This document shows, in pieces, positions 1 through 40,413 of a stretch of DNA of 40,413 nucleotides (the first letter of the stretch is position 1; every line of letters begins with the position of its first letter). Both the position numbers and the translations under genes were made by a program. This DNA comes from a virus: positions 1 to 40,413 of the IMG/VR virus record IMGVR_UViG_3300008448_000222, one strand, 5' to 3'. Under the pieces are notes generated by a model. It was given only the letters and a program-made list of their open reading frames with translations, ran no database searches and was not told the DNA's origin.

Positions 1-3000
1 AGAACCAGCATTACGCTTAACAGCATCTGTTTCGTTTTTACGGATACGAGGATCTTTATCAATTAGAAGATTATAAGATAATGAGTTAATAAAATCATTA
101 AAATAAAAATCACCAATAAAGTCTTCTACGTTCTTATATTTATTTTCATCAAATGGTACTAAAAGATTATCAATTTTACCATCAGTTGATTTACTAATTA
201 TTTTATAACTAGATAATCTATTATGATAATTATTTAAATCTTTAGTAAACATTTCACGAATAGCATCCTTTATCTCTTTTTCTATTTGAGTAGGACTATT
301 TCTTTTAATTGTAGCTTCAAGTTTTGATTTTTTATTTAATTCATCTGGTGTTAAATCTTTTGTCTTTTCTAATAACATCATGTTTGCTAGTTCTTTACGA
401 GCTTTAACATAAGATTTTAAATTATTAGAATATTTCATAAGTTCTTTAAAATTCCATAAATCAAAACCTCTACCTACACCTTTAAGTGAGCCATCTTTAT
501 TTCTTTTTAAATTACCTTTACCATCAGTTTGTATATGAAAATCTTCATATAGAATAGGTCCAGTATAACCTTCAGATAGAATATTTTTTATTTCCTGTTT
601 TCTTTTGATATCTTCACCTTGTTGATTTATAACATCAAAAGCTTCTTCAGTACTTAAATTTTCAGTATTATATTCTTTATTTTCTAATTTAGCTAATTCT
701 AATTGTAAGTTAAGTCTTTCTTCAGAATTATTTTGTCTGCTCATAAAATCTAATAAAGACTCTATACCTTCATTTAATTCATTCTCAACCCTATCAATTA
801 AACTTATCTCAGATAACAATAAATCAAATATTGTATCAACAGCAGAATCAGTCATACCACCATTTTCTAAATCAAAAAACTTATCGTTATTTCTTACATT
901 ATTAACAGGTAATTGTATAGCTTCATCAGTTGATTTAGTTTCAAATATTTTAGGTATAAAATAAGAGGACTCAACTTCTGTAACTAGACCAGCTTCATTT
1001 TTAATCTTTTTAACTTTTCTTTCTTTAAATAAAGTTAGTTGAAGAAGATTAAGAGATTTAAAGTCAATTGTTTTTGATGTAACACCTTTACCTTCTTTAG
1101 TAGTAGACCTACTAAAACCTTCAATAATTTTACCTTTTTCATCTCTAGGTTTAAGAGGCGTTTGTCTTAAATCACCTGTATTCTCAAATTTAAAATCTTT
1201 AAAAATAGACTCAGTCATAGCTTGAGTACCAGAAAGTAAATAGTTATTTTTAACTGTTCCAGGATATTTAGCTGCTAATTTATCTCTTTTAGCTTTATCT
1301 CTAAGTCTTCGTGTAGCAACACTCTGATAAGATTTTAATACGTGAGAGTATCTTTGATTTTGATTAGCATCTTGAAAACTTGATTCAGTAACAGTTTCAT
1401 CAAATAAAGCATTAGCATTAGCTATCTTTTTAATAAAACCTAATACATCTTCTACTTTAGTTTCTGTTTTATTATTTTCATCTAGATATTCTCTATCAGG
1501 AAATGGTATGTAAATATTACGATATTCATTAGGATTAATTTGAAACTTACTTGAATCTCTACCTTGTTCTCTTAATTTTTGAACTTTAAATTCATAATAA
1601 TTTTTAAGATCAGTAACTTGTTCGTCACTTTTAAACATTATTTTTTTAATCTGATCTAAACTATTTTTAGTTAAACCTTCTGCAATTTTATTTTCATCTT
1701 GAGATTTAACTAATAATTCTTTAAAAGAAGTATAAAAGTTTTGATCTTTTTTTGGTATTAATACTTTAAATAAATCAACATTTTCATTGTAAAAATTATC
1801 AAGAATACTAAAAATGATTAAACCTTCAGATAAAGTCATTCCTGTAAGTTTTTCAAAACTAGGTATATTTAATTCTGTATCTTTTTTCTGTACTTTAAAT
1901 CCTTCATTAAACTTTGTAATTACATCTTTAAATATTTTTTTATATTCAACTGAATTACCATTTGCATTTTTAATTAAAATTAAAGAATCTTCAAAAATTA
2001 AATCTTCTAAAGCTTTAAAATATCTGTCATACAACGCTCTTTGTTTAGGATCATTTAAAATATCACTTAATTTATTATTATCCCAATTTGCATACCAATC
2101 TTTTATCTGTACTTGATCTACATCTTCATTAAGAGCATTAATTACTATACTTTGTCTTGTATCTGAATCAATAAGTGTTTGTAAATAACTTAATTTTTCT
2201 TTATCAAAAGTAATTCTAAACAAATTAACTAATTGATGTTCGTTATCATATTCATCAGAATTATGTTTAGTAATTTCTTTAAGAGCTTGATAAACAGCTC
2301 TGGACATGTCATTTCCATATTCAACAAATTTTTCAAACTCATCCATAACATCAGTAAAGTCTTTTGATGCTAATGATTTTATCAAACCATTATATACTAC
2401 AGAACCATCTACAGATTTAAATATTTTTCTACCTGTATATTCATCTTCTACTTCATAAGTAACAAGACTCATAAATTCTCTTAGCTGATTAGGAATCATA
2501 TCAAATCCACCAATTTCAACATTAGTGATATCTAACATCTCTCTATTGTCAGCTTTATTCTCATCAAAGTAATCATCATCAAAAGGATTAAAATTAAATA
2601 ACTTATATTTATCTTTTAATCCATCTAGTATTACATCAATGTTATGTTTATTTTCTTCATTATTAACATTGAATATTTCTTGTATTTTTATTAATTCATT
2701 ATACTTTTTATCAGCAGCAGCATCACCTTTTTTCTCAGCTATAATATTTATTATTTCTGAATTCTCTTCACTATCAGGATTATAAAAATTAAACCTTTCT
2801 TCCATTACTTTATTAAAAACAGTAACTATATCAGGTTTAACATCAGATTGATCCTTACGTATTTCATGATAAACTAAAGCAGCAATATCACTAATTATTT
2901 TGTCAGTCTCTTGCTCTTTTGCGTAAACAATGGAAAGTGCTCCATTTTTATCTAAACCTTGATTATCCAATATGATTAATTGGAATGCTGGAATTTGTCT

Positions 3001-4620
3001 CATTTGTCTAACGAATCTATTAGGTGTGATAGTTTTATTTTTAAACCTTTGATTGTTGATGTCATGAAATAAAGCGTCAACTTTACCTCTAACACCGATT
3101 AACTTAAGAAACGCGTTCATAAGTCTATTAAACAAATTAACAATTGATAAGTTACTAGTAGATGGTTTATTAGTTTTAGTAAAAGCTTGATATCTATCAG
3201 CTAAATACTCTTCATAAACTAACTGTTCTAGTTCTTGTTTTGATAAAGATTCATAATTACTTACTGAATCTCTTAACTTATCAATCTTATCATTAAGCTG
3301 TTTTTCAGAAAGATTCATTTCTTTCCTAGCTTCATTAATATATAGATCTATTTCATTATCATTTAAGAACATTCTAAATACAGCATGAAATGCTTCATGA
3401 TATTCTGTACCTTGTTCTGCAGCTTTTTCATTTAGGTAAATTAGATTATTAAAAAATAAACCAAATGGAACACCAGATACTTTCATGTTATCCATAACAG
3501 TTTCAATATCAGTAGATACTTCAACAGCATCTCCTAATATAGCTCTAATGTTTTCTTTTGCTTTATCTATTTTAATTCTAGATTCTTCAGGTGCAGCTTG
3601 TGGTTGTAAACTAAATGGTAACGCTTCATAATATGGATCAATTAATTTAATAAGAACATCTATTTCTCCATAAAAATCATTAATATCAAATTTAGTAATA
3701 AATTCTTCTAATGCTTCAGAATAAATATTACTATTTAATAATTGTAACATACCTAAGTATACATTAGTTTTATTACTACTTAATAATAAATCAGTTACAG
3801 GTTTAATTAAATCATTATCAATTAAACCGTTAAGAATAGGATAAATTTTTTCTTTAAATCCATCTTTAGAAACAGAAAAATCACTTGATCTAATATATTG
3901 AAGTAAAGGAAGTAGTTTAGATCTTATTAAATTTTTATCTAAGTCATTAATAACAAGATTATATTCTTTATTTATTATAAAAGTAGTTGTTTTACCTTCT
4001 GTATTACGATAATTTCTTCTATTATAATTAATATTTTCAGGTAATTTATATAAATTATCAAGATTTTTTATTACTAATTCTTTAAAGTTATTATATAAAG
4101 GTAAATTATCATTAATAAAAGATCGTAAATTTTTATCTTTTGTTACAGATGCAAGTTTATAAAAGAATTCATTAACAAAATAATCATCAATAAATGTATC
4201 TGGCGGACCATATAAGTTTAAATAAAGTTGACTTAAATCTTGTACATCTATTATATCATAACCTAAATTAATAAAATTATATTTTAGATTATCTAAACTT
4301 TGTTGATAATCATCAGTAATATTAATCCATAATTTATTTAAAATTAATAATGATTCTTTATTATTAAGTTCTAAAAATTTATTAATTGTTTCTTCTAACA
4401 TTGGAAAATCATCTGAATTAACTAAATTTTGTACCATACTCTCTGAATTATTAAAGTTTAAGTATAATTTAGCTGCTTCTTCTTTTAATATAATAGGATC
4501 ATTAATTGTATCTGAAAAATGTTCTACATATTTATCAAAGACTTTTGATGGCCTACCGAATGGATCTAATACTTCTACTATTTCGTTAGTATTAGGATCT
4601 CTTTTTATTTGACATATCAT
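1..4620 (-). CDS. Giant phage protein with HExxH metallopeptidase-like motif (C-terminus outside window)
   Basis: The frame is open from the ATG at 4618-4620 to base 1, giving at least 1540 residues with no stop, so the gene is cut by the window edge. The protein starts MICQIKRDPNTNEIVEV and is charged and mostly helical. Residues 408-412 read HEAFH inside GTEYHEAFHAVF, and about 60 residues later comes EEYLADRYQ (Glu 470/471, Asp 474). An HExxH followed by a downstream Glu is the zinc-binding pattern of zincin metallopeptidases. Giant multidomain proteins of this kind are typical of crAss-like and other large phages, where they may be ejected with the DNA or act in transcription. The peptidase role is inference. 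No RNA polymerase DxDxD-type motif was found in the visible part. The gene follows a strong terminator, so it is probably a separate transcription unit. Confidence 0.85.
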   Translation of the reverse strand, partial: MICQIKRDPNTNEIVEVLDPFGRPSKVFDKYVEHFSDTINDPIILKEEAAKLYLNFNNSESMVQNLVNSDDFPMLEETINKFLELNNKESLLILNKLWINITDDYQQSLDNLKYNFINLGYDIIDVQDLSQLYLNLYGPPDTFIDDYFVNEFFYKLASVTKDKNLRSFINDNLPLYNNFKELVIKNLDNLYKLPENINYNRRNYRNTEGKTTTFIINKEYNLVINDLDKNLIRSKLLPLLQYIRSSDFSVSKDGFKEKIYPILNGLIDNDLIKPVTDLLLSSNKTNVYLGMLQLLNSNIYSEALEEFITKFDINDFYGEIDVLIKLIDPYYEALPFSLQPQAAPEESRIKIDKAKENIRAILGDAVEVSTDIETVMDNMKVSGVPFGLFFNNLIYLNEKAAEQGTEYHEAFHAVFRMFLNDNEIDLYINEARKEMNLSEKQLNDKIDKLRDSVSNYESLSKQELEQLVYEEYLADRYQAFTKTNKPSTSNLSIVNLFNRLMNAFLKLIGVRGKVDALFHDINNQRFKNKTITPNRFVRQMRQIPAFQLIILDNQGLDKNGALSIVYAKEQETDKIISDIAALVYHEIRKDQSDVKPDIVTVFNKVMEERFNFYNPDSEENSEIINIIAEKKGDAAADKKYNELIKIQEIFNVNNEENKHNIDVILDGLKDKYKLFNFNPFDDDYFDENKADNREMLDITNVEIGGFDMIPNQLREFMSLVTYEVEDEYTGRKIFKSVDGSVVYNGLIKSLASKDFTDVMDEFEKFVEYGNDMSRAVYQALKEITKHNSDEYDNEHQLVNLFRITFDKEKLSYLQTLIDSDTRQSIVINALNEDVDQVQIKDWYANWDNNKLSDILNDPKQRALYDRYFKALEDLIFEDSLILIKNANGNSVEYKKIFKDVITKFNEGFKVQKKDTELNIPSFEKLTGMTLSEGLIIFSILDNFYNENVDLFKVLIPKKDQNFYTSFKELLVKSQDENKIAEGLTKNSLDQIKKIMFKSDEQVTDLKNYYEFKVQKLREQGRDSSKFQINPNEYRNIYIPFPDREYLDENNKTETKVEDVLGFIKKIANANALFDETVTESSFQDANQNQRYSHVLKSYQSVATRRLRDKAKRDKLAAKYPGTVKNNYLLSGTQAMTESIFKDFKFENTGDLRQTPLKPRDEKGKIIEGFSRSTTKEGKGVTSKTIDFKSLNLLQLTLFKERKVKKIKNEAGLVTEVESSYFIPKIFETKSTDEAIQLPVNNVRNNDKFFDLENGGMTDSAVDTIFDLLLSEISLIDRVENELNEGIESLLDFMSRQNNSEERLNLQLELAKLENKEYNTENLSTEEAFDVINQQGEDIKRKQEIKNILSEGYTGPILYEDFHIQTDGKGNLKRNKDGSLKGVGRGFDLWNFKELMKYSNNLKSYVKARKELANMMLLEKTKDLTPDELNKKSKLEATIKRNSPTQIEKEIKDAIREMFTKDLNNYHNRLSSYKIISKSTDGKIDNLLVPFDENKYKNVEDFIGDFYFNDFINSLSYNLLIDKDPRIRKNETDAVKRNAGS

Positions 4621-4646
4621 ATATTTTTATTATATCTTTTTTTATT

Positions 4647-4703
4647 AAAAAATAATACGCGTATTTCTTTATTATCGCAATGATAATAAATAGTACGCGC
4701 ATT
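4647..4703 (-). terminator. Bipartite rho-independent terminator between the replication operon and the giant gene
   Basis: Read on the minus strand, an outer stem AATGCGCGT / ACGCGTATT (9 bp, one G-U; 4695-4703 with 4654-4662) encloses a short internal loop. An inner stem TTTATTATC / GATAATAAA (9 bp) follows, with loop ATTGC. The structure ends in ATTTTTT. It lies 13 bases after the HNH gene stop and just before the giant gene, as expected for the end of the replication operon. The outer arms also make a direct near-repeat TARTACGCGYATT (4653-4665 and 4691-4703), so operator function is an alternative. Confidence 0.75.
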
Positions 4704-4715
4704 AATCTCTTAATC

Positions 4716-5279
4716 TTACTTAGATACAATTAAATCTTTTGTCCTATAGACAAGAGCTCTTGCTATAATTATACTATCCTCTGTCCTCGAATCAGACTTA
4801 AATTTATTATAATTGTTAAGCACAATTTGAGTATTATCCATAGTATAACCTTTATCAGAATCAATTCTATCAATAGATGGAGCATATGGACTTAGTTTAT
4901 CCAGATGACCATTTTTTGAATATTGTTTTATTTCAAAAGGTAGTCCAGTAACTGAACAAATACCCTCTCGTAATCTTGATTCTATCCACTCTATGCTTAA
5001 ATCAAAATCTAAATTCTTAGATTTAGATCTTGAATAAGCACTGTTCCACAGAGTTCTTGCTCTATATTTAATTGGATTATTTTTAGCATAGTTCTCAAGA
5101 TATTTTCGACGCATCTCTTTACGTTCAAGTTCTCTATTTTTATCATCAATTTTCTTTTGAACAGATTTTGCCTTTCTCTTATAATGACCATGCTCCACTA
5201 ATAATTCGGATATTTGATTTGCATTTAAATCAAACATGAATTTATGGATTAAGTTAAGTTCTTTATTACTATATCTCAT
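4716..5279 (-). CDS. HNH-type endonuclease, probably a free-standing homing enzyme
   Basis: A 187-residue protein starting at the ATG at 5277-5279, one base after the dUTPase stop; the longer frame from 5300 would need a TTG start inside dut. The C-terminal half holds CSVTGLPFE, then SIDRIDSDKGYTMDN and QIVLNNYN. This matches the phage HNH family where a Cys-rich turn is followed by a D-R-x-D...GY...N core. The N-terminal half is a basic, Lys/Arg-rich helical region that could bind DNA. No intron surrounds it, so it is most likely a selfish free-standing endonuclease at the end of the operon. A structure-specific nuclease of the endonuclease VII group is an alternative. Confidence 0.7.
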   Translation of the reverse strand: MRYSNKELNLIHKFMFDLNANQISELLVEHGHYKRKAKSVQKKIDDKNRELERKEMRRKYLENYAKNNPIKYRARTLWNSAYSRSKSKNLDFDLSIEWIESRLREGICSVTGLPFEIKQYSKNGHLDKLSPYAPSIDRIDSDKGYTMDNTQIVLNNYNKFKSDSRTEDSIIIARALVYRTKDLIVSK

Positions 5280-5280
5280 A

Positions 5281-5751
5281 TTAGTTTCCAGTAGAACCAA
5301 ATCCTCCGCTACCTCTTTCTGTTTCCATTAGAGATTCAGATTCAATGAATTCTACATTAATTAATTTCTCAAAACTAATTTGTGCTATTTTATCACCTAC
5401 ATCGTATAATTTTTCAGGCATTGTATCTGGATCAATATACTCTGAATCCATATAAATGAAGTTAGGAGCAGCAAGTTTAAACCTTACTTTCCATTCTCCA
5501 CGATAATCTGAATCAATTACACCTACAGAATTGCACATAGTAAGATCATAATTACTGATGCTACTTCTTGGAAATATTTTACCAACATATCCTTCCGGAA
5601 TTTCAGTAGAAAACCCAAGACCGTATTCAACGTATCTTTCATTATGATTTATTGATGTAGCAATTACATCATAACATGCTGCAGATTCAGTAGATTTAGT
5701 AGGTAATTTAGCTTTGTCATTTAACAATTTAATTTGTATTTGTTGCTTCAT
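5281..5751 (-). CDS. dut: Deoxyuridine triphosphatase (dUTPase)
   Basis: A 156-residue protein of normal trimeric dUTPase length with all five motifs in order: AACYDVIA (1), PRSSIS (2), NSVGVIDSDYRGE (3, with the catalytic Asp), GDKIAQISFEK (4) and the glycine-rich tail RGSGGFGSTG (5). It converts dUTP to dUMP plus pyrophosphate, keeping uracil out of phage DNA and supplying dUMP for the ThyX encoded at 31050-31718. The start overlaps the end of the preceding gene by 23 bases, which suggests translational coupling. Confidence 0.96.
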   Translation of the reverse strand: MKQQIQIKLLNDKAKLPTKSTESAACYDVIATSINHNERYVEYGLGFSTEIPEGYVGKIFPRSSISNYDLTMCNSVGVIDSDYRGEWKVRFKLAAPNFIYMDSEYIDPDTMPEKLYDVGDKIAQISFEKLINVEFIESESLMETERGSGGFGSTGN

Positions 5752-6388
5752 AAGTTATAATTTTTACTAAGTTATTATTAAATTCTTTTTGAATAATTTT
5801 GTTAATAATCTGCATGTTTAATTTTTCAGGAATAACAATGATAGTTTTAAGATTAGGATATTTGTTATAAAGCTTTCTACAGCACAAAGCAAATGATATA
5901 TAATCAACTTTATTGTTAATTATATAATGTGCACTAGAAATCTTAATATTAATATTCTTATTAGGTAAATTAAAATTGACTACATCGATATTACCTAAAT
6001 CTTGAATAGTTGAATCTGTAGAATAATTTACAATTAATTCATACTCACCACTCGTTGTGTAATAAGAAATATCTTCTTTATAGTCATCATGTTTAATATC
6101 ATACAGTTCATTAAACTGTAGTTCTGATTCATTAACAAACTTTTGTCTAAAGTTATTTATTAACTCTTGAGTTGGTTTTTGAGAAGTTGTAACCTTGTTA
6201 GCTAATAAAGTTTTAATCTCATACGTCATTAACTTTACAGTTAATTTATCAGGATCAGAACTTAAATAAGCATGTAAAGTTTTAGGATCTATAAGATCAG
6301 TAATTACAAACTCCTCATTCTTATGAGTTATAGCTTTAGATATGTACGGTTCAATTAGATACTCTGTTGAGTGAAATTTAAATTGCAT
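5729..6388 (-). CDS. Unknown protein in the replication operon
   Basis: A 219-residue protein I do not recognise. It begins MQFKFHSTEYLIEPY and ends with an alternating beta/helix section (KTIIVIPEKLNMQIINK...VKIITYE) that resembles a small Rossmann-like or nuclease-like half. No clear catalytic set is visible. It overlaps dut by 23 bases and follows the next unknown gene after 3 bases, so it belongs to the same transcript as the nucleotide and nuclease genes around it. No signal peptide or membrane segment. Confidence 0.7.
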   Translation of the reverse strand: MQFKFHSTEYLIEPYISKAITHKNEEFVITDLIDPKTLHAYLSSDPDKLTVKLMTYEIKTLLANKVTTSQKPTQELINNFRQKFVNESELQFNELYDIKHDDYKEDISYYTTSGEYELIVNYSTDSTIQDLGNIDVVNFNLPNKNINIKISSAHYIINNKVDYISFALCCRKLYNKYPNLKTIIVIPEKLNMQIINKIIQKEFNNNLVKIITYEATNTN

Positions 6389-6392
6389 TTGT

Positions 6393-6989
6393 TTATTCTT
6401 TTAATTCTGTTTGATATAAAAAGTTAACATCAAATAATTCTTCTTCATTTTTTACTTTGCTATCAAACTCTTTATCCCAGAGTTCATTAGCTAAGTCTTC
6501 TTCTAACTCTAGTTCTTTAACTAAAGTTTGATAATATTCTTGAGAGTGTTTTAAAACATGATATTCTTTACTTAATCCTATTTTCTTACTGATTGTATCA
6601 TAAACAATAAATTTATCTTTATCAGAATCCAGTAAATGTTCTGAATACATTTCACTAAATTTAGAATTAATAAAGTTACTCAAGCTTTTACCACCCATAG
6701 TTTTAAACATAATTATTGCTAAATTATCATCACGATTTCCTACATGATAAGAACCTAAATAATATTTAGTAATACTCTTTAACTTAGTTATTTTATTTTC
6801 AAATTGATCATCTACTTTTACAAGTACATAAAATATACCATCTTCCATTTTAGAGTCATTTACAGACTTATCTCCTAAATAGACATTGAGTATATTAAAA
6901 GAAAATAAAATACTTTTTATTTCATTATTATAATATAAATTAACAGTCGGTTCAAATAGATACCGATATGTTTTTGTTTTCTTTAACAT
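6393..6989 (-). CDS. Unknown protein between exonuclease and dUTPase genes
   Basis: A 198-residue protein without a motif I can name. The N-terminal 100 residues look mostly beta (YRYLFEPTVNLYYNNEI), and the C-terminal part is helical and acidic (ELELEEDLANELWDKEFD). The neighbouring 219-residue protein also starts with an aromatic, beta-rich stretch containing a LxEPxx motif, so the two could be distantly related, but identity is too low to claim this by eye. It sits in a tight operon, 8 bases after the exonuclease gene. Confidence 0.68.
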   Translation of the reverse strand: MLKKTKTYRYLFEPTVNLYYNNEIKSILFSFNILNVYLGDKSVNDSKMEDGIFYVLVKVDDQFENKITKLKSITKYYLGSYHVGNRDDNLAIIMFKTMGGKSLSNFINSKFSEMYSEHLLDSDKDKFIVYDTISKKIGLSKEYHVLKHSQEYYQTLVKELELEEDLANELWDKEFDSKVKNEEELFDVNFLYQTELKE

Positions 6990-6997
6990 TTAATATT

Positions 6998-7783
6998 TTA
7001 ATTACAATCATTAAACACTTTGATTTGAATATCATCAATGTTATTATGATTTCTTAATATGTAAACAAGTGAAAAATTTTCTTTAATTCGATCTTCATAA
7101 TCGAAAGGATAAACTTTTTTGTATTCTTCAATAACAACTTGTTTACATTCTTCTCTATTAGCACAATCTTTTAAGAGAGAATATGTTTTAACAGGACCAT
7201 ATTTAGGTAGTCCTGGTATATTATCAGCGGTATCCCCCATTAACATTTGAGCGTATAAAGATTTATAACCTGTGGCATCAAGTTTCTTCTTATCATCATT
7301 ATAATATATATAACAGTTATCATCAGATACTATAGTTCTCTGATGTGTTTTTAAATTATAATGTATACCATTAACTTGAGGTAAATCTTTATCTATACTT
7401 GCAATAACAGCTTTATAAGAATATACATTCTCAACACTCTCATTACAAAAAGAATTAATTCTTTCAGATAATATAGCTGCTAAGTCATCAGCCTCTATAC
7501 CATCAATAACAATAAATTTATATTCTTTAATAAGAAGATCTCTTATTTCATAAAAATAAAGAGGCTTTTCAAATTTACGATTACCTTTATATTCTTTTGT
7601 TACAGCAACTTTCTTTCTGAAATTATTCTTACCGTCAAGTATACCGATATAAAGATTAGTATCACAATTTTTTAATACATCTTTTATATGAGCATGAATA
7701 GTTTCTTTATAATCTTCTTTGTTGCCATGTATGTAAAGAAGACAAGTTGCATCAAAAATTACAATTTGTTTATCTATTTCCAT
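6998..7783 (-). CDS. 5'-3' exonuclease / flap endonuclease (PIN-like)
   Basis: A 261-residue protein with the FEN/5'-3' exonuclease layout. An N-terminal PIN-like domain has acidic metal ligands (IFDATCLL near residue 11, LDGKNNFR, then GIEADDLAAIL). SIDKDLPQV provides another acidic pair, and a helix-three-turn-helix DNA-binding motif reads GDTADNIPGLPKYGPVKT. Length and order resemble T5 D15 and T4 RNase H. It probably removes RNA primers or 5' flaps and may degrade host DNA. It is encoded between a PD-(D/E)XK nuclease and unknown genes in the replication operon. Confidence 0.92.
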   Translation of the reverse strand: MEIDKQIVIFDATCLLYIHGNKEDYKETIHAHIKDVLKNCDTNLYIGILDGKNNFRKKVAVTKEYKGNRKFEKPLYFYEIRDLLIKEYKFIVIDGIEADDLAAILSERINSFCNESVENVYSYKAVIASIDKDLPQVNGIHYNLKTHQRTIVSDDNCYIYYNDDKKKLDATGYKSLYAQMLMGDTADNIPGLPKYGPVKTYSLLKDCANREECKQVVIEEYKKVYPFDYEDRIKENFSLVYILRNHNNIDDIQIKVFNDCN

Positions 7784-7786
7784 CTT

Positions 7787-8338
7787 TTAACTTTTGTTAG
7801 TAAACTCTGATAATGTTTTTATCTTCCATTTCAAAGTTCTCAATTTACCTTTTTTGGTATAAGAGAATTTATTTGGTGTAAATGTGCTAGCAAATAAACC
7901 GTTCTTTGAATGTAAAGGCATTATCTTATTTACATAAATTTTATACCTATAGTACATTTGTTTTTGTATTATAGGAAATTTTATAGTACTACTATTACCT
8001 CTAGCTGCAAATGTACCCTTGACATCTACAACTGAATAATATTTGTTTGTTAGTTCATCTTTATGAGCAAAGTGTTTTGATCTTAGCTCGACTATAATTG
8101 ATTTAAATTTAGAGTCTTCAGTAAAATAAAATATATCTTTAGCTTTATCTTCCCATACGATAATGAAATCAGGTTTATAGATAGAAGCTCTAAGTATTAC
8201 TTTGTCTTTTATTTTTACTTCAGGAAAAAGTTCATATTCAGGTTCTCTTTTGATACTATGAATATACCCTTCTTCTCTTAATTCATTTAACCAATCATAA
8301 TAATATTCTTCTTCTGGTGAATCAAATGTCATAATCAT
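7787..8338 (-). CDS. PD-(D/E)XK nuclease, DUF1064-like
   Basis: A 183-residue protein from the ATG at 8336-8338; a second ATG lies two codons later. The frame extends upstream only through a TTG and across a stable hairpin, so the shorter start is preferred. It opens TFDSPEEEYYYDWLNELREE (Glu side of the core), then YKPDFIIVW and VVDVKGTF, which supply the Asp and the E/D-x-K catalytic pair. This order is that of phage DUF1064/Holliday-resolvase-like nucleases. The ending is basic (KKGKLRTLKWKIK). Likely roles are cutting branched replication intermediates or host DNA. Confidence 0.8.
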   Translation of the reverse strand: MIMTFDSPEEEYYYDWLNELREEGYIHSIKREPEYELFPEVKIKDKVILRASIYKPDFIIVWEDKAKDIFYFTEDSKFKSIIVELRSKHFAHKDELTNKYYSVVDVKGTFAARGNSSTIKFPIIQKQMYYRYKIYVNKIMPLHSKNGLFASTFTPNKFSYTKKGKLRTLKWKIKTLSEFTNKS

Positions 8339-8344
8339 TAGAAA

Positions 8345-8366
8345 GGGTGCCAGTTTCCCAGCACCC
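8345..8366 (-). promoter_or_regulatory. Stable RNA hairpin with GAAA tetraloop in the leader of the nuclease gene
   Basis: On the minus strand GGGTGCTGG-GAAA-CTGGCACCC forms a 9-bp stem (two G-U pairs) closed by a GNRA loop, unusually GC-rich for this genome. It lies between the UDG-like gene stop and the nuclease ATG, 6 bases from the start. It lacks a good U-tract (UUUCUAA follows), so control of translation or of mRNA ends is more likely than termination. Confidence 0.55.
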
Positions 8367-8391
8367 GTGACCTTTAAAATACTTAATACTA

Positions 8392-9099
8392 CTACCAATT
8401 TATTGATAAAGATTCGTCAATAGTTTTTAATTCTTGATTAATCTTATCAAATAAACAGTATCGGTGAAAGATTTCTCTTTCTTCTCTTGTTTTACAGACC
8501 TCTTTGGGCGTATATATTACATTAGCTTTTTCAGGAAATGATAAATTAGATACATTACCAATACAAACAAATAAACAATTATTGTTGTATTCGTGAATAC
8601 TATTAATCAAAGATTGAGTAAATCTCAACCAATAACTAATATGATTATCTGGATTTACCATTTCTCTTGTCATAGAAGCGTTAATTAATAACACTCCTTG
8701 TTTCATCCATTCGTTTGCATTAAACGTAGTAAATATGTCATCTTTATACAGTTGATAAGTAGTTTCTACTACATCAAGAATATCAGTTCTAATTCTTGGA
8801 AACTTATCTTGTAATTCTAAAGGTATTCCTGTACATCCTACGTTCTCCATAGGTTGATCAAATATCATTACTACTTTTAGATCGTTTAGATTAACAGATC
8901 TAAAAGGTTGAAGTATATTTTGTATCTTAGGTAATAACTTAAAACCTAATTGTTTTGATACATTAAAACCATGATCATCTTTCTTAGGATGATCTGTAAT
9001 TACATTTGTTAAAGTTTGAATATATAACTCACCTAATGGTGATTGAAATAAACTAAGCCATGAATCGTCAATCTTATTTTTAAAAATATCAGTTGTCAT
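8392..9099 (-). CDS. Uracil-DNA glycosylase-like protein with altered catalytic motifs
   Basis: A 235-residue protein with the family 1 UDG framework. LKVVMIFDQP...GCTGIPLE matches the KVVILGQDPYH...G.A.GL.FS region, GVLLINASMTRE matches GVLLLN..LTV, and REIFHRYCLFDKINQEL matches the C-terminal R..F.GC..F...N..L block. The catalytic GQDPYH is changed to FDQPM (residues 80-84), so Gln and Asp are swapped, and the HPSP histidine loop is replaced by TPKE. The fold assignment is fairly secure, the activity is not: it may be a weak glycosylase or a uracil/DNA-binding protein without catalysis. It starts 11 bases inside the primase gene end. Confidence 0.75.
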   Translation of the reverse strand: MTTDIFKNKIDDSWLSLFQSPLGELYIQTLTNVITDHPKKDDHGFNVSKQLGFKLLPKIQNILQPFRSVNLNDLKVVMIFDQPMENVGCTGIPLELQDKFPRIRTDILDVVETTYQLYKDDIFTTFNANEWMKQGVLLINASMTREMVNPDNHISYWLRFTQSLINSIHEYNNNCLFVCIGNVSNLSFPEKANVIYTPKEVCKTREEREIFHRYCLFDKINQELKTIDESLSINW

Positions 9100-10108
9100 C
9101 TATAAGTTTTTGTATATAAATTTCAAAATCTTCTTCATTCATTAATGATCTTATTTCAGCTAAATCTTTTTTATGATTTACTTTTTCAAGTAATCTATAT
9201 TCACATTTAAAAGAATCAGCGTGTTTTATAGTATAATAATGACCTGTTTCATCAGCATCATAAAGGATTATTATTCTTTTATATTTCTTTTTTAACTTAT
9301 TAAAAATACTTTTAGGTATCTCAACAGTCTCAGATTGTGGTGCAATAGCATCATAACCTATAGAAATTAAAGTTAATAAATCTTTCATTGATGATGTAAT
9401 AAATAATATGTCATCTTTTGATTTATAAGATAATTGTTCTAAACCTTGTACATCATTAGGATTAGTATTACTTCTCCATTTATTCTCAGAGTTTTTTGTT
9501 AATGGTCTATAAAGTTTCACATTAAAATCATTGTCTCCAATCTTGTAACAATAACAAGGGTCATCACGATCTTTATCATAATCATAACTTAATGAAAATC
9601 CTGATTTATTTAAACTCTTAGTATAGTATTTCTTTACAGGAGATATTTTATATCTTTTTAAAAGCTTTATATCTATACCAAATTGCAACCAATATTCTTG
9701 ATCTTTTTTATTCCAGTTTCTTATATGAATCTGAAAATATGTTTTCTTAACTTTTGTTTCAAATTCTCTAGTATTGTTCTTTTTACGTAAAGGAGTTAAA
9801 TCAGTTCTACTAGAAATATTTCTTGATGATAATCCTAAATTGAAATCATCATTTATCTTTTGCATAGCCTGACCAAAATTCATGTCATACTTAAGCATTA
9901 CTATTTTAATAGCATCACCACTGTAATTAGGTTTAGCTAAATCATAAAAAACAAATCTTCCTGATTTACTCCAACTAAAATAACAAGTTGGTTTATTATC
10001 AATTCTAAAAGGATTTCTATATTTAAGATTAGTTTTGACCTCACTTGGAAAATATCTTTCCATTGCTACTTTAGGATCAACTAATTGAAATATCTCATTA
10101 GGAGTCAT
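9089..10108 (-). CDS. DnaG-like primase (Toprim domain)
   Basis: A 339-residue protein. The first 90 residues resemble the CHC2 zinc-binding domain in layout (YRNPFRIDNKPTCYF, FVFYDLAKPNYSGDAIKIV) but lack the cysteine/histidine zinc ligands. The C-terminal half is a Toprim domain: ILFITSSMKDLLTL (motif 1, with SSMKD in place of the usual acidic EG..D), IILYDADETG (the D-x-D metal site) and NHKKDLAEI. It should make RNA primers for the DnaB-like helicase and PolB encoded in the same region. The start lies 4 bases after a promoter-like box, so its mRNA may be leaderless. Confidence 0.85.
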   Translation of the reverse strand: MTPNEIFQLVDPKVAMERYFPSEVKTNLKYRNPFRIDNKPTCYFSWSKSGRFVFYDLAKPNYSGDAIKIVMLKYDMNFGQAMQKINDDFNLGLSSRNISSRTDLTPLRKKNNTREFETKVKKTYFQIHIRNWNKKDQEYWLQFGIDIKLLKRYKISPVKKYYTKSLNKSGFSLSYDYDKDRDDPCYCYKIGDNDFNVKLYRPLTKNSENKWRSNTNPNDVQGLEQLSYKSKDDILFITSSMKDLLTLISIGYDAIAPQSETVEIPKSIFNKLKKKYKRIIILYDADETGHYYTIKHADSFKCEYRLLEKVNHKKDLAEIRSLMNEEDFEIYIQKLIDDN

Positions 10109-10112
10109 TGAA

Positions 10113-10120
10113 CAAAGTTA
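10113..10120 (-). promoter_or_regulatory. Bacteroidetes-type -7 box (TAACTTTG) before the primase gene
   Basis: TAACTTTG on the minus strand is a perfect match to the TAnnTTTG -7 consensus of Bacteroidetes. It stands between a terminator and the primase ATG, only 4 bases from the ATG. The same 8 bases occur upstream of the synthetase-like gene at 31026-31033. No clear -33 TTTG box is visible. Confidence 0.55.
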
Positions 10121-10125
10121 ATTTA

Positions 10126-10150
10126 AAAAGGGAGGAGTTACCCTCCCTTT
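10126..10150 (-). terminator. Rho-independent terminator after the SSB gene
   Basis: On the minus strand AAAGGGAGG / CCTCCCTTT forms a perfect 9-bp stem with loop GTAACT, ending in TTTTT. It starts 4 bases after the SSB-like gene stop and is followed by the promoter-like box of the primase gene. It splits the replication genes into two transcription units or attenuates between them. Confidence 0.88.
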
Positions 10151-10153
10151 ATT

Positions 10154-11104
10154 CTAAAAATCGTCGTCAGTAAGAATATCGTAATTATTACTATCAGCAA
10201 TCTCTTTAATTTCAGTATTAGATTCTACTGTTTTAGTAGGATCATAAACTTTAAATAAGAAAGAATCCTGGATAGTAGCATTAAATCTACCTTCTTCTAC
10301 ACTTTCTTTTGCACCTTTAGATATATCTCTACCTTCTTTAGCAAATGCATTTACACTTTTACTTGTAAATACTCTTTGGTTTAGATAGAAATTACCATTT
10401 GCATCAGTATTGTCACTTACTTCAACACCCAATAATACGGCTACTTTTCTTGGTATACCGTCAGGATGAGAGAAGTTCTCATCACCAATTAACTCATTCA
10501 ATGCAGATACATCTCCACTAAACAATGTTTCCATTGTAGCTGTAGCATCATCACCTAGAATAAAATCTGTAATTGGTGTTTCTTTGTTACTGCTTTTGTT
10601 ATACCAGGCATAAAGAAAATCGTAAAGTTGCACTTCACCTTCTTTTGCTTTTCTTGCATTCTCAGTTTTAAACCAAGACATACCTGCATTATCTTTAATT
10701 GCATCAATACTTGGTGCCCAAGTACTTTGCAATCTATCATTTATAAATCTAAAGTTACCACTAGCAGATACTTCGTCTCTATCAGAAACTAAAAATCCTG
10801 TGTTAAAATAATGATCATTTGGATAATCTTCAATCAATTTACCATCAATTGTTTTCTTTCCAATTTCAACATTAGGATTGATGCGCATTAGAATTTCAAT
10901 TCTACGATAAGTTTTATCTTGCATCGTTACTTTATATTCAGGATCTTTAATGTTATCACCATTTTCGATTCCTTTAATTTCCATTATTTCCTGTTTAGTA
11001 GGATTGAATTTTAAGATTTCAGCATCTGCTACACCAGTAAAATAATGTTTTACTTTAGGTTCAAGTGTTTTAACTTCAACCCCACCTTTAGCTTTAATAC
11101 CCAT
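10154..11104 (-). CDS. Putative single-stranded DNA-binding protein
   Basis: A 316-residue protein without motifs that I recognise with certainty. Its last residues, YDILTDDDF, form an acidic tail ending in Phe, the hallmark of SSB C-termini that recruit partners. The body is rich in beta and aromatic residues (NDHYFNTGFLVSDRD, FNATIQDSFLFKVYD), suitable for an OB fold. It has its own terminator, as expected for a protein needed in large amounts, and lies between primase and Sak4/DnaB genes. It is larger than bacterial SSBs (about 170 residues). Function is inferred from tail and context. Confidence 0.62.
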   Translation of the reverse strand: MGIKAKGGVEVKTLEPKVKHYFTGVADAEILKFNPTKQEIMEIKGIENGDNIKDPEYKVTMQDKTYRRIEILMRINPNVEIGKKTIDGKLIEDYPNDHYFNTGFLVSDRDEVSASGNFRFINDRLQSTWAPSIDAIKDNAGMSWFKTENARKAKEGEVQLYDFLYAWYNKSSNKETPITDFILGDDATATMETLFSGDVSALNELIGDENFSHPDGIPRKVAVLLGVEVSDNTDANGNFYLNQRVFTSKSVNAFAKEGRDISKGAKESVEEGRFNATIQDSFLFKVYDPTKTVESNTEIKEIADSNNYDILTDDDF

Positions 11105-11138
11105 ATAAATAAGTAAATTTAATTTAAAAAATGTTTAA

Positions 11139-11693
11139 TTAGTCTTGATGAATCTTTATCTCAGTATCTTTACCAGATGTTTGAAATACAGAATCAATCT
11201 CTCTTTCTTTTACTTCTACCTTAGGTACACTTAAATTAACTTCTTCTAATTTAAAATAACCTTTTGTAGTTTCTGATTCTACTAAAGCAAAATAACGATC
11301 TTCCAAAAAGTTATCATTTGAATGATAGCTTTCAATCTCATCATAAATCCAAGATGATTTACAACGGAGTGTAGAAAGATTTATTTTAGTAGTACTTTTT
11401 TTAACAACATTTCTTTTATTATTTACATATTCCACTGAATCAGTGTTAGTAACATAAAGAAATACTTTTTCTTCAGATGTAGTCTTTGTTTCGTATCCAC
11501 GAACAATAGCTAATCTATCTCTGTCATTGTTGACTTCTAATCCTAAAAGCTCTACAGCTTTGCGGTTAAGTCTTAACATTTTAGATCCTTCGTTAGGATT
11601 TGCCTGTAGCATAATTGTTGCTACGTTTGGATAAATGTCTAATTTCTCTTCGATTTGTTCTTTCTTAGAACCTTTTGCTTTTACTGGAATCAT
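11139..11693 (-). CDS. Unknown replication-operon protein beside the putative SSB
   Basis: A 184-residue protein beginning MIPVKAKGSKKEQIEEKL. Its first residues (KAKG) echo the MGIKAKGG start of the following SSB-like protein. The middle has ATIMLQANPNEGSKMLRLNRKAVELLGL, which looks like a small beta-hairpin plus helix unit, followed by beta strands. No catalytic motif. It lies 5 bases after the Sak4-like gene and 34 bases before the SSB-like gene, so a recombination or ssDNA-linked role is plausible but not shown. Confidence 0.68.
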   Translation of the reverse strand: MIPVKAKGSKKEQIEEKLDIYPNVATIMLQANPNEGSKMLRLNRKAVELLGLEVNNDRDRLAIVRGYETKTTSEEKVFLYVTNTDSVEYVNNKRNVVKKSTTKINLSTLRCKSSWIYDEIESYHSNDNFLEDRYFALVESETTKGYFKLEEVNLSVPKVEVKEREIDSVFQTSGKDTEIKIHQD

Positions 11694-11698
11694 AATAA

Positions 11699-12511
11699 TT
11701 AATCAATGTAAATTTCTTCCCAATGTGCTGTTGTACCATCCATGATTACAATTTCTTTACCTTGTAAGTGTACTGGTCTGGCACCGCACGTGTCATCTTG
11801 AGAAGCAAAATTAATAATAGTCTTGTCTTTATTTCTATATATATAACCAATAGCATCTGATGATGCTGCTGTAATTTGTGAAATTTTACCCGTAAGATCT
11901 AAATCTTTAGAGCTCAATTCCTTACCATCTTTATCAATCTTTTTGTCTTTTAAGTGACCAACAAGAATAATATCTGGAGCTAGTCCATCAATTACTTTTA
12001 GCCAATACTCAAATGCCAATCTCAACCATAAATAACCTGCGCCGTTAGGTAATGATAATACTGTTTCCCATTCATTCTTAGGAAGAAATGCACCAGCTTT
12101 ATCTCTGTTAAACTTTTTACCTTGTACGCTATCCATATACATCTTAGTTGCATAGTCTTCACACCACATCTCTAATTGAGTAATAGTGTCAACAGCAATA
12201 ATTTTATAAGGATATTCTCCGTTATTTTGTTTTCGATGTTTGTTTATTTCTACTGCAAACTCATTCAAATAATATTTGTATTCTGAATGTCGTTTTTGAA
12301 TTTGTTCTGGTGTTTCCTGTTTATCAGAACGTAAACCAATAACTTTTACTTTAATTGCATCTACGTGGTCAGTGCCATCTTCTAAATCTAAAATACAACA
12401 ATCAGTTAGTTTGGATAAAATTGTAGTTTTACCAACTTTAGGTTTGCCATAGATAATAAGTCTTCTTGGATTTTGTCTTGTTGCTTTTAATACTTGCGTA
12501 GGTAACATCAT
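11699..12511 (-). CDS. Sak4-like RecA-fold ATPase (single-strand annealing/recombination)
   Basis: A 270-residue P-loop NTPase. Walker A is GKPKVGKTT at residues 22-30, followed by LSKLTDCCILDLEDG. Walker B is YKIIAVDTITQLE, and further on come DIILVGHLKDKK and TGKISQITAASSDAIGYIYR, an order typical of phage Sak4/AAA_24 proteins. Sak4 proteins act with SSB in single-strand annealing recombination, and the SSB-like gene is two genes away. The start ATG overlaps the stop of the DnaB-like gene by one base (TAATG). Confidence 0.82.
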   Translation of the reverse strand: MMLPTQVLKATRQNPRRLIIYGKPKVGKTTILSKLTDCCILDLEDGTDHVDAIKVKVIGLRSDKQETPEQIQKRHSEYKYYLNEFAVEINKHRKQNNGEYPYKIIAVDTITQLEMWCEDYATKMYMDSVQGKKFNRDKAGAFLPKNEWETVLSLPNGAGYLWLRLAFEYWLKVIDGLAPDIILVGHLKDKKIDKDGKELSSKDLDLTGKISQITAASSDAIGYIYRNKDKTIINFASQDDTCGARPVHLQGKEIVIMDGTTAHWEEIYID

Positions 12512-13647
12512 TAATTGTTTAATTTTTTATCTTTATCTTCTTTTGATAACTGTGTAAAATGTTTAAAAGATGATACTTTATTATATTGTTCTGCTGTAAT
12601 TTGTTTACCATTTGGTAGTTCTTGAAAGTAACCACACTCGCCAATATATAATAAACCAACTCTTTTATTATTTTCACCTTCTCTGTTTTTTAAAATACCT
12701 ATAGCTCTAAATCTATTTTTAAATTTAAAGATGTCATAATCCATAAATTTATCAAGATTGTTATTAGGGTTTATATGATTCATAGGATCAAACAAAGCCA
12801 TAACTAGATTAGCATCTTGTGCTAACATGTTAGTTTCTTTAATGTCTGATATTTTTGGAAATAGTTCACCGTATTTAACACGATTAATATCATCCATAGA
12901 TCTGTTACTGTGTGAAACATTTACACAACTAAAGCCTAGTTGATTTCTGTAAATATCTCTACAGTTAGAACTATGAAGGTCAATCGTAGTTTTAACTGAC
13001 GTATTACCATTATGACTTTCTACTTTTAAATTACCAACAGTATCTGTAATTATTATTACAGTTTGATTAGAATCGTTAGGAGTAAATTTAAATTTACCAT
13101 CATCATCTTCTTCTAATTTACCTACACTTGCTGCAAAATTTAATACATCCTGTCTAATTTGACTAGGACTCATAGGTCTATCAATAATAGTAATATGTTG
13201 AAACATTTCATCAAAATAAGATGATAACTCTTTTATCTTTTTATAGAGAGCACTATCAAGTTTATTATCACCTTTAGAAAATATATATTTAGAGTCTACA
13301 ATAATTCCATAATCTATAAATAGTTTAAGTGCAACTAATTTAGCAATTACTTCTTCTGCAGAAACCTCTAAACTATATAGTCTAATCTTCAATGAATCTT
13401 TTATTTTACCTTTATTTTTGTAACAATATTCATAAGGGTACATTACATAAGCATACCATACAAATGAAGATTTACCAACACCAGACTCTGCAAAGATAAC
13501 ATCGTATCTTGCTTTCTGAATACCAGCAATATAATCTTCAAGTTTAGGAAAACCCATAGGTAAACCTTTGTTGTATCCTTGAATACCTTTATCTACTTTA
13601 TTAAAAAATTTCTTATAAGTCGTCGAATAAGGAATATTTAGACTCAT
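12511..13647 (-). CDS. DnaB-like replicative helicase
   Basis: A 378-residue RecA-fold helicase without the DnaB N-terminal interaction domain. Walker A is AESGVGKSS at residues 53-61, preceded by the MGFPKLEDYIAGIQKARYD region that matches the 'G.p.Ld....G...g.l.vI.G..G.GKS' start of DnaB C-terminal domains. Later come IRLYSLEVSAEEV (the Glu motif), VIIITDTVGNL (Walker B) and VNVSHSNRS (H4-like), then ISDIKETNMLAQDANLVMAL, matching the DLRESG..E..AD segment. It probably unwinds the fork together with the primase encoded downstream. Its start overlaps the preceding gene by 35 bases. Confidence 0.88.
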   Translation of the reverse strand: MSLNIPYSTTYKKFFNKVDKGIQGYNKGLPMGFPKLEDYIAGIQKARYDVIFAESGVGKSSFVWYAYVMYPYEYCYKNKGKIKDSLKIRLYSLEVSAEEVIAKLVALKLFIDYGIIVDSKYIFSKGDNKLDSALYKKIKELSSYFDEMFQHITIIDRPMSPSQIRQDVLNFAASVGKLEEDDDGKFKFTPNDSNQTVIIITDTVGNLKVESHNGNTSVKTTIDLHSSNCRDIYRNQLGFSCVNVSHSNRSMDDINRVKYGELFPKISDIKETNMLAQDANLVMALFDPMNHINPNNNLDKFMDYDIFKFKNRFRAIGILKNREGENNKRVGLLYIGECGYFQELPNGKQITAEQYNKVSSFKHFTQLSKEDKDKKLNN

Positions 13648-14194
13648 TAGTTAAATTATTGTCTTTATTAATTTTAATTTGTTCGCAATAAACAACAAGA
13701 TCAGTAGATACTTCTCCTGTTACTTTATCTCTTTTCTTTATAAAATGATCGGCTTGTCTTAGGTATTGGTAATTACCGTATTGTGAAATGATATCTTTAA
13801 AATAAAAATCTCTTGCATCAAAGACATCATCTTTAGTGTAAGTAGGATTCTCTTTAAAGAATTCTTTCATTTTTTCAATGCAGTCTTGTTTAATACCCAT
13901 AGCTTTTACTCTCTTACCTGACCAACCTGCACGCCAATCATCTATCCATTCTTCAATATTAGAATGACCATTATTATAGTTAATTTTTAATTGAGAGTTA
14001 CTTTTTGTAACAATCTCTACTTCTACTTCAATAAAAACTAAACTATTATCCATTTGAAAATCTTTATTTAGTCTAGCTTTATTTAGATGAACTAAATTAA
14101 CACTACAAAGTTTATACTTACCTTTGGATATAGGTTCAAGTAATTTATTACTTACTAAATAGTCAAATTCTTTTTCATTAACTTTAAGTAACAT
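13613..14194 (-). CDS. Unknown protein, possible helicase accessory factor
   Basis: A 193-residue protein not recognised. The central part has WIDDWRAGWSGKRVKAMG and a helical FFKENPTYTKDDVFDARDFYF segment; it ends SKYSLFDDL, an acidic/hydrophobic tail that looks like an interaction peptide. It is overlapped by the helicase gene over 35 bases and overlaps the preceding gene by 11 bases. This coupling suggests balanced production with the helicase, for example as loader or regulator, but no loader motif is visible. Confidence 0.7.
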   Translation of the reverse strand: MLLKVNEKEFDYLVSNKLLEPISKGKYKLCSVNLVHLNKARLNKDFQMDNSLVFIEVEVEIVTKSNSQLKINYNNGHSNIEEWIDDWRAGWSGKRVKAMGIKQDCIEKMKEFFKENPTYTKDDVFDARDFYFKDIISQYGNYQYLRQADHFIKKRDKVTGEVSTDLVVYCEQIKINKDNNLTNESKYSLFDDL

Positions 14195-14897
14195 TTATAC
14201 GAGTGTCTTTAAAATATTTATTTAATACTTGAATAAGTGCATCAAGATCATCGCTTGATAAAACTTTTTTCTTTTTTAAGTTATCATAAGTTCTATACCA
14301 TACATCATCATTTTTGTTATAGTACTTCTTATGATTTAAGTACGTTTTCTTTCTTTTTACACTAAGTTGATATACTTCCATTTCAACAAAAAGTGAACCA
14401 TCTAAATTACTATATGAATGACTTTTTATTTCTTCATGTAAATGTAAATGAGATAATTGTTGATTAATAGTTTTTATTTTACTATCATAACTCTTAATCA
14501 TTTCTAATATCTTATCACATCTTTTTGAATAATCATTATACTTTTCTTTAGCAGACTTAGGTTCATTTTTGATGTAGTTAATATCTCTTTTAACTAAAGA
14601 CTTAAGTTCTAATTCTAAGGAGTAGCCTTCTACATCTAAACAGAAATCTTCTGAAGTTCCTCCACTTAAAAACCATTCTTTTTTTCTTTCGTTTAAATCT
14701 CTATGGATTTTAAATAACTTATCTTTTTTTGAAACAGATTCTTTTAAAACTCTACTGTAATCATTTTTTAGTTTACTTTTTTCAGTTGTTAAAAGATTAA
14801 AATAACGAGAGAGTTTATCACGCTCTCTCGTTAATTCACTTAAAGAATTAGATAATTCTTTTACTTGTTTCTCAAGATATTCCCAATCTATTTTCAT
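14184..14897 (-). CDS. Coiled-coil protein of unknown function
   Basis: A 237-residue, highly charged helical protein. Residues 5-60 (YLEKQVKELSNSLSELTRER...) and roughly 110-150 show heptad patterns of coiled coils. The C-terminal part (VWYRTYDNLKKKKVLSSDDLDALIQVLNKYF) is basic. No catalytic motif, signal peptide or membrane segment. It overlaps the membrane-protein gene by 4 bases and the following gene by 11, so it may link the membrane protein to the replication proteins; this is inference. Confidence 0.72.
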   Translation of the reverse strand: MKIDWEYLEKQVKELSNSLSELTRERDKLSRYFNLLTTEKSKLKNDYSRVLKESVSKKDKLFKIHRDLNERKKEWFLSGGTSEDFCLDVEGYSLELELKSLVKRDINYIKNEPKSAKEKYNDYSKRCDKILEMIKSYDSKIKTINQQLSHLHLHEEIKSHSYSNLDGSLFVEMEVYQLSVKRKKTYLNHKKYYNKNDDVWYRTYDNLKKKKVLSSDDLDALIQVLNKYFKDTRINVT

Positions 14898-16189
14898 TTA
14901 AGAAGATTTGATCTTTTTAATCTAGTTTCAAGAAATTCTTTTAACTGAGTTCTTTTTTCAGTTATAGATTTTAATTCCATACGTAAAGCATCACGAGTTT
15001 CCTCAAGAGGTTTCATCTTGTCTTCTAACTCTTTCTTTTCACGTTTGAGTTTAGCATCATTGTAAGAATCAGCTATATCTTCCCAGATTCCACCTTTCAA
15101 TTTCTTTTCAAATTCAGCTAAAGGAGATGTTACTTTTTGTACATCTTTCTCTTTAATTGATAATTGACGAGTTAAATCTGTGTAACCTAATACACCAGAA
15201 GGATTATCACCAACTTGTCCAATAATTAGATTCTCCATTATACTCTTAATTTGGTCTTTTGTTTTACTACCATTAACAATATCTGGATGAATCATTGTTT
15301 TATCAGATAAATCTTCACCTAAAACTTTATTTAATCTGGATTTGATATCACTACCATTCCATTTAAATAAAGATTCAATCTGATCAATTGCTTCATAAAT
15401 TGTAAATTTTGTTGGATTTTCGGAATCCTTCTTAGAAGATTCCTGCTCAGGCTTTTTTTCAGCGCCTTCTTTATCTTTCGATTCTTCTTTACTTTTATCA
15501 TCCTTAGGTTTATCTTTATCTTTCTTTTCTTGCTTTACATAATTCTTATTACCTAACTCATTAGTATATTTTCTCCATAAGAAATATATTAACATAACGT
15601 CAAAAATAGTTGTAGTATAAATAAGAAAAACTGATGCAAAAGAAATTGGTTGTCGCCAATCTGGATTGATAAGTTTATAGTTACTAGGATTAAATTCTAA
15701 AGTAAAACCTAAGATAGGTAACCACCAAAGCTGTGTATTATTTTGCTGTGCTTCTAAATGAAATATAGACTCTAAATAAAGCAAATAAATTATACCTGTT
15801 ATTACAAATCCTACAAAGAATACAGGAATAGATTTAAATAAAACCTTAAGAAGTTCTAGAAAATTCAATTTATTTTTTTCAGCAGCTTTCCGCATAGAAT
15901 TAGATATTACACTAATGAATATAAAAGAAGTTAGTATTTCTATTACACCAATAAGAGCATATCTTGAAAAAGCCTGGAATAAATCCATACCCATACTGTC
16001 CATTGCAACTAATGATAAGTTCATTACCTCAATAAAAGTACCTACAGCACTTAAACTTTTAAATAAAAACTCAACATTCTCCTCTGCTAATGTATTAAAA
16101 TTTATTGGGTTACTTGATTTAGTATTAAAATAATACCAGATACCAATAATAGCAATACATATAATTCCGATAACTGTTCCTAATGCCAT
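14894..16189 (-). CDS. Integral membrane protein with charged linker and C-terminal coiled coil
   Basis: A 431-residue protein. Hydrophobic segments lie at about 3-20, 73-96, 118-139 and 181-205, with a shorter one near 155-165. A very charged linker follows at 217-258 (KDKDKPKDDKSKEESKDKEG). The tail, about 262-431, ends in a coiled coil (KREKKELEDKMKPLEETRD...). The soluble half would face the cytoplasm if the protein has four spans with the N-terminus inside. Its position between lipoprotein and replication genes suggests an inner-membrane anchor for replication, lysis control or superinfection exclusion; the sequence does not decide. Confidence 0.78.
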   Translation of the reverse strand: MALGTVIGIICIAIIGIWYYFNTKSSNPINFNTLAEENVEFLFKSLSAVGTFIEVMNLSLVAMDSMGMDLFQAFSRYALIGVIEILTSFIFISVISNSMRKAAEKNKLNFLELLKVLFKSIPVFFVGFVITGIIYLLYLESIFHLEAQQNNTQLWWLPILGFTLEFNPSNYKLINPDWRQPISFASVFLIYTTTIFDVMLIYFLWRKYTNELGNKNYVKQEKKDKDKPKDDKSKEESKDKEGAEKKPEQESSKKDSENPTKFTIYEAIDQIESLFKWNGSDIKSRLNKVLGEDLSDKTMIHPDIVNGSKTKDQIKSIMENLIIGQVGDNPSGVLGYTDLTRQLSIKEKDVQKVTSPLAEFEKKLKGGIWEDIADSYNDAKLKREKKELEDKMKPLEETRDALRMELKSITEKRTQLKEFLETRLKRSNLLK

Positions 16190-16190
16190 A

Positions 16191-16631
16191 TCACTTCTTA
16201 GTTTTAATTATAATATTAGCAATAGTATCATCAACGTTTTTAAAATCTACTCTATTTCTTTTTACTGTATAATCAATAAATTCTGATATAGCTTGATCTA
16301 AAAATTTAACAATTCTTGGATCAGTGTTATAAATATTAAATAAATCATAGAATGATTCATTAAGATATTTACCAGGAATAGTACCACTTTTAAGTTCTTG
16401 AGTTAACATTTCTTTCAATATTATCTCAGAAATTTCAGGATACATAACTTTAGGTAAAGCTTTAACAGTATCTATTCTTGCAATTGAATCTTTAAGAATA
16501 GAATCCCTTTTTAACTTACTTGAGTCAACAAGTTCTTTGTTCTTACCAAACTTTCGCTTGGGTTTCTTTGTTTCTGTATTACCGCAAGATAATATAGATA
16601 AAATAAATAATAAAAGTAAAATTTTTCTCAT
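16191..16631 (-). CDS. Small lipoprotein
   Basis: A 146-residue protein with a short basic start (MRKI), a hydrophobic core and the lipobox LSILSC, so Cys 16 should be lipidated after signal peptidase II cleavage. Maturation gives CGNTETKKPKRKFGKN. The rest is charged and helical (DSILKDSIARID, VKFLDQAISEFIDYTV). Its stop is followed at once by the membrane-protein start, so the two may work together at the envelope. Phage lipoproteins are often superinfection-exclusion or spanin-type factors, but no such family is recognised here. Confidence 0.8.
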   Translation of the reverse strand: MRKILLLLFILSILSCGNTETKKPKRKFGKNKELVDSSKLKRDSILKDSIARIDTVKALPKVMYPEISEIILKEMLTQELKSGTIPGKYLNESFYDLFNIYNTDPRIVKFLDQAISEFIDYTVKRNRVDFKNVDDTIANIIIKTKK

Positions 16632-16632
16632 A

Positions 16633-17580
16633 CTAAAAAAGAGTTAATTGGTTATTATTAGATATTACATTAATAATCTTATAAGCTTCTCTAACATAAT
16701 AGTTATAGTTGATGTCATAACAACTAAACTCTTCGCAATTATAATACCTGTTAAAAATAGTAGTATTAAAGTCTTTCTCGACATTAGATTCTCTACTGTC
16801 GTTATGTACTTTCATTAACGTACCACCTTTATTTGTAATTAAATATCTGTTATTCTTTTGTAGTTTTGTTTCTACAAATTCTCTGTCTTCAATCTTACGA
16901 TGAATAGCTGTCCAACCTTTAGTAACTTTCATTGATAATGTAAAGTCATAAATGTCTGTAGAGTTCATTATTGTTTCTTCAATTGGTATATTATGAACAT
17001 AATAAGCTTCTAAAGCTTTAGGTACTATTTTCATAGAATGATCTTTATGCCAATCTTTATTTATCTCAAAGTCACCTTTAAGTTTTGTTTTATCATTTTC
17101 ATAAACTCCAATATAATTATTAACATCACGTATAATCATTTTTTTATAATTAACGTATTCAAGTTCAAGACCAGAAAGTGTTTCCCAATCTTTACATATA
17201 CTCATAAGTTTATCATAATGACTTTTATGAATCTTAACAGTAAGACCGTCAGTATTGATCTGTAACAAAGTAGAATCAGTATTTAATATTATTTCTTCAG
17301 CTAACATAGTTAATAGCAATTGGCCATTAACAGTAGTAGCTACAGTGTATGCTGGATCATAAAAGAATGATGTTTCTTCATTGGATTTACCATAAGAACC
17401 ATTCAAAGCTAATTTTAATCCTTCATTAACAGCTTTAGCTGTCATGTCGTTTTTATCTATTTTAACTTTCTTTTTTGCAATAGATCTTTTATCATATACA
17501 CCTTCGTATATATCACAAAACTTTTCACCTAAATGTAAAGGATAAAATCTATTACGTATTGCTAAATTAGGATAAAAACT
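16633..17580 (-). CDS. DNA polymerase family B, exon 2 (motifs B and C)
   Basis: The C-terminal 315 residues of the polymerase. The open frame extends well beyond the first ATG (17445) up to about 17580, where it reads SFYPNLAIRNRFYP, the continuation of catalytic motif A begun in exon 1. Motif B is KLALNGSYGKS (K-x-x-x-N-S-x-YG) and motif C is INTDGLTVKI (the xTDG form). A thumb region follows, ending in NNQLTLF, which resembles a clamp-binding QLxLF peptide. Joined to exon 1 the enzyme would have about 659 residues, near small protein-primed-type B polymerases. The exact splice point is uncertain by a few bases. Confidence 0.9.
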   Translation of the reverse strand, partial: SFYPNLAIRNRFYPLHLGEKFCDIYEGVYDKRSIAKKKVKIDKNDMTAKAVNEGLKLALNGSYGKSNEETSFFYDPAYTVATTVNGQLLLTMLAEEIILNTDSTLLQINTDGLTVKIHKSHYDKLMSICKDWETLSGLELEYVNYKKMIIRDVNNYIGVYENDKTKLKGDFEINKDWHKDHSMKIVPKALEAYYVHNIPIEETIMNSTDIYDFTLSMKVTKGWTAIHRKIEDREFVETKLQKNNRYLITNKGGTLMKVHNDSRESNVEKDFNTTIFNRYYNCEEFSCYDINYNYYVREAYKIINVISNNNQLTLF

Positions 17581-18544
17581 ACTACATTTGTTTCTGACAT
17601 TTCTATCAGGTTCGGACTATATCTTAAATTCTTTTGTCCATATATAACCCATGTATGATTTTTTATAACCATTACATACTGAGTATATATTTTGCCATTT
17701 AAAATCTGGATTATTTGAAATAATATCTTCAACAGAATCCCACTCTTTTAATAAATTTTTTTCTTTATCGTATTGTAAAAATTTGTATTTTTTCTTTTTT
17801 GTTTCTTTTAAAGTTTTAACCATCTTATTAACATTTTCTGGGTGTGACCAATGTTTTTTAGAATACTCAGAAAGTTTTAATTTATGTTCTGGATATTTTA
17901 TATATCTTCTTTTTTGAGATTCTGATAATACAATTCTAGTCTCATGTGAAACAATACATTTAGTTTCAGAATCAATTCTTAAATTATACCCTTTATCTTT
18001 ATTAGTAGATTCGTATTGATTAATCCAAAATAATTCTTTTTCTTTTAAAACTTTATCATCAATAATATCAAAATACTCTAATACCTCATATTCAAAAGAA
18101 TCTCTTCCATATTTAAACCAAGAATGGATTAAATATCTATTTTCATTTTTTGATTTTTTATTTAATAAATTTATATGTTGTTTTATTCTAGAATATATAT
18201 TCTTAGATTTTCCAATATACACTTTATTATTATTTTTATTTCTAATACAATAAATTCCACATTTATTAAGATCTCTTTTTCTGTTTAATTTCATAACTAA
18301 TTATTTAATTGCTTACAATAAGCAAATATAATAAATAGTTATTTTTAGTTACCTCCTATTATCCAATAAAAGAATTTCCTTGCGCTTCGAATATCCCCTC
18401 GATATCCTACTCTACTCCTTTCCGTTTAGCAACGTAGTTTCGATAGTCTCTGCACGTTCCTTATTTTAACATAAAGCTTCGCTCAGGATTGCCATATTTT
18501 ATAAACTTAGGTTTCCCTGAATTCACAAGGTTAAGACGCTAGTA
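17581..18544 (-). other. Group I intron interrupting the DNA polymerase gene
   Basis: The intron separates DVN from SFYPN of polymerase motif A. On the minus strand its 5' part carries group I core elements: TCAGGGAAACCTAAG and GGCAATCCTGAGCGAAGC (P/Q-like) and GTGCAGAGACTATC (R-like). Near the 3' end AAGATATAGTCCG is an S-like element that pairs with GACTAT of R in P7. The R/S pair is nearly that of T-even phage introns. The endonuclease frame lies between R and S and its last codons (KEFKI, stop) are inside S. Borders are inferred from protein continuity, so they may be off by some bases; a canonical exon-final U / intron-final G was not pinned down. Confidence 0.88.
17617..18294 (-). CDS. 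GIY-YIG homing endonuclease inside the group I intron
   Basis: A 225-residue protein. The N-terminal catalytic domain shows CGIYCIRNKNNNKVYIGKSK (GIY...YIG), the conserved Arg in IYSRIKQHINLL, and a downstream KEKELFWINQYES with the metal-binding Glu. After it comes a NUMOD-like tail: CIVSHETRIVLSES, KLSEYSKKHWSHPENV and EWDSVEDIISNNP, typical of DNA-binding modules in intron endonucleases. It should cut intronless polymerase genes and so spread the intron. The frame ends inside the intron core, a known way to couple translation and splicing. A 7-bp hairpin (TTGCTTA/TAAGCAA) lies just upstream of its ATG. Confidence 0.93.
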   Translation of the reverse strand: MKLNRKRDLNKCGIYCIRNKNNNKVYIGKSKNIYSRIKQHINLLNKKSKNENRYLIHSWFKYGRDSFEYEVLEYFDIIDDKVLKEKELFWINQYESTNKDKGYNLRIDSETKCIVSHETRIVLSESQKRRYIKYPEHKLKLSEYSKKHWSHPENVNKMVKTLKETKKKKYKFLQYDKEKNLLKEWDSVEDIISNNPDFKWQNIYSVCNGYKKSYMGYIWTKEFKI

Positions 18545-19576
18545 GTTAACGTCTATATCGATAATTATATAATTATCACAAGACTCATATATACCAGGTG
18601 CAATACAACCGTGTATACCACCCACACCAAAATCATATTGAAATCCTTCAAATATAATATGTAAGTTATCTACTGTACCTTTCTTTTTATCAATGAGATT
18701 TCTATTGAAATAAGGAATAATTTTACTTACTTTATTTAAACTAATATCAGTAAAGAATCCTTTTAAAACAGAACCTTCTATTCTACAAGATTTTAAGAAT
18801 TCAAGGAGATGTTGAAACTCTTTACTTTTAAAATTAATATATGGAAATATTAAATTAGAAAAAACAATTTCATCTCTTTTTGTTCTCATTTCTTTTAACT
18901 GAGAAACAGAAATATTCATTTCACTACTAATGATAGATGCAAATATTTCGGCACCAATCTTAGGAGCATTAGCATTTATAAGAGATAGATTATACTCTTT
19001 TGATAATGCTATTCTCATTGTAACTTGTTCTTTACTTTTTTTGTAGAACTCCCAAGTAGATAAAACATCATTAAGATTATACTTTAATATGTCTTCTACT
19101 TCGGAGTTTTCTACAATGTGGTAATGTGGTATTGGCATATCTTGAACATTAGACCAATTCATAGCAATTTGAATATGCTTCAATGAAGTTCTACGGTTCT
19201 TATTATCGAAATGCCAAATCCTGTACAAGTCTATTTGTTTGATTTTTACATTCTTTTCTGGTATACTTGAGTATTCACTCTCAATTATTCTTTGACTTTG
19301 TTCGTATAATAATTGATTTATTTTATAAGAAGGATAGTATTTCCATTTCTTATAATTAGAAAGAATAAAATGTAGTAAAGGGTAGTCATAATTAATATTA
19401 TTGTACCCTATCATTATATTACAATCATTTAAAAGAAACTTTACATACTCTTCTAATTGATTTACATCATTATGTATTACAAATGTTTTTATTGTTTCTG
19501 TGTATGGACAATAAGCAGTCATAGAATGAAAGTTTTTAAGCTGTTCTATGTCATATACCCATACATTATCCTTCAT
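18545..19576 (-). CDS. DNA polymerase family B, exon 1 (exonuclease domain to motif A)
   Basis: About 344 residues. The 3'-5' proofreading domain has WVYDIEQLKNF (Exo I, Asp 9/Glu 11), IMIGYNNINYDYPLLHF (Exo II) and ILKYNLNDVLSTWEFY (Exo III Y-x-x-x-D form). Then come ANAPKIGAEIF and FQYDFGVGGIHG, equivalent to the Y-x-GG region between exonuclease and polymerase domains. The frame ends with IIIDIDVN, the start of catalytic motif A, followed by a Tyr codon and stop that belong to the intron. With exon 2 this gives D-V-N-S-F-Y-P, as in protein-primed-type B polymerases. Its start overlaps the acidic protein gene by 11 bases. Confidence 0.92.
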
Positions 19577-20102
19577 ATAAAGATAAAAATTGTTTCTTAT
19601 CTAATGTAAATGATTTAACGTTATTAGAAATTTCAATATAAACATCATTATTTAAACCTTTACAAAATCTTACTTTATAATCATCAATAGCATCATAGCT
19701 AATAGATGAAAGATCATCGACATCTTCTAGATTAGAGTAATCCTCATCTTCATAATCTTCATCCTCATCTTCATCTTCGTCATAATCATCATCATCGTCA
19801 TCTTTATTATTAAAACATTCGATAAACTGAACCTCATCATCATATTCAAAACCTTCAACATAATCTTGTAGATCGTAATCAGAATGAATATCATTCAATT
19901 CTTCAAAGAAAGAACTAGCATTTAACCCAATGTATTCATCATTATCAAAAGGTTTTAACATATCTTCAATTGAAATAATAATATTTTTTATATCAATTTC
20001 TTTTAAATCATTAGGTTTTATATTAATATAAGCACCTTCTTGAGTACAATTATCAATACCTACATGTATACTACTTTTACTATAAGTGCAAACTCTAAGC
20101 AT
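19566..20102 (-). CDS. Acidic protein of unknown function with Asp/Glu-rich tract
   Basis: A 178-residue protein from the ATG at 20100-20102, right after the radical SAM gene stop; the longer reading would need a TTG. It begins MLRVCTYSKSSIHVGIDN. About two thirds in it has an almost pure Asp/Glu run (DDDDDDYDEDEDEDED) extended by more acidic residues, then a small basic-aromatic beta end (YKVRFCKGLNNDVYIEIS). Such tracts are common in DNA-mimic or histone-like partner proteins. It sits directly upstream of, and overlaps, the polymerase gene, so an accessory role is plausible only. Confidence 0.72.
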   Translation of the reverse strand: MLRVCTYSKSSIHVGIDNCTQEGAYINIKPNDLKEIDIKNIIISIEDMLKPFDNDEYIGLNASSFFEELNDIHSDYDLQDYVEGFEYDDEVQFIECFNNKDDDDDDYDEDEDEDEDYEDEDYSNLEDVDDLSSISYDAIDDYKVRFCKGLNNDVYIEISNNVKSFTLDKKQFLSLYEG

Positions 20103-20104
20103 AA

Positions 20105-20935
20105 TTAAAATATGTATCTTATAGAATTCCAAGGAATAATCTCATCATGTAATTCTACAAATTGATTTATATAATCTTCTTTTAGATTGTATTTATATCT
20201 AATGTTTTTACCACCCATTTCACTAATTTTAAATTCTTGAATAGATGGATTCCATAATAAATACTCTCCTTCATTGTCTTTATTTTTCTGATGCATTTCT
20301 TCATTATGAGTAAGAAATATACATTCAGCTTTTACGTGTTGTTTAATCTCATCTTTAATTAATTTATCGACAAGTTTAAATAACTCTTCATATTTGTCTA
20401 ACCAACCATCATATACTATGATAGGACTAAAGTTAATATGAACATCATAACCCGCATCGTAAAAATCATTTATAGCTTGTATCCTCTCAACTATATGACT
20501 TGTTTTAGGTTCAAGTAATTGAGAATATTCTATTGGCATTAAACTAAATCTAATTCTAATTTTTCTCTCAGGATTAAAGCTGAGAAATTTAGGATTAACT
20601 CGTTTAGTTGCAAAAGATGCTTTAGCTAAGTCATGATCTTTAAACCATTCAAACACATATTGCCAATTCCAATATTTAGAATCTAAACCTATATCAGCAT
20701 TACAACCTATATCATAAGTTATATATTGATCATCAGTTTGATTTGGTTTAGCAATTTCAGCAAAATAAACATGACTATTTATAGTAGTCAATATTTCATT
20801 TATATTCGTTGATACATCAACTGACTTATCAGGATGATGTCTTTTTAAATAACAATAAGAACAATCATACTGACAACCTATTGTTATACTTGGAGCAATG
20901 AAATCTGTACTTCTACCTGAGTGGTAGATTTTCAT
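20105..20935 (-). CDS. Spore photoproduct lyase-like radical SAM protein
   Basis: A 276-residue protein from the ATG at 20933-20935 (MKIYHSGRSTDF); the frame upstream is inside the previous gene. It carries the radical SAM cluster motif CQYDCSYCYLKRH (Cys 21, 25, 28), the C-x3-C-x2-C set. Other SplB-like features are YDIGCNADIGLD, LAKASFATKRVN, KIRIRFSLMP and YDVHINFSPIIVYDGW. Spore photoproduct lyase reverses thymine photodimers with S-adenosylmethionine. A phage homologue could repair its own DNA or modify another substrate. It lacks an N-terminal extension and overlaps the upstream gene by 23 bases. Confidence 0.85.
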   Translation of the reverse strand: MKIYHSGRSTDFIAPSITIGCQYDCSYCYLKRHHPDKSVDVSTNINEILTTINSHVYFAEIAKPNQTDDQYITYDIGCNADIGLDSKYWNWQYVFEWFKDHDLAKASFATKRVNPKFLSFNPERKIRIRFSLMPIEYSQLLEPKTSHIVERIQAINDFYDAGYDVHINFSPIIVYDGWLDKYEELFKLVDKLIKDEIKQHVKAECIFLTHNEEMHQKNKDNEGEYLLWNPSIQEFKISEMGGKNIRYKYNLKEDYINQFVELHDEIIPWNSIRYIF

Positions 20936-21650
20936 GCTTTTTCTTTTGTTGAACTTTATTTTTCTTTTTGATGCGTTTAAGTTTTTTATCATAAGCAGAT
21001 AAACCTTTAGAGTTTGTAGTATAATAAACCATTTCACAATTTTGAGTATCTTCATCAGGACAGATACATAATAAGACTTTTACTTTTCTTGTAGTTCTAA
21101 ATGAATTATTAAACATAAATGATTTAGTTTCCATTGAATATTGATCACCAATAAATTCAACAATCCATTTTTGTTCTCTATATAAAGTATGAGTCCAGTT
21201 CTTAGTATACCTCTGATGAATAAATCTAATTATTTGGTCATTAGTGTATTGAAAAATATAACTTTTATGTAAATTAAGTTTACTCCATTTGAGTCTGTAA
21301 TTAAAAATTAACAAATCCATCTTCTTGAGATGCTTTTCTGTCTTACCTATTAAATCTTTTAACTCTTCTCTGAAAATTTTAATTTCAGGATTTACTAAAG
21401 AACCTTTAGAACCTTCAAAATATAAGATCATATTTGCATACACCTTATTATTCTGTTCTTGTTCTTTAGTTAATGGTAGATGAGAACCACTTTCACCAAT
21501 AGCTCTATCTTCTAATTTTGTAAATAATTTTTCATTGTAAAGAATAAAACTATGACCATCATCAACTAGTTCGATTAGTCTTGCTTGACCTTCGAAGTTT
21601 AATTCAAGTTGAGGACTATGGTATATATTAACAATGTCTCCAGGTTTCAT
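20913..21650 (-). CDS. Unknown protein with SH3-like start and basic tail
   Basis: A 245-residue protein. The first 60 residues (MKPGDIVNIYHSPQLE, ARLIELVDDGHSFILYNE) have the spacing of a small SH3-like or KOW-like beta barrel. The middle is helical and aromatic, and the end is very basic (KLKRIKKKNKVQQKKKHENL), as in a nucleic-acid-binding tail. No catalytic motif is recognised. Two Cys lie in LLCICPDEDTQNCE. It overlaps the radical SAM gene and begins 1 base after the next gene stop, so it may share its role in DNA or RNA handling. Confidence 0.72.
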   Translation of the reverse strand: MKPGDIVNIYHSPQLELNFEGQARLIELVDDGHSFILYNEKLFTKLEDRAIGESGSHLPLTKEQEQNNKVYANMILYFEGSKGSLVNPEIKIFREELKDLIGKTEKHLKKMDLLIFNYRLKWSKLNLHKSYIFQYTNDQIIRFIHQRYTKNWTHTLYREQKWIVEFIGDQYSMETKSFMFNNSFRTTRKVKVLLCICPDEDTQNCEMVYYTTNSKGLSAYDKKLKRIKKKNKVQQKKKHENLPLR

Positions 21651-21651
21651 A

Positions 21652-22374
21652 TTAGCTAGATTTACTTTTCATAATATAATATTGTCGTATAATCTGATGT
21701 TTATGATTCTTAGATAAATAAAAATCATAATTATCGTTAGTATTTAAAATCATAGGGTCATTGTTACCTATTTTAAATAAACCTGTTTTAGAATCTATTA
21801 GTTTAAGTAATTCTATTTTATGACCATCAATTGTAATACCTATGAGTAGAGGTTTACTTAATTCAAAATCTTTAATTTTTATTAATTCTGAATAAAGAAC
21901 TTTCTCATATTTAGATTCTGCTAAATCAATATCTGATTTAAAAGATTCTATCTTAGCAATTGGATGTTCAAAGTTTCTATAATAATCTTTTGTTTGATCT
22001 AGTTCTTTCAATAAAACAAGATTATTATACTTACCCCATTTCTTATAAAATTGAGTGTTGATAATTGATAATCCTAAAGCTTTTGCAGATTTTAAAGAAC
22101 AACTCTGCAAAACATCTTTATAATTTAATACAACACCCTCTTCATTATGCATTGGATATTTTACAATATACCCACCTGTTTCAATTATGTTTACAGCTTT
22201 TTCTGTAAGTTCATATTGATCTAAGTCATTATTAAAAGATATTAATTCTAATTCAAGTAAATTTATTTTTTCTAATTCGCTAAAAAATATTTCAGGTATT
22301 TCAGAAGAAATTATTTCTTTACTATAAAGTAGTCTTAAAACTATTATTTCACTATTGGATAATTTATTTTCCAT
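21652..22374 (-). CDS. Unknown protein, possible N-terminal winged helix
   Basis: A 240-residue protein. The N-terminal 65 residues (NSEIIVLRLLYSKE, FFSELEKINLLELE, YELTEKAVNII) have the pattern of a winged helix-turn-helix: three helices and a beta wing followed by 'YELTEKG'-type text seen in PadR/MarR-like domains. The rest is alpha/beta with no known motif. It may bind DNA, but this rests only on pattern. It is 11 bases after the next gene start on the same strand and 1 base before the SH3-like gene. Confidence 0.7.
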   Translation of the reverse strand: MENKLSNSEIIVLRLLYSKEIISSEIPEIFFSELEKINLLELELISFNNDLDQYELTEKAVNIIETGGYIVKYPMHNEEGVVLNYKDVLQSCSLKSAKALGLSIINTQFYKKWGKYNNLVLLKELDQTKDYYRNFEHPIAKIESFKSDIDLAESKYEKVLYSELIKIKDFELSKPLLIGITIDGHKIELLKLIDSKTGLFKIGNNDPMILNTNDNYDFYLSKNHKHQIIRQYYIMKSKSS

Positions 22375-22385
22375 TTTATTAAAAA

Positions 22386-22892
22386 TTATTTTTCATTAAA
22401 TTGTTCTCTCAACTTTTCAGATTGATTAGACAAATATGAATCCAATCTTTCTAGTAGAGTAACATCGTCGTTTATCGTTTCATTAGATAAATTGTTTTTT
22501 AATATTTGTTTACGAAGATCTTTATAAGCATAATATCTATTATCATTATATAAACTTAATAAAGCTTCATCATCTTTAAATAATCTATCAACTTTCTTAA
22601 TTAAAGTCTTCTTAATAGATTTAGTCAAATCTAATTTCTCCTTAGTCGGAGCTTCAGATTCTTTATTAATTGACAAAAATACAACAAAATCTTTGTTATT
22701 TTTATCATTTAATTTCTTCCTGGTCTCAAATGGAATATTTTTATTATTCCATCTAATTATTTCAGGATTAACATTTAAGGTTTTTGCTAATTCTTCTTTA
22801 CCAATATCTTGATTAAAAGCTTCTACATAAAACGTAGATGGACCTTTTTGATCAGGTAAAAGAACAGTGTATTTGAATAAAAGTAATTTCAT
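22386..22892 (-). CDS. Unknown small protein
   Basis: A 168-residue protein. The first 75 residues look alpha/beta (MKLLLFKYTVLLPDQKGPS, TFYVEAFNQDIGKEELAK). The second half is helical and charged, with DKNNKDFVVFLSINKE as the border. No motif recognised; no signal peptide, because the start lacks a hydrophobic run after the charge. It lies 4 bases after the degenerate ATPase gene and 11 bases before the winged-helix-like gene. Confidence 0.68.
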   Translation of the reverse strand: MKLLLFKYTVLLPDQKGPSTFYVEAFNQDIGKEELAKTLNVNPEIIRWNNKNIPFETRKKLNDKNNKDFVVFLSINKESEAPTKEKLDLTKSIKKTLIKKVDRLFKDDEALLSLYNDNRYYAYKDLRKQILKNNLSNETINDDVTLLERLDSYLSNQSEKLREQFNEK

Positions 22893-22896
22893 ATTT

Positions 22897-23754
22897 TTAA
22901 TTTTTTAAAATATAATTACCATTATAATCATCAGAAAATTGACAAATGTTCTGAGAGTTTAATATTAAATTATATTCATTATAATTGGTATCATCAGTAA
23001 ACAGTAATTGTGAATTAAAACTATTAATATCTTTATTTACAAATAAGTTAATAATATTAACCTTAGATTTTACATCTATATCAATATCAAAACCATGTAT
23101 AAACATTATACTATTAGAACCAATACAATCAATAACTAAAGGTAATAAAGAAAAAATTACTTTTATATTATAAGAACTATTAAAAATACTTTTACCATTT
23201 ATATAAATGTCATCACCAGTAGATCTTATATTGTCTTTATCTTGTATTAAATTAAAACTTAATAATAAATCTGTAACAACATTTACATATTCTACATCTT
23301 GACTACATTTAGCTATGGATTCATCCATTAGTACATTTAACCAATTTTCTCTAGTTAAATCAATAACGATTAAACATTCAAAAAAAGTTCTGACTGGATC
23401 TGGTAAGAAAGGATTTAATTTAAAAGTATTATTCTGATAAATAATATTATTATTCTCATATAATTCTTCTAAGAATACTCCCTTTTTTGATATTTCTAAA
23501 TAATAGTAATAATTTACTTCTTTATATACAAAATCTATTGAAACTGTAGTAATCTTATCATCTAATGTACTCTTAATGTAATCGTTTGAATTTGGACTTG
23601 ACAACATTAAAAAGAACATAAAGAAATCAGAGAATACTACTAGATCATTATCATATTTTTCACAAGTTATAAATAAAACATTAGTATTATCAAAAGTTAA
23701 ATCTATCTTGTTAAAACCTGGATAATCTATTATTTTAATATTGCGAAAAAACAT
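22897..23754 (-). CDS. SMC/RecF-like ATPase-fold protein without a P-loop (paralogue of 26189-27145)
   Basis: A 285-residue protein that starts like AAA15/OLD/RecF ATPases: MFFRNIKIIDYPGFNKIDLTF, then VLFITCEKYDNDLVVFSDFFMF at the place of the Walker A loop, where no GxxGxGKS remains. Toward the end NIKVIFSLLPLVIDCIGSN is followed by SIMFIHGFDIDIDVKSK, at the place of the Walker B/D-loop, with aspartates but no catalytic Glu. The order and the 'LLFTDDTNYNE' end resemble the 'T.H....' region of this family. It is therefore probably a non-hydrolysing member. This is pattern judgement without alignment. Confidence 0.55.
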   Translation of the reverse strand: MFFRNIKIIDYPGFNKIDLTFDNTNVLFITCEKYDNDLVVFSDFFMFFLMLSSPNSNDYIKSTLDDKITTVSIDFVYKEVNYYYYLEISKKGVFLEELYENNNIIYQNNTFKLNPFLPDPVRTFFECLIVIDLTRENWLNVLMDESIAKCSQDVEYVNVVTDLLLSFNLIQDKDNIRSTGDDIYINGKSIFNSSYNIKVIFSLLPLVIDCIGSNSIMFIHGFDIDIDVKSKVNIINLFVNKDINSFNSQLLFTDDTNYNEYNLILNSQNICQFSDDYNGNYILKN

Positions 23755-23756
23755 AA

Positions 23757-24308
23757 CTATGATTTAAAAGCTTCTTCCATTACAGAACTAATAGAACTTT
23801 TTAGTTTCTTAGTCTGGTCTTCACTGAGAAGATTTGGGTTATCATTAATAGTTTTTGATATTTTATTTAAAAATATGCTGATAGGTAATGCATTAGAATT
23901 AACATCAATTTCTCCAATTGATAGTTTTAGATTACCATCAATCTTCAATCTTAAGTTTTTCCAAACATTTAACTTATCTTCTATAGATTTTAACTTTTCA
24001 TTCATTTTCTTTATTTGAAAACTCATGAACTCATCCATTACACTATTTAACTTACCTTTAATAAAATCTAATTTCTCTTTAGCTTCTTCAGATGCAATAT
24101 CTTCTAAAGGATCTTCGATTTTATAATTAGGAGTTTCACTTGTAATTGTTGCAATATCTTGCTTAACTTCATCATAAGTTAAAGTTAAATTCTTGATAAT
24201 CTCATCAATTTCATTTAACTCTTCAGTAGTAAGTTCAATTTGATTTAATGGAACAGGTTGTTCTTCTACTATTACAGGTTGGTTTTTTTTCTTAAACATA
24301 TTAAACAT
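23757..24308 (-). CDS. Coiled-coil protein of unknown function
   Basis: A 183-residue protein from the ATG at 24306-24308 (MFNMFKKKNQ); another ATG is three codons later and the longer frame would need TTG. After a short basic, hydrophobic start it is an acidic, helical protein: LTTEELNEIDEIIKNLTLTYDEV, a linker with EDPLEDIASEEAKEK, then a long heptad section (MNEKLKSIEDKLNVWKNLR). A promoter-like TATTTTTG box lies about 34 bases upstream. It ends 2 bases before the P-loop-less ATPase gene, suggesting a pair. Confidence 0.68.
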   Translation of the reverse strand: MFNMFKKKNQPVIVEEQPVPLNQIELTTEELNEIDEIIKNLTLTYDEVKQDIATITSETPNYKIEDPLEDIASEEAKEKLDFIKGKLNSVMDEFMSFQIKKMNEKLKSIEDKLNVWKNLRLKIDGNLKLSIGEIDVNSNALPISIFLNKISKTINDNPNLLSEDQTKKLKSSISSVMEEAFKS

Positions 24309-24341
24309 AAATTGAAATTTAAATTGGTTAAATAGAGGTAA

Positions 24342-24349
24342 CAAAAATA
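24342..24349 (-). promoter_or_regulatory. Promoter-like -7 box (TATTTTTG)
   Basis: TATTTTTG on the minus strand matches TAnnTTTG. It stands in the short gap after the AAA+ ATPase gene and would give a 5' leader of roughly 29 bases for the coiled-coil gene. The match is exact, but in a genome this AT-rich such boxes arise by chance. Confidence 0.4.
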
Positions 24350-24364
24350 GTATACATCAAAATA

Positions 24365-25819
24365 TTAGTAATTTTCTTTAATGTATTCTACATTATCATA
24401 AACTGTTTTAACTTCTTCAGAATAGTCAAAAGCTGCAGTAATCATTTCTTTTACAGATAGACCAAGACGCTCATTGTTAGTAAGCATTTTCTTAGGTTTA
24501 GCAAGCTCTTGATGTTTTCTTGATGTCTCTGCAGCAGATACAATCATTTCAGGTTCAACAAAAGTTGCTTGTCTGTTAAGACGATACTCCTTAGCTTTCT
24601 GAATGATGTCATTAGCAAATGCTGGAACAATACCAGACAAAGCTTCAGCAGCAGAAATATAATCAGAATCAGAGTTTAACAAAGATACACCATCTTTAGT
24701 CTTACAGAACTGATTAATAAATCTTAGTGCTGTTTTTTCATTCAAAGGATCCATAATGATACAAGTATCAATACGACCCGCACGCATCATAGTAGCATTA
24801 ATATTCTCTAAGTGATTAGTAGTGAATACTGTGATAATTGCTTTATCTTTAGTATCAATACCATCAAGAGTATTAAGAATAGCGTTTACAGAGTCTTTAG
24901 AACGATCTGTTACTACGCGGTCAATATCCTCTGCGAATACAACTGCAGGAGCATAGATCTCAGCGAGACGGAGAGCCTCTTTAGTTTGAGAAGAATCCTC
25001 AATGTAAATAAATGTCCAACCATTATCATTTGCAATTTTTGCTGTAAGTTTAGCAAGTAAAGTTTTACCAGTACCGTATTGTCCAGCAAGAACGCAACCA
25101 TGCTTTAATGAAATACCTTCACGAATACAAGCAGCGCTATCTCTCAAACGAAGGAATATACCAGAATACTCATTAAGATTTCTCTCACTAAGGATTACAG
25201 TTTCTTCATCTATTTGTGATACATTCATGAATTCAGGATCAACAGGATTACCACCTTTGATAAGGAACTCAAGATTAACCTTGAAAGATTTAGCTTTGTA
25301 AATAGAATTCAATCTCAAAAATTCTTGAGTACGAAGACATACTAAGTTTACAAGCTTCTCATTCTTCTTCTTGATTTCACCACGAATGATAAAAGAAAGA
25401 TCCTTAGCATTGTAAGAAGTCTCAAGATACTCATGCTCTTCAAATCCAGGGAATTGAATACGACCCCAAGGTACGTTTTTAATTTGACCATTTTGTAATT
25501 TAATACCGATCATTTGAGGTGGTTTAACTCCAGATGGACCTTTCTCACCAACAGTATCAGCATAGCCAAATACTTCAGTACACACCTCAAATAGTGCATT
25601 AGCACCATCAAAAGGAAAAGCTTTCATTTCATGAAATATAGAAATTATTCTTTCTTCTTCATTCTTTTTACGCTCTAACCATTTGATACCCTCTTCAATA
25701 GTCATACCCTCAGGTAATTGAATTTTACCTCCTTTGATTCTTTCAACTTCTACACTTGAGAATTTATCCTCTTGTTCAATAGCTTTTGTAAGTTTTTCGA
25801 GTAAAGATTTCTTAGCCAT
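24365..25819 (-). CDS. AAA+ ATPase of the Cdc48/FtsH/proteasomal-ATPase type
   Basis: A 484-residue protein with one AAA+ module in its C-terminal half. Walker A is GQYGTGKT near residue 245, Walker B is VVFAEDIDRVV, sensor 1 is VFTTNHLENIN, and the Arg-finger/GR region reads MMRAGRIDTCIIMDP. The N-terminal 200 residues form a substrate or adaptor domain (VPWGRIQFPGFEEH, LSFIIRGEIKKKNE). Such enzymes unfold or remodel protein complexes. No peptidase is fused. A second AAA+ protein of this type lies at 33694-34893. Base composition is less AT-rich than in neighbouring genes, suggesting high expression or other origin. Confidence 0.9.
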   Translation of the reverse strand: MAKKSLLEKLTKAIEQEDKFSSVEVERIKGGKIQLPEGMTIEEGIKWLERKKNEEERIISIFHEMKAFPFDGANALFEVCTEVFGYADTVGEKGPSGVKPPQMIGIKLQNGQIKNVPWGRIQFPGFEEHEYLETSYNAKDLSFIIRGEIKKKNEKLVNLVCLRTQEFLRLNSIYKAKSFKVNLEFLIKGGNPVDPEFMNVSQIDEETVILSERNLNEYSGIFLRLRDSAACIREGISLKHGCVLAGQYGTGKTLLAKLTAKIANDNGWTFIYIEDSSQTKEALRLAEIYAPAVVFAEDIDRVVTDRSKDSVNAILNTLDGIDTKDKAIITVFTTNHLENINATMMRAGRIDTCIIMDPLNEKTALRFINQFCKTKDGVSLLNSDSDYISAAEALSGIVPAFANDIIQKAKEYRLNRQATFVEPEMIVSAAETSRKHQELAKPKKMLTNNERLGLSVKEMITAAFDYSEEVKTVYDNVEYIKENY

Positions 25820-25823
25820 AATT

Positions 25824-26204
25824 TTAATTTTGAAAATTGTTTTTAAATTGATTTGAATATTCTATAGCAGTTTCATAAGTTTCGAAACCAGGTATAGTTA
25901 ATTGATTATTATGAAGAAGAGTTTCACATTTTTTAACTGCATCTTCAAGTTGAGTTCTTGTACCTTCTAAACAAGCAATGTTAACTTTATTAGAGTCTAA
26001 GATACTATCTTTAATTTCTGATCTTTGATCTAAGAAACCAAAATAATTGATTTCTCTGTGATTGTATCGATTAAGAAAAGCACGAGCTTGTTTATAAGAG
26101 CCAATAACTCCTTTACACGCTACAAGCATGTCATCATTTGAAACTGTACAAACAGCTTCTATTGGATACTCACCAAAAGTACCAACAACTAATTTTTCTT
26201 CCAT
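25824..26204 (-). CDS. Unknown small protein beside the AAA+ ATPase
   Basis: A 126-residue protein without a recognised domain. It has VGTFGEYPIEAVCTVSNDDM, a helix-rich middle (SYKQARAFLNRYNHR) and FETYETAIEYSNQF near the end, where two similar 'x-x-F-ExY-xxA' segments hint at a duplicated helix-turn unit. It is translated 4 bases before the AAA+ gene and its start overlaps the end of the 318-residue gene, so it could be an adaptor for the ATPase; this is only context. Confidence 0.65.
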   Translation of the reverse strand: MEEKLVVGTFGEYPIEAVCTVSNDDMLVACKGVIGSYKQARAFLNRYNHREINYFGFLDQRSEIKDSILDSNKVNIACLEGTRTQLEDAVKKCETLLHNNQLTIPGFETYETAIEYSNQFKNNFQN

Positions 26205-27145
26205 TCTACAAAAGTTGATTTTAAAAATTCAGTTACTTTAAGTATTTGTACATCTTCAATTATAGGACTAAATAAAAATTGCGAATTTTCAAGAAAAGTA
26301 TAAATCTCTGAGGATTCTTCTACTATAAATTGACAATTATTGTGCAACGTAAAAGAATCATTCATAGATATTAATTCAAACATTCTTACTAGAGATTCAT
26401 GTTCTAAAACTGATTGTAAATTAGATAAATACAACATTCCAGTTTTTATAAAAACAGTAAATACAATAGAACATAAAGATACTATAATTTTTAGTTCTTT
26501 ATCTTCATCAATAGTAATAGATGTTGAAGTGTACGCAAATCTTACACTTAGTTCATTTTCATCATTAAAAAATATTTCATTAACATTATAACCTAAATAT
26601 TTAAAAAAGTCAATAAGAAAAAGTTTGTAGGTTTCAAAATCTTTTATCATATTGATACTTATATCAAAATATTTATCAACTTGTATTTGATTTAAACAAT
26701 CAAATGTAAAAATATTATTGAAATAATCAGATAGTTTTTCTGGTATTTCTGGTACAAATTTACCAGAATTTTTTGTTCTGATATTTATATCATTTAATAT
26801 TTCTTTTACTATTCCATTTTCATTAAAGATTAAATGGTAATTTACAAGTTCATAATTACTTTTTTCACTGTCATAATAATAAAACTCAATGTTAATTTTT
26901 GAATTGTTATTAGGACAATGAACTGATTTACAAATATCTGGAAAATATTCCGTATTCATATAACTTAATAATACAAAAGAAAGTAATATACCAGTAGCTT
27001 TTAAATCGTTTTCTGAAGTTACTAGCATCATATTATAAAGATTTTCATTATTAAGCTTTGTTGTAGTTTTTTTATTGACTTTAGCGTCAAAATGCATTTG
27101 AAAACTTAAATATGCTATGTTAGCAACTTTTATACTTTTTATCAT
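26189..27145 (-). CDS. SMC/RecF-like ATPase-fold protein without a P-loop (paralogue of 22897-23754)
   Basis: A 318-residue protein. It starts MIKSIKVANIAYLSFQMHF, as AAA15/RecF-type ATPases do, and at the Walker A position has MMLVTSENDLKATGILLSF, where the glycines and the Lys-Ser/Thr of a P-loop are absent. Late in the protein come SITIDEDKELKIIVSLCSIV and TGMLYLSNLQSVLEHESLVRM, laid out like the signature/Walker B and 'LH' regions but without the catalytic acids. It shares this plan with the 285-residue protein four genes downstream. A structural, non-hydrolysing role is the best guess. Confidence 0.55.
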   Translation of the reverse strand: MIKSIKVANIAYLSFQMHFDAKVNKKTTTKLNNENLYNMMLVTSENDLKATGILLSFVLLSYMNTEYFPDICKSVHCPNNNSKINIEFYYYDSEKSNYELVNYHLIFNENGIVKEILNDINIRTKNSGKFVPEIPEKLSDYFNNIFTFDCLNQIQVDKYFDISINMIKDFETYKLFLIDFFKYLGYNVNEIFFNDENELSVRFAYTSTSITIDEDKELKIIVSLCSIVFTVFIKTGMLYLSNLQSVLEHESLVRMFELISMNDSFTLHNNCQFIVEESSEIYTFLENSQFLFSPIIEDVQILKVTEFLKSTFVEWKKN

Positions 27146-28590
27146 ACTAATATACTTACATGAGTTTGAGCTCTAGTTACAGCAGTATATAAACTTTGTA
27201 ATTTCTCTTTACGTGTTATTGGTTTTACATTAAGAATATCTCTAAAATTTACAAATACTTTATTATAAGTATCTCCTTGTACTACATAGGTATTAACTAC
27301 ATAAGCAGGATCAAAAGGAATAAAGAAGTCATCTATTTGAAAATAGTCTTTCCAATCTTCTTTAACTTTTTGACATCTATTGTAGATTAAACCTTTAAAG
27401 TAATTAAATTTTTTATTAAAAGAATTATCAATTACTGGAATTTTAAATTCTAAAGGATTACCTTGAATATCAGCTAGTGATAAGTAGTAACCATCAATAA
27501 AAACAACGGTTGAGTTTTTAAATTTTTCATTAATATATCTTTCAGAATCATTTTCAGACATTTCAAAACAAGTGATTAATTTACCTTCTTTTGTACAAAC
27601 AAATACGAATTTTGTGTATTCTTTTTTAAGAATGGTATATAAAGAGTTGTTTTGAATTATTAAAATATTATCTAAAAAATAAGAAGCTTTAGCTACTATC
27701 TTTTCACCAATAGTGTAAGGCTTATCTGTATTTAATATTTGCTTTTTAAAATATAAATTATCATTGTAAGCTGTTTCGTTTTTATAACAAACAACTACAC
27801 AATTTTTAAGAGTATCTGATGATTTAAAACAATTAATTGCTTGTTCTTTAAAGTCATCTTCATTTCTATAAAATTTATAAGAATCAGATTCTTTGTTTAC
27901 AAAGTTTAGAAGAAACTTAAAATCACACTCTCCAGTGTCATTAAATTTATCTATTTCTAAAGCAATTGCATTTGCTAGATCTTCTAATTCACCTTCATAT
28001 CTAAAAGGAATATTAAGATTAACATGTGGTATATCAAATGTCAAAGAATCTTTATTTGTATTCTTTTGATCATCTTCAATAGGTGGAGTTTGATGTGAAT
28101 CTCCTAAGTAAATAATTATAGCATCAGTTTTCTTGTATAAATCAATTAAACTTTTAGTCTTTTTATTTATTTGACTACATTCATCTATAATTATTATATC
28201 AGCATACTTAATAGGAGGTGTAACTTTCTTAGTTTTACCATTAATTATTTTATAAGAATCATCAGGTAAAAAATCAATATCTCCAGTTAAAGGGTCAATA
28301 ACCTTCTTTAACTGTAACATTGAAGCCACAGTCATTACTTCTATTTCATTACCTAAAGTTTTCTTTAAAACATTTTTAGCAGAATGAGAAATAGCTGCAC
28401 CTATAATTATTAAATTCTTTTTAGCTAAATCAGACTTAATAAGATCCGTTAGTTTCTTGGCTGAATAAGTTTTACCTACTCCAGCTTTACCAAAAAAACC
28501 TACTTCTTTATTACCTTCTTTATATAAATCAAATAATTGTTCTATTTTCTTTTGCTGATCTTCTTGAGCTTTTAGTTGTTGATCAGTCAT
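27142..28590 (-). CDS. SF1 DNA helicase (Dda/RecD-like)
   Basis: A 482-residue helicase with the SF1B motif series: FFGKAGVGKTYSAKK (motif I, residues 33-47), DIIIIDECSQI (II), IIYLGDSHQTPPI (III), NIPFRYEGELEDLA (IV-like), VVNTYVVQGDTYNKVFV (V) and SLYTAVTRAQTHVSILV (VI). It is close in size and order to T4 Dda, a 5'-3' helicase acting in replication start and recombination. Start and stop overlap its neighbours by a few bases. Confidence 0.92.
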   Translation of the reverse strand: MTDQQLKAQEDQQKKIEQLFDLYKEGNKEVGFFGKAGVGKTYSAKKLTDLIKSDLAKKNLIIIGAAISHSAKNVLKKTLGNEIEVMTVASMLQLKKVIDPLTGDIDFLPDDSYKIINGKTKKVTPPIKYADIIIIDECSQINKKTKSLIDLYKKTDAIIIYLGDSHQTPPIEDDQKNTNKDSLTFDIPHVNLNIPFRYEGELEDLANAIALEIDKFNDTGECDFKFLLNFVNKESDSYKFYRNEDDFKEQAINCFKSSDTLKNCVVVCYKNETAYNDNLYFKKQILNTDKPYTIGEKIVAKASYFLDNILIIQNNSLYTILKKEYTKFVFVCTKEGKLITCFEMSENDSERYINEKFKNSTVVFIDGYYLSLADIQGNPLEFKIPVIDNSFNKKFNYFKGLIYNRCQKVKEDWKDYFQIDDFFIPFDPAYVVNTYVVQGDTYNKVFVNFRDILNVKPITRKEKLQSLYTAVTRAQTHVSILV

Positions 28591-28596
28591 AATAAA

Positions 28597-28860
28597 TTAA
28601 TCTGATATTAATTTGCTATCATAAGTTTTAGCAATCTCGTAATCTTTATCTCCTGATAGAGGATGGACATTAATTACTCTTTTTTCTACAATAATAGTTT
28701 TACCGTCTAGATCTTTTCCTTCTTTTACTATTGTAATTCTTCTATTAATAGATGAACTAAAAATGTTACTTTCACCAGTTACCATTTTTCTATAAGTATA
28801 ATCAAGATCATTAAATCTTTTTTGAGATTTCATCATATTTTTGTAACTATTTTTTGACAT
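28597..28860 (-). CDS. Unknown small basic protein
   Basis: An 87-residue basic protein: MSKNSYKNMMKSQKRFNDLDY, then a beta-like core (INRRITIVKEGKDLDGKTII, VINVHPLSGDKDY). No known domain. It lies between the DnaJ-like and SF1 helicase genes with 1 and 6 bases spacing. Its small size and basic start would suit a nucleic-acid or helicase partner, not proven. Confidence 0.65.
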   Translation of the reverse strand: MSKNSYKNMMKSQKRFNDLDYTYRKMVTGESNIFSSSINRRITIVKEGKDLDGKTIIVEKRVINVHPLSGDKDYEIAKTYDSKLISD

Positions 28861-28861
28861 A

Positions 28862-29674
28862 TTACATTGTTTTTAAAATTATATAATGATCTCCTTTCTT
28901 GTTTTTAAATTGAAGACCTTTACCTTTAATCCTTATTTTTTGATTATTTTTAATTTTATCAGGAAGTTTTACATCAACTTTCCCATCTACAGTTTCAACT
29001 CTCACTGTAGAGTTAGCATCAGTACTATATAATTTTAGTTCTGAGATTACTGCAGGTTGATCGTTTTCAACTTTTTCAATCCAAAACTCTTCTCCTTTTT
29101 TATAAATAGGTTTTATTATTAAATTACCCATTGGAAGATTTTTTATTAAATCTCCAAAAGTATAATAAACTAAATTACCATCTTCATTCATTACGTCTGC
29201 TGTAATATTAACCTCAATCATTACATCTTGATATAATACTCCAATATTACCACAATTAGAACATCCTTGGTTTTTACACTCTTCACAGGATATCCTTCTT
29301 GTATACATTACCATTGTTTTAAAAGTATCATTAATTTGTTGAACTGTCAGTTCCATATCTATTACAATATCAACTGAAGGTCTTCTTTTCATCCTTTTCT
29401 TTACGTTAAAAGTATTAATACTTTCTATAAATTCATCTGAATCGTAATAAGGACGTGGTGCATTTAAATACTTTACATACTCCTCTTGATGTTTTTTTAT
29501 ATAATCATGAGCAGAATTAATTTTTTTAAATGTCTCTTCATCTCCACCTTTCTTGTCTGGATGATGTTCAATTGCGAGTTGTTTAAAAGTAGATTTTAAT
29601 TTTTCATCATTTAAAGAATCTACAAGACTTAGTTTAAGAATTTTACAAGATTCTTCATAGGTTTTAAGAAACAT
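28862..29674 (-). CDS. DnaJ-like co-chaperone
   Basis: A 270-residue J-domain protein. The J domain occupies about residues 5-65 with the HPD tripeptide at 38-40 (EHHPDKKGGDEETFKKIN). The Gly/Phe linker is lost. A reduced zinc finger CEECKNQGCSNCGN (two C-x2-C pairs, half of the four in DnaJ) follows near 130-145. Two beta C-terminal domains end in IRIKGKGLQFKNKKGDHYI, the usual 'G.G....GDl.v' end. It should direct host DnaK to phage substrates, such as replication complexes. No phage DnaK is in the window. Confidence 0.9.
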   Translation of the reverse strand: MFLKTYEESCKILKLSLVDSLNDEKLKSTFKQLAIEHHPDKKGGDEETFKKINSAHDYIKKHQEEYVKYLNAPRPYYDSDEFIESINTFNVKKRMKRRPSVDIVIDMELTVQQINDTFKTMVMYTRRISCEECKNQGCSNCGNIGVLYQDVMIEVNITADVMNEDGNLVYYTFGDLIKNLPMGNLIIKPIYKKGEEFWIEKVENDQPAVISELKLYSTDANSTVRVETVDGKVDVKLPDKIKNNQKIRIKGKGLQFKNKKGDHYIILKTM

Positions 29675-30062
29675 TTTTTTCTTTTTTAATTAATTTTATA
29701 ATTATAGGATTCATTTCCAATCTAATAATAAAACCAACTATAGAAGCTATAGTGTTTGGAGTTTCTAAACTATCAGTAATTGGCATAAATCTATTTTCAA
29801 AACTTTCATAATAATTAGCTTTTTCACTTGTCGTAATATAACAATCAGGATCTACTTCAAACCTTCCTAAATTTGGAACAAATATCTCAGGATGAGTAGA
29901 ATTCCAAAAAGAATTATTTTTTCGATAGTAATTATATACTCCTGATTTAGGAAATATTTCATTAGCAAACAATCTAATTAAACCTATAACATTATTATAA
30001 GCATCTACTTTATAAGCAATACAATCTCTAATTATTTTTATATAACCGTGAGTATTATTCAT
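29664..30062 (-). CDS. Unknown protein downstream of the mini-tRNA-like element
   Basis: A 132-residue protein from the ATG at 30060-30062 (MNNTHGYIKIIRD). The frame can be extended to an ATG at 30104, but that start lies inside the T-arm of the tRNA-like element, so the shorter form is preferred. It has aromatic sections (SGVYNYYRKNNSFWN, KANYYESFENRFMP) and a hydrophobic final third (NTIASIVGFIIRLEMNPIIIKL) that could be an amphipathic or membrane helix. No family is recognised. It overlaps the DnaJ-like gene by 11 bases. Confidence 0.65.
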   Translation of the reverse strand: MNNTHGYIKIIRDCIAYKVDAYNNVIGLIRLFANEIFPKSGVYNYYRKNNSFWNSTHPEIFVPNLGRFEVDPDCYITTSEKANYYESFENRFMPITDSLETPNTIASIVGFIIRLEMNPIIIKLIKKEKNVS

Positions 30063-30077
30063 TATCTTATTGTTTTG

Positions 30078-30123
30078 AGCGATGGAGAGATTCGAACTCT
30101 CCATACTCCCTATGAGTATCGCT
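30078..30123 (-). other. Mini-tRNA-like element: acceptor and T-arm without a normal anticodon arm
   Basis: On the minus strand AGCGATA / CATCGCT (six pairs and one A-C mismatch) forms an acceptor-like stem. It is followed by a small hairpin (ATACTC / GAGTAT around ATAGG) and then a perfect T-arm, GGAGAG-TTCGAAT-CTCTCC, whose loop has all conserved T-loop bases. Acceptor and T-stem add to 12 bp as in real tRNAs. Only 46 bases lie between the ends, so one whole arm is missing. The 5' end overlaps the stop codon of the synthetase-like gene. It may be a functional tRNA mimic, a tRNA remnant or an attachment-site core. Confidence 0.55.
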
Positions 30124-30967
30124 ATAGAAGATTACAGAGCTCCATAGCTCTAATTAATCTTGTAATTCCAACTCCAGCACCAACTCTTGGAAAGAATTTG
30201 TTGCTAAGAAATTCATTTAATTCATTTATTACTCTTTCATATCCAAATAAGTCAAATAGCTTTTCAGCATATTTACCATCTTCAATATTAAAGAATGTAT
30301 CTCTCATTTGTTCAACATTACAAGAACGTTCAGCTGAACCAATAGTTTCTTGACCACAAAGAATAACATCTATTTTTTTAGAGTTACCGTTATTGTATCT
30401 TTTCATATTCCAGAATGGATTAGTTCTTTCTGGGAAGTTCATTATAAATAAAGCATTTGAAATAGTTTCACCTAGCTCGTTTTCTAATTCAGAATTAATA
30501 ATATCTACATCATAAGTTTGACATATATCTTCATAATTCATCATTTTATAATCATCAAATCCTAAGAAATCAAGTAATTCAGTTTCAACTAAATGAAGAT
30601 CTGTCATATCACCTGGAAACTCAAATTCAAACATTGGAAAGATCATACAATGACGACCTTCTATTGGATTCTTTTCTGCTCTGTATGAGGTACTGAGACA
30701 ATAAAAACCTGGTACTTCAGGATTGTTTAATAATTCGTGTTCAAGCCACATTTGACCAGTTTGAGGTAATGGCCATACCTTACCCGCATAATCGTATGTA
30801 CGAACATTAAACGGGTCTTCACAAGCTGCAAGAATAGATAATCTATTCTGAGTGTGTACTTCTAAAAATCCTTTTTCATCAAAGAATTGTCTTAATTTTT
30901 TTACAACTTTTGTAAATTTATCAGCATCAATATGCGGATAAAAAGAAGAGTGTAATGAGTGCTTCAT
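30122..30967 (-). CDS. Class II aminoacyl-tRNA synthetase-like catalytic domain (Asp/Asn/Lys group)
   Basis: A 281-residue protein consisting of a class II synthetase core only. FFDEKGFLEVHTQN is the motif 1 region, LPQTGQMWLEHELL the substrate-loop segment, CLSTSYRAEKNPIEGRHCMI plus FPMFEFEF is motif 2, and GAGVGITRLIRAMEL is motif 3 with its Arg. These resemble the AspRS/AsnRS/LysRS group, but the OB-fold anticodon-binding domain is absent, as in paralogues such as AsnA or EpmA. It could aminoacylate a minimal RNA, modify a protein or make asparagine. A promoter-like box lies about 60 bases upstream. Confidence 0.82.
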   Translation of the reverse strand: MKHSLHSSFYPHIDADKFTKVVKKLRQFFDEKGFLEVHTQNRLSILAACEDPFNVRTYDYAGKVWPLPQTGQMWLEHELLNNPEVPGFYCLSTSYRAEKNPIEGRHCMIFPMFEFEFPGDMTDLHLVETELLDFLGFDDYKMMNYEDICQTYDVDIINSELENELGETISNALFIMNFPERTNPFWNMKRYNNGNSKKIDVILCGQETIGSAERSCNVEQMRDTFFNIEDGKYAEKLFDLFGYERVINELNEFLSNKFFPRVGAGVGITRLIRAMELCNLL

Positions 30968-31025
30968 TCAAATAATTTTAATCATTAACAATTTTAAATC
31001 TCTTTAATTAATCTTTTCGATTATG

Positions 31026-31033
31026 CAAAGTTA
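31026..31033 (-). promoter_or_regulatory. Bacteroidetes-type -7 box (TAACTTTG) before the synthetase-like gene
   Basis: TAACTTTG on the minus strand matches TAnnTTTG and is identical to the box before the primase gene. It lies in the 82-base gap between thyX and the synthetase-like gene and would give a leader of about 55 bases. The gap is otherwise AT-rich with no hairpin. A clear -33 box is not seen. Confidence 0.5.
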
Positions 31034-31049
31034 AGAAATTAATAAATAA

Positions 31050-31718
31050 TTATAGTAACAATTTATCAGTTTCCCAAGCTTTTAACGTGTGTTCGAAGGG
31101 GTTACCTTCTATTTCTGAAACTAATTTTAGCATCTCTTGTGCTATCTCTCTAATTTCAAGTTGAGCATGTTCTGAATTTCTAAGTTTAAGAAAGTTAGCA
31201 AAACTTCTCATATTAAACGATACATCAGATTGTATCTGAGAGTTATACGTTTTAAAATATCTTGCTGATTCTTTTGCTCTTTTTCTACCAAGTATAGGAG
31301 TTAATTGCTCAAGACATTGATGGTAAAGTTTATTACCTTGTTTTGTATATTTTTCCAAAATTAATTGCCAATCTTCACCTATCAAAGGATCTAATTCACT
31401 ATCTCCAGCATTACTCCAATCTTGAGGAATATAAAACTTATCTTCTTTTAACTCTTTATATCTTGCACTTTCTGCATTAAGACTTGAGATTCTATGCTTT
31501 AATAAATGTATATGTGATGCAATATCACAATCAACAAGAAAATGAACTATACCTTTTTCAAAAGGTGTTTCATGTCCTTCTGACCAAAGCATATTTATTA
31601 GTTTAGGAATTCTATCTTTTTTATCTTCTGTTAGTTCTCTTGATGTAGATGTCCAAGCTGAACATGCTATTATTTCATCAGAACCGTAATGTCCAATTAA
31701 TTCTACTTTATTTTTCAT
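31050..31718 (-). CDS. thyX: Flavin-dependent thymidylate synthase
   Basis: A 222-residue ThyX from the ATG at 31716-31718 (MKNKVELIGHYGSDE); the frame beyond needs a TTG. The ThyX signature is KHRISSLNAESARY (RHR-x2-S-x-N-x2-S-x-R form). Other family features are SEGHETPFEKGIVHFLVDCDIA (the H..PFEH segment, here PFEK) and the C-terminal substrate region SFANFLKLRNSEHAQLEIR (F..R....AQ.EIR). It makes dTMP from dUMP with FAD and methylenetetrahydrofolate, using the dUMP delivered by the phage dUTPase. Confidence 0.96.
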   Translation of the reverse strand: MKNKVELIGHYGSDEIIACSAWTSTSRELTEDKKDRIPKLINMLWSEGHETPFEKGIVHFLVDCDIASHIHLLKHRISSLNAESARYKELKEDKFYIPQDWSNAGDSELDPLIGEDWQLILEKYTKQGNKLYHQCLEQLTPILGRKRAKESARYFKTYNSQIQSDVSFNMRSFANFLKLRNSEHAQLEIREIAQEMLKLVSEIEGNPFEHTLKAWETDKLLL

Positions 31719-31719
31719 A

Positions 31720-32028
31720 CTAAATAAATATTTTCTTTTTAACAATAATGGGAAATACTTCTACCATTACCGTGTGATATTGAAGAGGATCCACTTTATG
31801 ATTAACAAATAATTTATTAACTTTAAATATAATATTCTTTGGATCTATACCATGATTTATATATCTCATGTAAAACTTATTATCCTTTTTAAAGATACCT
31901 CCAGCACTAAACAAACCATCGTATTCACTTTGATCAATAATTTGTTCAAAGTTTTTTTGTTCGTTATTACATAAAAAAATGACTTCCCGAAGGAAGCCAT
32001 TCTCATCTTTTTCTTGTTTGATTAACAT
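31720..32028 (-). CDS. Unknown small protein
   Basis: A 102-residue protein with a regular beta-rich appearance: FLREVIFLCNNEQKNFEQ, GLFSAGGIFKKDNKFYMRYI and TVMVEVFPIIVKKKIFI. No known domain. Its stop is directly followed by the thyX start and its start overlaps the upstream gene by one base, so it is translated from the same mRNA as thyX. Confidence 0.68.
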   Translation of the reverse strand: MLIKQEKDENGFLREVIFLCNNEQKNFEQIIDQSEYDGLFSAGGIFKKDNKFYMRYINHGIDPKNIIFKVNKLFVNHKVDPLQYHTVMVEVFPIIVKKKIFI

Positions 32029-32381
32029 TATATAAATATGTAATTTTCTATAAAAACTTTTTCGTTTTTTATTTCATTTAAATAATCATCAAAATGTTCT
32101 TTGTAATAATTCATTTTAGAATCTAATTCTGTTGAATTAATTACAATTTCTCTAGAGCTAAGAGCATCAGATCTATTTAAAATGATGATCATCATTTCTT
32201 TTTTTGAGTTTTCAAAATCAAATAAGAACTGATCTTTTATTGTATAATCTTCATCTTCTAATTCAAATTCGTCATCATCAACATTATACTTTCTTTTAAT
32301 GTGTTCTGATAAGCATTTACTACATTCAGATTCAAAATCTTTATTAATATTAATTTCTTTATTAAGATGTTTACACCACAT
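32028..32381 (-). CDS. Unknown protein with an N-terminal Cys/His cluster
   Basis: A 117-residue protein. The start MWCKHLNKEI and ESECSKCLSEHIK give the series C, H, C-x2-C, H in the first 30 residues, a likely small zinc site. The rest is acidic and helical (DEFELEDEDYTIKDQFL), then basic. It is followed closely by other small genes of similar kind. Function unknown; a zinc-binding protein interaction domain is the most that can be said. Confidence 0.66.
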   Translation of the reverse strand: MWCKHLNKEININKDFESECSKCLSEHIKRKYNVDDDEFELEDEDYTIKDQFLFDFENSKKEMMIIILNRSDALSSREIVINSTELDSKMNYYKEHFDDYLNEIKNEKVFIENYIFI

Positions 32382-32383
32382 AC

Positions 32384-32545
32384 TTAAATACGTTTGTTTT
32401 CATTATCATTATTATATTTGTCTTTAAGTTCATCTCTGCAGATATGGCAAACTATAGAATCAATGCACATAAAATTTACCACAAACCATCTTGCTAGATG
32501 AGAACAATATTTACCAATCTTGGTTTTATGTTGTCTAGTTTTCAT
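32384..32545 (-). CDS. Small Cys/His-rich protein
   Basis: A 53-residue protein from the ATG at 32543-32545, overlapping the stop of the previous gene by 11 bases (ATGAAAACTAG). Cys and His are spaced as KYCSHLARWF...NFMCIDSIVCHICRDEL, giving C-x-H and C-x5-C-x2-C, a probable zinc knuckle. The end is polar (NNDNENKRI). The longer frame would need TTG at 32575. Real-gene status is supported by the overlap with both neighbours. Confidence 0.6.
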   Translation of the reverse strand: MKTRQHKTKIGKYCSHLARWFVVNFMCIDSIVCHICRDELKDKYNNDNENKRI

Positions 32546-32822
32546 TATAACTGTAAAATTCTTCTTCTTTATCAATAGCTGGATATATTTCTATATTATC
32601 CAAATCTAGAATAGGCTTTTTAAAAGCTTTCTTTATTTCTTTAAATTCATCATCTAAAACTTCTTCAGAATAGATTTCTTTTAAAATACCTTCTTCTGAC
32701 CAACCTACAATATTATTTTCATTGTCATAATAAACTTCTGCAATAAAATACTTTGTAGTTTCAATATCAAAATCATCAACTTCTTTTTGTTTACATCTTC
32801 TGTAATTCCAATAACCTATCAT
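32535..32822 (-). CDS. Small acidic unknown protein
   Basis: A 95-residue acidic protein: MIGYWNYRRCKQKEVDDFD, then YFIAEVYYDNENNIVGWSEEG, and an acidic helical section (EEVLDDEFKEIKKAFKKPI). It is 11 bases after the next gene start, which also begins MIGYL; the shared MIGY start may be chance. No domain recognised. Confidence 0.66.
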   Translation of the reverse strand: MIGYWNYRRCKQKEVDDFDIETTKYFIAEVYYDNENNIVGWSEEGILKEIYSEEVLDDEFKEIKKAFKKPILDLDNIEIYPAIDKEEEFYSYNEN

Positions 32823-32833
32823 AACTTATATTG

Positions 32834-33289
32834 TTATTTTAAAGAATACGGCTGTTTTTCTATAAAAGTTAAATGTTTGTATGGATCAAAAATATTGTAA
32901 AGTCTATAACCTTTATCGTCAGAATGAAAACCAGCAAAACCTAAATCATATAAGATTTCCATTACAAACTTTTCTTCAATAAGTATAGCATTATCTACAC
33001 CTTTTAACTGAGTTAAATAATCTTTTATATTATACTCACGATCATTTATATGAAAATACATAGGTAATCCAGTAGATAATATGAATTGATGCATATTATT
33101 CCAAGGATTAAACATCTTTTTCTTATCAGTAAATATTGAGTATTTGCCTATATAAGGATCAGTTAAAGTTTCTTTTGGTGAAAAATCTATAAAATCTTCC
33201 ATGTATCTTTTGTTTTTAGAAAGACTAACTAGTAGTAATTCACTTTCTATTGCTTCATTTCCATCAGGTAAAGCTAAATAACCTATCAT
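32834..33289 (-). CDS. Unknown protein, faintly like polyvalent-protein C-terminal segments
   Basis: A 151-residue protein starting MIGYLALPDGNEAIESELLLV. The end EILYDLGFAGFHSDDKGYRL followed by YNIFDPYKHLTFI resembles the 'LGYDG......yvvFnPnqIks' end of ADP-ribosyltransferase-like or polyvalent phage proteins. The upstream part lacks clear catalytic residues, so this is a weak hint. It begins a run of small genes leading to thyX, after a 62-base gap with an AT-rich inverted repeat. Confidence 0.6.
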   Translation of the reverse strand: MIGYLALPDGNEAIESELLLVSLSKNKRYMEDFIDFSPKETLTDPYIGKYSIFTDKKKMFNPWNNMHQFILSTGLPMYFHINDREYNIKDYLTQLKGVDNAILIEEKFVMEILYDLGFAGFHSDDKGYRLYNIFDPYKHLTFIEKQPYSLK

Positions 33290-33306
33290 TTTTATTGTTT
33301 TAAATT

Positions 33307-33332
33307 GTTAAAAATCCAACAATTTAATAAAA
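33307..33332 (-). repeat. AT-rich inverted repeat upstream of the 33289 gene start
   Basis: TAAATTGTT and AACAATTTA (9-bp arms) are separated by about 8 bases in the gap between the LexA-fold-like gene and the next gene. It lacks GC pairs and a U-tract, so it is a weak terminator but could be an operator. Placement is approximate. Confidence 0.35.
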
Positions 33333-33351
33333 TAATTATTAATACTAACAG

Positions 33352-33639
33352 TTATATTTCAACTTTAGCATATATTTTTTTAGTCCAACCAATCATAAAA
33401 TTTTTACCATCGTTAATTTGTACTCCTCTTGCTGCATTCTTTTTTGATACAACCCCATATTTATAAGATTTATCAGACTTATATAGTACCATATCACCTT
33501 CTGCTGCAGTTTCTAAACTACAAGGTACTAATTTAATCTTTTGATTAAGTCTTATTCTAGGTTCAAGAGTGTTATTCGTTATCTTTACAAAAACTTCGTT
33601 ATTAGTTTGCAATTCTTTTATAATATCTTCTTTATTCAT
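33352..33639 (-). CDS. Small LexA/S24-peptidase-fold-like protein without catalytic Ser
   Basis: A 95-residue protein. VFVKITNNTLEPRIRLNQKI matches the 'v.G.SM.P.i..GD.v' start of S24/S26 peptidase domains, followed by EGDMVLYKSDKSYKYGVVSK (GD.V..) and VQINDGKNFMIGW (l..dN....). The nucleophile Ser of SMxP is Thr in NTLEP, and the catalytic Lys site is unclear. There is no DNA-binding domain. It may be a binding-only remnant that interferes with LexA/UmuD-type proteins, or a coincidental small beta fold. Confidence 0.5.
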   Translation of the reverse strand: MNKEDIIKELQTNNEVFVKITNNTLEPRIRLNQKIKLVPCSLETAAEGDMVLYKSDKSYKYGVVSKKNAARGVQINDGKNFMIGWTKKIYAKVEI

Positions 33640-33651
33640 ATCTATAAAATA

Positions 33652-33687
33652 AAAAGCAGCTAAAGCTTTTACACTTTAACTGCTTTT
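33652..33687 (-). terminator. Rho-independent terminator after the AAA+ gene
   Basis: On the minus strand AAAAGCAG / CTGCTTTT and TAAAG / CTTTA form a 13-bp stem interrupted by one T-G position, with loop TGTAAAAG, ending in TTTTTATTTTAT. It lies just after the stop of the 399-residue AAA+ gene (33694). The complement also looks terminator-like, but only minus-strand genes are present. Confidence 0.82.
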
Positions 33688-33693
33688 AGTTAA

Positions 33694-34893
33694 TTAGAAT
33701 GTATTTTTTTTACTTTTAAACTTATGTTCAAACACAAAGTTTACATCATTTCTACATGATACTTTAATTAAATCGTGATTGTTAAAATCAATGCTTTCAA
33801 TAATCATATCACTATCCTCATGACTTTCATAATTAAGGATTAGTGAACAACTTGAATAATTATTGCTACTAGCATAATTGTAATCATCTAGTGTCATCAA
33901 TTGATTATCCATAACATAGGTTTTAACTTGTTCTCTATCTTCTCTGCTCAAATCACCAAAATATCCGTGCTTAAATATTTTTGCTGTTGCTAAATTTAAA
34001 ACACGCATTAAAGAACTATGTTGAGTACGGAATATATCTATATATAATTGATCATCATGTAAATTAGTATAAACTTCATTACATTTATATAATGAATCGC
34101 CAAATTTCTCATGCGTTACATAATGTGAAGCCTCAGAAGAAACGTTAAGATGTTTTACAACTGACTTAGCGTCTTCTTCAAATAAATTCATATCTTTAAT
34201 AATAGTAATAAGTATATCAAATGTTACAATACCTAATTTTTTAAGTTGTTTAAGTAAATCATCCCTATTATCTTTATTGATGAGTAAATCATCAATTACC
34301 TCATTAATAGTATTTAGTTCTAAATTCTCATAATGTTTTCTGTATTTAATTCTACCTGGTCTGTTAATCATAAAATCACTTACGAGATTAACATCGTTAA
34401 CTGTAACTAGAAATACTAGCTTAGTAGTTAAATTACCATCGAATAATGATAAGAGATCAATAGGCATTTTATCCTTAGGATAAATCTTTTCGAACTCATC
34501 AATAAATACAATACATTCTTCAAATACAGGACTAGATAAAAATTCTATAAAGTTTGATCCGTAAAAAGCTTCTGTTAATATTAAAACAGGCTTCTTAGAG
34601 TCTACACAAAACTTTTGAGCAAGAATTGTTTTACCTGAACCCTTAAGACCACTTAAGAGTATACCTAAATTCTTATGTGAATTTTGTTCATAAGATTTTA
34701 ACCATCTTTCAGTTATAGACACATCACCATACACTTTGGACGGTAATTTAAAACCAGTTGTTTCTACAAGATAGAATTCATTATTTCTATCCTGTTTAAT
34801 CAAATAATTTTTAGGTCCAACATTACTGAGTTTGTCACCTATACCTGATACGGAACCAATTCTTATTTGGCCATCACCTAATTTGTAAAGCAT
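33694..34893 (-). CDS. AAA+ ATPase (Cdc48/Bcs1-like module)
   Basis: A 399-residue protein. Walker A is SGLKGSGKTILAQ (residues 81-93), Walker B is CIVFIDEFEKIYP, sensor 1 is FLVTVNDVNLVS and the GR box MINRPGRIKYRKHYENL. The N-terminal 70 residues are a small beta domain, and the C-terminal 150 residues are unlike known families. It differs from the 24365 ATPase in the N-domain and has the usual DE at Walker B, where the other reads ED. A protein-remodelling role in replication or assembly is likely. It is followed by a strong terminator. Confidence 0.88.
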   Translation of the reverse strand: MLYKLGDGQIRIGSVSGIGDKLSNVGPKNYLIKQDRNNEFYLVETTGFKLPSKVYGDVSITERWLKSYEQNSHKNLGILLSGLKGSGKTILAQKFCVDSKKPVLILTEAFYGSNFIEFLSSPVFEECIVFIDEFEKIYPKDKMPIDLLSLFDGNLTTKLVFLVTVNDVNLVSDFMINRPGRIKYRKHYENLELNTINEVIDDLLINKDNRDDLLKQLKKLGIVTFDILITIIKDMNLFEEDAKSVVKHLNVSSEASHYVTHEKFGDSLYKCNEVYTNLHDDQLYIDIFRTQHSSLMRVLNLATAKIFKHGYFGDLSREDREQVKTYVMDNQLMTLDDYNYASSNNYSSCSLILNYESHEDSDMIIESIDFNNHDLIKVSCRNDVNFVFEHKFKSKKNTF

Positions 34894-34895
34894 TT

Positions 34896-35180
34896 TTAAT
34901 CTTGTTTGTCGGTTTGTAAATTTTGATTCATAGCTAAACTTTCGTTATAAGTTTTAAAGAAATCATTAAAAATAACGGATGCTAAAATAAATGATAAATC
35001 ATCTCTTGTAACATCAGTATTAACTATAGTTTCTAATACTTGCGTAAAAGATAAACTTTCGTTACTTTTTATTAAAGTATCAATTGAAGACTCAATTAAT
35101 GCTCCTTTGACCTCAAGTTGATCAAAATCTTCTTCAGAAATACCTAAATTAGGTTCATCAAATTTAAAATTCGTTTCCAT
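34896..35180 (-). CDS. Small helical protein, tandem paralogue of 35180-35512
   Basis: A 94-residue acidic helical protein. NLGISEEDFDQLEVKG, SFTQVLETIVNTDVTRDDL and LASVIFNDFFKTYNES align with SLGITPEELIELQVKF, SLSQIVEELNTDLTKEEL and LAIQLKDDIISFYQNN of its neighbour. The two genes overlap by one base, so they arose by tandem duplication and likely form a heteromer. Function unknown; both lie between DnaX and the AAA+ gene. Confidence 0.72.
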   Translation of the reverse strand: METNFKFDEPNLGISEEDFDQLEVKGALIESSIDTLIKSNESLSFTQVLETIVNTDVTRDDLSFILASVIFNDFFKTYNESLAMNQNLQTDKQD

Positions 35181-35512
35181 TAGTTTTTATTTAAATTGTT
35201 TAATAATTCTTCAGATAGTATAATTCTTATCATATCTATATTGTTTTGGTAAAAAGATATAATATCATCTTTTAATTGAATAGCTAATACAACGGCTAAT
35301 TCTTCTTTAGTTAAATCAGTATTTAATTCTTCTACTATTTGAGATAAAGAATAAGTATCTTTTTGATTTTTGTTAACAAGTTGAGATGATATATTTAGAA
35401 TAATCTTCTTTTTTAAATACTCAAATTTTACTTGTAACTCTATCAGTTCTTCTGGTGTAATACCTAAAGATTGTGATATGTCGTTTTCAGTGTGTTTAAA
35501 ATTAAAAGTCAT
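35180..35512 (-). CDS. Small helical protein, tandem paralogue of 34896-35180
   Basis: A 110-residue helical protein, the longer member of the duplicated pair. It opens MTFNFKHTENDISQSLGIT and has the shared SLSQIVEELNTDLTKEEL block. The pattern (LGI-x2-EEL-x2-L-x-VK then ...NTDLT-x-EEL) is conserved between the copies although overall identity is modest. It overlaps the end of the dnaX-like gene by 4 bases, so production is coupled to the clamp loader. No DNA-binding motif seen. Confidence 0.72.
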   Translation of the reverse strand: MTFNFKHTENDISQSLGITPEELIELQVKFEYLKKKIILNISSQLVNKNQKDTYSLSQIVEELNTDLTKEELAVVLAIQLKDDIISFYQNNIDMIRIILSEELLNNLNKN

Positions 35513-36525
35513 TTCTTTTTAATGTTTAATTGTATATTAATAAATAATAATTCTAGACTAAGTCTTTTATTATGAGATAAATGATACCTTACAGAACACT
35601 CATCTATCAAACTTAAAACTTTAAATAAAGAGGCAGAACCTATTTTATCAAACTGGTTTTTCATTCTTTGTTTTTGTTCTTCAGGAATGTACACTAATTC
35701 AGAAATTTTATCATTTTTTAACATGAATAATTTTCTAAAATAGACAGCACTGTTTGTCATTATATCTTTTATATCATTACCTTCCTTGATTAACCTATCA
35801 AGTAGAAGCATCATGTCATCCATCTTACCATCAATCATAAAGTCTGTTAATTCTGTAAAAATAGAATCATCAATGTAATTTAACACAGATTCTAATTCTT
35901 TTAAATTAAGAGAATCATTAGTAGAAAACATACATTTTTCTAATAATGTCAAAGCATCTCTCATAGATCCATTAGCTTTCTCAGCTATAATGTAAAGTAA
36001 CTTTTCTTCATAATCTTTGTTATAATCTTTACATATTCCACTCATAGTATTAACTATTGAGTTCATGCTAATATTATTAAGATTAAAAACAGTACACCTT
36101 GATTTTATAGTATCAGGTATTTTATTAACTTCTGTTGTGCAAAGAATAAATAAAACATGCTTATATGGTTCTTCTAAAGGTTTTAAAAGAACATCAAAAG
36201 CTGCTTTACTAAGCATATGTACCTCGTCAATAATATAAACTTTTCTCTTAGAATCATAAGGAGGTATCTTTAATTGTAAAACTAAACTCCTTACATCATC
36301 TATGCTGTTATGAGATGCAGCATCTATTTCATGAATATCTATATTAGATGTTTGAAGTTCATTAGCAACAATTCTTGCTAAAGTTGTTTTACCTGTACCG
36401 TGTTTACCAGTAAAAATGATATTAGATATTTCATCTTTTTCTATCATCGATTTTAAAACTTTGATAGTAAATGATTGATCTTTAACATCATCAAAAACTT
36501 TAGGTCTATATTCATTATATAACAT
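35509..36525 (-). CDS. dnaX: Clamp loader subunit (DNA polymerase III gamma/tau-like)
   Basis: A 338-residue AAA+ protein with the DnaX layout: LYNEYRPKVFDDVKDQ at the start (the YRP.tF.d..GQ motif), Walker A GKHGTGKTT (40-48), HEIDAASHNSIDDVR, Walker B YIIDEVHMLS, FDVLLKPLEEP, CTTEVNKIPDTIKSRC (sensor 1 and SRC Arg finger) and GSMRDALTLLEKC. The zinc cysteines of bacterial gamma are absent. It lacks the tau tail. It should load a beta clamp; none is recognised in the window, so it either uses a host clamp or one encoded elsewhere. PolB exon 2 ends in a clamp-peptide-like QLTLF. Confidence 0.93.
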   Translation of the reverse strand: MLYNEYRPKVFDDVKDQSFTIKVLKSMIEKDEISNIIFTGKHGTGKTTLARIVANELQTSNIDIHEIDAASHNSIDDVRSLVLQLKIPPYDSKRKVYIIDEVHMLSKAAFDVLLKPLEEPYKHVLFILCTTEVNKIPDTIKSRCTVFNLNNISMNSIVNTMSGICKDYNKDYEEKLLYIIAEKANGSMRDALTLLEKCMFSTNDSLNLKELESVLNYIDDSIFTELTDFMIDGKMDDMMLLLDRLIKEGNDIKDIMTNSAVYFRKLFMLKNDKISELVYIPEEQKQRMKNQFDKIGSASLFKVLSLIDECSVRYHLSHNKRLSLELLFINIQLNIKKK

Positions 36526-36707
36526 TAAAGTTTATCTTGAATTTTAACCTTCTCAATATTATACTTTTTCATTTGAAAGTTAATATTTGAGAGTATTTGA
36601 AATCTATCAAATCTGTGATAAGAAGTTTCAACTACTTCTAAAAGATTACTGTATGCGTGAGCGTCACGAACTTCATTTAAAGTTTTGTAGATTTGCTTTT
36701 TTGTCAT
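36525..36707 (-). CDS. Small helical protein upstream of dnaX
   Basis: A 60-residue protein (MTKKQIYKTLNEVRDAHAYS), basic and helical. Its stop overlaps the dnaX start by one base, and its start overlaps the 333-residue gene by 4 bases, the tight packing of real phage genes. No motif. Confidence 0.62.
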   Translation of the reverse strand: MTKKQIYKTLNEVRDAHAYSNLLEVVETSYHRFDRFQILSNINFQMKKYNIEKVKIQDKL

Positions 36708-37705
36708 CGATTAATTGTTAATAATTGTTTAATTTGATCATCAGTTATTTCTACACCTACTTTCTTTAAATTATGAACCATATTTATAACTTCTGATATA
36801 AGATAAGGTTTATTATAATTATTTAAATTATTTTGATCTTTATATAAAACAGTATTACTTAATTTAGCATTTTTTATTTCTTTTAACATTTCATCTAAAT
36901 TATAACTGACATTATTTTTATCTAATAAATCTGTTATATACTTAAGATCATATAATGATCTGAGTGATGCATTAGACGGTGTTGGTAAAGATTTTAAAAA
37001 TGGTATTTTATCAAATAATACAGTTTTTATTCTTAACCTTGCTGAAATATTTCTTTGTAGATAATATATCAATATTATATTAAATAAAAAACATTCAATA
37101 TTTTTATCTTTTAATATAGTAAGTCCTATTTCTACATTATTAATATCTGTGCTGGTTAACAGTTCTTTTACTGCATCGTAATTAAAGTCATTTACATTAT
37201 CTTTAGTTGGATTTTCTAAATGATAATGTAACTTAGCAAAATATAAATCAGACATAATTATTTTATCTTTAACTTTACTTAACATGTCAATACTGACATT
37301 TTTAAATTTTTGATCAATTATAATACATCTTTTATACTTATCGCTACTATTTACATAATAGTAAATTTTGCCAGTTTCTTTATCTTTATATTGTTGTTGA
37401 ATAAAATAATAAGAACTTGACCATTCACTCTTAAATGAAGCGTAAGAAGGAAATATTAATATATCTGCATCATCAGAATTATCTACTACATTAAACTTAT
37501 AATGTTTACTTATTTTCTTTAATTTAGTTTTACTTATATTATTACCTGACACAAGATAAACTTTAGAGTTTTCTTGTATCTGTATATTATTATAATCTAT
37601 ATCAGTAAAACTTGTATTTTTAAGACCTAATTGTATCTTTTTATTTAGAGCTATAAGATCATCAAAAGAAACGTCTCCAGTATACTCTGTGCGTTTAAAA
37701 CTCAT
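36704..37705 (-). CDS. Unknown protein with a possible BRCT-like N-terminal part
   Basis: A 333-residue protein. Residues 50-85 (KVYLVSGNNISKTKLKKI, then YKFNVVDNSDDADILIFP) have the pattern of a BRCT-type alpha/beta unit: strand, helix, strand and a 'D-ILIFP' strand. The rest is helical (ECFLFNIILIYYLQRNIS, ITDDQIKQLLTINR). A coupling to DnaX is suggested by position. The BRCT reading is a guess from pattern only. No membrane protein: hydrophobic parts are short. Confidence 0.68.
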   Translation of the reverse strand: MSFKRTEYTGDVSFDDLIALNKKIQLGLKNTSFTDIDYNNIQIQENSKVYLVSGNNISKTKLKKISKHYKFNVVDNSDDADILIFPSYASFKSEWSSSYYFIQQQYKDKETGKIYYYVNSSDKYKRCIIIDQKFKNVSIDMLSKVKDKIIMSDLYFAKLHYHLENPTKDNVNDFNYDAVKELLTSTDINNVEIGLTILKDKNIECFLFNIILIYYLQRNISARLRIKTVLFDKIPFLKSLPTPSNASLRSLYDLKYITDLLDKNNVSYNLDEMLKEIKNAKLSNTVLYKDQNNLNNYNKPYLISEVINMVHNLKKVGVEITDDQIKQLLTINR

Positions 37706-37763
37706 TTCAAAAGTTGTTGTGTAATGTTTTAAAAGATAAAAAACATATAGAAAAAATAATACA

Positions 37764-37771
37764 TACTTTTG
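37764..37771 (+). promoter_or_regulatory. Plus-strand -7 box (TACTTTTG)
   Basis: TACTTTTG matches TAnnTTTG on the plus strand, about 46 bases before the plus-strand terminator stem. No -33 TTTG is seen at the expected distance, so the box alone is weak; the strand-specific terminator gives it weight. Confidence 0.42.
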
Positions 37772-37775
37772 TACT

Positions 37776-37855
37776 GTTTCTTCCGCTATCGGTTTGTTTT
37801 CCGTACTTTCTTTCTTAATGGGTAGATCTCCGTAAAGATCTATCCATTTTTTATT
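37776..37855 (+). ncRNA. Candidate small RNA on the plus strand
   Basis: A TACTTTTG box (37764-37771, TAnnTTTG) points to the plus strand and would start a transcript near 37776. About 40 bases on comes a 13-bp stem AATGGGTAGATCT / AGATCTATCCATT with loop CCGTAA, then TTTTTTATTTTATT. The stem has a G-T pair that reads G-U on the plus strand but A-C on the minus strand, and the T-run follows only on the plus strand. No plus-strand protein frame exists here. The RNA is convergent with the 148-residue gene and includes its end. Confidence 0.55.
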
Positions 37856-37860
37856 TTATT
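37817..37860 (+). terminator. Plus-strand rho-independent terminator
   Basis: Stem 37817-37829 pairs with 37836-37848 (13 bp, one G-U at 37822/37843), loop CCGTAA, then TTTTTTATTTTATT. On the minus strand the stem has an A-C mismatch and is followed by AAGAAAG, so it does not terminate the minus-strand genes. Confidence 0.72.
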
Positions 37861-38286
37861 TATTTTCTTAGTTACGTCTTGAACTTGAGAACTTCTTTTA
37901 CTGATTAAATACTTTGTAAGATCAGCAAGATTATGACCTATTACTTTTTTATCTTCAGAACTAAGAATCTTTGTACAAATACCGATTAAAATCCTTTCCT
38001 CAATTAATGATAATGGTTCATTATCTAAACGATTTTCACTTACATCAAATTTATTTGAAAGATTTTTATACAAAGAAGGATAATTTCCTTTTAATATGTA
38101 TATTAAATACTTTGTCCAATGATTTCCTGTATCATCATATCCACTAATAAAATGAAAATCAGGATAGTAAATATTTATAATATAAAGTCCTACCAATTCA
38201 TTAGATAAATAAGCTTTTAAATCAGAGTCAAATATCTCAGATTTATAAAAGATTAATAAATCTTCTAAAGTTTTCAAATCAGACAT
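37840..38286 (-). CDS. Unknown protein downstream of the tRNA-like gene
   Basis: A 148-residue protein. It is aromatic in the middle (LYIINIYYPDFHFISGYDDTG) and helical at the end (ERILIGICTKILSSEDKKVIG, then LADLTKYLISKRSS). The end is basic (KKINKIKNG) and encoded in the T-run of the plus-strand terminator, read antisense. No domain recognised. It lies 16 bases after the tRNA-like gene, so it may be co-transcribed with it and the TROVE gene. Confidence 0.68.
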   Translation of the reverse strand: MSDLKTLEDLLIFYKSEIFDSDLKAYLSNELVGLYIINIYYPDFHFISGYDDTGNHWTKYLIYILKGNYPSLYKNLSNKFDVSENRLDNEPLSLIEERILIGICTKILSSEDKKVIGHNLADLTKYLISKRSSQVQDVTKKINKIKNG

Positions 38287-38301
38287 GATTGTAAAAATTC
38301 A

Positions 38302-38376
38302 TAACTACGAAAGGATTTGAACCTTCACCCACTAAACAAAGAACATTTAGTATTCTTTCTATTAAACTACGTAGTT
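38302..38376 (-). tRNA. tRNA or tRNA-like RNA with a 9-base anticodon loop (identity uncertain)
   Basis: On the minus strand AACTACG / CGTAGTT make a perfect 7-bp acceptor stem with A as discriminator; no CCA is encoded. T-arm GAAGG-TTCAAAT-CCTTT has a canonical loop. The D-arm is weak (GTTT / GAAT, two wobbles) and its 8-base loop lacks GG. The anticodon stem CTAAA / TTTAG encloses TGTTCTTTG, 9 bases; if T and G close it, the middle reads UCU (Arg), but position 37 is then a pyrimidine. Size (75) and variable loop (TGGGT) are normal. It lies 8 bases after the TROVE gene stop, so a Y-RNA-like tRNA mimic is an alternative. Confidence 0.68.
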
Positions 38377-38384
38377 TATATAAA

Positions 38385-39161
38385 CTAAAATACATTTGGC
38401 TGAATTATTATTGATTGTATATCTGATCTTAGATTTTCTACATCAAAATCAATACCATTATTAAATAATTCTTGTTCTTCTTCATTATAACTATCTTTAG
38501 ATTTTATTATATCATAAAGAATAGCGTGAAATATATCTATTTCATACTCATCATTTACAGAATTTTTTATAGCTTTATCAATCTCTTTAGAATATTTATC
38601 TCTATCATTAAGATGACTTAGATATTCTGTAAGAGATATTTTCTCTATAGCTATTGAGTTTTTTGGATTAGGATGAAAGTATTTTATAACATCCTTCAGT
38701 TTTATACCTGATTCAAAATTATGATTATAATAATCAACAAATTCTGACCATTTAAAGTTTTCAAGAGCAGACTTTAAACCTTTTCTCATTGAGTTAGGAT
38801 AAGGAATATTTTTTACATCTTCTCTATTTCTCTTTTTTGATTCGTTTTCGTGGTAATAATTAATAATAGTAATTATATCTTTTACTTCATTAATTAAACC
38901 TCCCTGTTTGTTTATTCTCCTTGTAAATAAAAATTTAGCAAAACTCTCCTTCTTAAGATTTTTAATCAAATAAGATGAAGCCTGTAAGCATTTATTCCTA
39001 TTAAAATGATGATCTCTTGCATAAATAATAAGTTTGGCTGTATATTCAACTCCAAATTCATTTACGCAATCATCAACCAGTTTTTCAACATCATGATCAT
39101 TTTCTGATCTATTTAAATAAGAATAAAGAAAAGTGTCAGTTTCTAATTGTAAGGTATTCAT
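38385..39161 (-). CDS. TROVE-domain protein (Ro60/Rsr-like RNA-binding ring protein)
   Basis: A 258-residue helical protein. VEYTAKLIIYARDHHFNR and ASSYLIKNLKKESFAKFLF are HEAT-like helices. IPYPNSMRKGLKSALENF plus FVDYYNHNFESGIKLKDVIK and YFHPNPKN match the TROVE signature (P..LRKA...W......KY..R....hkDLLRL.HPkP). Ro60 rings bind misfolded RNA ends and Y RNAs. The von Willebrand domain of Ro60 is missing, and the ring may be shorter. A tRNA-like gene follows 8 bases after the stop, comparable to bacterial rsr loci where Y RNA (tRNA-like) lies next to rsr. Confidence 0.72.
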   Translation of the reverse strand: MNTLQLETDTFLYSYLNRSENDHDVEKLVDDCVNEFGVEYTAKLIIYARDHHFNRNKCLQASSYLIKNLKKESFAKFLFTRRINKQGGLINEVKDIITIINYYHENESKKRNREDVKNIPYPNSMRKGLKSALENFKWSEFVDYYNHNFESGIKLKDVIKYFHPNPKNSIAIEKISLTEYLSHLNDRDKYSKEIDKAIKNSVNDEYEIDIFHAILYDIIKSKDSYNEEEQELFNNGIDFDVENLRSDIQSIIIQPNVF

Positions 39162-39183
39162 GTTACTTAGTATTTGAAAAATA

Positions 39184-39218
39184 TAAAAAAAGCCTATCTC
39201 TTTTTTGAGACAGGCTTT
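39184..39218 (-). terminator. Rho-independent terminator after the lysin gene
   Basis: On the minus strand AAAGCCTGTCTC / GAGATAGGCTTT forms a 12-bp stem (one G-T) with loop AAAAAA, followed by TTTTTTT-type U-tract. It lies 4 bases past the lysin stop and 22 bases before the TROVE start, separating the two units. Confidence 0.92.
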
Positions 39219-39222
39219 AGTT

Positions 39223-39966
39223 TTAAATATAACTTTTATTTTTTTCAGGAAATTCTAGATCTAATAAGCGTAAGAATCCAACTCTATACCTGGGATTACA
39301 ATTCATGTAAGTTTGTTTTAGAGTTTCCCTAATTAAAGCATAAGCTTCTATAGGATCAGATTTACTTTTGTCGATAACGACACTCATCAAATCTTTACTA
39401 TCTTTTACATTTAAAGCTCTTTGTACTACTCCAAGATTTCCAAAATGTAGCTTAATGTGAAAAATAATATTTGCAACATCTTGATCGGATATTTCATACA
39501 TTTTCATGTCATCCCACCAACTTTTAAATATTCTTTTTACGTCTTCTTCTGTAAGACTTCTAAGATCTTCAACAGTTGCTGGTCTTTTTAGCATATGAGT
39601 CATAGCGCATGCGCTAACGTCTCTGTATGTTCCAACAAGATTACCTTGTCCACAACCACAACCAGTCCAATTACCAGCGTCATGAGGATCAGGGTTAACG
39701 GTATCATCATTCAAAGATGAAGTTAATTTTTTACGTACAGGTAGTTCCATATAAGAATTAAAATTTATATCTTTTAATTGTACTGTTGGTACTAAATTAA
39801 CCTTTCTAGGTTGAATAACCGGTTTCTCTTTCAAAGCAGTGTCTTGTTTTATTACCTTTACTTCTTGTCTTATTTGTTTAATTTCTGGTAAAGAACTGCT
39901 CTGAGATAAACTTGCTATACCAAATAACATGGTAAAACAAATTAATAAATCAAAAATTTTTGTCAT
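39223..39966 (-). CDS. GH108-like endolysin with N-terminal signal sequence
   Basis: A 247-residue protein. The N-terminus (MTKIFDLLICFTMLFGIASL) is a signal peptide or signal-anchor. The linker to about residue 80 is polar. The catalytic section has NPDPHDAGNWTGCGCGQGNL, then VGTYRDVSACAMTHMLKR, matching the 'DPGG.T..G......G' and downstream 'T.....a..ly...yw' elements (IFKSWWDDMKMYEI) of glycosyl hydrolase family 108 / phage N-acetylmuramidases. The usual catalytic EGG is not obvious (DDTVNPDP), so activity may be altered. It should cleave peptidoglycan at lysis. Own terminator. Confidence 0.72.
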   Translation of the reverse strand: MTKIFDLLICFTMLFGIASLSQSSSLPEIKQIRQEVKVIKQDTALKEKPVIQPRKVNLVPTVQLKDINFNSYMELPVRKKLTSSLNDDTVNPDPHDAGNWTGCGCGQGNLVGTYRDVSACAMTHMLKRPATVEDLRSLTEEDVKRIFKSWWDDMKMYEISDQDVANIIFHIKLHFGNLGVVQRALNVKDSKDLMSVVIDKSKSDPIEAYALIRETLKQTYMNCNPRYRVGFLRLLDLEFPEKNKSYI

Positions 39967-40128
39967 TTTGTTAATTTTTAGTTAATAATGATGAAAAAAG
40001 GTTACATCTTATGTGCTAAATTTAGCTATACAAAAGTTTCGTTTCGGTCTCGTCAGTAGCCGATTTTATACTCTCCCGAAATGAGTTAAAAGTAAAGATA
40101 TGGAATATATCCTTCTTTTTATGCTAAA
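39967..40128 (-). other. Intergenic region with structured RNA signals upstream of the lysin gene
   Basis: 162 bases without a protein frame. On the minus strand it holds TTTCGG / CCGAAA (40076-40081 with 40042-40047), between them CTGACGA (40050-40056), and downstream CGAAAC and GTATAGC. The series CTGACGA...GAAAC...GTA with flanking GCTA/TAGC recalls a hammerhead ribozyme, but stem II is not formed. A perfect palindrome GCTAAATTTAGC lies at 40015-40026. It is GC-richer than its surroundings, so a leader RNA or regulatory site is likely. Confidence 0.45.
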
Positions 40129-40413
40129 TTATTCATTTTCTAAATTAACACCAAAGATTTCTTCAGATTTTACGTTTAAGAAAAACATATAATCAAACTC
40201 TGAAGGATTTAATATAAAAACTGATAATTTAAACATTAATGATTTTATAGTATCAGTTCTAAGTTCAATTAGGTGAGGTGTAACACCACAAGATATTACT
40301 AAATGATGAATATTATCATCATTTACTAATTTAAATGTGCTTATTTGACTTGTATTAATTGCTAAAGTGTGATTATTTTTATCTTTAGCAAAAATAAGTC
40401 CAAAATTTTTATC
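40129..40413 (-). CDS. Unknown protein, C-terminal part (start outside window)
   Basis: The frame is open from base 40413 to the TAA at 40129-40131, giving the last 94 residues. It has beta-like sections (FGLIFAKDKNNHTLAINTS, HHLVISCGVTPHLIELR, then KLSVFILNPSEF) and ends VKSEEIFGVNLENE. No recognised domain. It is the gene transcribed before the lysin. It could be a structural or lysis-cassette protein; the fragment is too short to say. Confidence 0.72.
   Translation of the reverse strand, partial: DKNFGLIFAKDKNNHTLAINTSQISTFKLVNDDNIHHLVISCGVTPHLIELRTDTIKSLMFKLSVFILNPSEFDYMFFLNVKSEEIFGVNLENE

Follow-up and report, generated by a model that had tools for sequence, protein, structure and literature searches.

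Studies of Ro60 have dealt with a closed ring that is clamped by a vWA domain and gated by a Y RNA. What is to be made, then, of a phage gene for what looks like the first half of such a protein, lying 8 bases (38377-38384) from a tRNA-like gene on the same strand? The window considered here, that is the whole 40,413-base virus record IMGVR_UViG_3300008448_000222, contains such a pair: an ORF of 258 codons, open without frameshift, and a 75-base tRNA-like gene (Table 1). The original prediction, whose coordinates and spacing for the two genes are confirmed, read the RNA as a possible Y RNA gating a Ro60-like ring. Our analysis points elsewhere: in this crAss-like phage, the two genes probably just lie side by side on one strand, without forming a Ro60-Y RNA particle.

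TROVE proteins are recorded in a small subset of phages in a jumbo-phage survey (PMC7824862), a Ro60 homologue is reported in a Vibrio jumbo phage (PMC7765460), and an Rsr protein with nearby Y RNAs is proposed for a Listeria phage in a paper that also cites Y RNAs of mycobacteriophages (PMC12282133). Judging by titles and the beginnings of abstracts, no publication on TROVE or Rsr in crAss-like phages was found, and public records carry TROVE or 'Ro sixty-related' annotations in the phages cr111_1 and csAssE-Sib.

The phage and the gene neighbourhood

Over positions 1-439 and 29512-40413, the parts compared, the window matches a fuller contig of 89,557 bases (IMGVR_UViG_3300008262_000025, hereafter G001) at 100% identity. 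The DnaB helicase of the phage matches 76 phage records, all at less than 60% identity, including the crAss phages cr106_1 and crAss001 (25-26%) as well as Flavobacterium and Cellulophaga phages, from which we infer a crAss-like phage or a distant crAss relative. On the minus strand, the gene order is lysozyme-like ORF, TROVE ORF, tRNA, 148-aa ORF, 333-aa ORF and clamp loader. The 148-aa ORF has no Pfam or PHROG match at E <= 0.1, nor is it matched by the TROVE HMM described below.

Table 1. Features of the window around the shortened TROVE gene and the tRNA gene.
Feature	Coordinates	Strand	Details
258-aa N-terminal half-TROVE ('mini-TROVE')	38385..39161	-	no vWA/MIDAS; D143, H163; stop codon TAG
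tRNA-Arg(UCU), 75 nt	38302..38376	-	no encoded CCA; D-loop without GG; U after anticodon; no flanking Ro-binding stem
148-aa ORF	37840..38286	-	15 nt downstream of tRNA; function not assigned by Pfam/PHROG
Symmetrical hairpin and T run, terminator-like by eye	39180..39222		between lysozyme-like ORF and TROVE ORF
247-aa ORF, upstream neighbour	39223..39966	-	glycosyl hydrolase 108 match, E 1.3e-5

A shortened TROVE protein

Is the ORF a TROVE protein at all? The Pfam TROVE family (PF05731) is not reported for it at E <= 0.1 and has no match in the window record or G001; the names returned by Pfam and PHROGs (Utp13, 0.033; phrog_25678, 0.036) are at chance level, and a PDB sequence search with the single protein returns only two HepS entries (E 0.18 and 0.2), all of which were rejected. 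With tblastn, the ORF matches seven phage records (E 7e-5 to 2e-4), including Vibrio phage proteins annotated as 'RNA-binding' or as 'putative TROVE domain-containing', and an IMG/VR scan retrieves, besides the identical contig, a 610-aa TROVE at 30% identity (locus L026, tblastn E 7e-26) and 25 further TROVE loci. An HMM made from 22 full-length phage TROVEs, with the window and L026 left out, scores 59.4 bits on the ORF, against a maximum of 9.6 over 500 shuffles.

The fold points the same way. A structure model built from 22 aligned sequences has a pLDDT of 70.5, low from about residue 165 on (a single-sequence AF2 model, poor at pLDDT 43, was set aside). The eight top VIA-align rows for this model are all Ro60/TROVE structures (Z 13.5 to 7.4). 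Two cautions apply: among helical repeats a Z below about 13 can be common, as the tool warns, and rows 6-8 are level with the first row of an unrelated structure (Z 7.2). The N-terminal repeats superpose on the Ro60 of Thermus phage phiLo (PDB 9l5y; Z 12.6, rmsd 3.2 over 149 residues) and on another TROVE entry (9kop; Z 13.5, rmsd 2.9 over 151 residues), and the HPxP motif is kept. Against the PDB, Foldseek gives weak matches only (best E 0.18), and in a library of viral structures the top match is the TROVE protein of cr111_1 (E 4e-4). By homology and predicted fold, the ORF is a TROVE (Ro60) relative; the TROVE signature originally claimed for it stands as homology, but covers the N-terminal half only and goes unreported by PF05731.

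In each of the 26 IMG/VR TROVE loci, the stop-to-stop frame is 476-611 aa long and contains a DxSxS motif. Compared with Ro60, the window ORF lacks the C-terminal repeats, an NLAGG-like N-terminal segment and the vWA domain: it stops before the later repeats, and the MIDAS (DxSxS) is absent, with all MIDAS columns missing. Across the 23 full-length rows of the TROVE alignment, 125 columns are conserved in 19 rows or more. Of these columns, 62 are aligned to a window residue, 25 of them identical and 37 not, some of the 62 being forced alignment beyond the end of homology. Could the other half be encoded elsewhere? In pieces jointly covering G001, the TROVE HMM (E <= 0.1) gives only the N-terminal match, with no split vWA partner of TROVE type, and readthrough of the TAG stop adds only 3 codons. 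A survey of 32 other TROVE phage records gave a single long TROVE match in each, extending to at least profile position 470 in 31 of them and to 412 of 486 in Caulobacter phage CcrPW, with no second N-terminal-only match. The predicted 258-aa protein is the N-terminal half of a TROVE only, and a new shortened variant.

Two residues of Ro60, K170 and H187, which we take to be Y RNA contacts, were followed by alignment to chain 1yvp (presumably Xenopus Ro60). The position of K170 is a lysine in all 25 full-length phage TROVEs aligned and an aspartate (D143) in the window ORF; that of H187 is a histidine in 24 of the 25 (arginine in L026) and is retained in the window ORF as H163, with its HP motif, i.e., one of the two contact positions is kept.

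A second mini-TROVE was found on contig IMGVR_UViG_3300033049_000041 (L154 1498-2052, minus strand), in the same phage as the 610-aa full TROVE of L026, the closest relative found of the window ORF. This ORF of 184 aa from a TTG start (~153 aa from the first inner ATG) matches TROVE profile positions 129-193 (E 2.5e-10), likewise spans the N-terminal half only, ends after the HPxP motif and has lost the lysine (T at the K170 position, H kept). It differs from the window ORF in coexisting with a full-length TROVE and in having no adjoining tRNA. Two phages thus have a predicted half-TROVE, and neither of these proteins keeps the conserved lysine; this would show that the helical half can persist by itself.

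An odd tRNA-Arg(UCU)

The neighbouring RNA gene is a tRNA-Arg(TCT) according to ARAGORN, and the Rfam tRNA model matches it at 50.7 bits (gathering score 29; E 4.1e-8 in the window), YrlA not being reported by Rfam; its description as tRNA-like is borne out. So are the weak D-arm and the missing purine at position 37: the D-loop lacks GG (18-19), the D-stem is weak, and the base after the anticodon is U. The acceptor and T-arm, described as perfect, hold in the first case (7/7 pairs) and less strictly in the second, where the T-stem has 5 pairs including one G.U (T-loop UUCAAAU). The anticodon loop of 9 bases depends on the alignment: Rfam draws 5 bp with a 9-nt loop, but in the ARAGORN fold a 5-bp stem closes with U.G on a normal 7-nt loop (GUUCUUU) that has U33 in place.

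How unusual is such a tRNA? Among 84 distinct ARAGORN tRNAs from the window and all loci gathered, two lack GG in nt 13-23 (a crude test) and 15 have a pyrimidine after the anticodon; only the window tRNA-Arg combines both oddities. G001 has seven tRNAs over the Rfam cut-off (41.7-69.4 bits, the window tRNA among them), and its second tRNA-Arg(UCU) is near-canonical at 69.4 bits. AGA accounts for 612 of 822 Arg codons in mechanical ORFs of at least 120 aa. As to the position of the gene, three of the six ARAGORN tRNAs of the fuller contig (L012) have a mechanical ORF at a distance of 6, 15 or 25 bases, a fourth overlaps an ORF and two are at least 37 bases off, so that the gaps of 8 and 15 bases on either side of the window tRNA are unremarkable. 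The window RNA, a predicted cloverleaf above the Rfam gathering score, is an odd phage tRNA-Arg(UCU): it resembles the usual ones in cloverleaf, anticodon, length and the AGA-rich phage that carries it, and differs from them in the absent D-loop GG, in U37 and in a possibly longer anticodon helix.

A tRNA role in suppression or recoding was considered and dropped: G001 carries a CTA tRNA, yet TAG is the stop codon in 13 of 53 mechanical ORFs of at least 80 aa in the window, the TROVE ORF included.

Y RNAs beside full-length phage TROVE genes

Do phage TROVE genes go with Y RNAs, as the original prediction assumed? Short RNAs adjoin full-length phage TROVE genes and have one common Ro-binding stem, whose 5' strand ends in UACUUC and whose paired 3' strand is often followed by UGUU. 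A covariance model of these units contained no base pairs and misaligned the 3' strand, and was replaced by a score combining a position matrix and a stem score from 22 units, partly trained on the loci scanned. This score reaches at least 36.7 in 24 of the 26 IMG/VR TROVE loci (some near-duplicates), against a maximum of 30.1 in eight simulated 90-kb genomes. Loci outside the training set (L027, L029, L034-L037, L039-L041 and L051) score 37.0-44.4, and when one locus is left out at a time the 22 training units score 14.0 to 61.0, two of them below 30.1 (L038 2368, 14.0; L038 2611, 25.4). L026 and L042 have no Y RNA score, the latter with only 98 bases upstream. Three loci with a full-length TROVE and sequence on both sides (L026, L003 and L056) give no score above the simulations, which indicates that the stem search can miss divergent Y RNAs.

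Named phages with a Y RNA score include csAssE-Sib (43.9), Streptomyces phage Quantum (38.9) and Caulobacter phage CcrPW (49.5); the score is negative in phiKT1024 and cr111_1, and reaches 31.4 on the other strand only in Desulfovibrio phage 7757. Nine further loci score at least 33.5 (L062-L065 and L068), 30.5 (L067) or at most 26.8 (L061, L069 and L070). Rfam YrlA matches, under the cut-off of that family, occur at L045, L057, L058, L060 and L067.

In some of these loci, the Ro-binding stem encloses a tRNA. The record of the gut phage csAssE-Sib (L057, OR575929) has an annotated tRNA-Tyr and tRNA-Lys inside Ro stems at 4396-4815, upstream of its 'Ro sixty-related' gene (null fractions for flank pairing 0.02 and 0.015), and at L064 2352-2470 a tRNA-Gln stands inside a Ro stem upstream of a full-length TROVE (0.0). 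The tRNA-Gln of cr111_1 also has a strong flanking stem (0.0), but may be an ordinary precursor because its motif has diverged and its CCA is encoded. Overall, when flank pairing was tested in 24 of the 35 ARAGORN tRNAs of eight loci, five fell at a null fraction of 0.02 or below, for a chance expectation of ~0.5: these four and a tRNA-Gly of L067 (0.02). The csAssE-Sib and L064 RNAs are candidate Y RNAs with complete, non-permuted tRNA modules, adjoining permuted YrlA-like units (L057 4398, L064 2590). As a general idea, an association of phage TROVE genes with Y RNAs, including ones that mimic tRNA, is well supported by the 24 loci and by the csAssE-Sib tRNAs, and some 'tRNA genes' annotated beside phage Ro60 would be Y RNA modules, which affects the reading of phage tRNA content.

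The TROVEs of cr111_1 (MT774387, Crassvirales) and csAssE-Sib, 53% identical to each other, resemble the window ORF in lying near tRNA-like genes, the csAssE-Sib record not being assigned to Crassvirales. They differ from it in having 552 and 544 aa with ring and vWA, and the csAssE-Sib tRNAs are inside Ro stems.

Further RNAs were seen near phage TROVE genes. A tRNA-like RNA (47.4 bits) at L048 4445-4571, next to a full-length TROVE, has an acceptor stem at its ends and, by eye, a Ro-binding stem in opposite order in place of the anticodon arm, like a circular permutation of YrlA. At L044 4484-4950, an array of five Y RNA units sharing the Ro stem directly follows a phage TROVE gene, and a tmRNA gene at L026 5484-5870 (71.5 bits, cut-off 47) lies ~0.8 kb downstream of the phage TROVE gene.

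No Ro-binding stem and no second locus for the pair

The flanks of the window tRNA are unpaired (flank duplex -7.5 kcal/mol, null fraction 0.565) and form no Ro-binding stem, and the gap to the TROVE stop codon is only 8 bases. By Y RNA score, there is no Ro stem beside the window TROVE, nor credibly elsewhere in G001, where two matches (32.7 and 31.8) are slightly over the highest of the eight simulations, the first lying antisense to the TROVE, ~2.9 kb away, inside an ORF. In eight other tRNA-like genes of G001, the Ro motif is absent by eye, and the null fractions for flank pairing are at least 0.15 in seven and 0.027 in a 116-nt tRNA-like gene. The window RNA shares with YrlA and bacterial Y RNAs (RF02553) a tRNA-like character, but is not permuted and has no Ro-binding stem.

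Does the pair exist in related phages? Single-protein, two-protein and tRNA-pattern scans find it only in the identical contig, and a genome-contig scan with the window and L026 returns no relative. A scan with the AsnRS-like protein gives 496 relatives, of which the best 80, one being G001, were kept; the other 79 contain neither the pair nor a TROVE N-terminal half. Eight window neighbours tested are absent from these 79 loci, save for distant clamp loaders in four (L123, L127, L133 and L141), and two weak TROVE matches (L125 and L139) concern the vWA part only. The pair is likewise missing from 11 clamp-loader loci, and the look for the same pair in related phages, suggested in the original prediction, finds no case beyond the identical contig. 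As many of the compared loci are short, and do not reach the place or are not collinear with it, this absence is weak evidence.

Neighbours, particle, decoy or decay?

How do these observations bear on the nature of the pair? We consider it probable that the two genes are simply neighbours, although the probabilities that we attach to the readings below overlap in part and need not add up to one. The ORF would be what remains of a phage Ro60/TROVE, its N-terminal half of helical repeats, after loss of the vWA domain and the other parts of the ring; the ability to close the ring and to bind Y RNA in the canonical way presumably went with them. Most likely the ORF survives as a small RNA-binding helical domain, or as a relic. 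The tRNA, probably cotranscribed with the ORF given their strand and spacing, would most likely work as a second phage tRNA-Arg(UCU) supplying AGA decoding; it may also stand in for host tRNA-Arg that anticodon nucleases have cut, the altered loop perhaps making it a poorer target. Some points argue against this reading. The tRNA is odd for a working one, with a weak D-stem, U37 and no GG through which the D- and T-loops could make contact; the phage already has a near-canonical tRNA-Arg(UCU); and the tRNA stands exactly at the truncation point of the TROVE, which suggests some link between the two.

Two rivals, both unlikely, each overlap in part with the neighbours reading. In the first, raised in the original prediction as an alternative, the tRNA-Arg would be a decoy or nuclease-resistant form whose altered anticodon arm survives or titrates a host anticodon nuclease, the TROVE fragment being unrelated. 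Being an extra copy of an isoacceptor that the phage already has, with its U after the anticodon and unusual D-loop, it would suit such a role, and phage tRNAs that evade tRNA-targeting defence are on record (PMC10264068, PMC11555353), one of these papers naming anticodon-loop mutations. However, the loop is a standard 7 nt in the ARAGORN fold; of the alternative, what holds is that a translational or anti-nuclease tRNA fits better than a Y RNA. The second rival, given the same low probability, is decay: recombination at the tRNA would have removed the C-terminal half of the TROVE, both pieces now being lost, a reading that overlaps with the relic option above. The end of the TROVE 8 bases before the tRNA, the other aberrant tRNA-like genes of the same contig and the many conserved columns that are not identical in the window are in its favour, but the 258 codons remain open, the acceptor stem is intact, and another phage has a mini-TROVE that stops at a similar point.

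That the two genes form a minimal Ro60-Y RNA pair, with the mini-TROVE binding the tRNA-like RNA in a pared-down particle for handling damaged RNA or fragments of tRNA, is quite improbable. Adjacency on the same strand, the Y RNAs of other phage TROVEs (with complete tRNA modules in the Ro stems of csAssE-Sib), the structural oddity of the tRNA and the retained H163 of the HP motif are what could be expected of such a pair. Yet no Ro-binding stem surrounds the tRNA, the conserved lysine is lost, the protein could close no ring by itself for want of a vWA domain, and no second locus is found besides the identical contig; on these same grounds, the view of the window RNA as a Y RNA gating a ring is not supported. 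Least probable of all is an RNP reduced to its core, in which a vWA-less half-Ro60, no longer dependent on the Ro-binding stem, would hold a free tRNA derived from Y RNAs of the 'tRNA inside Ro stem' kind such as those of csAssE-Sib and L064; the phage would use it to catch tRNA fragments or to shield tRNA-Arg.

Other features of the phage

Several further tRNA genes of this phage and its relatives are unusual. On the minus strand of the fuller contig, L012 9683-9798 is an aberrant tRNA-like gene of 116 nt with a long variable region, L012 12559-12681 is another of 123 nt with ends common to a Trp(CCA) gene, and a D-armless tRNA-like gene lies, by eye, at about L012 9251-9322. The CTA-anticodon tRNA is at L012 2916-2983 (minus strand), and no gene in the pieces examined looked clearly recoded. 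An AsnRS-like gene (phrog_29758) occupies 30122-30967 (minus strand) of the window, where ARAGORN finds no tRNA beside it; in many relatives (L106-L146), a tRNA-Asn(GTT) of ~84-89 nt stands just downstream, often at ~14 bases and up to ~130, and 13 distinct ones have a pyrimidine after the anticodon.

Two ribozyme matches, both under their cut-offs, were also noted on the minus strand: a RAGATH-1 hammerhead at 40024-40087 of the window (45.1 bits, E 1.7e-5, cut-off 56.3) and a type-P1 twister at L012 19392-19444 of the fuller contig (60 bits, E 1.5e-11, cut-off 67.2). Finally, a DNA polymerase-like ORF at 18539-19576 (minus strand) and, by eye, a second polymerase-like piece at 16633-17445 flank an ORF (17617-18294) that resembles a GIY-YIG endonuclease by its motif; the whole (16633-19576, minus strand) has the arrangement of an intron with a homing endonuclease.
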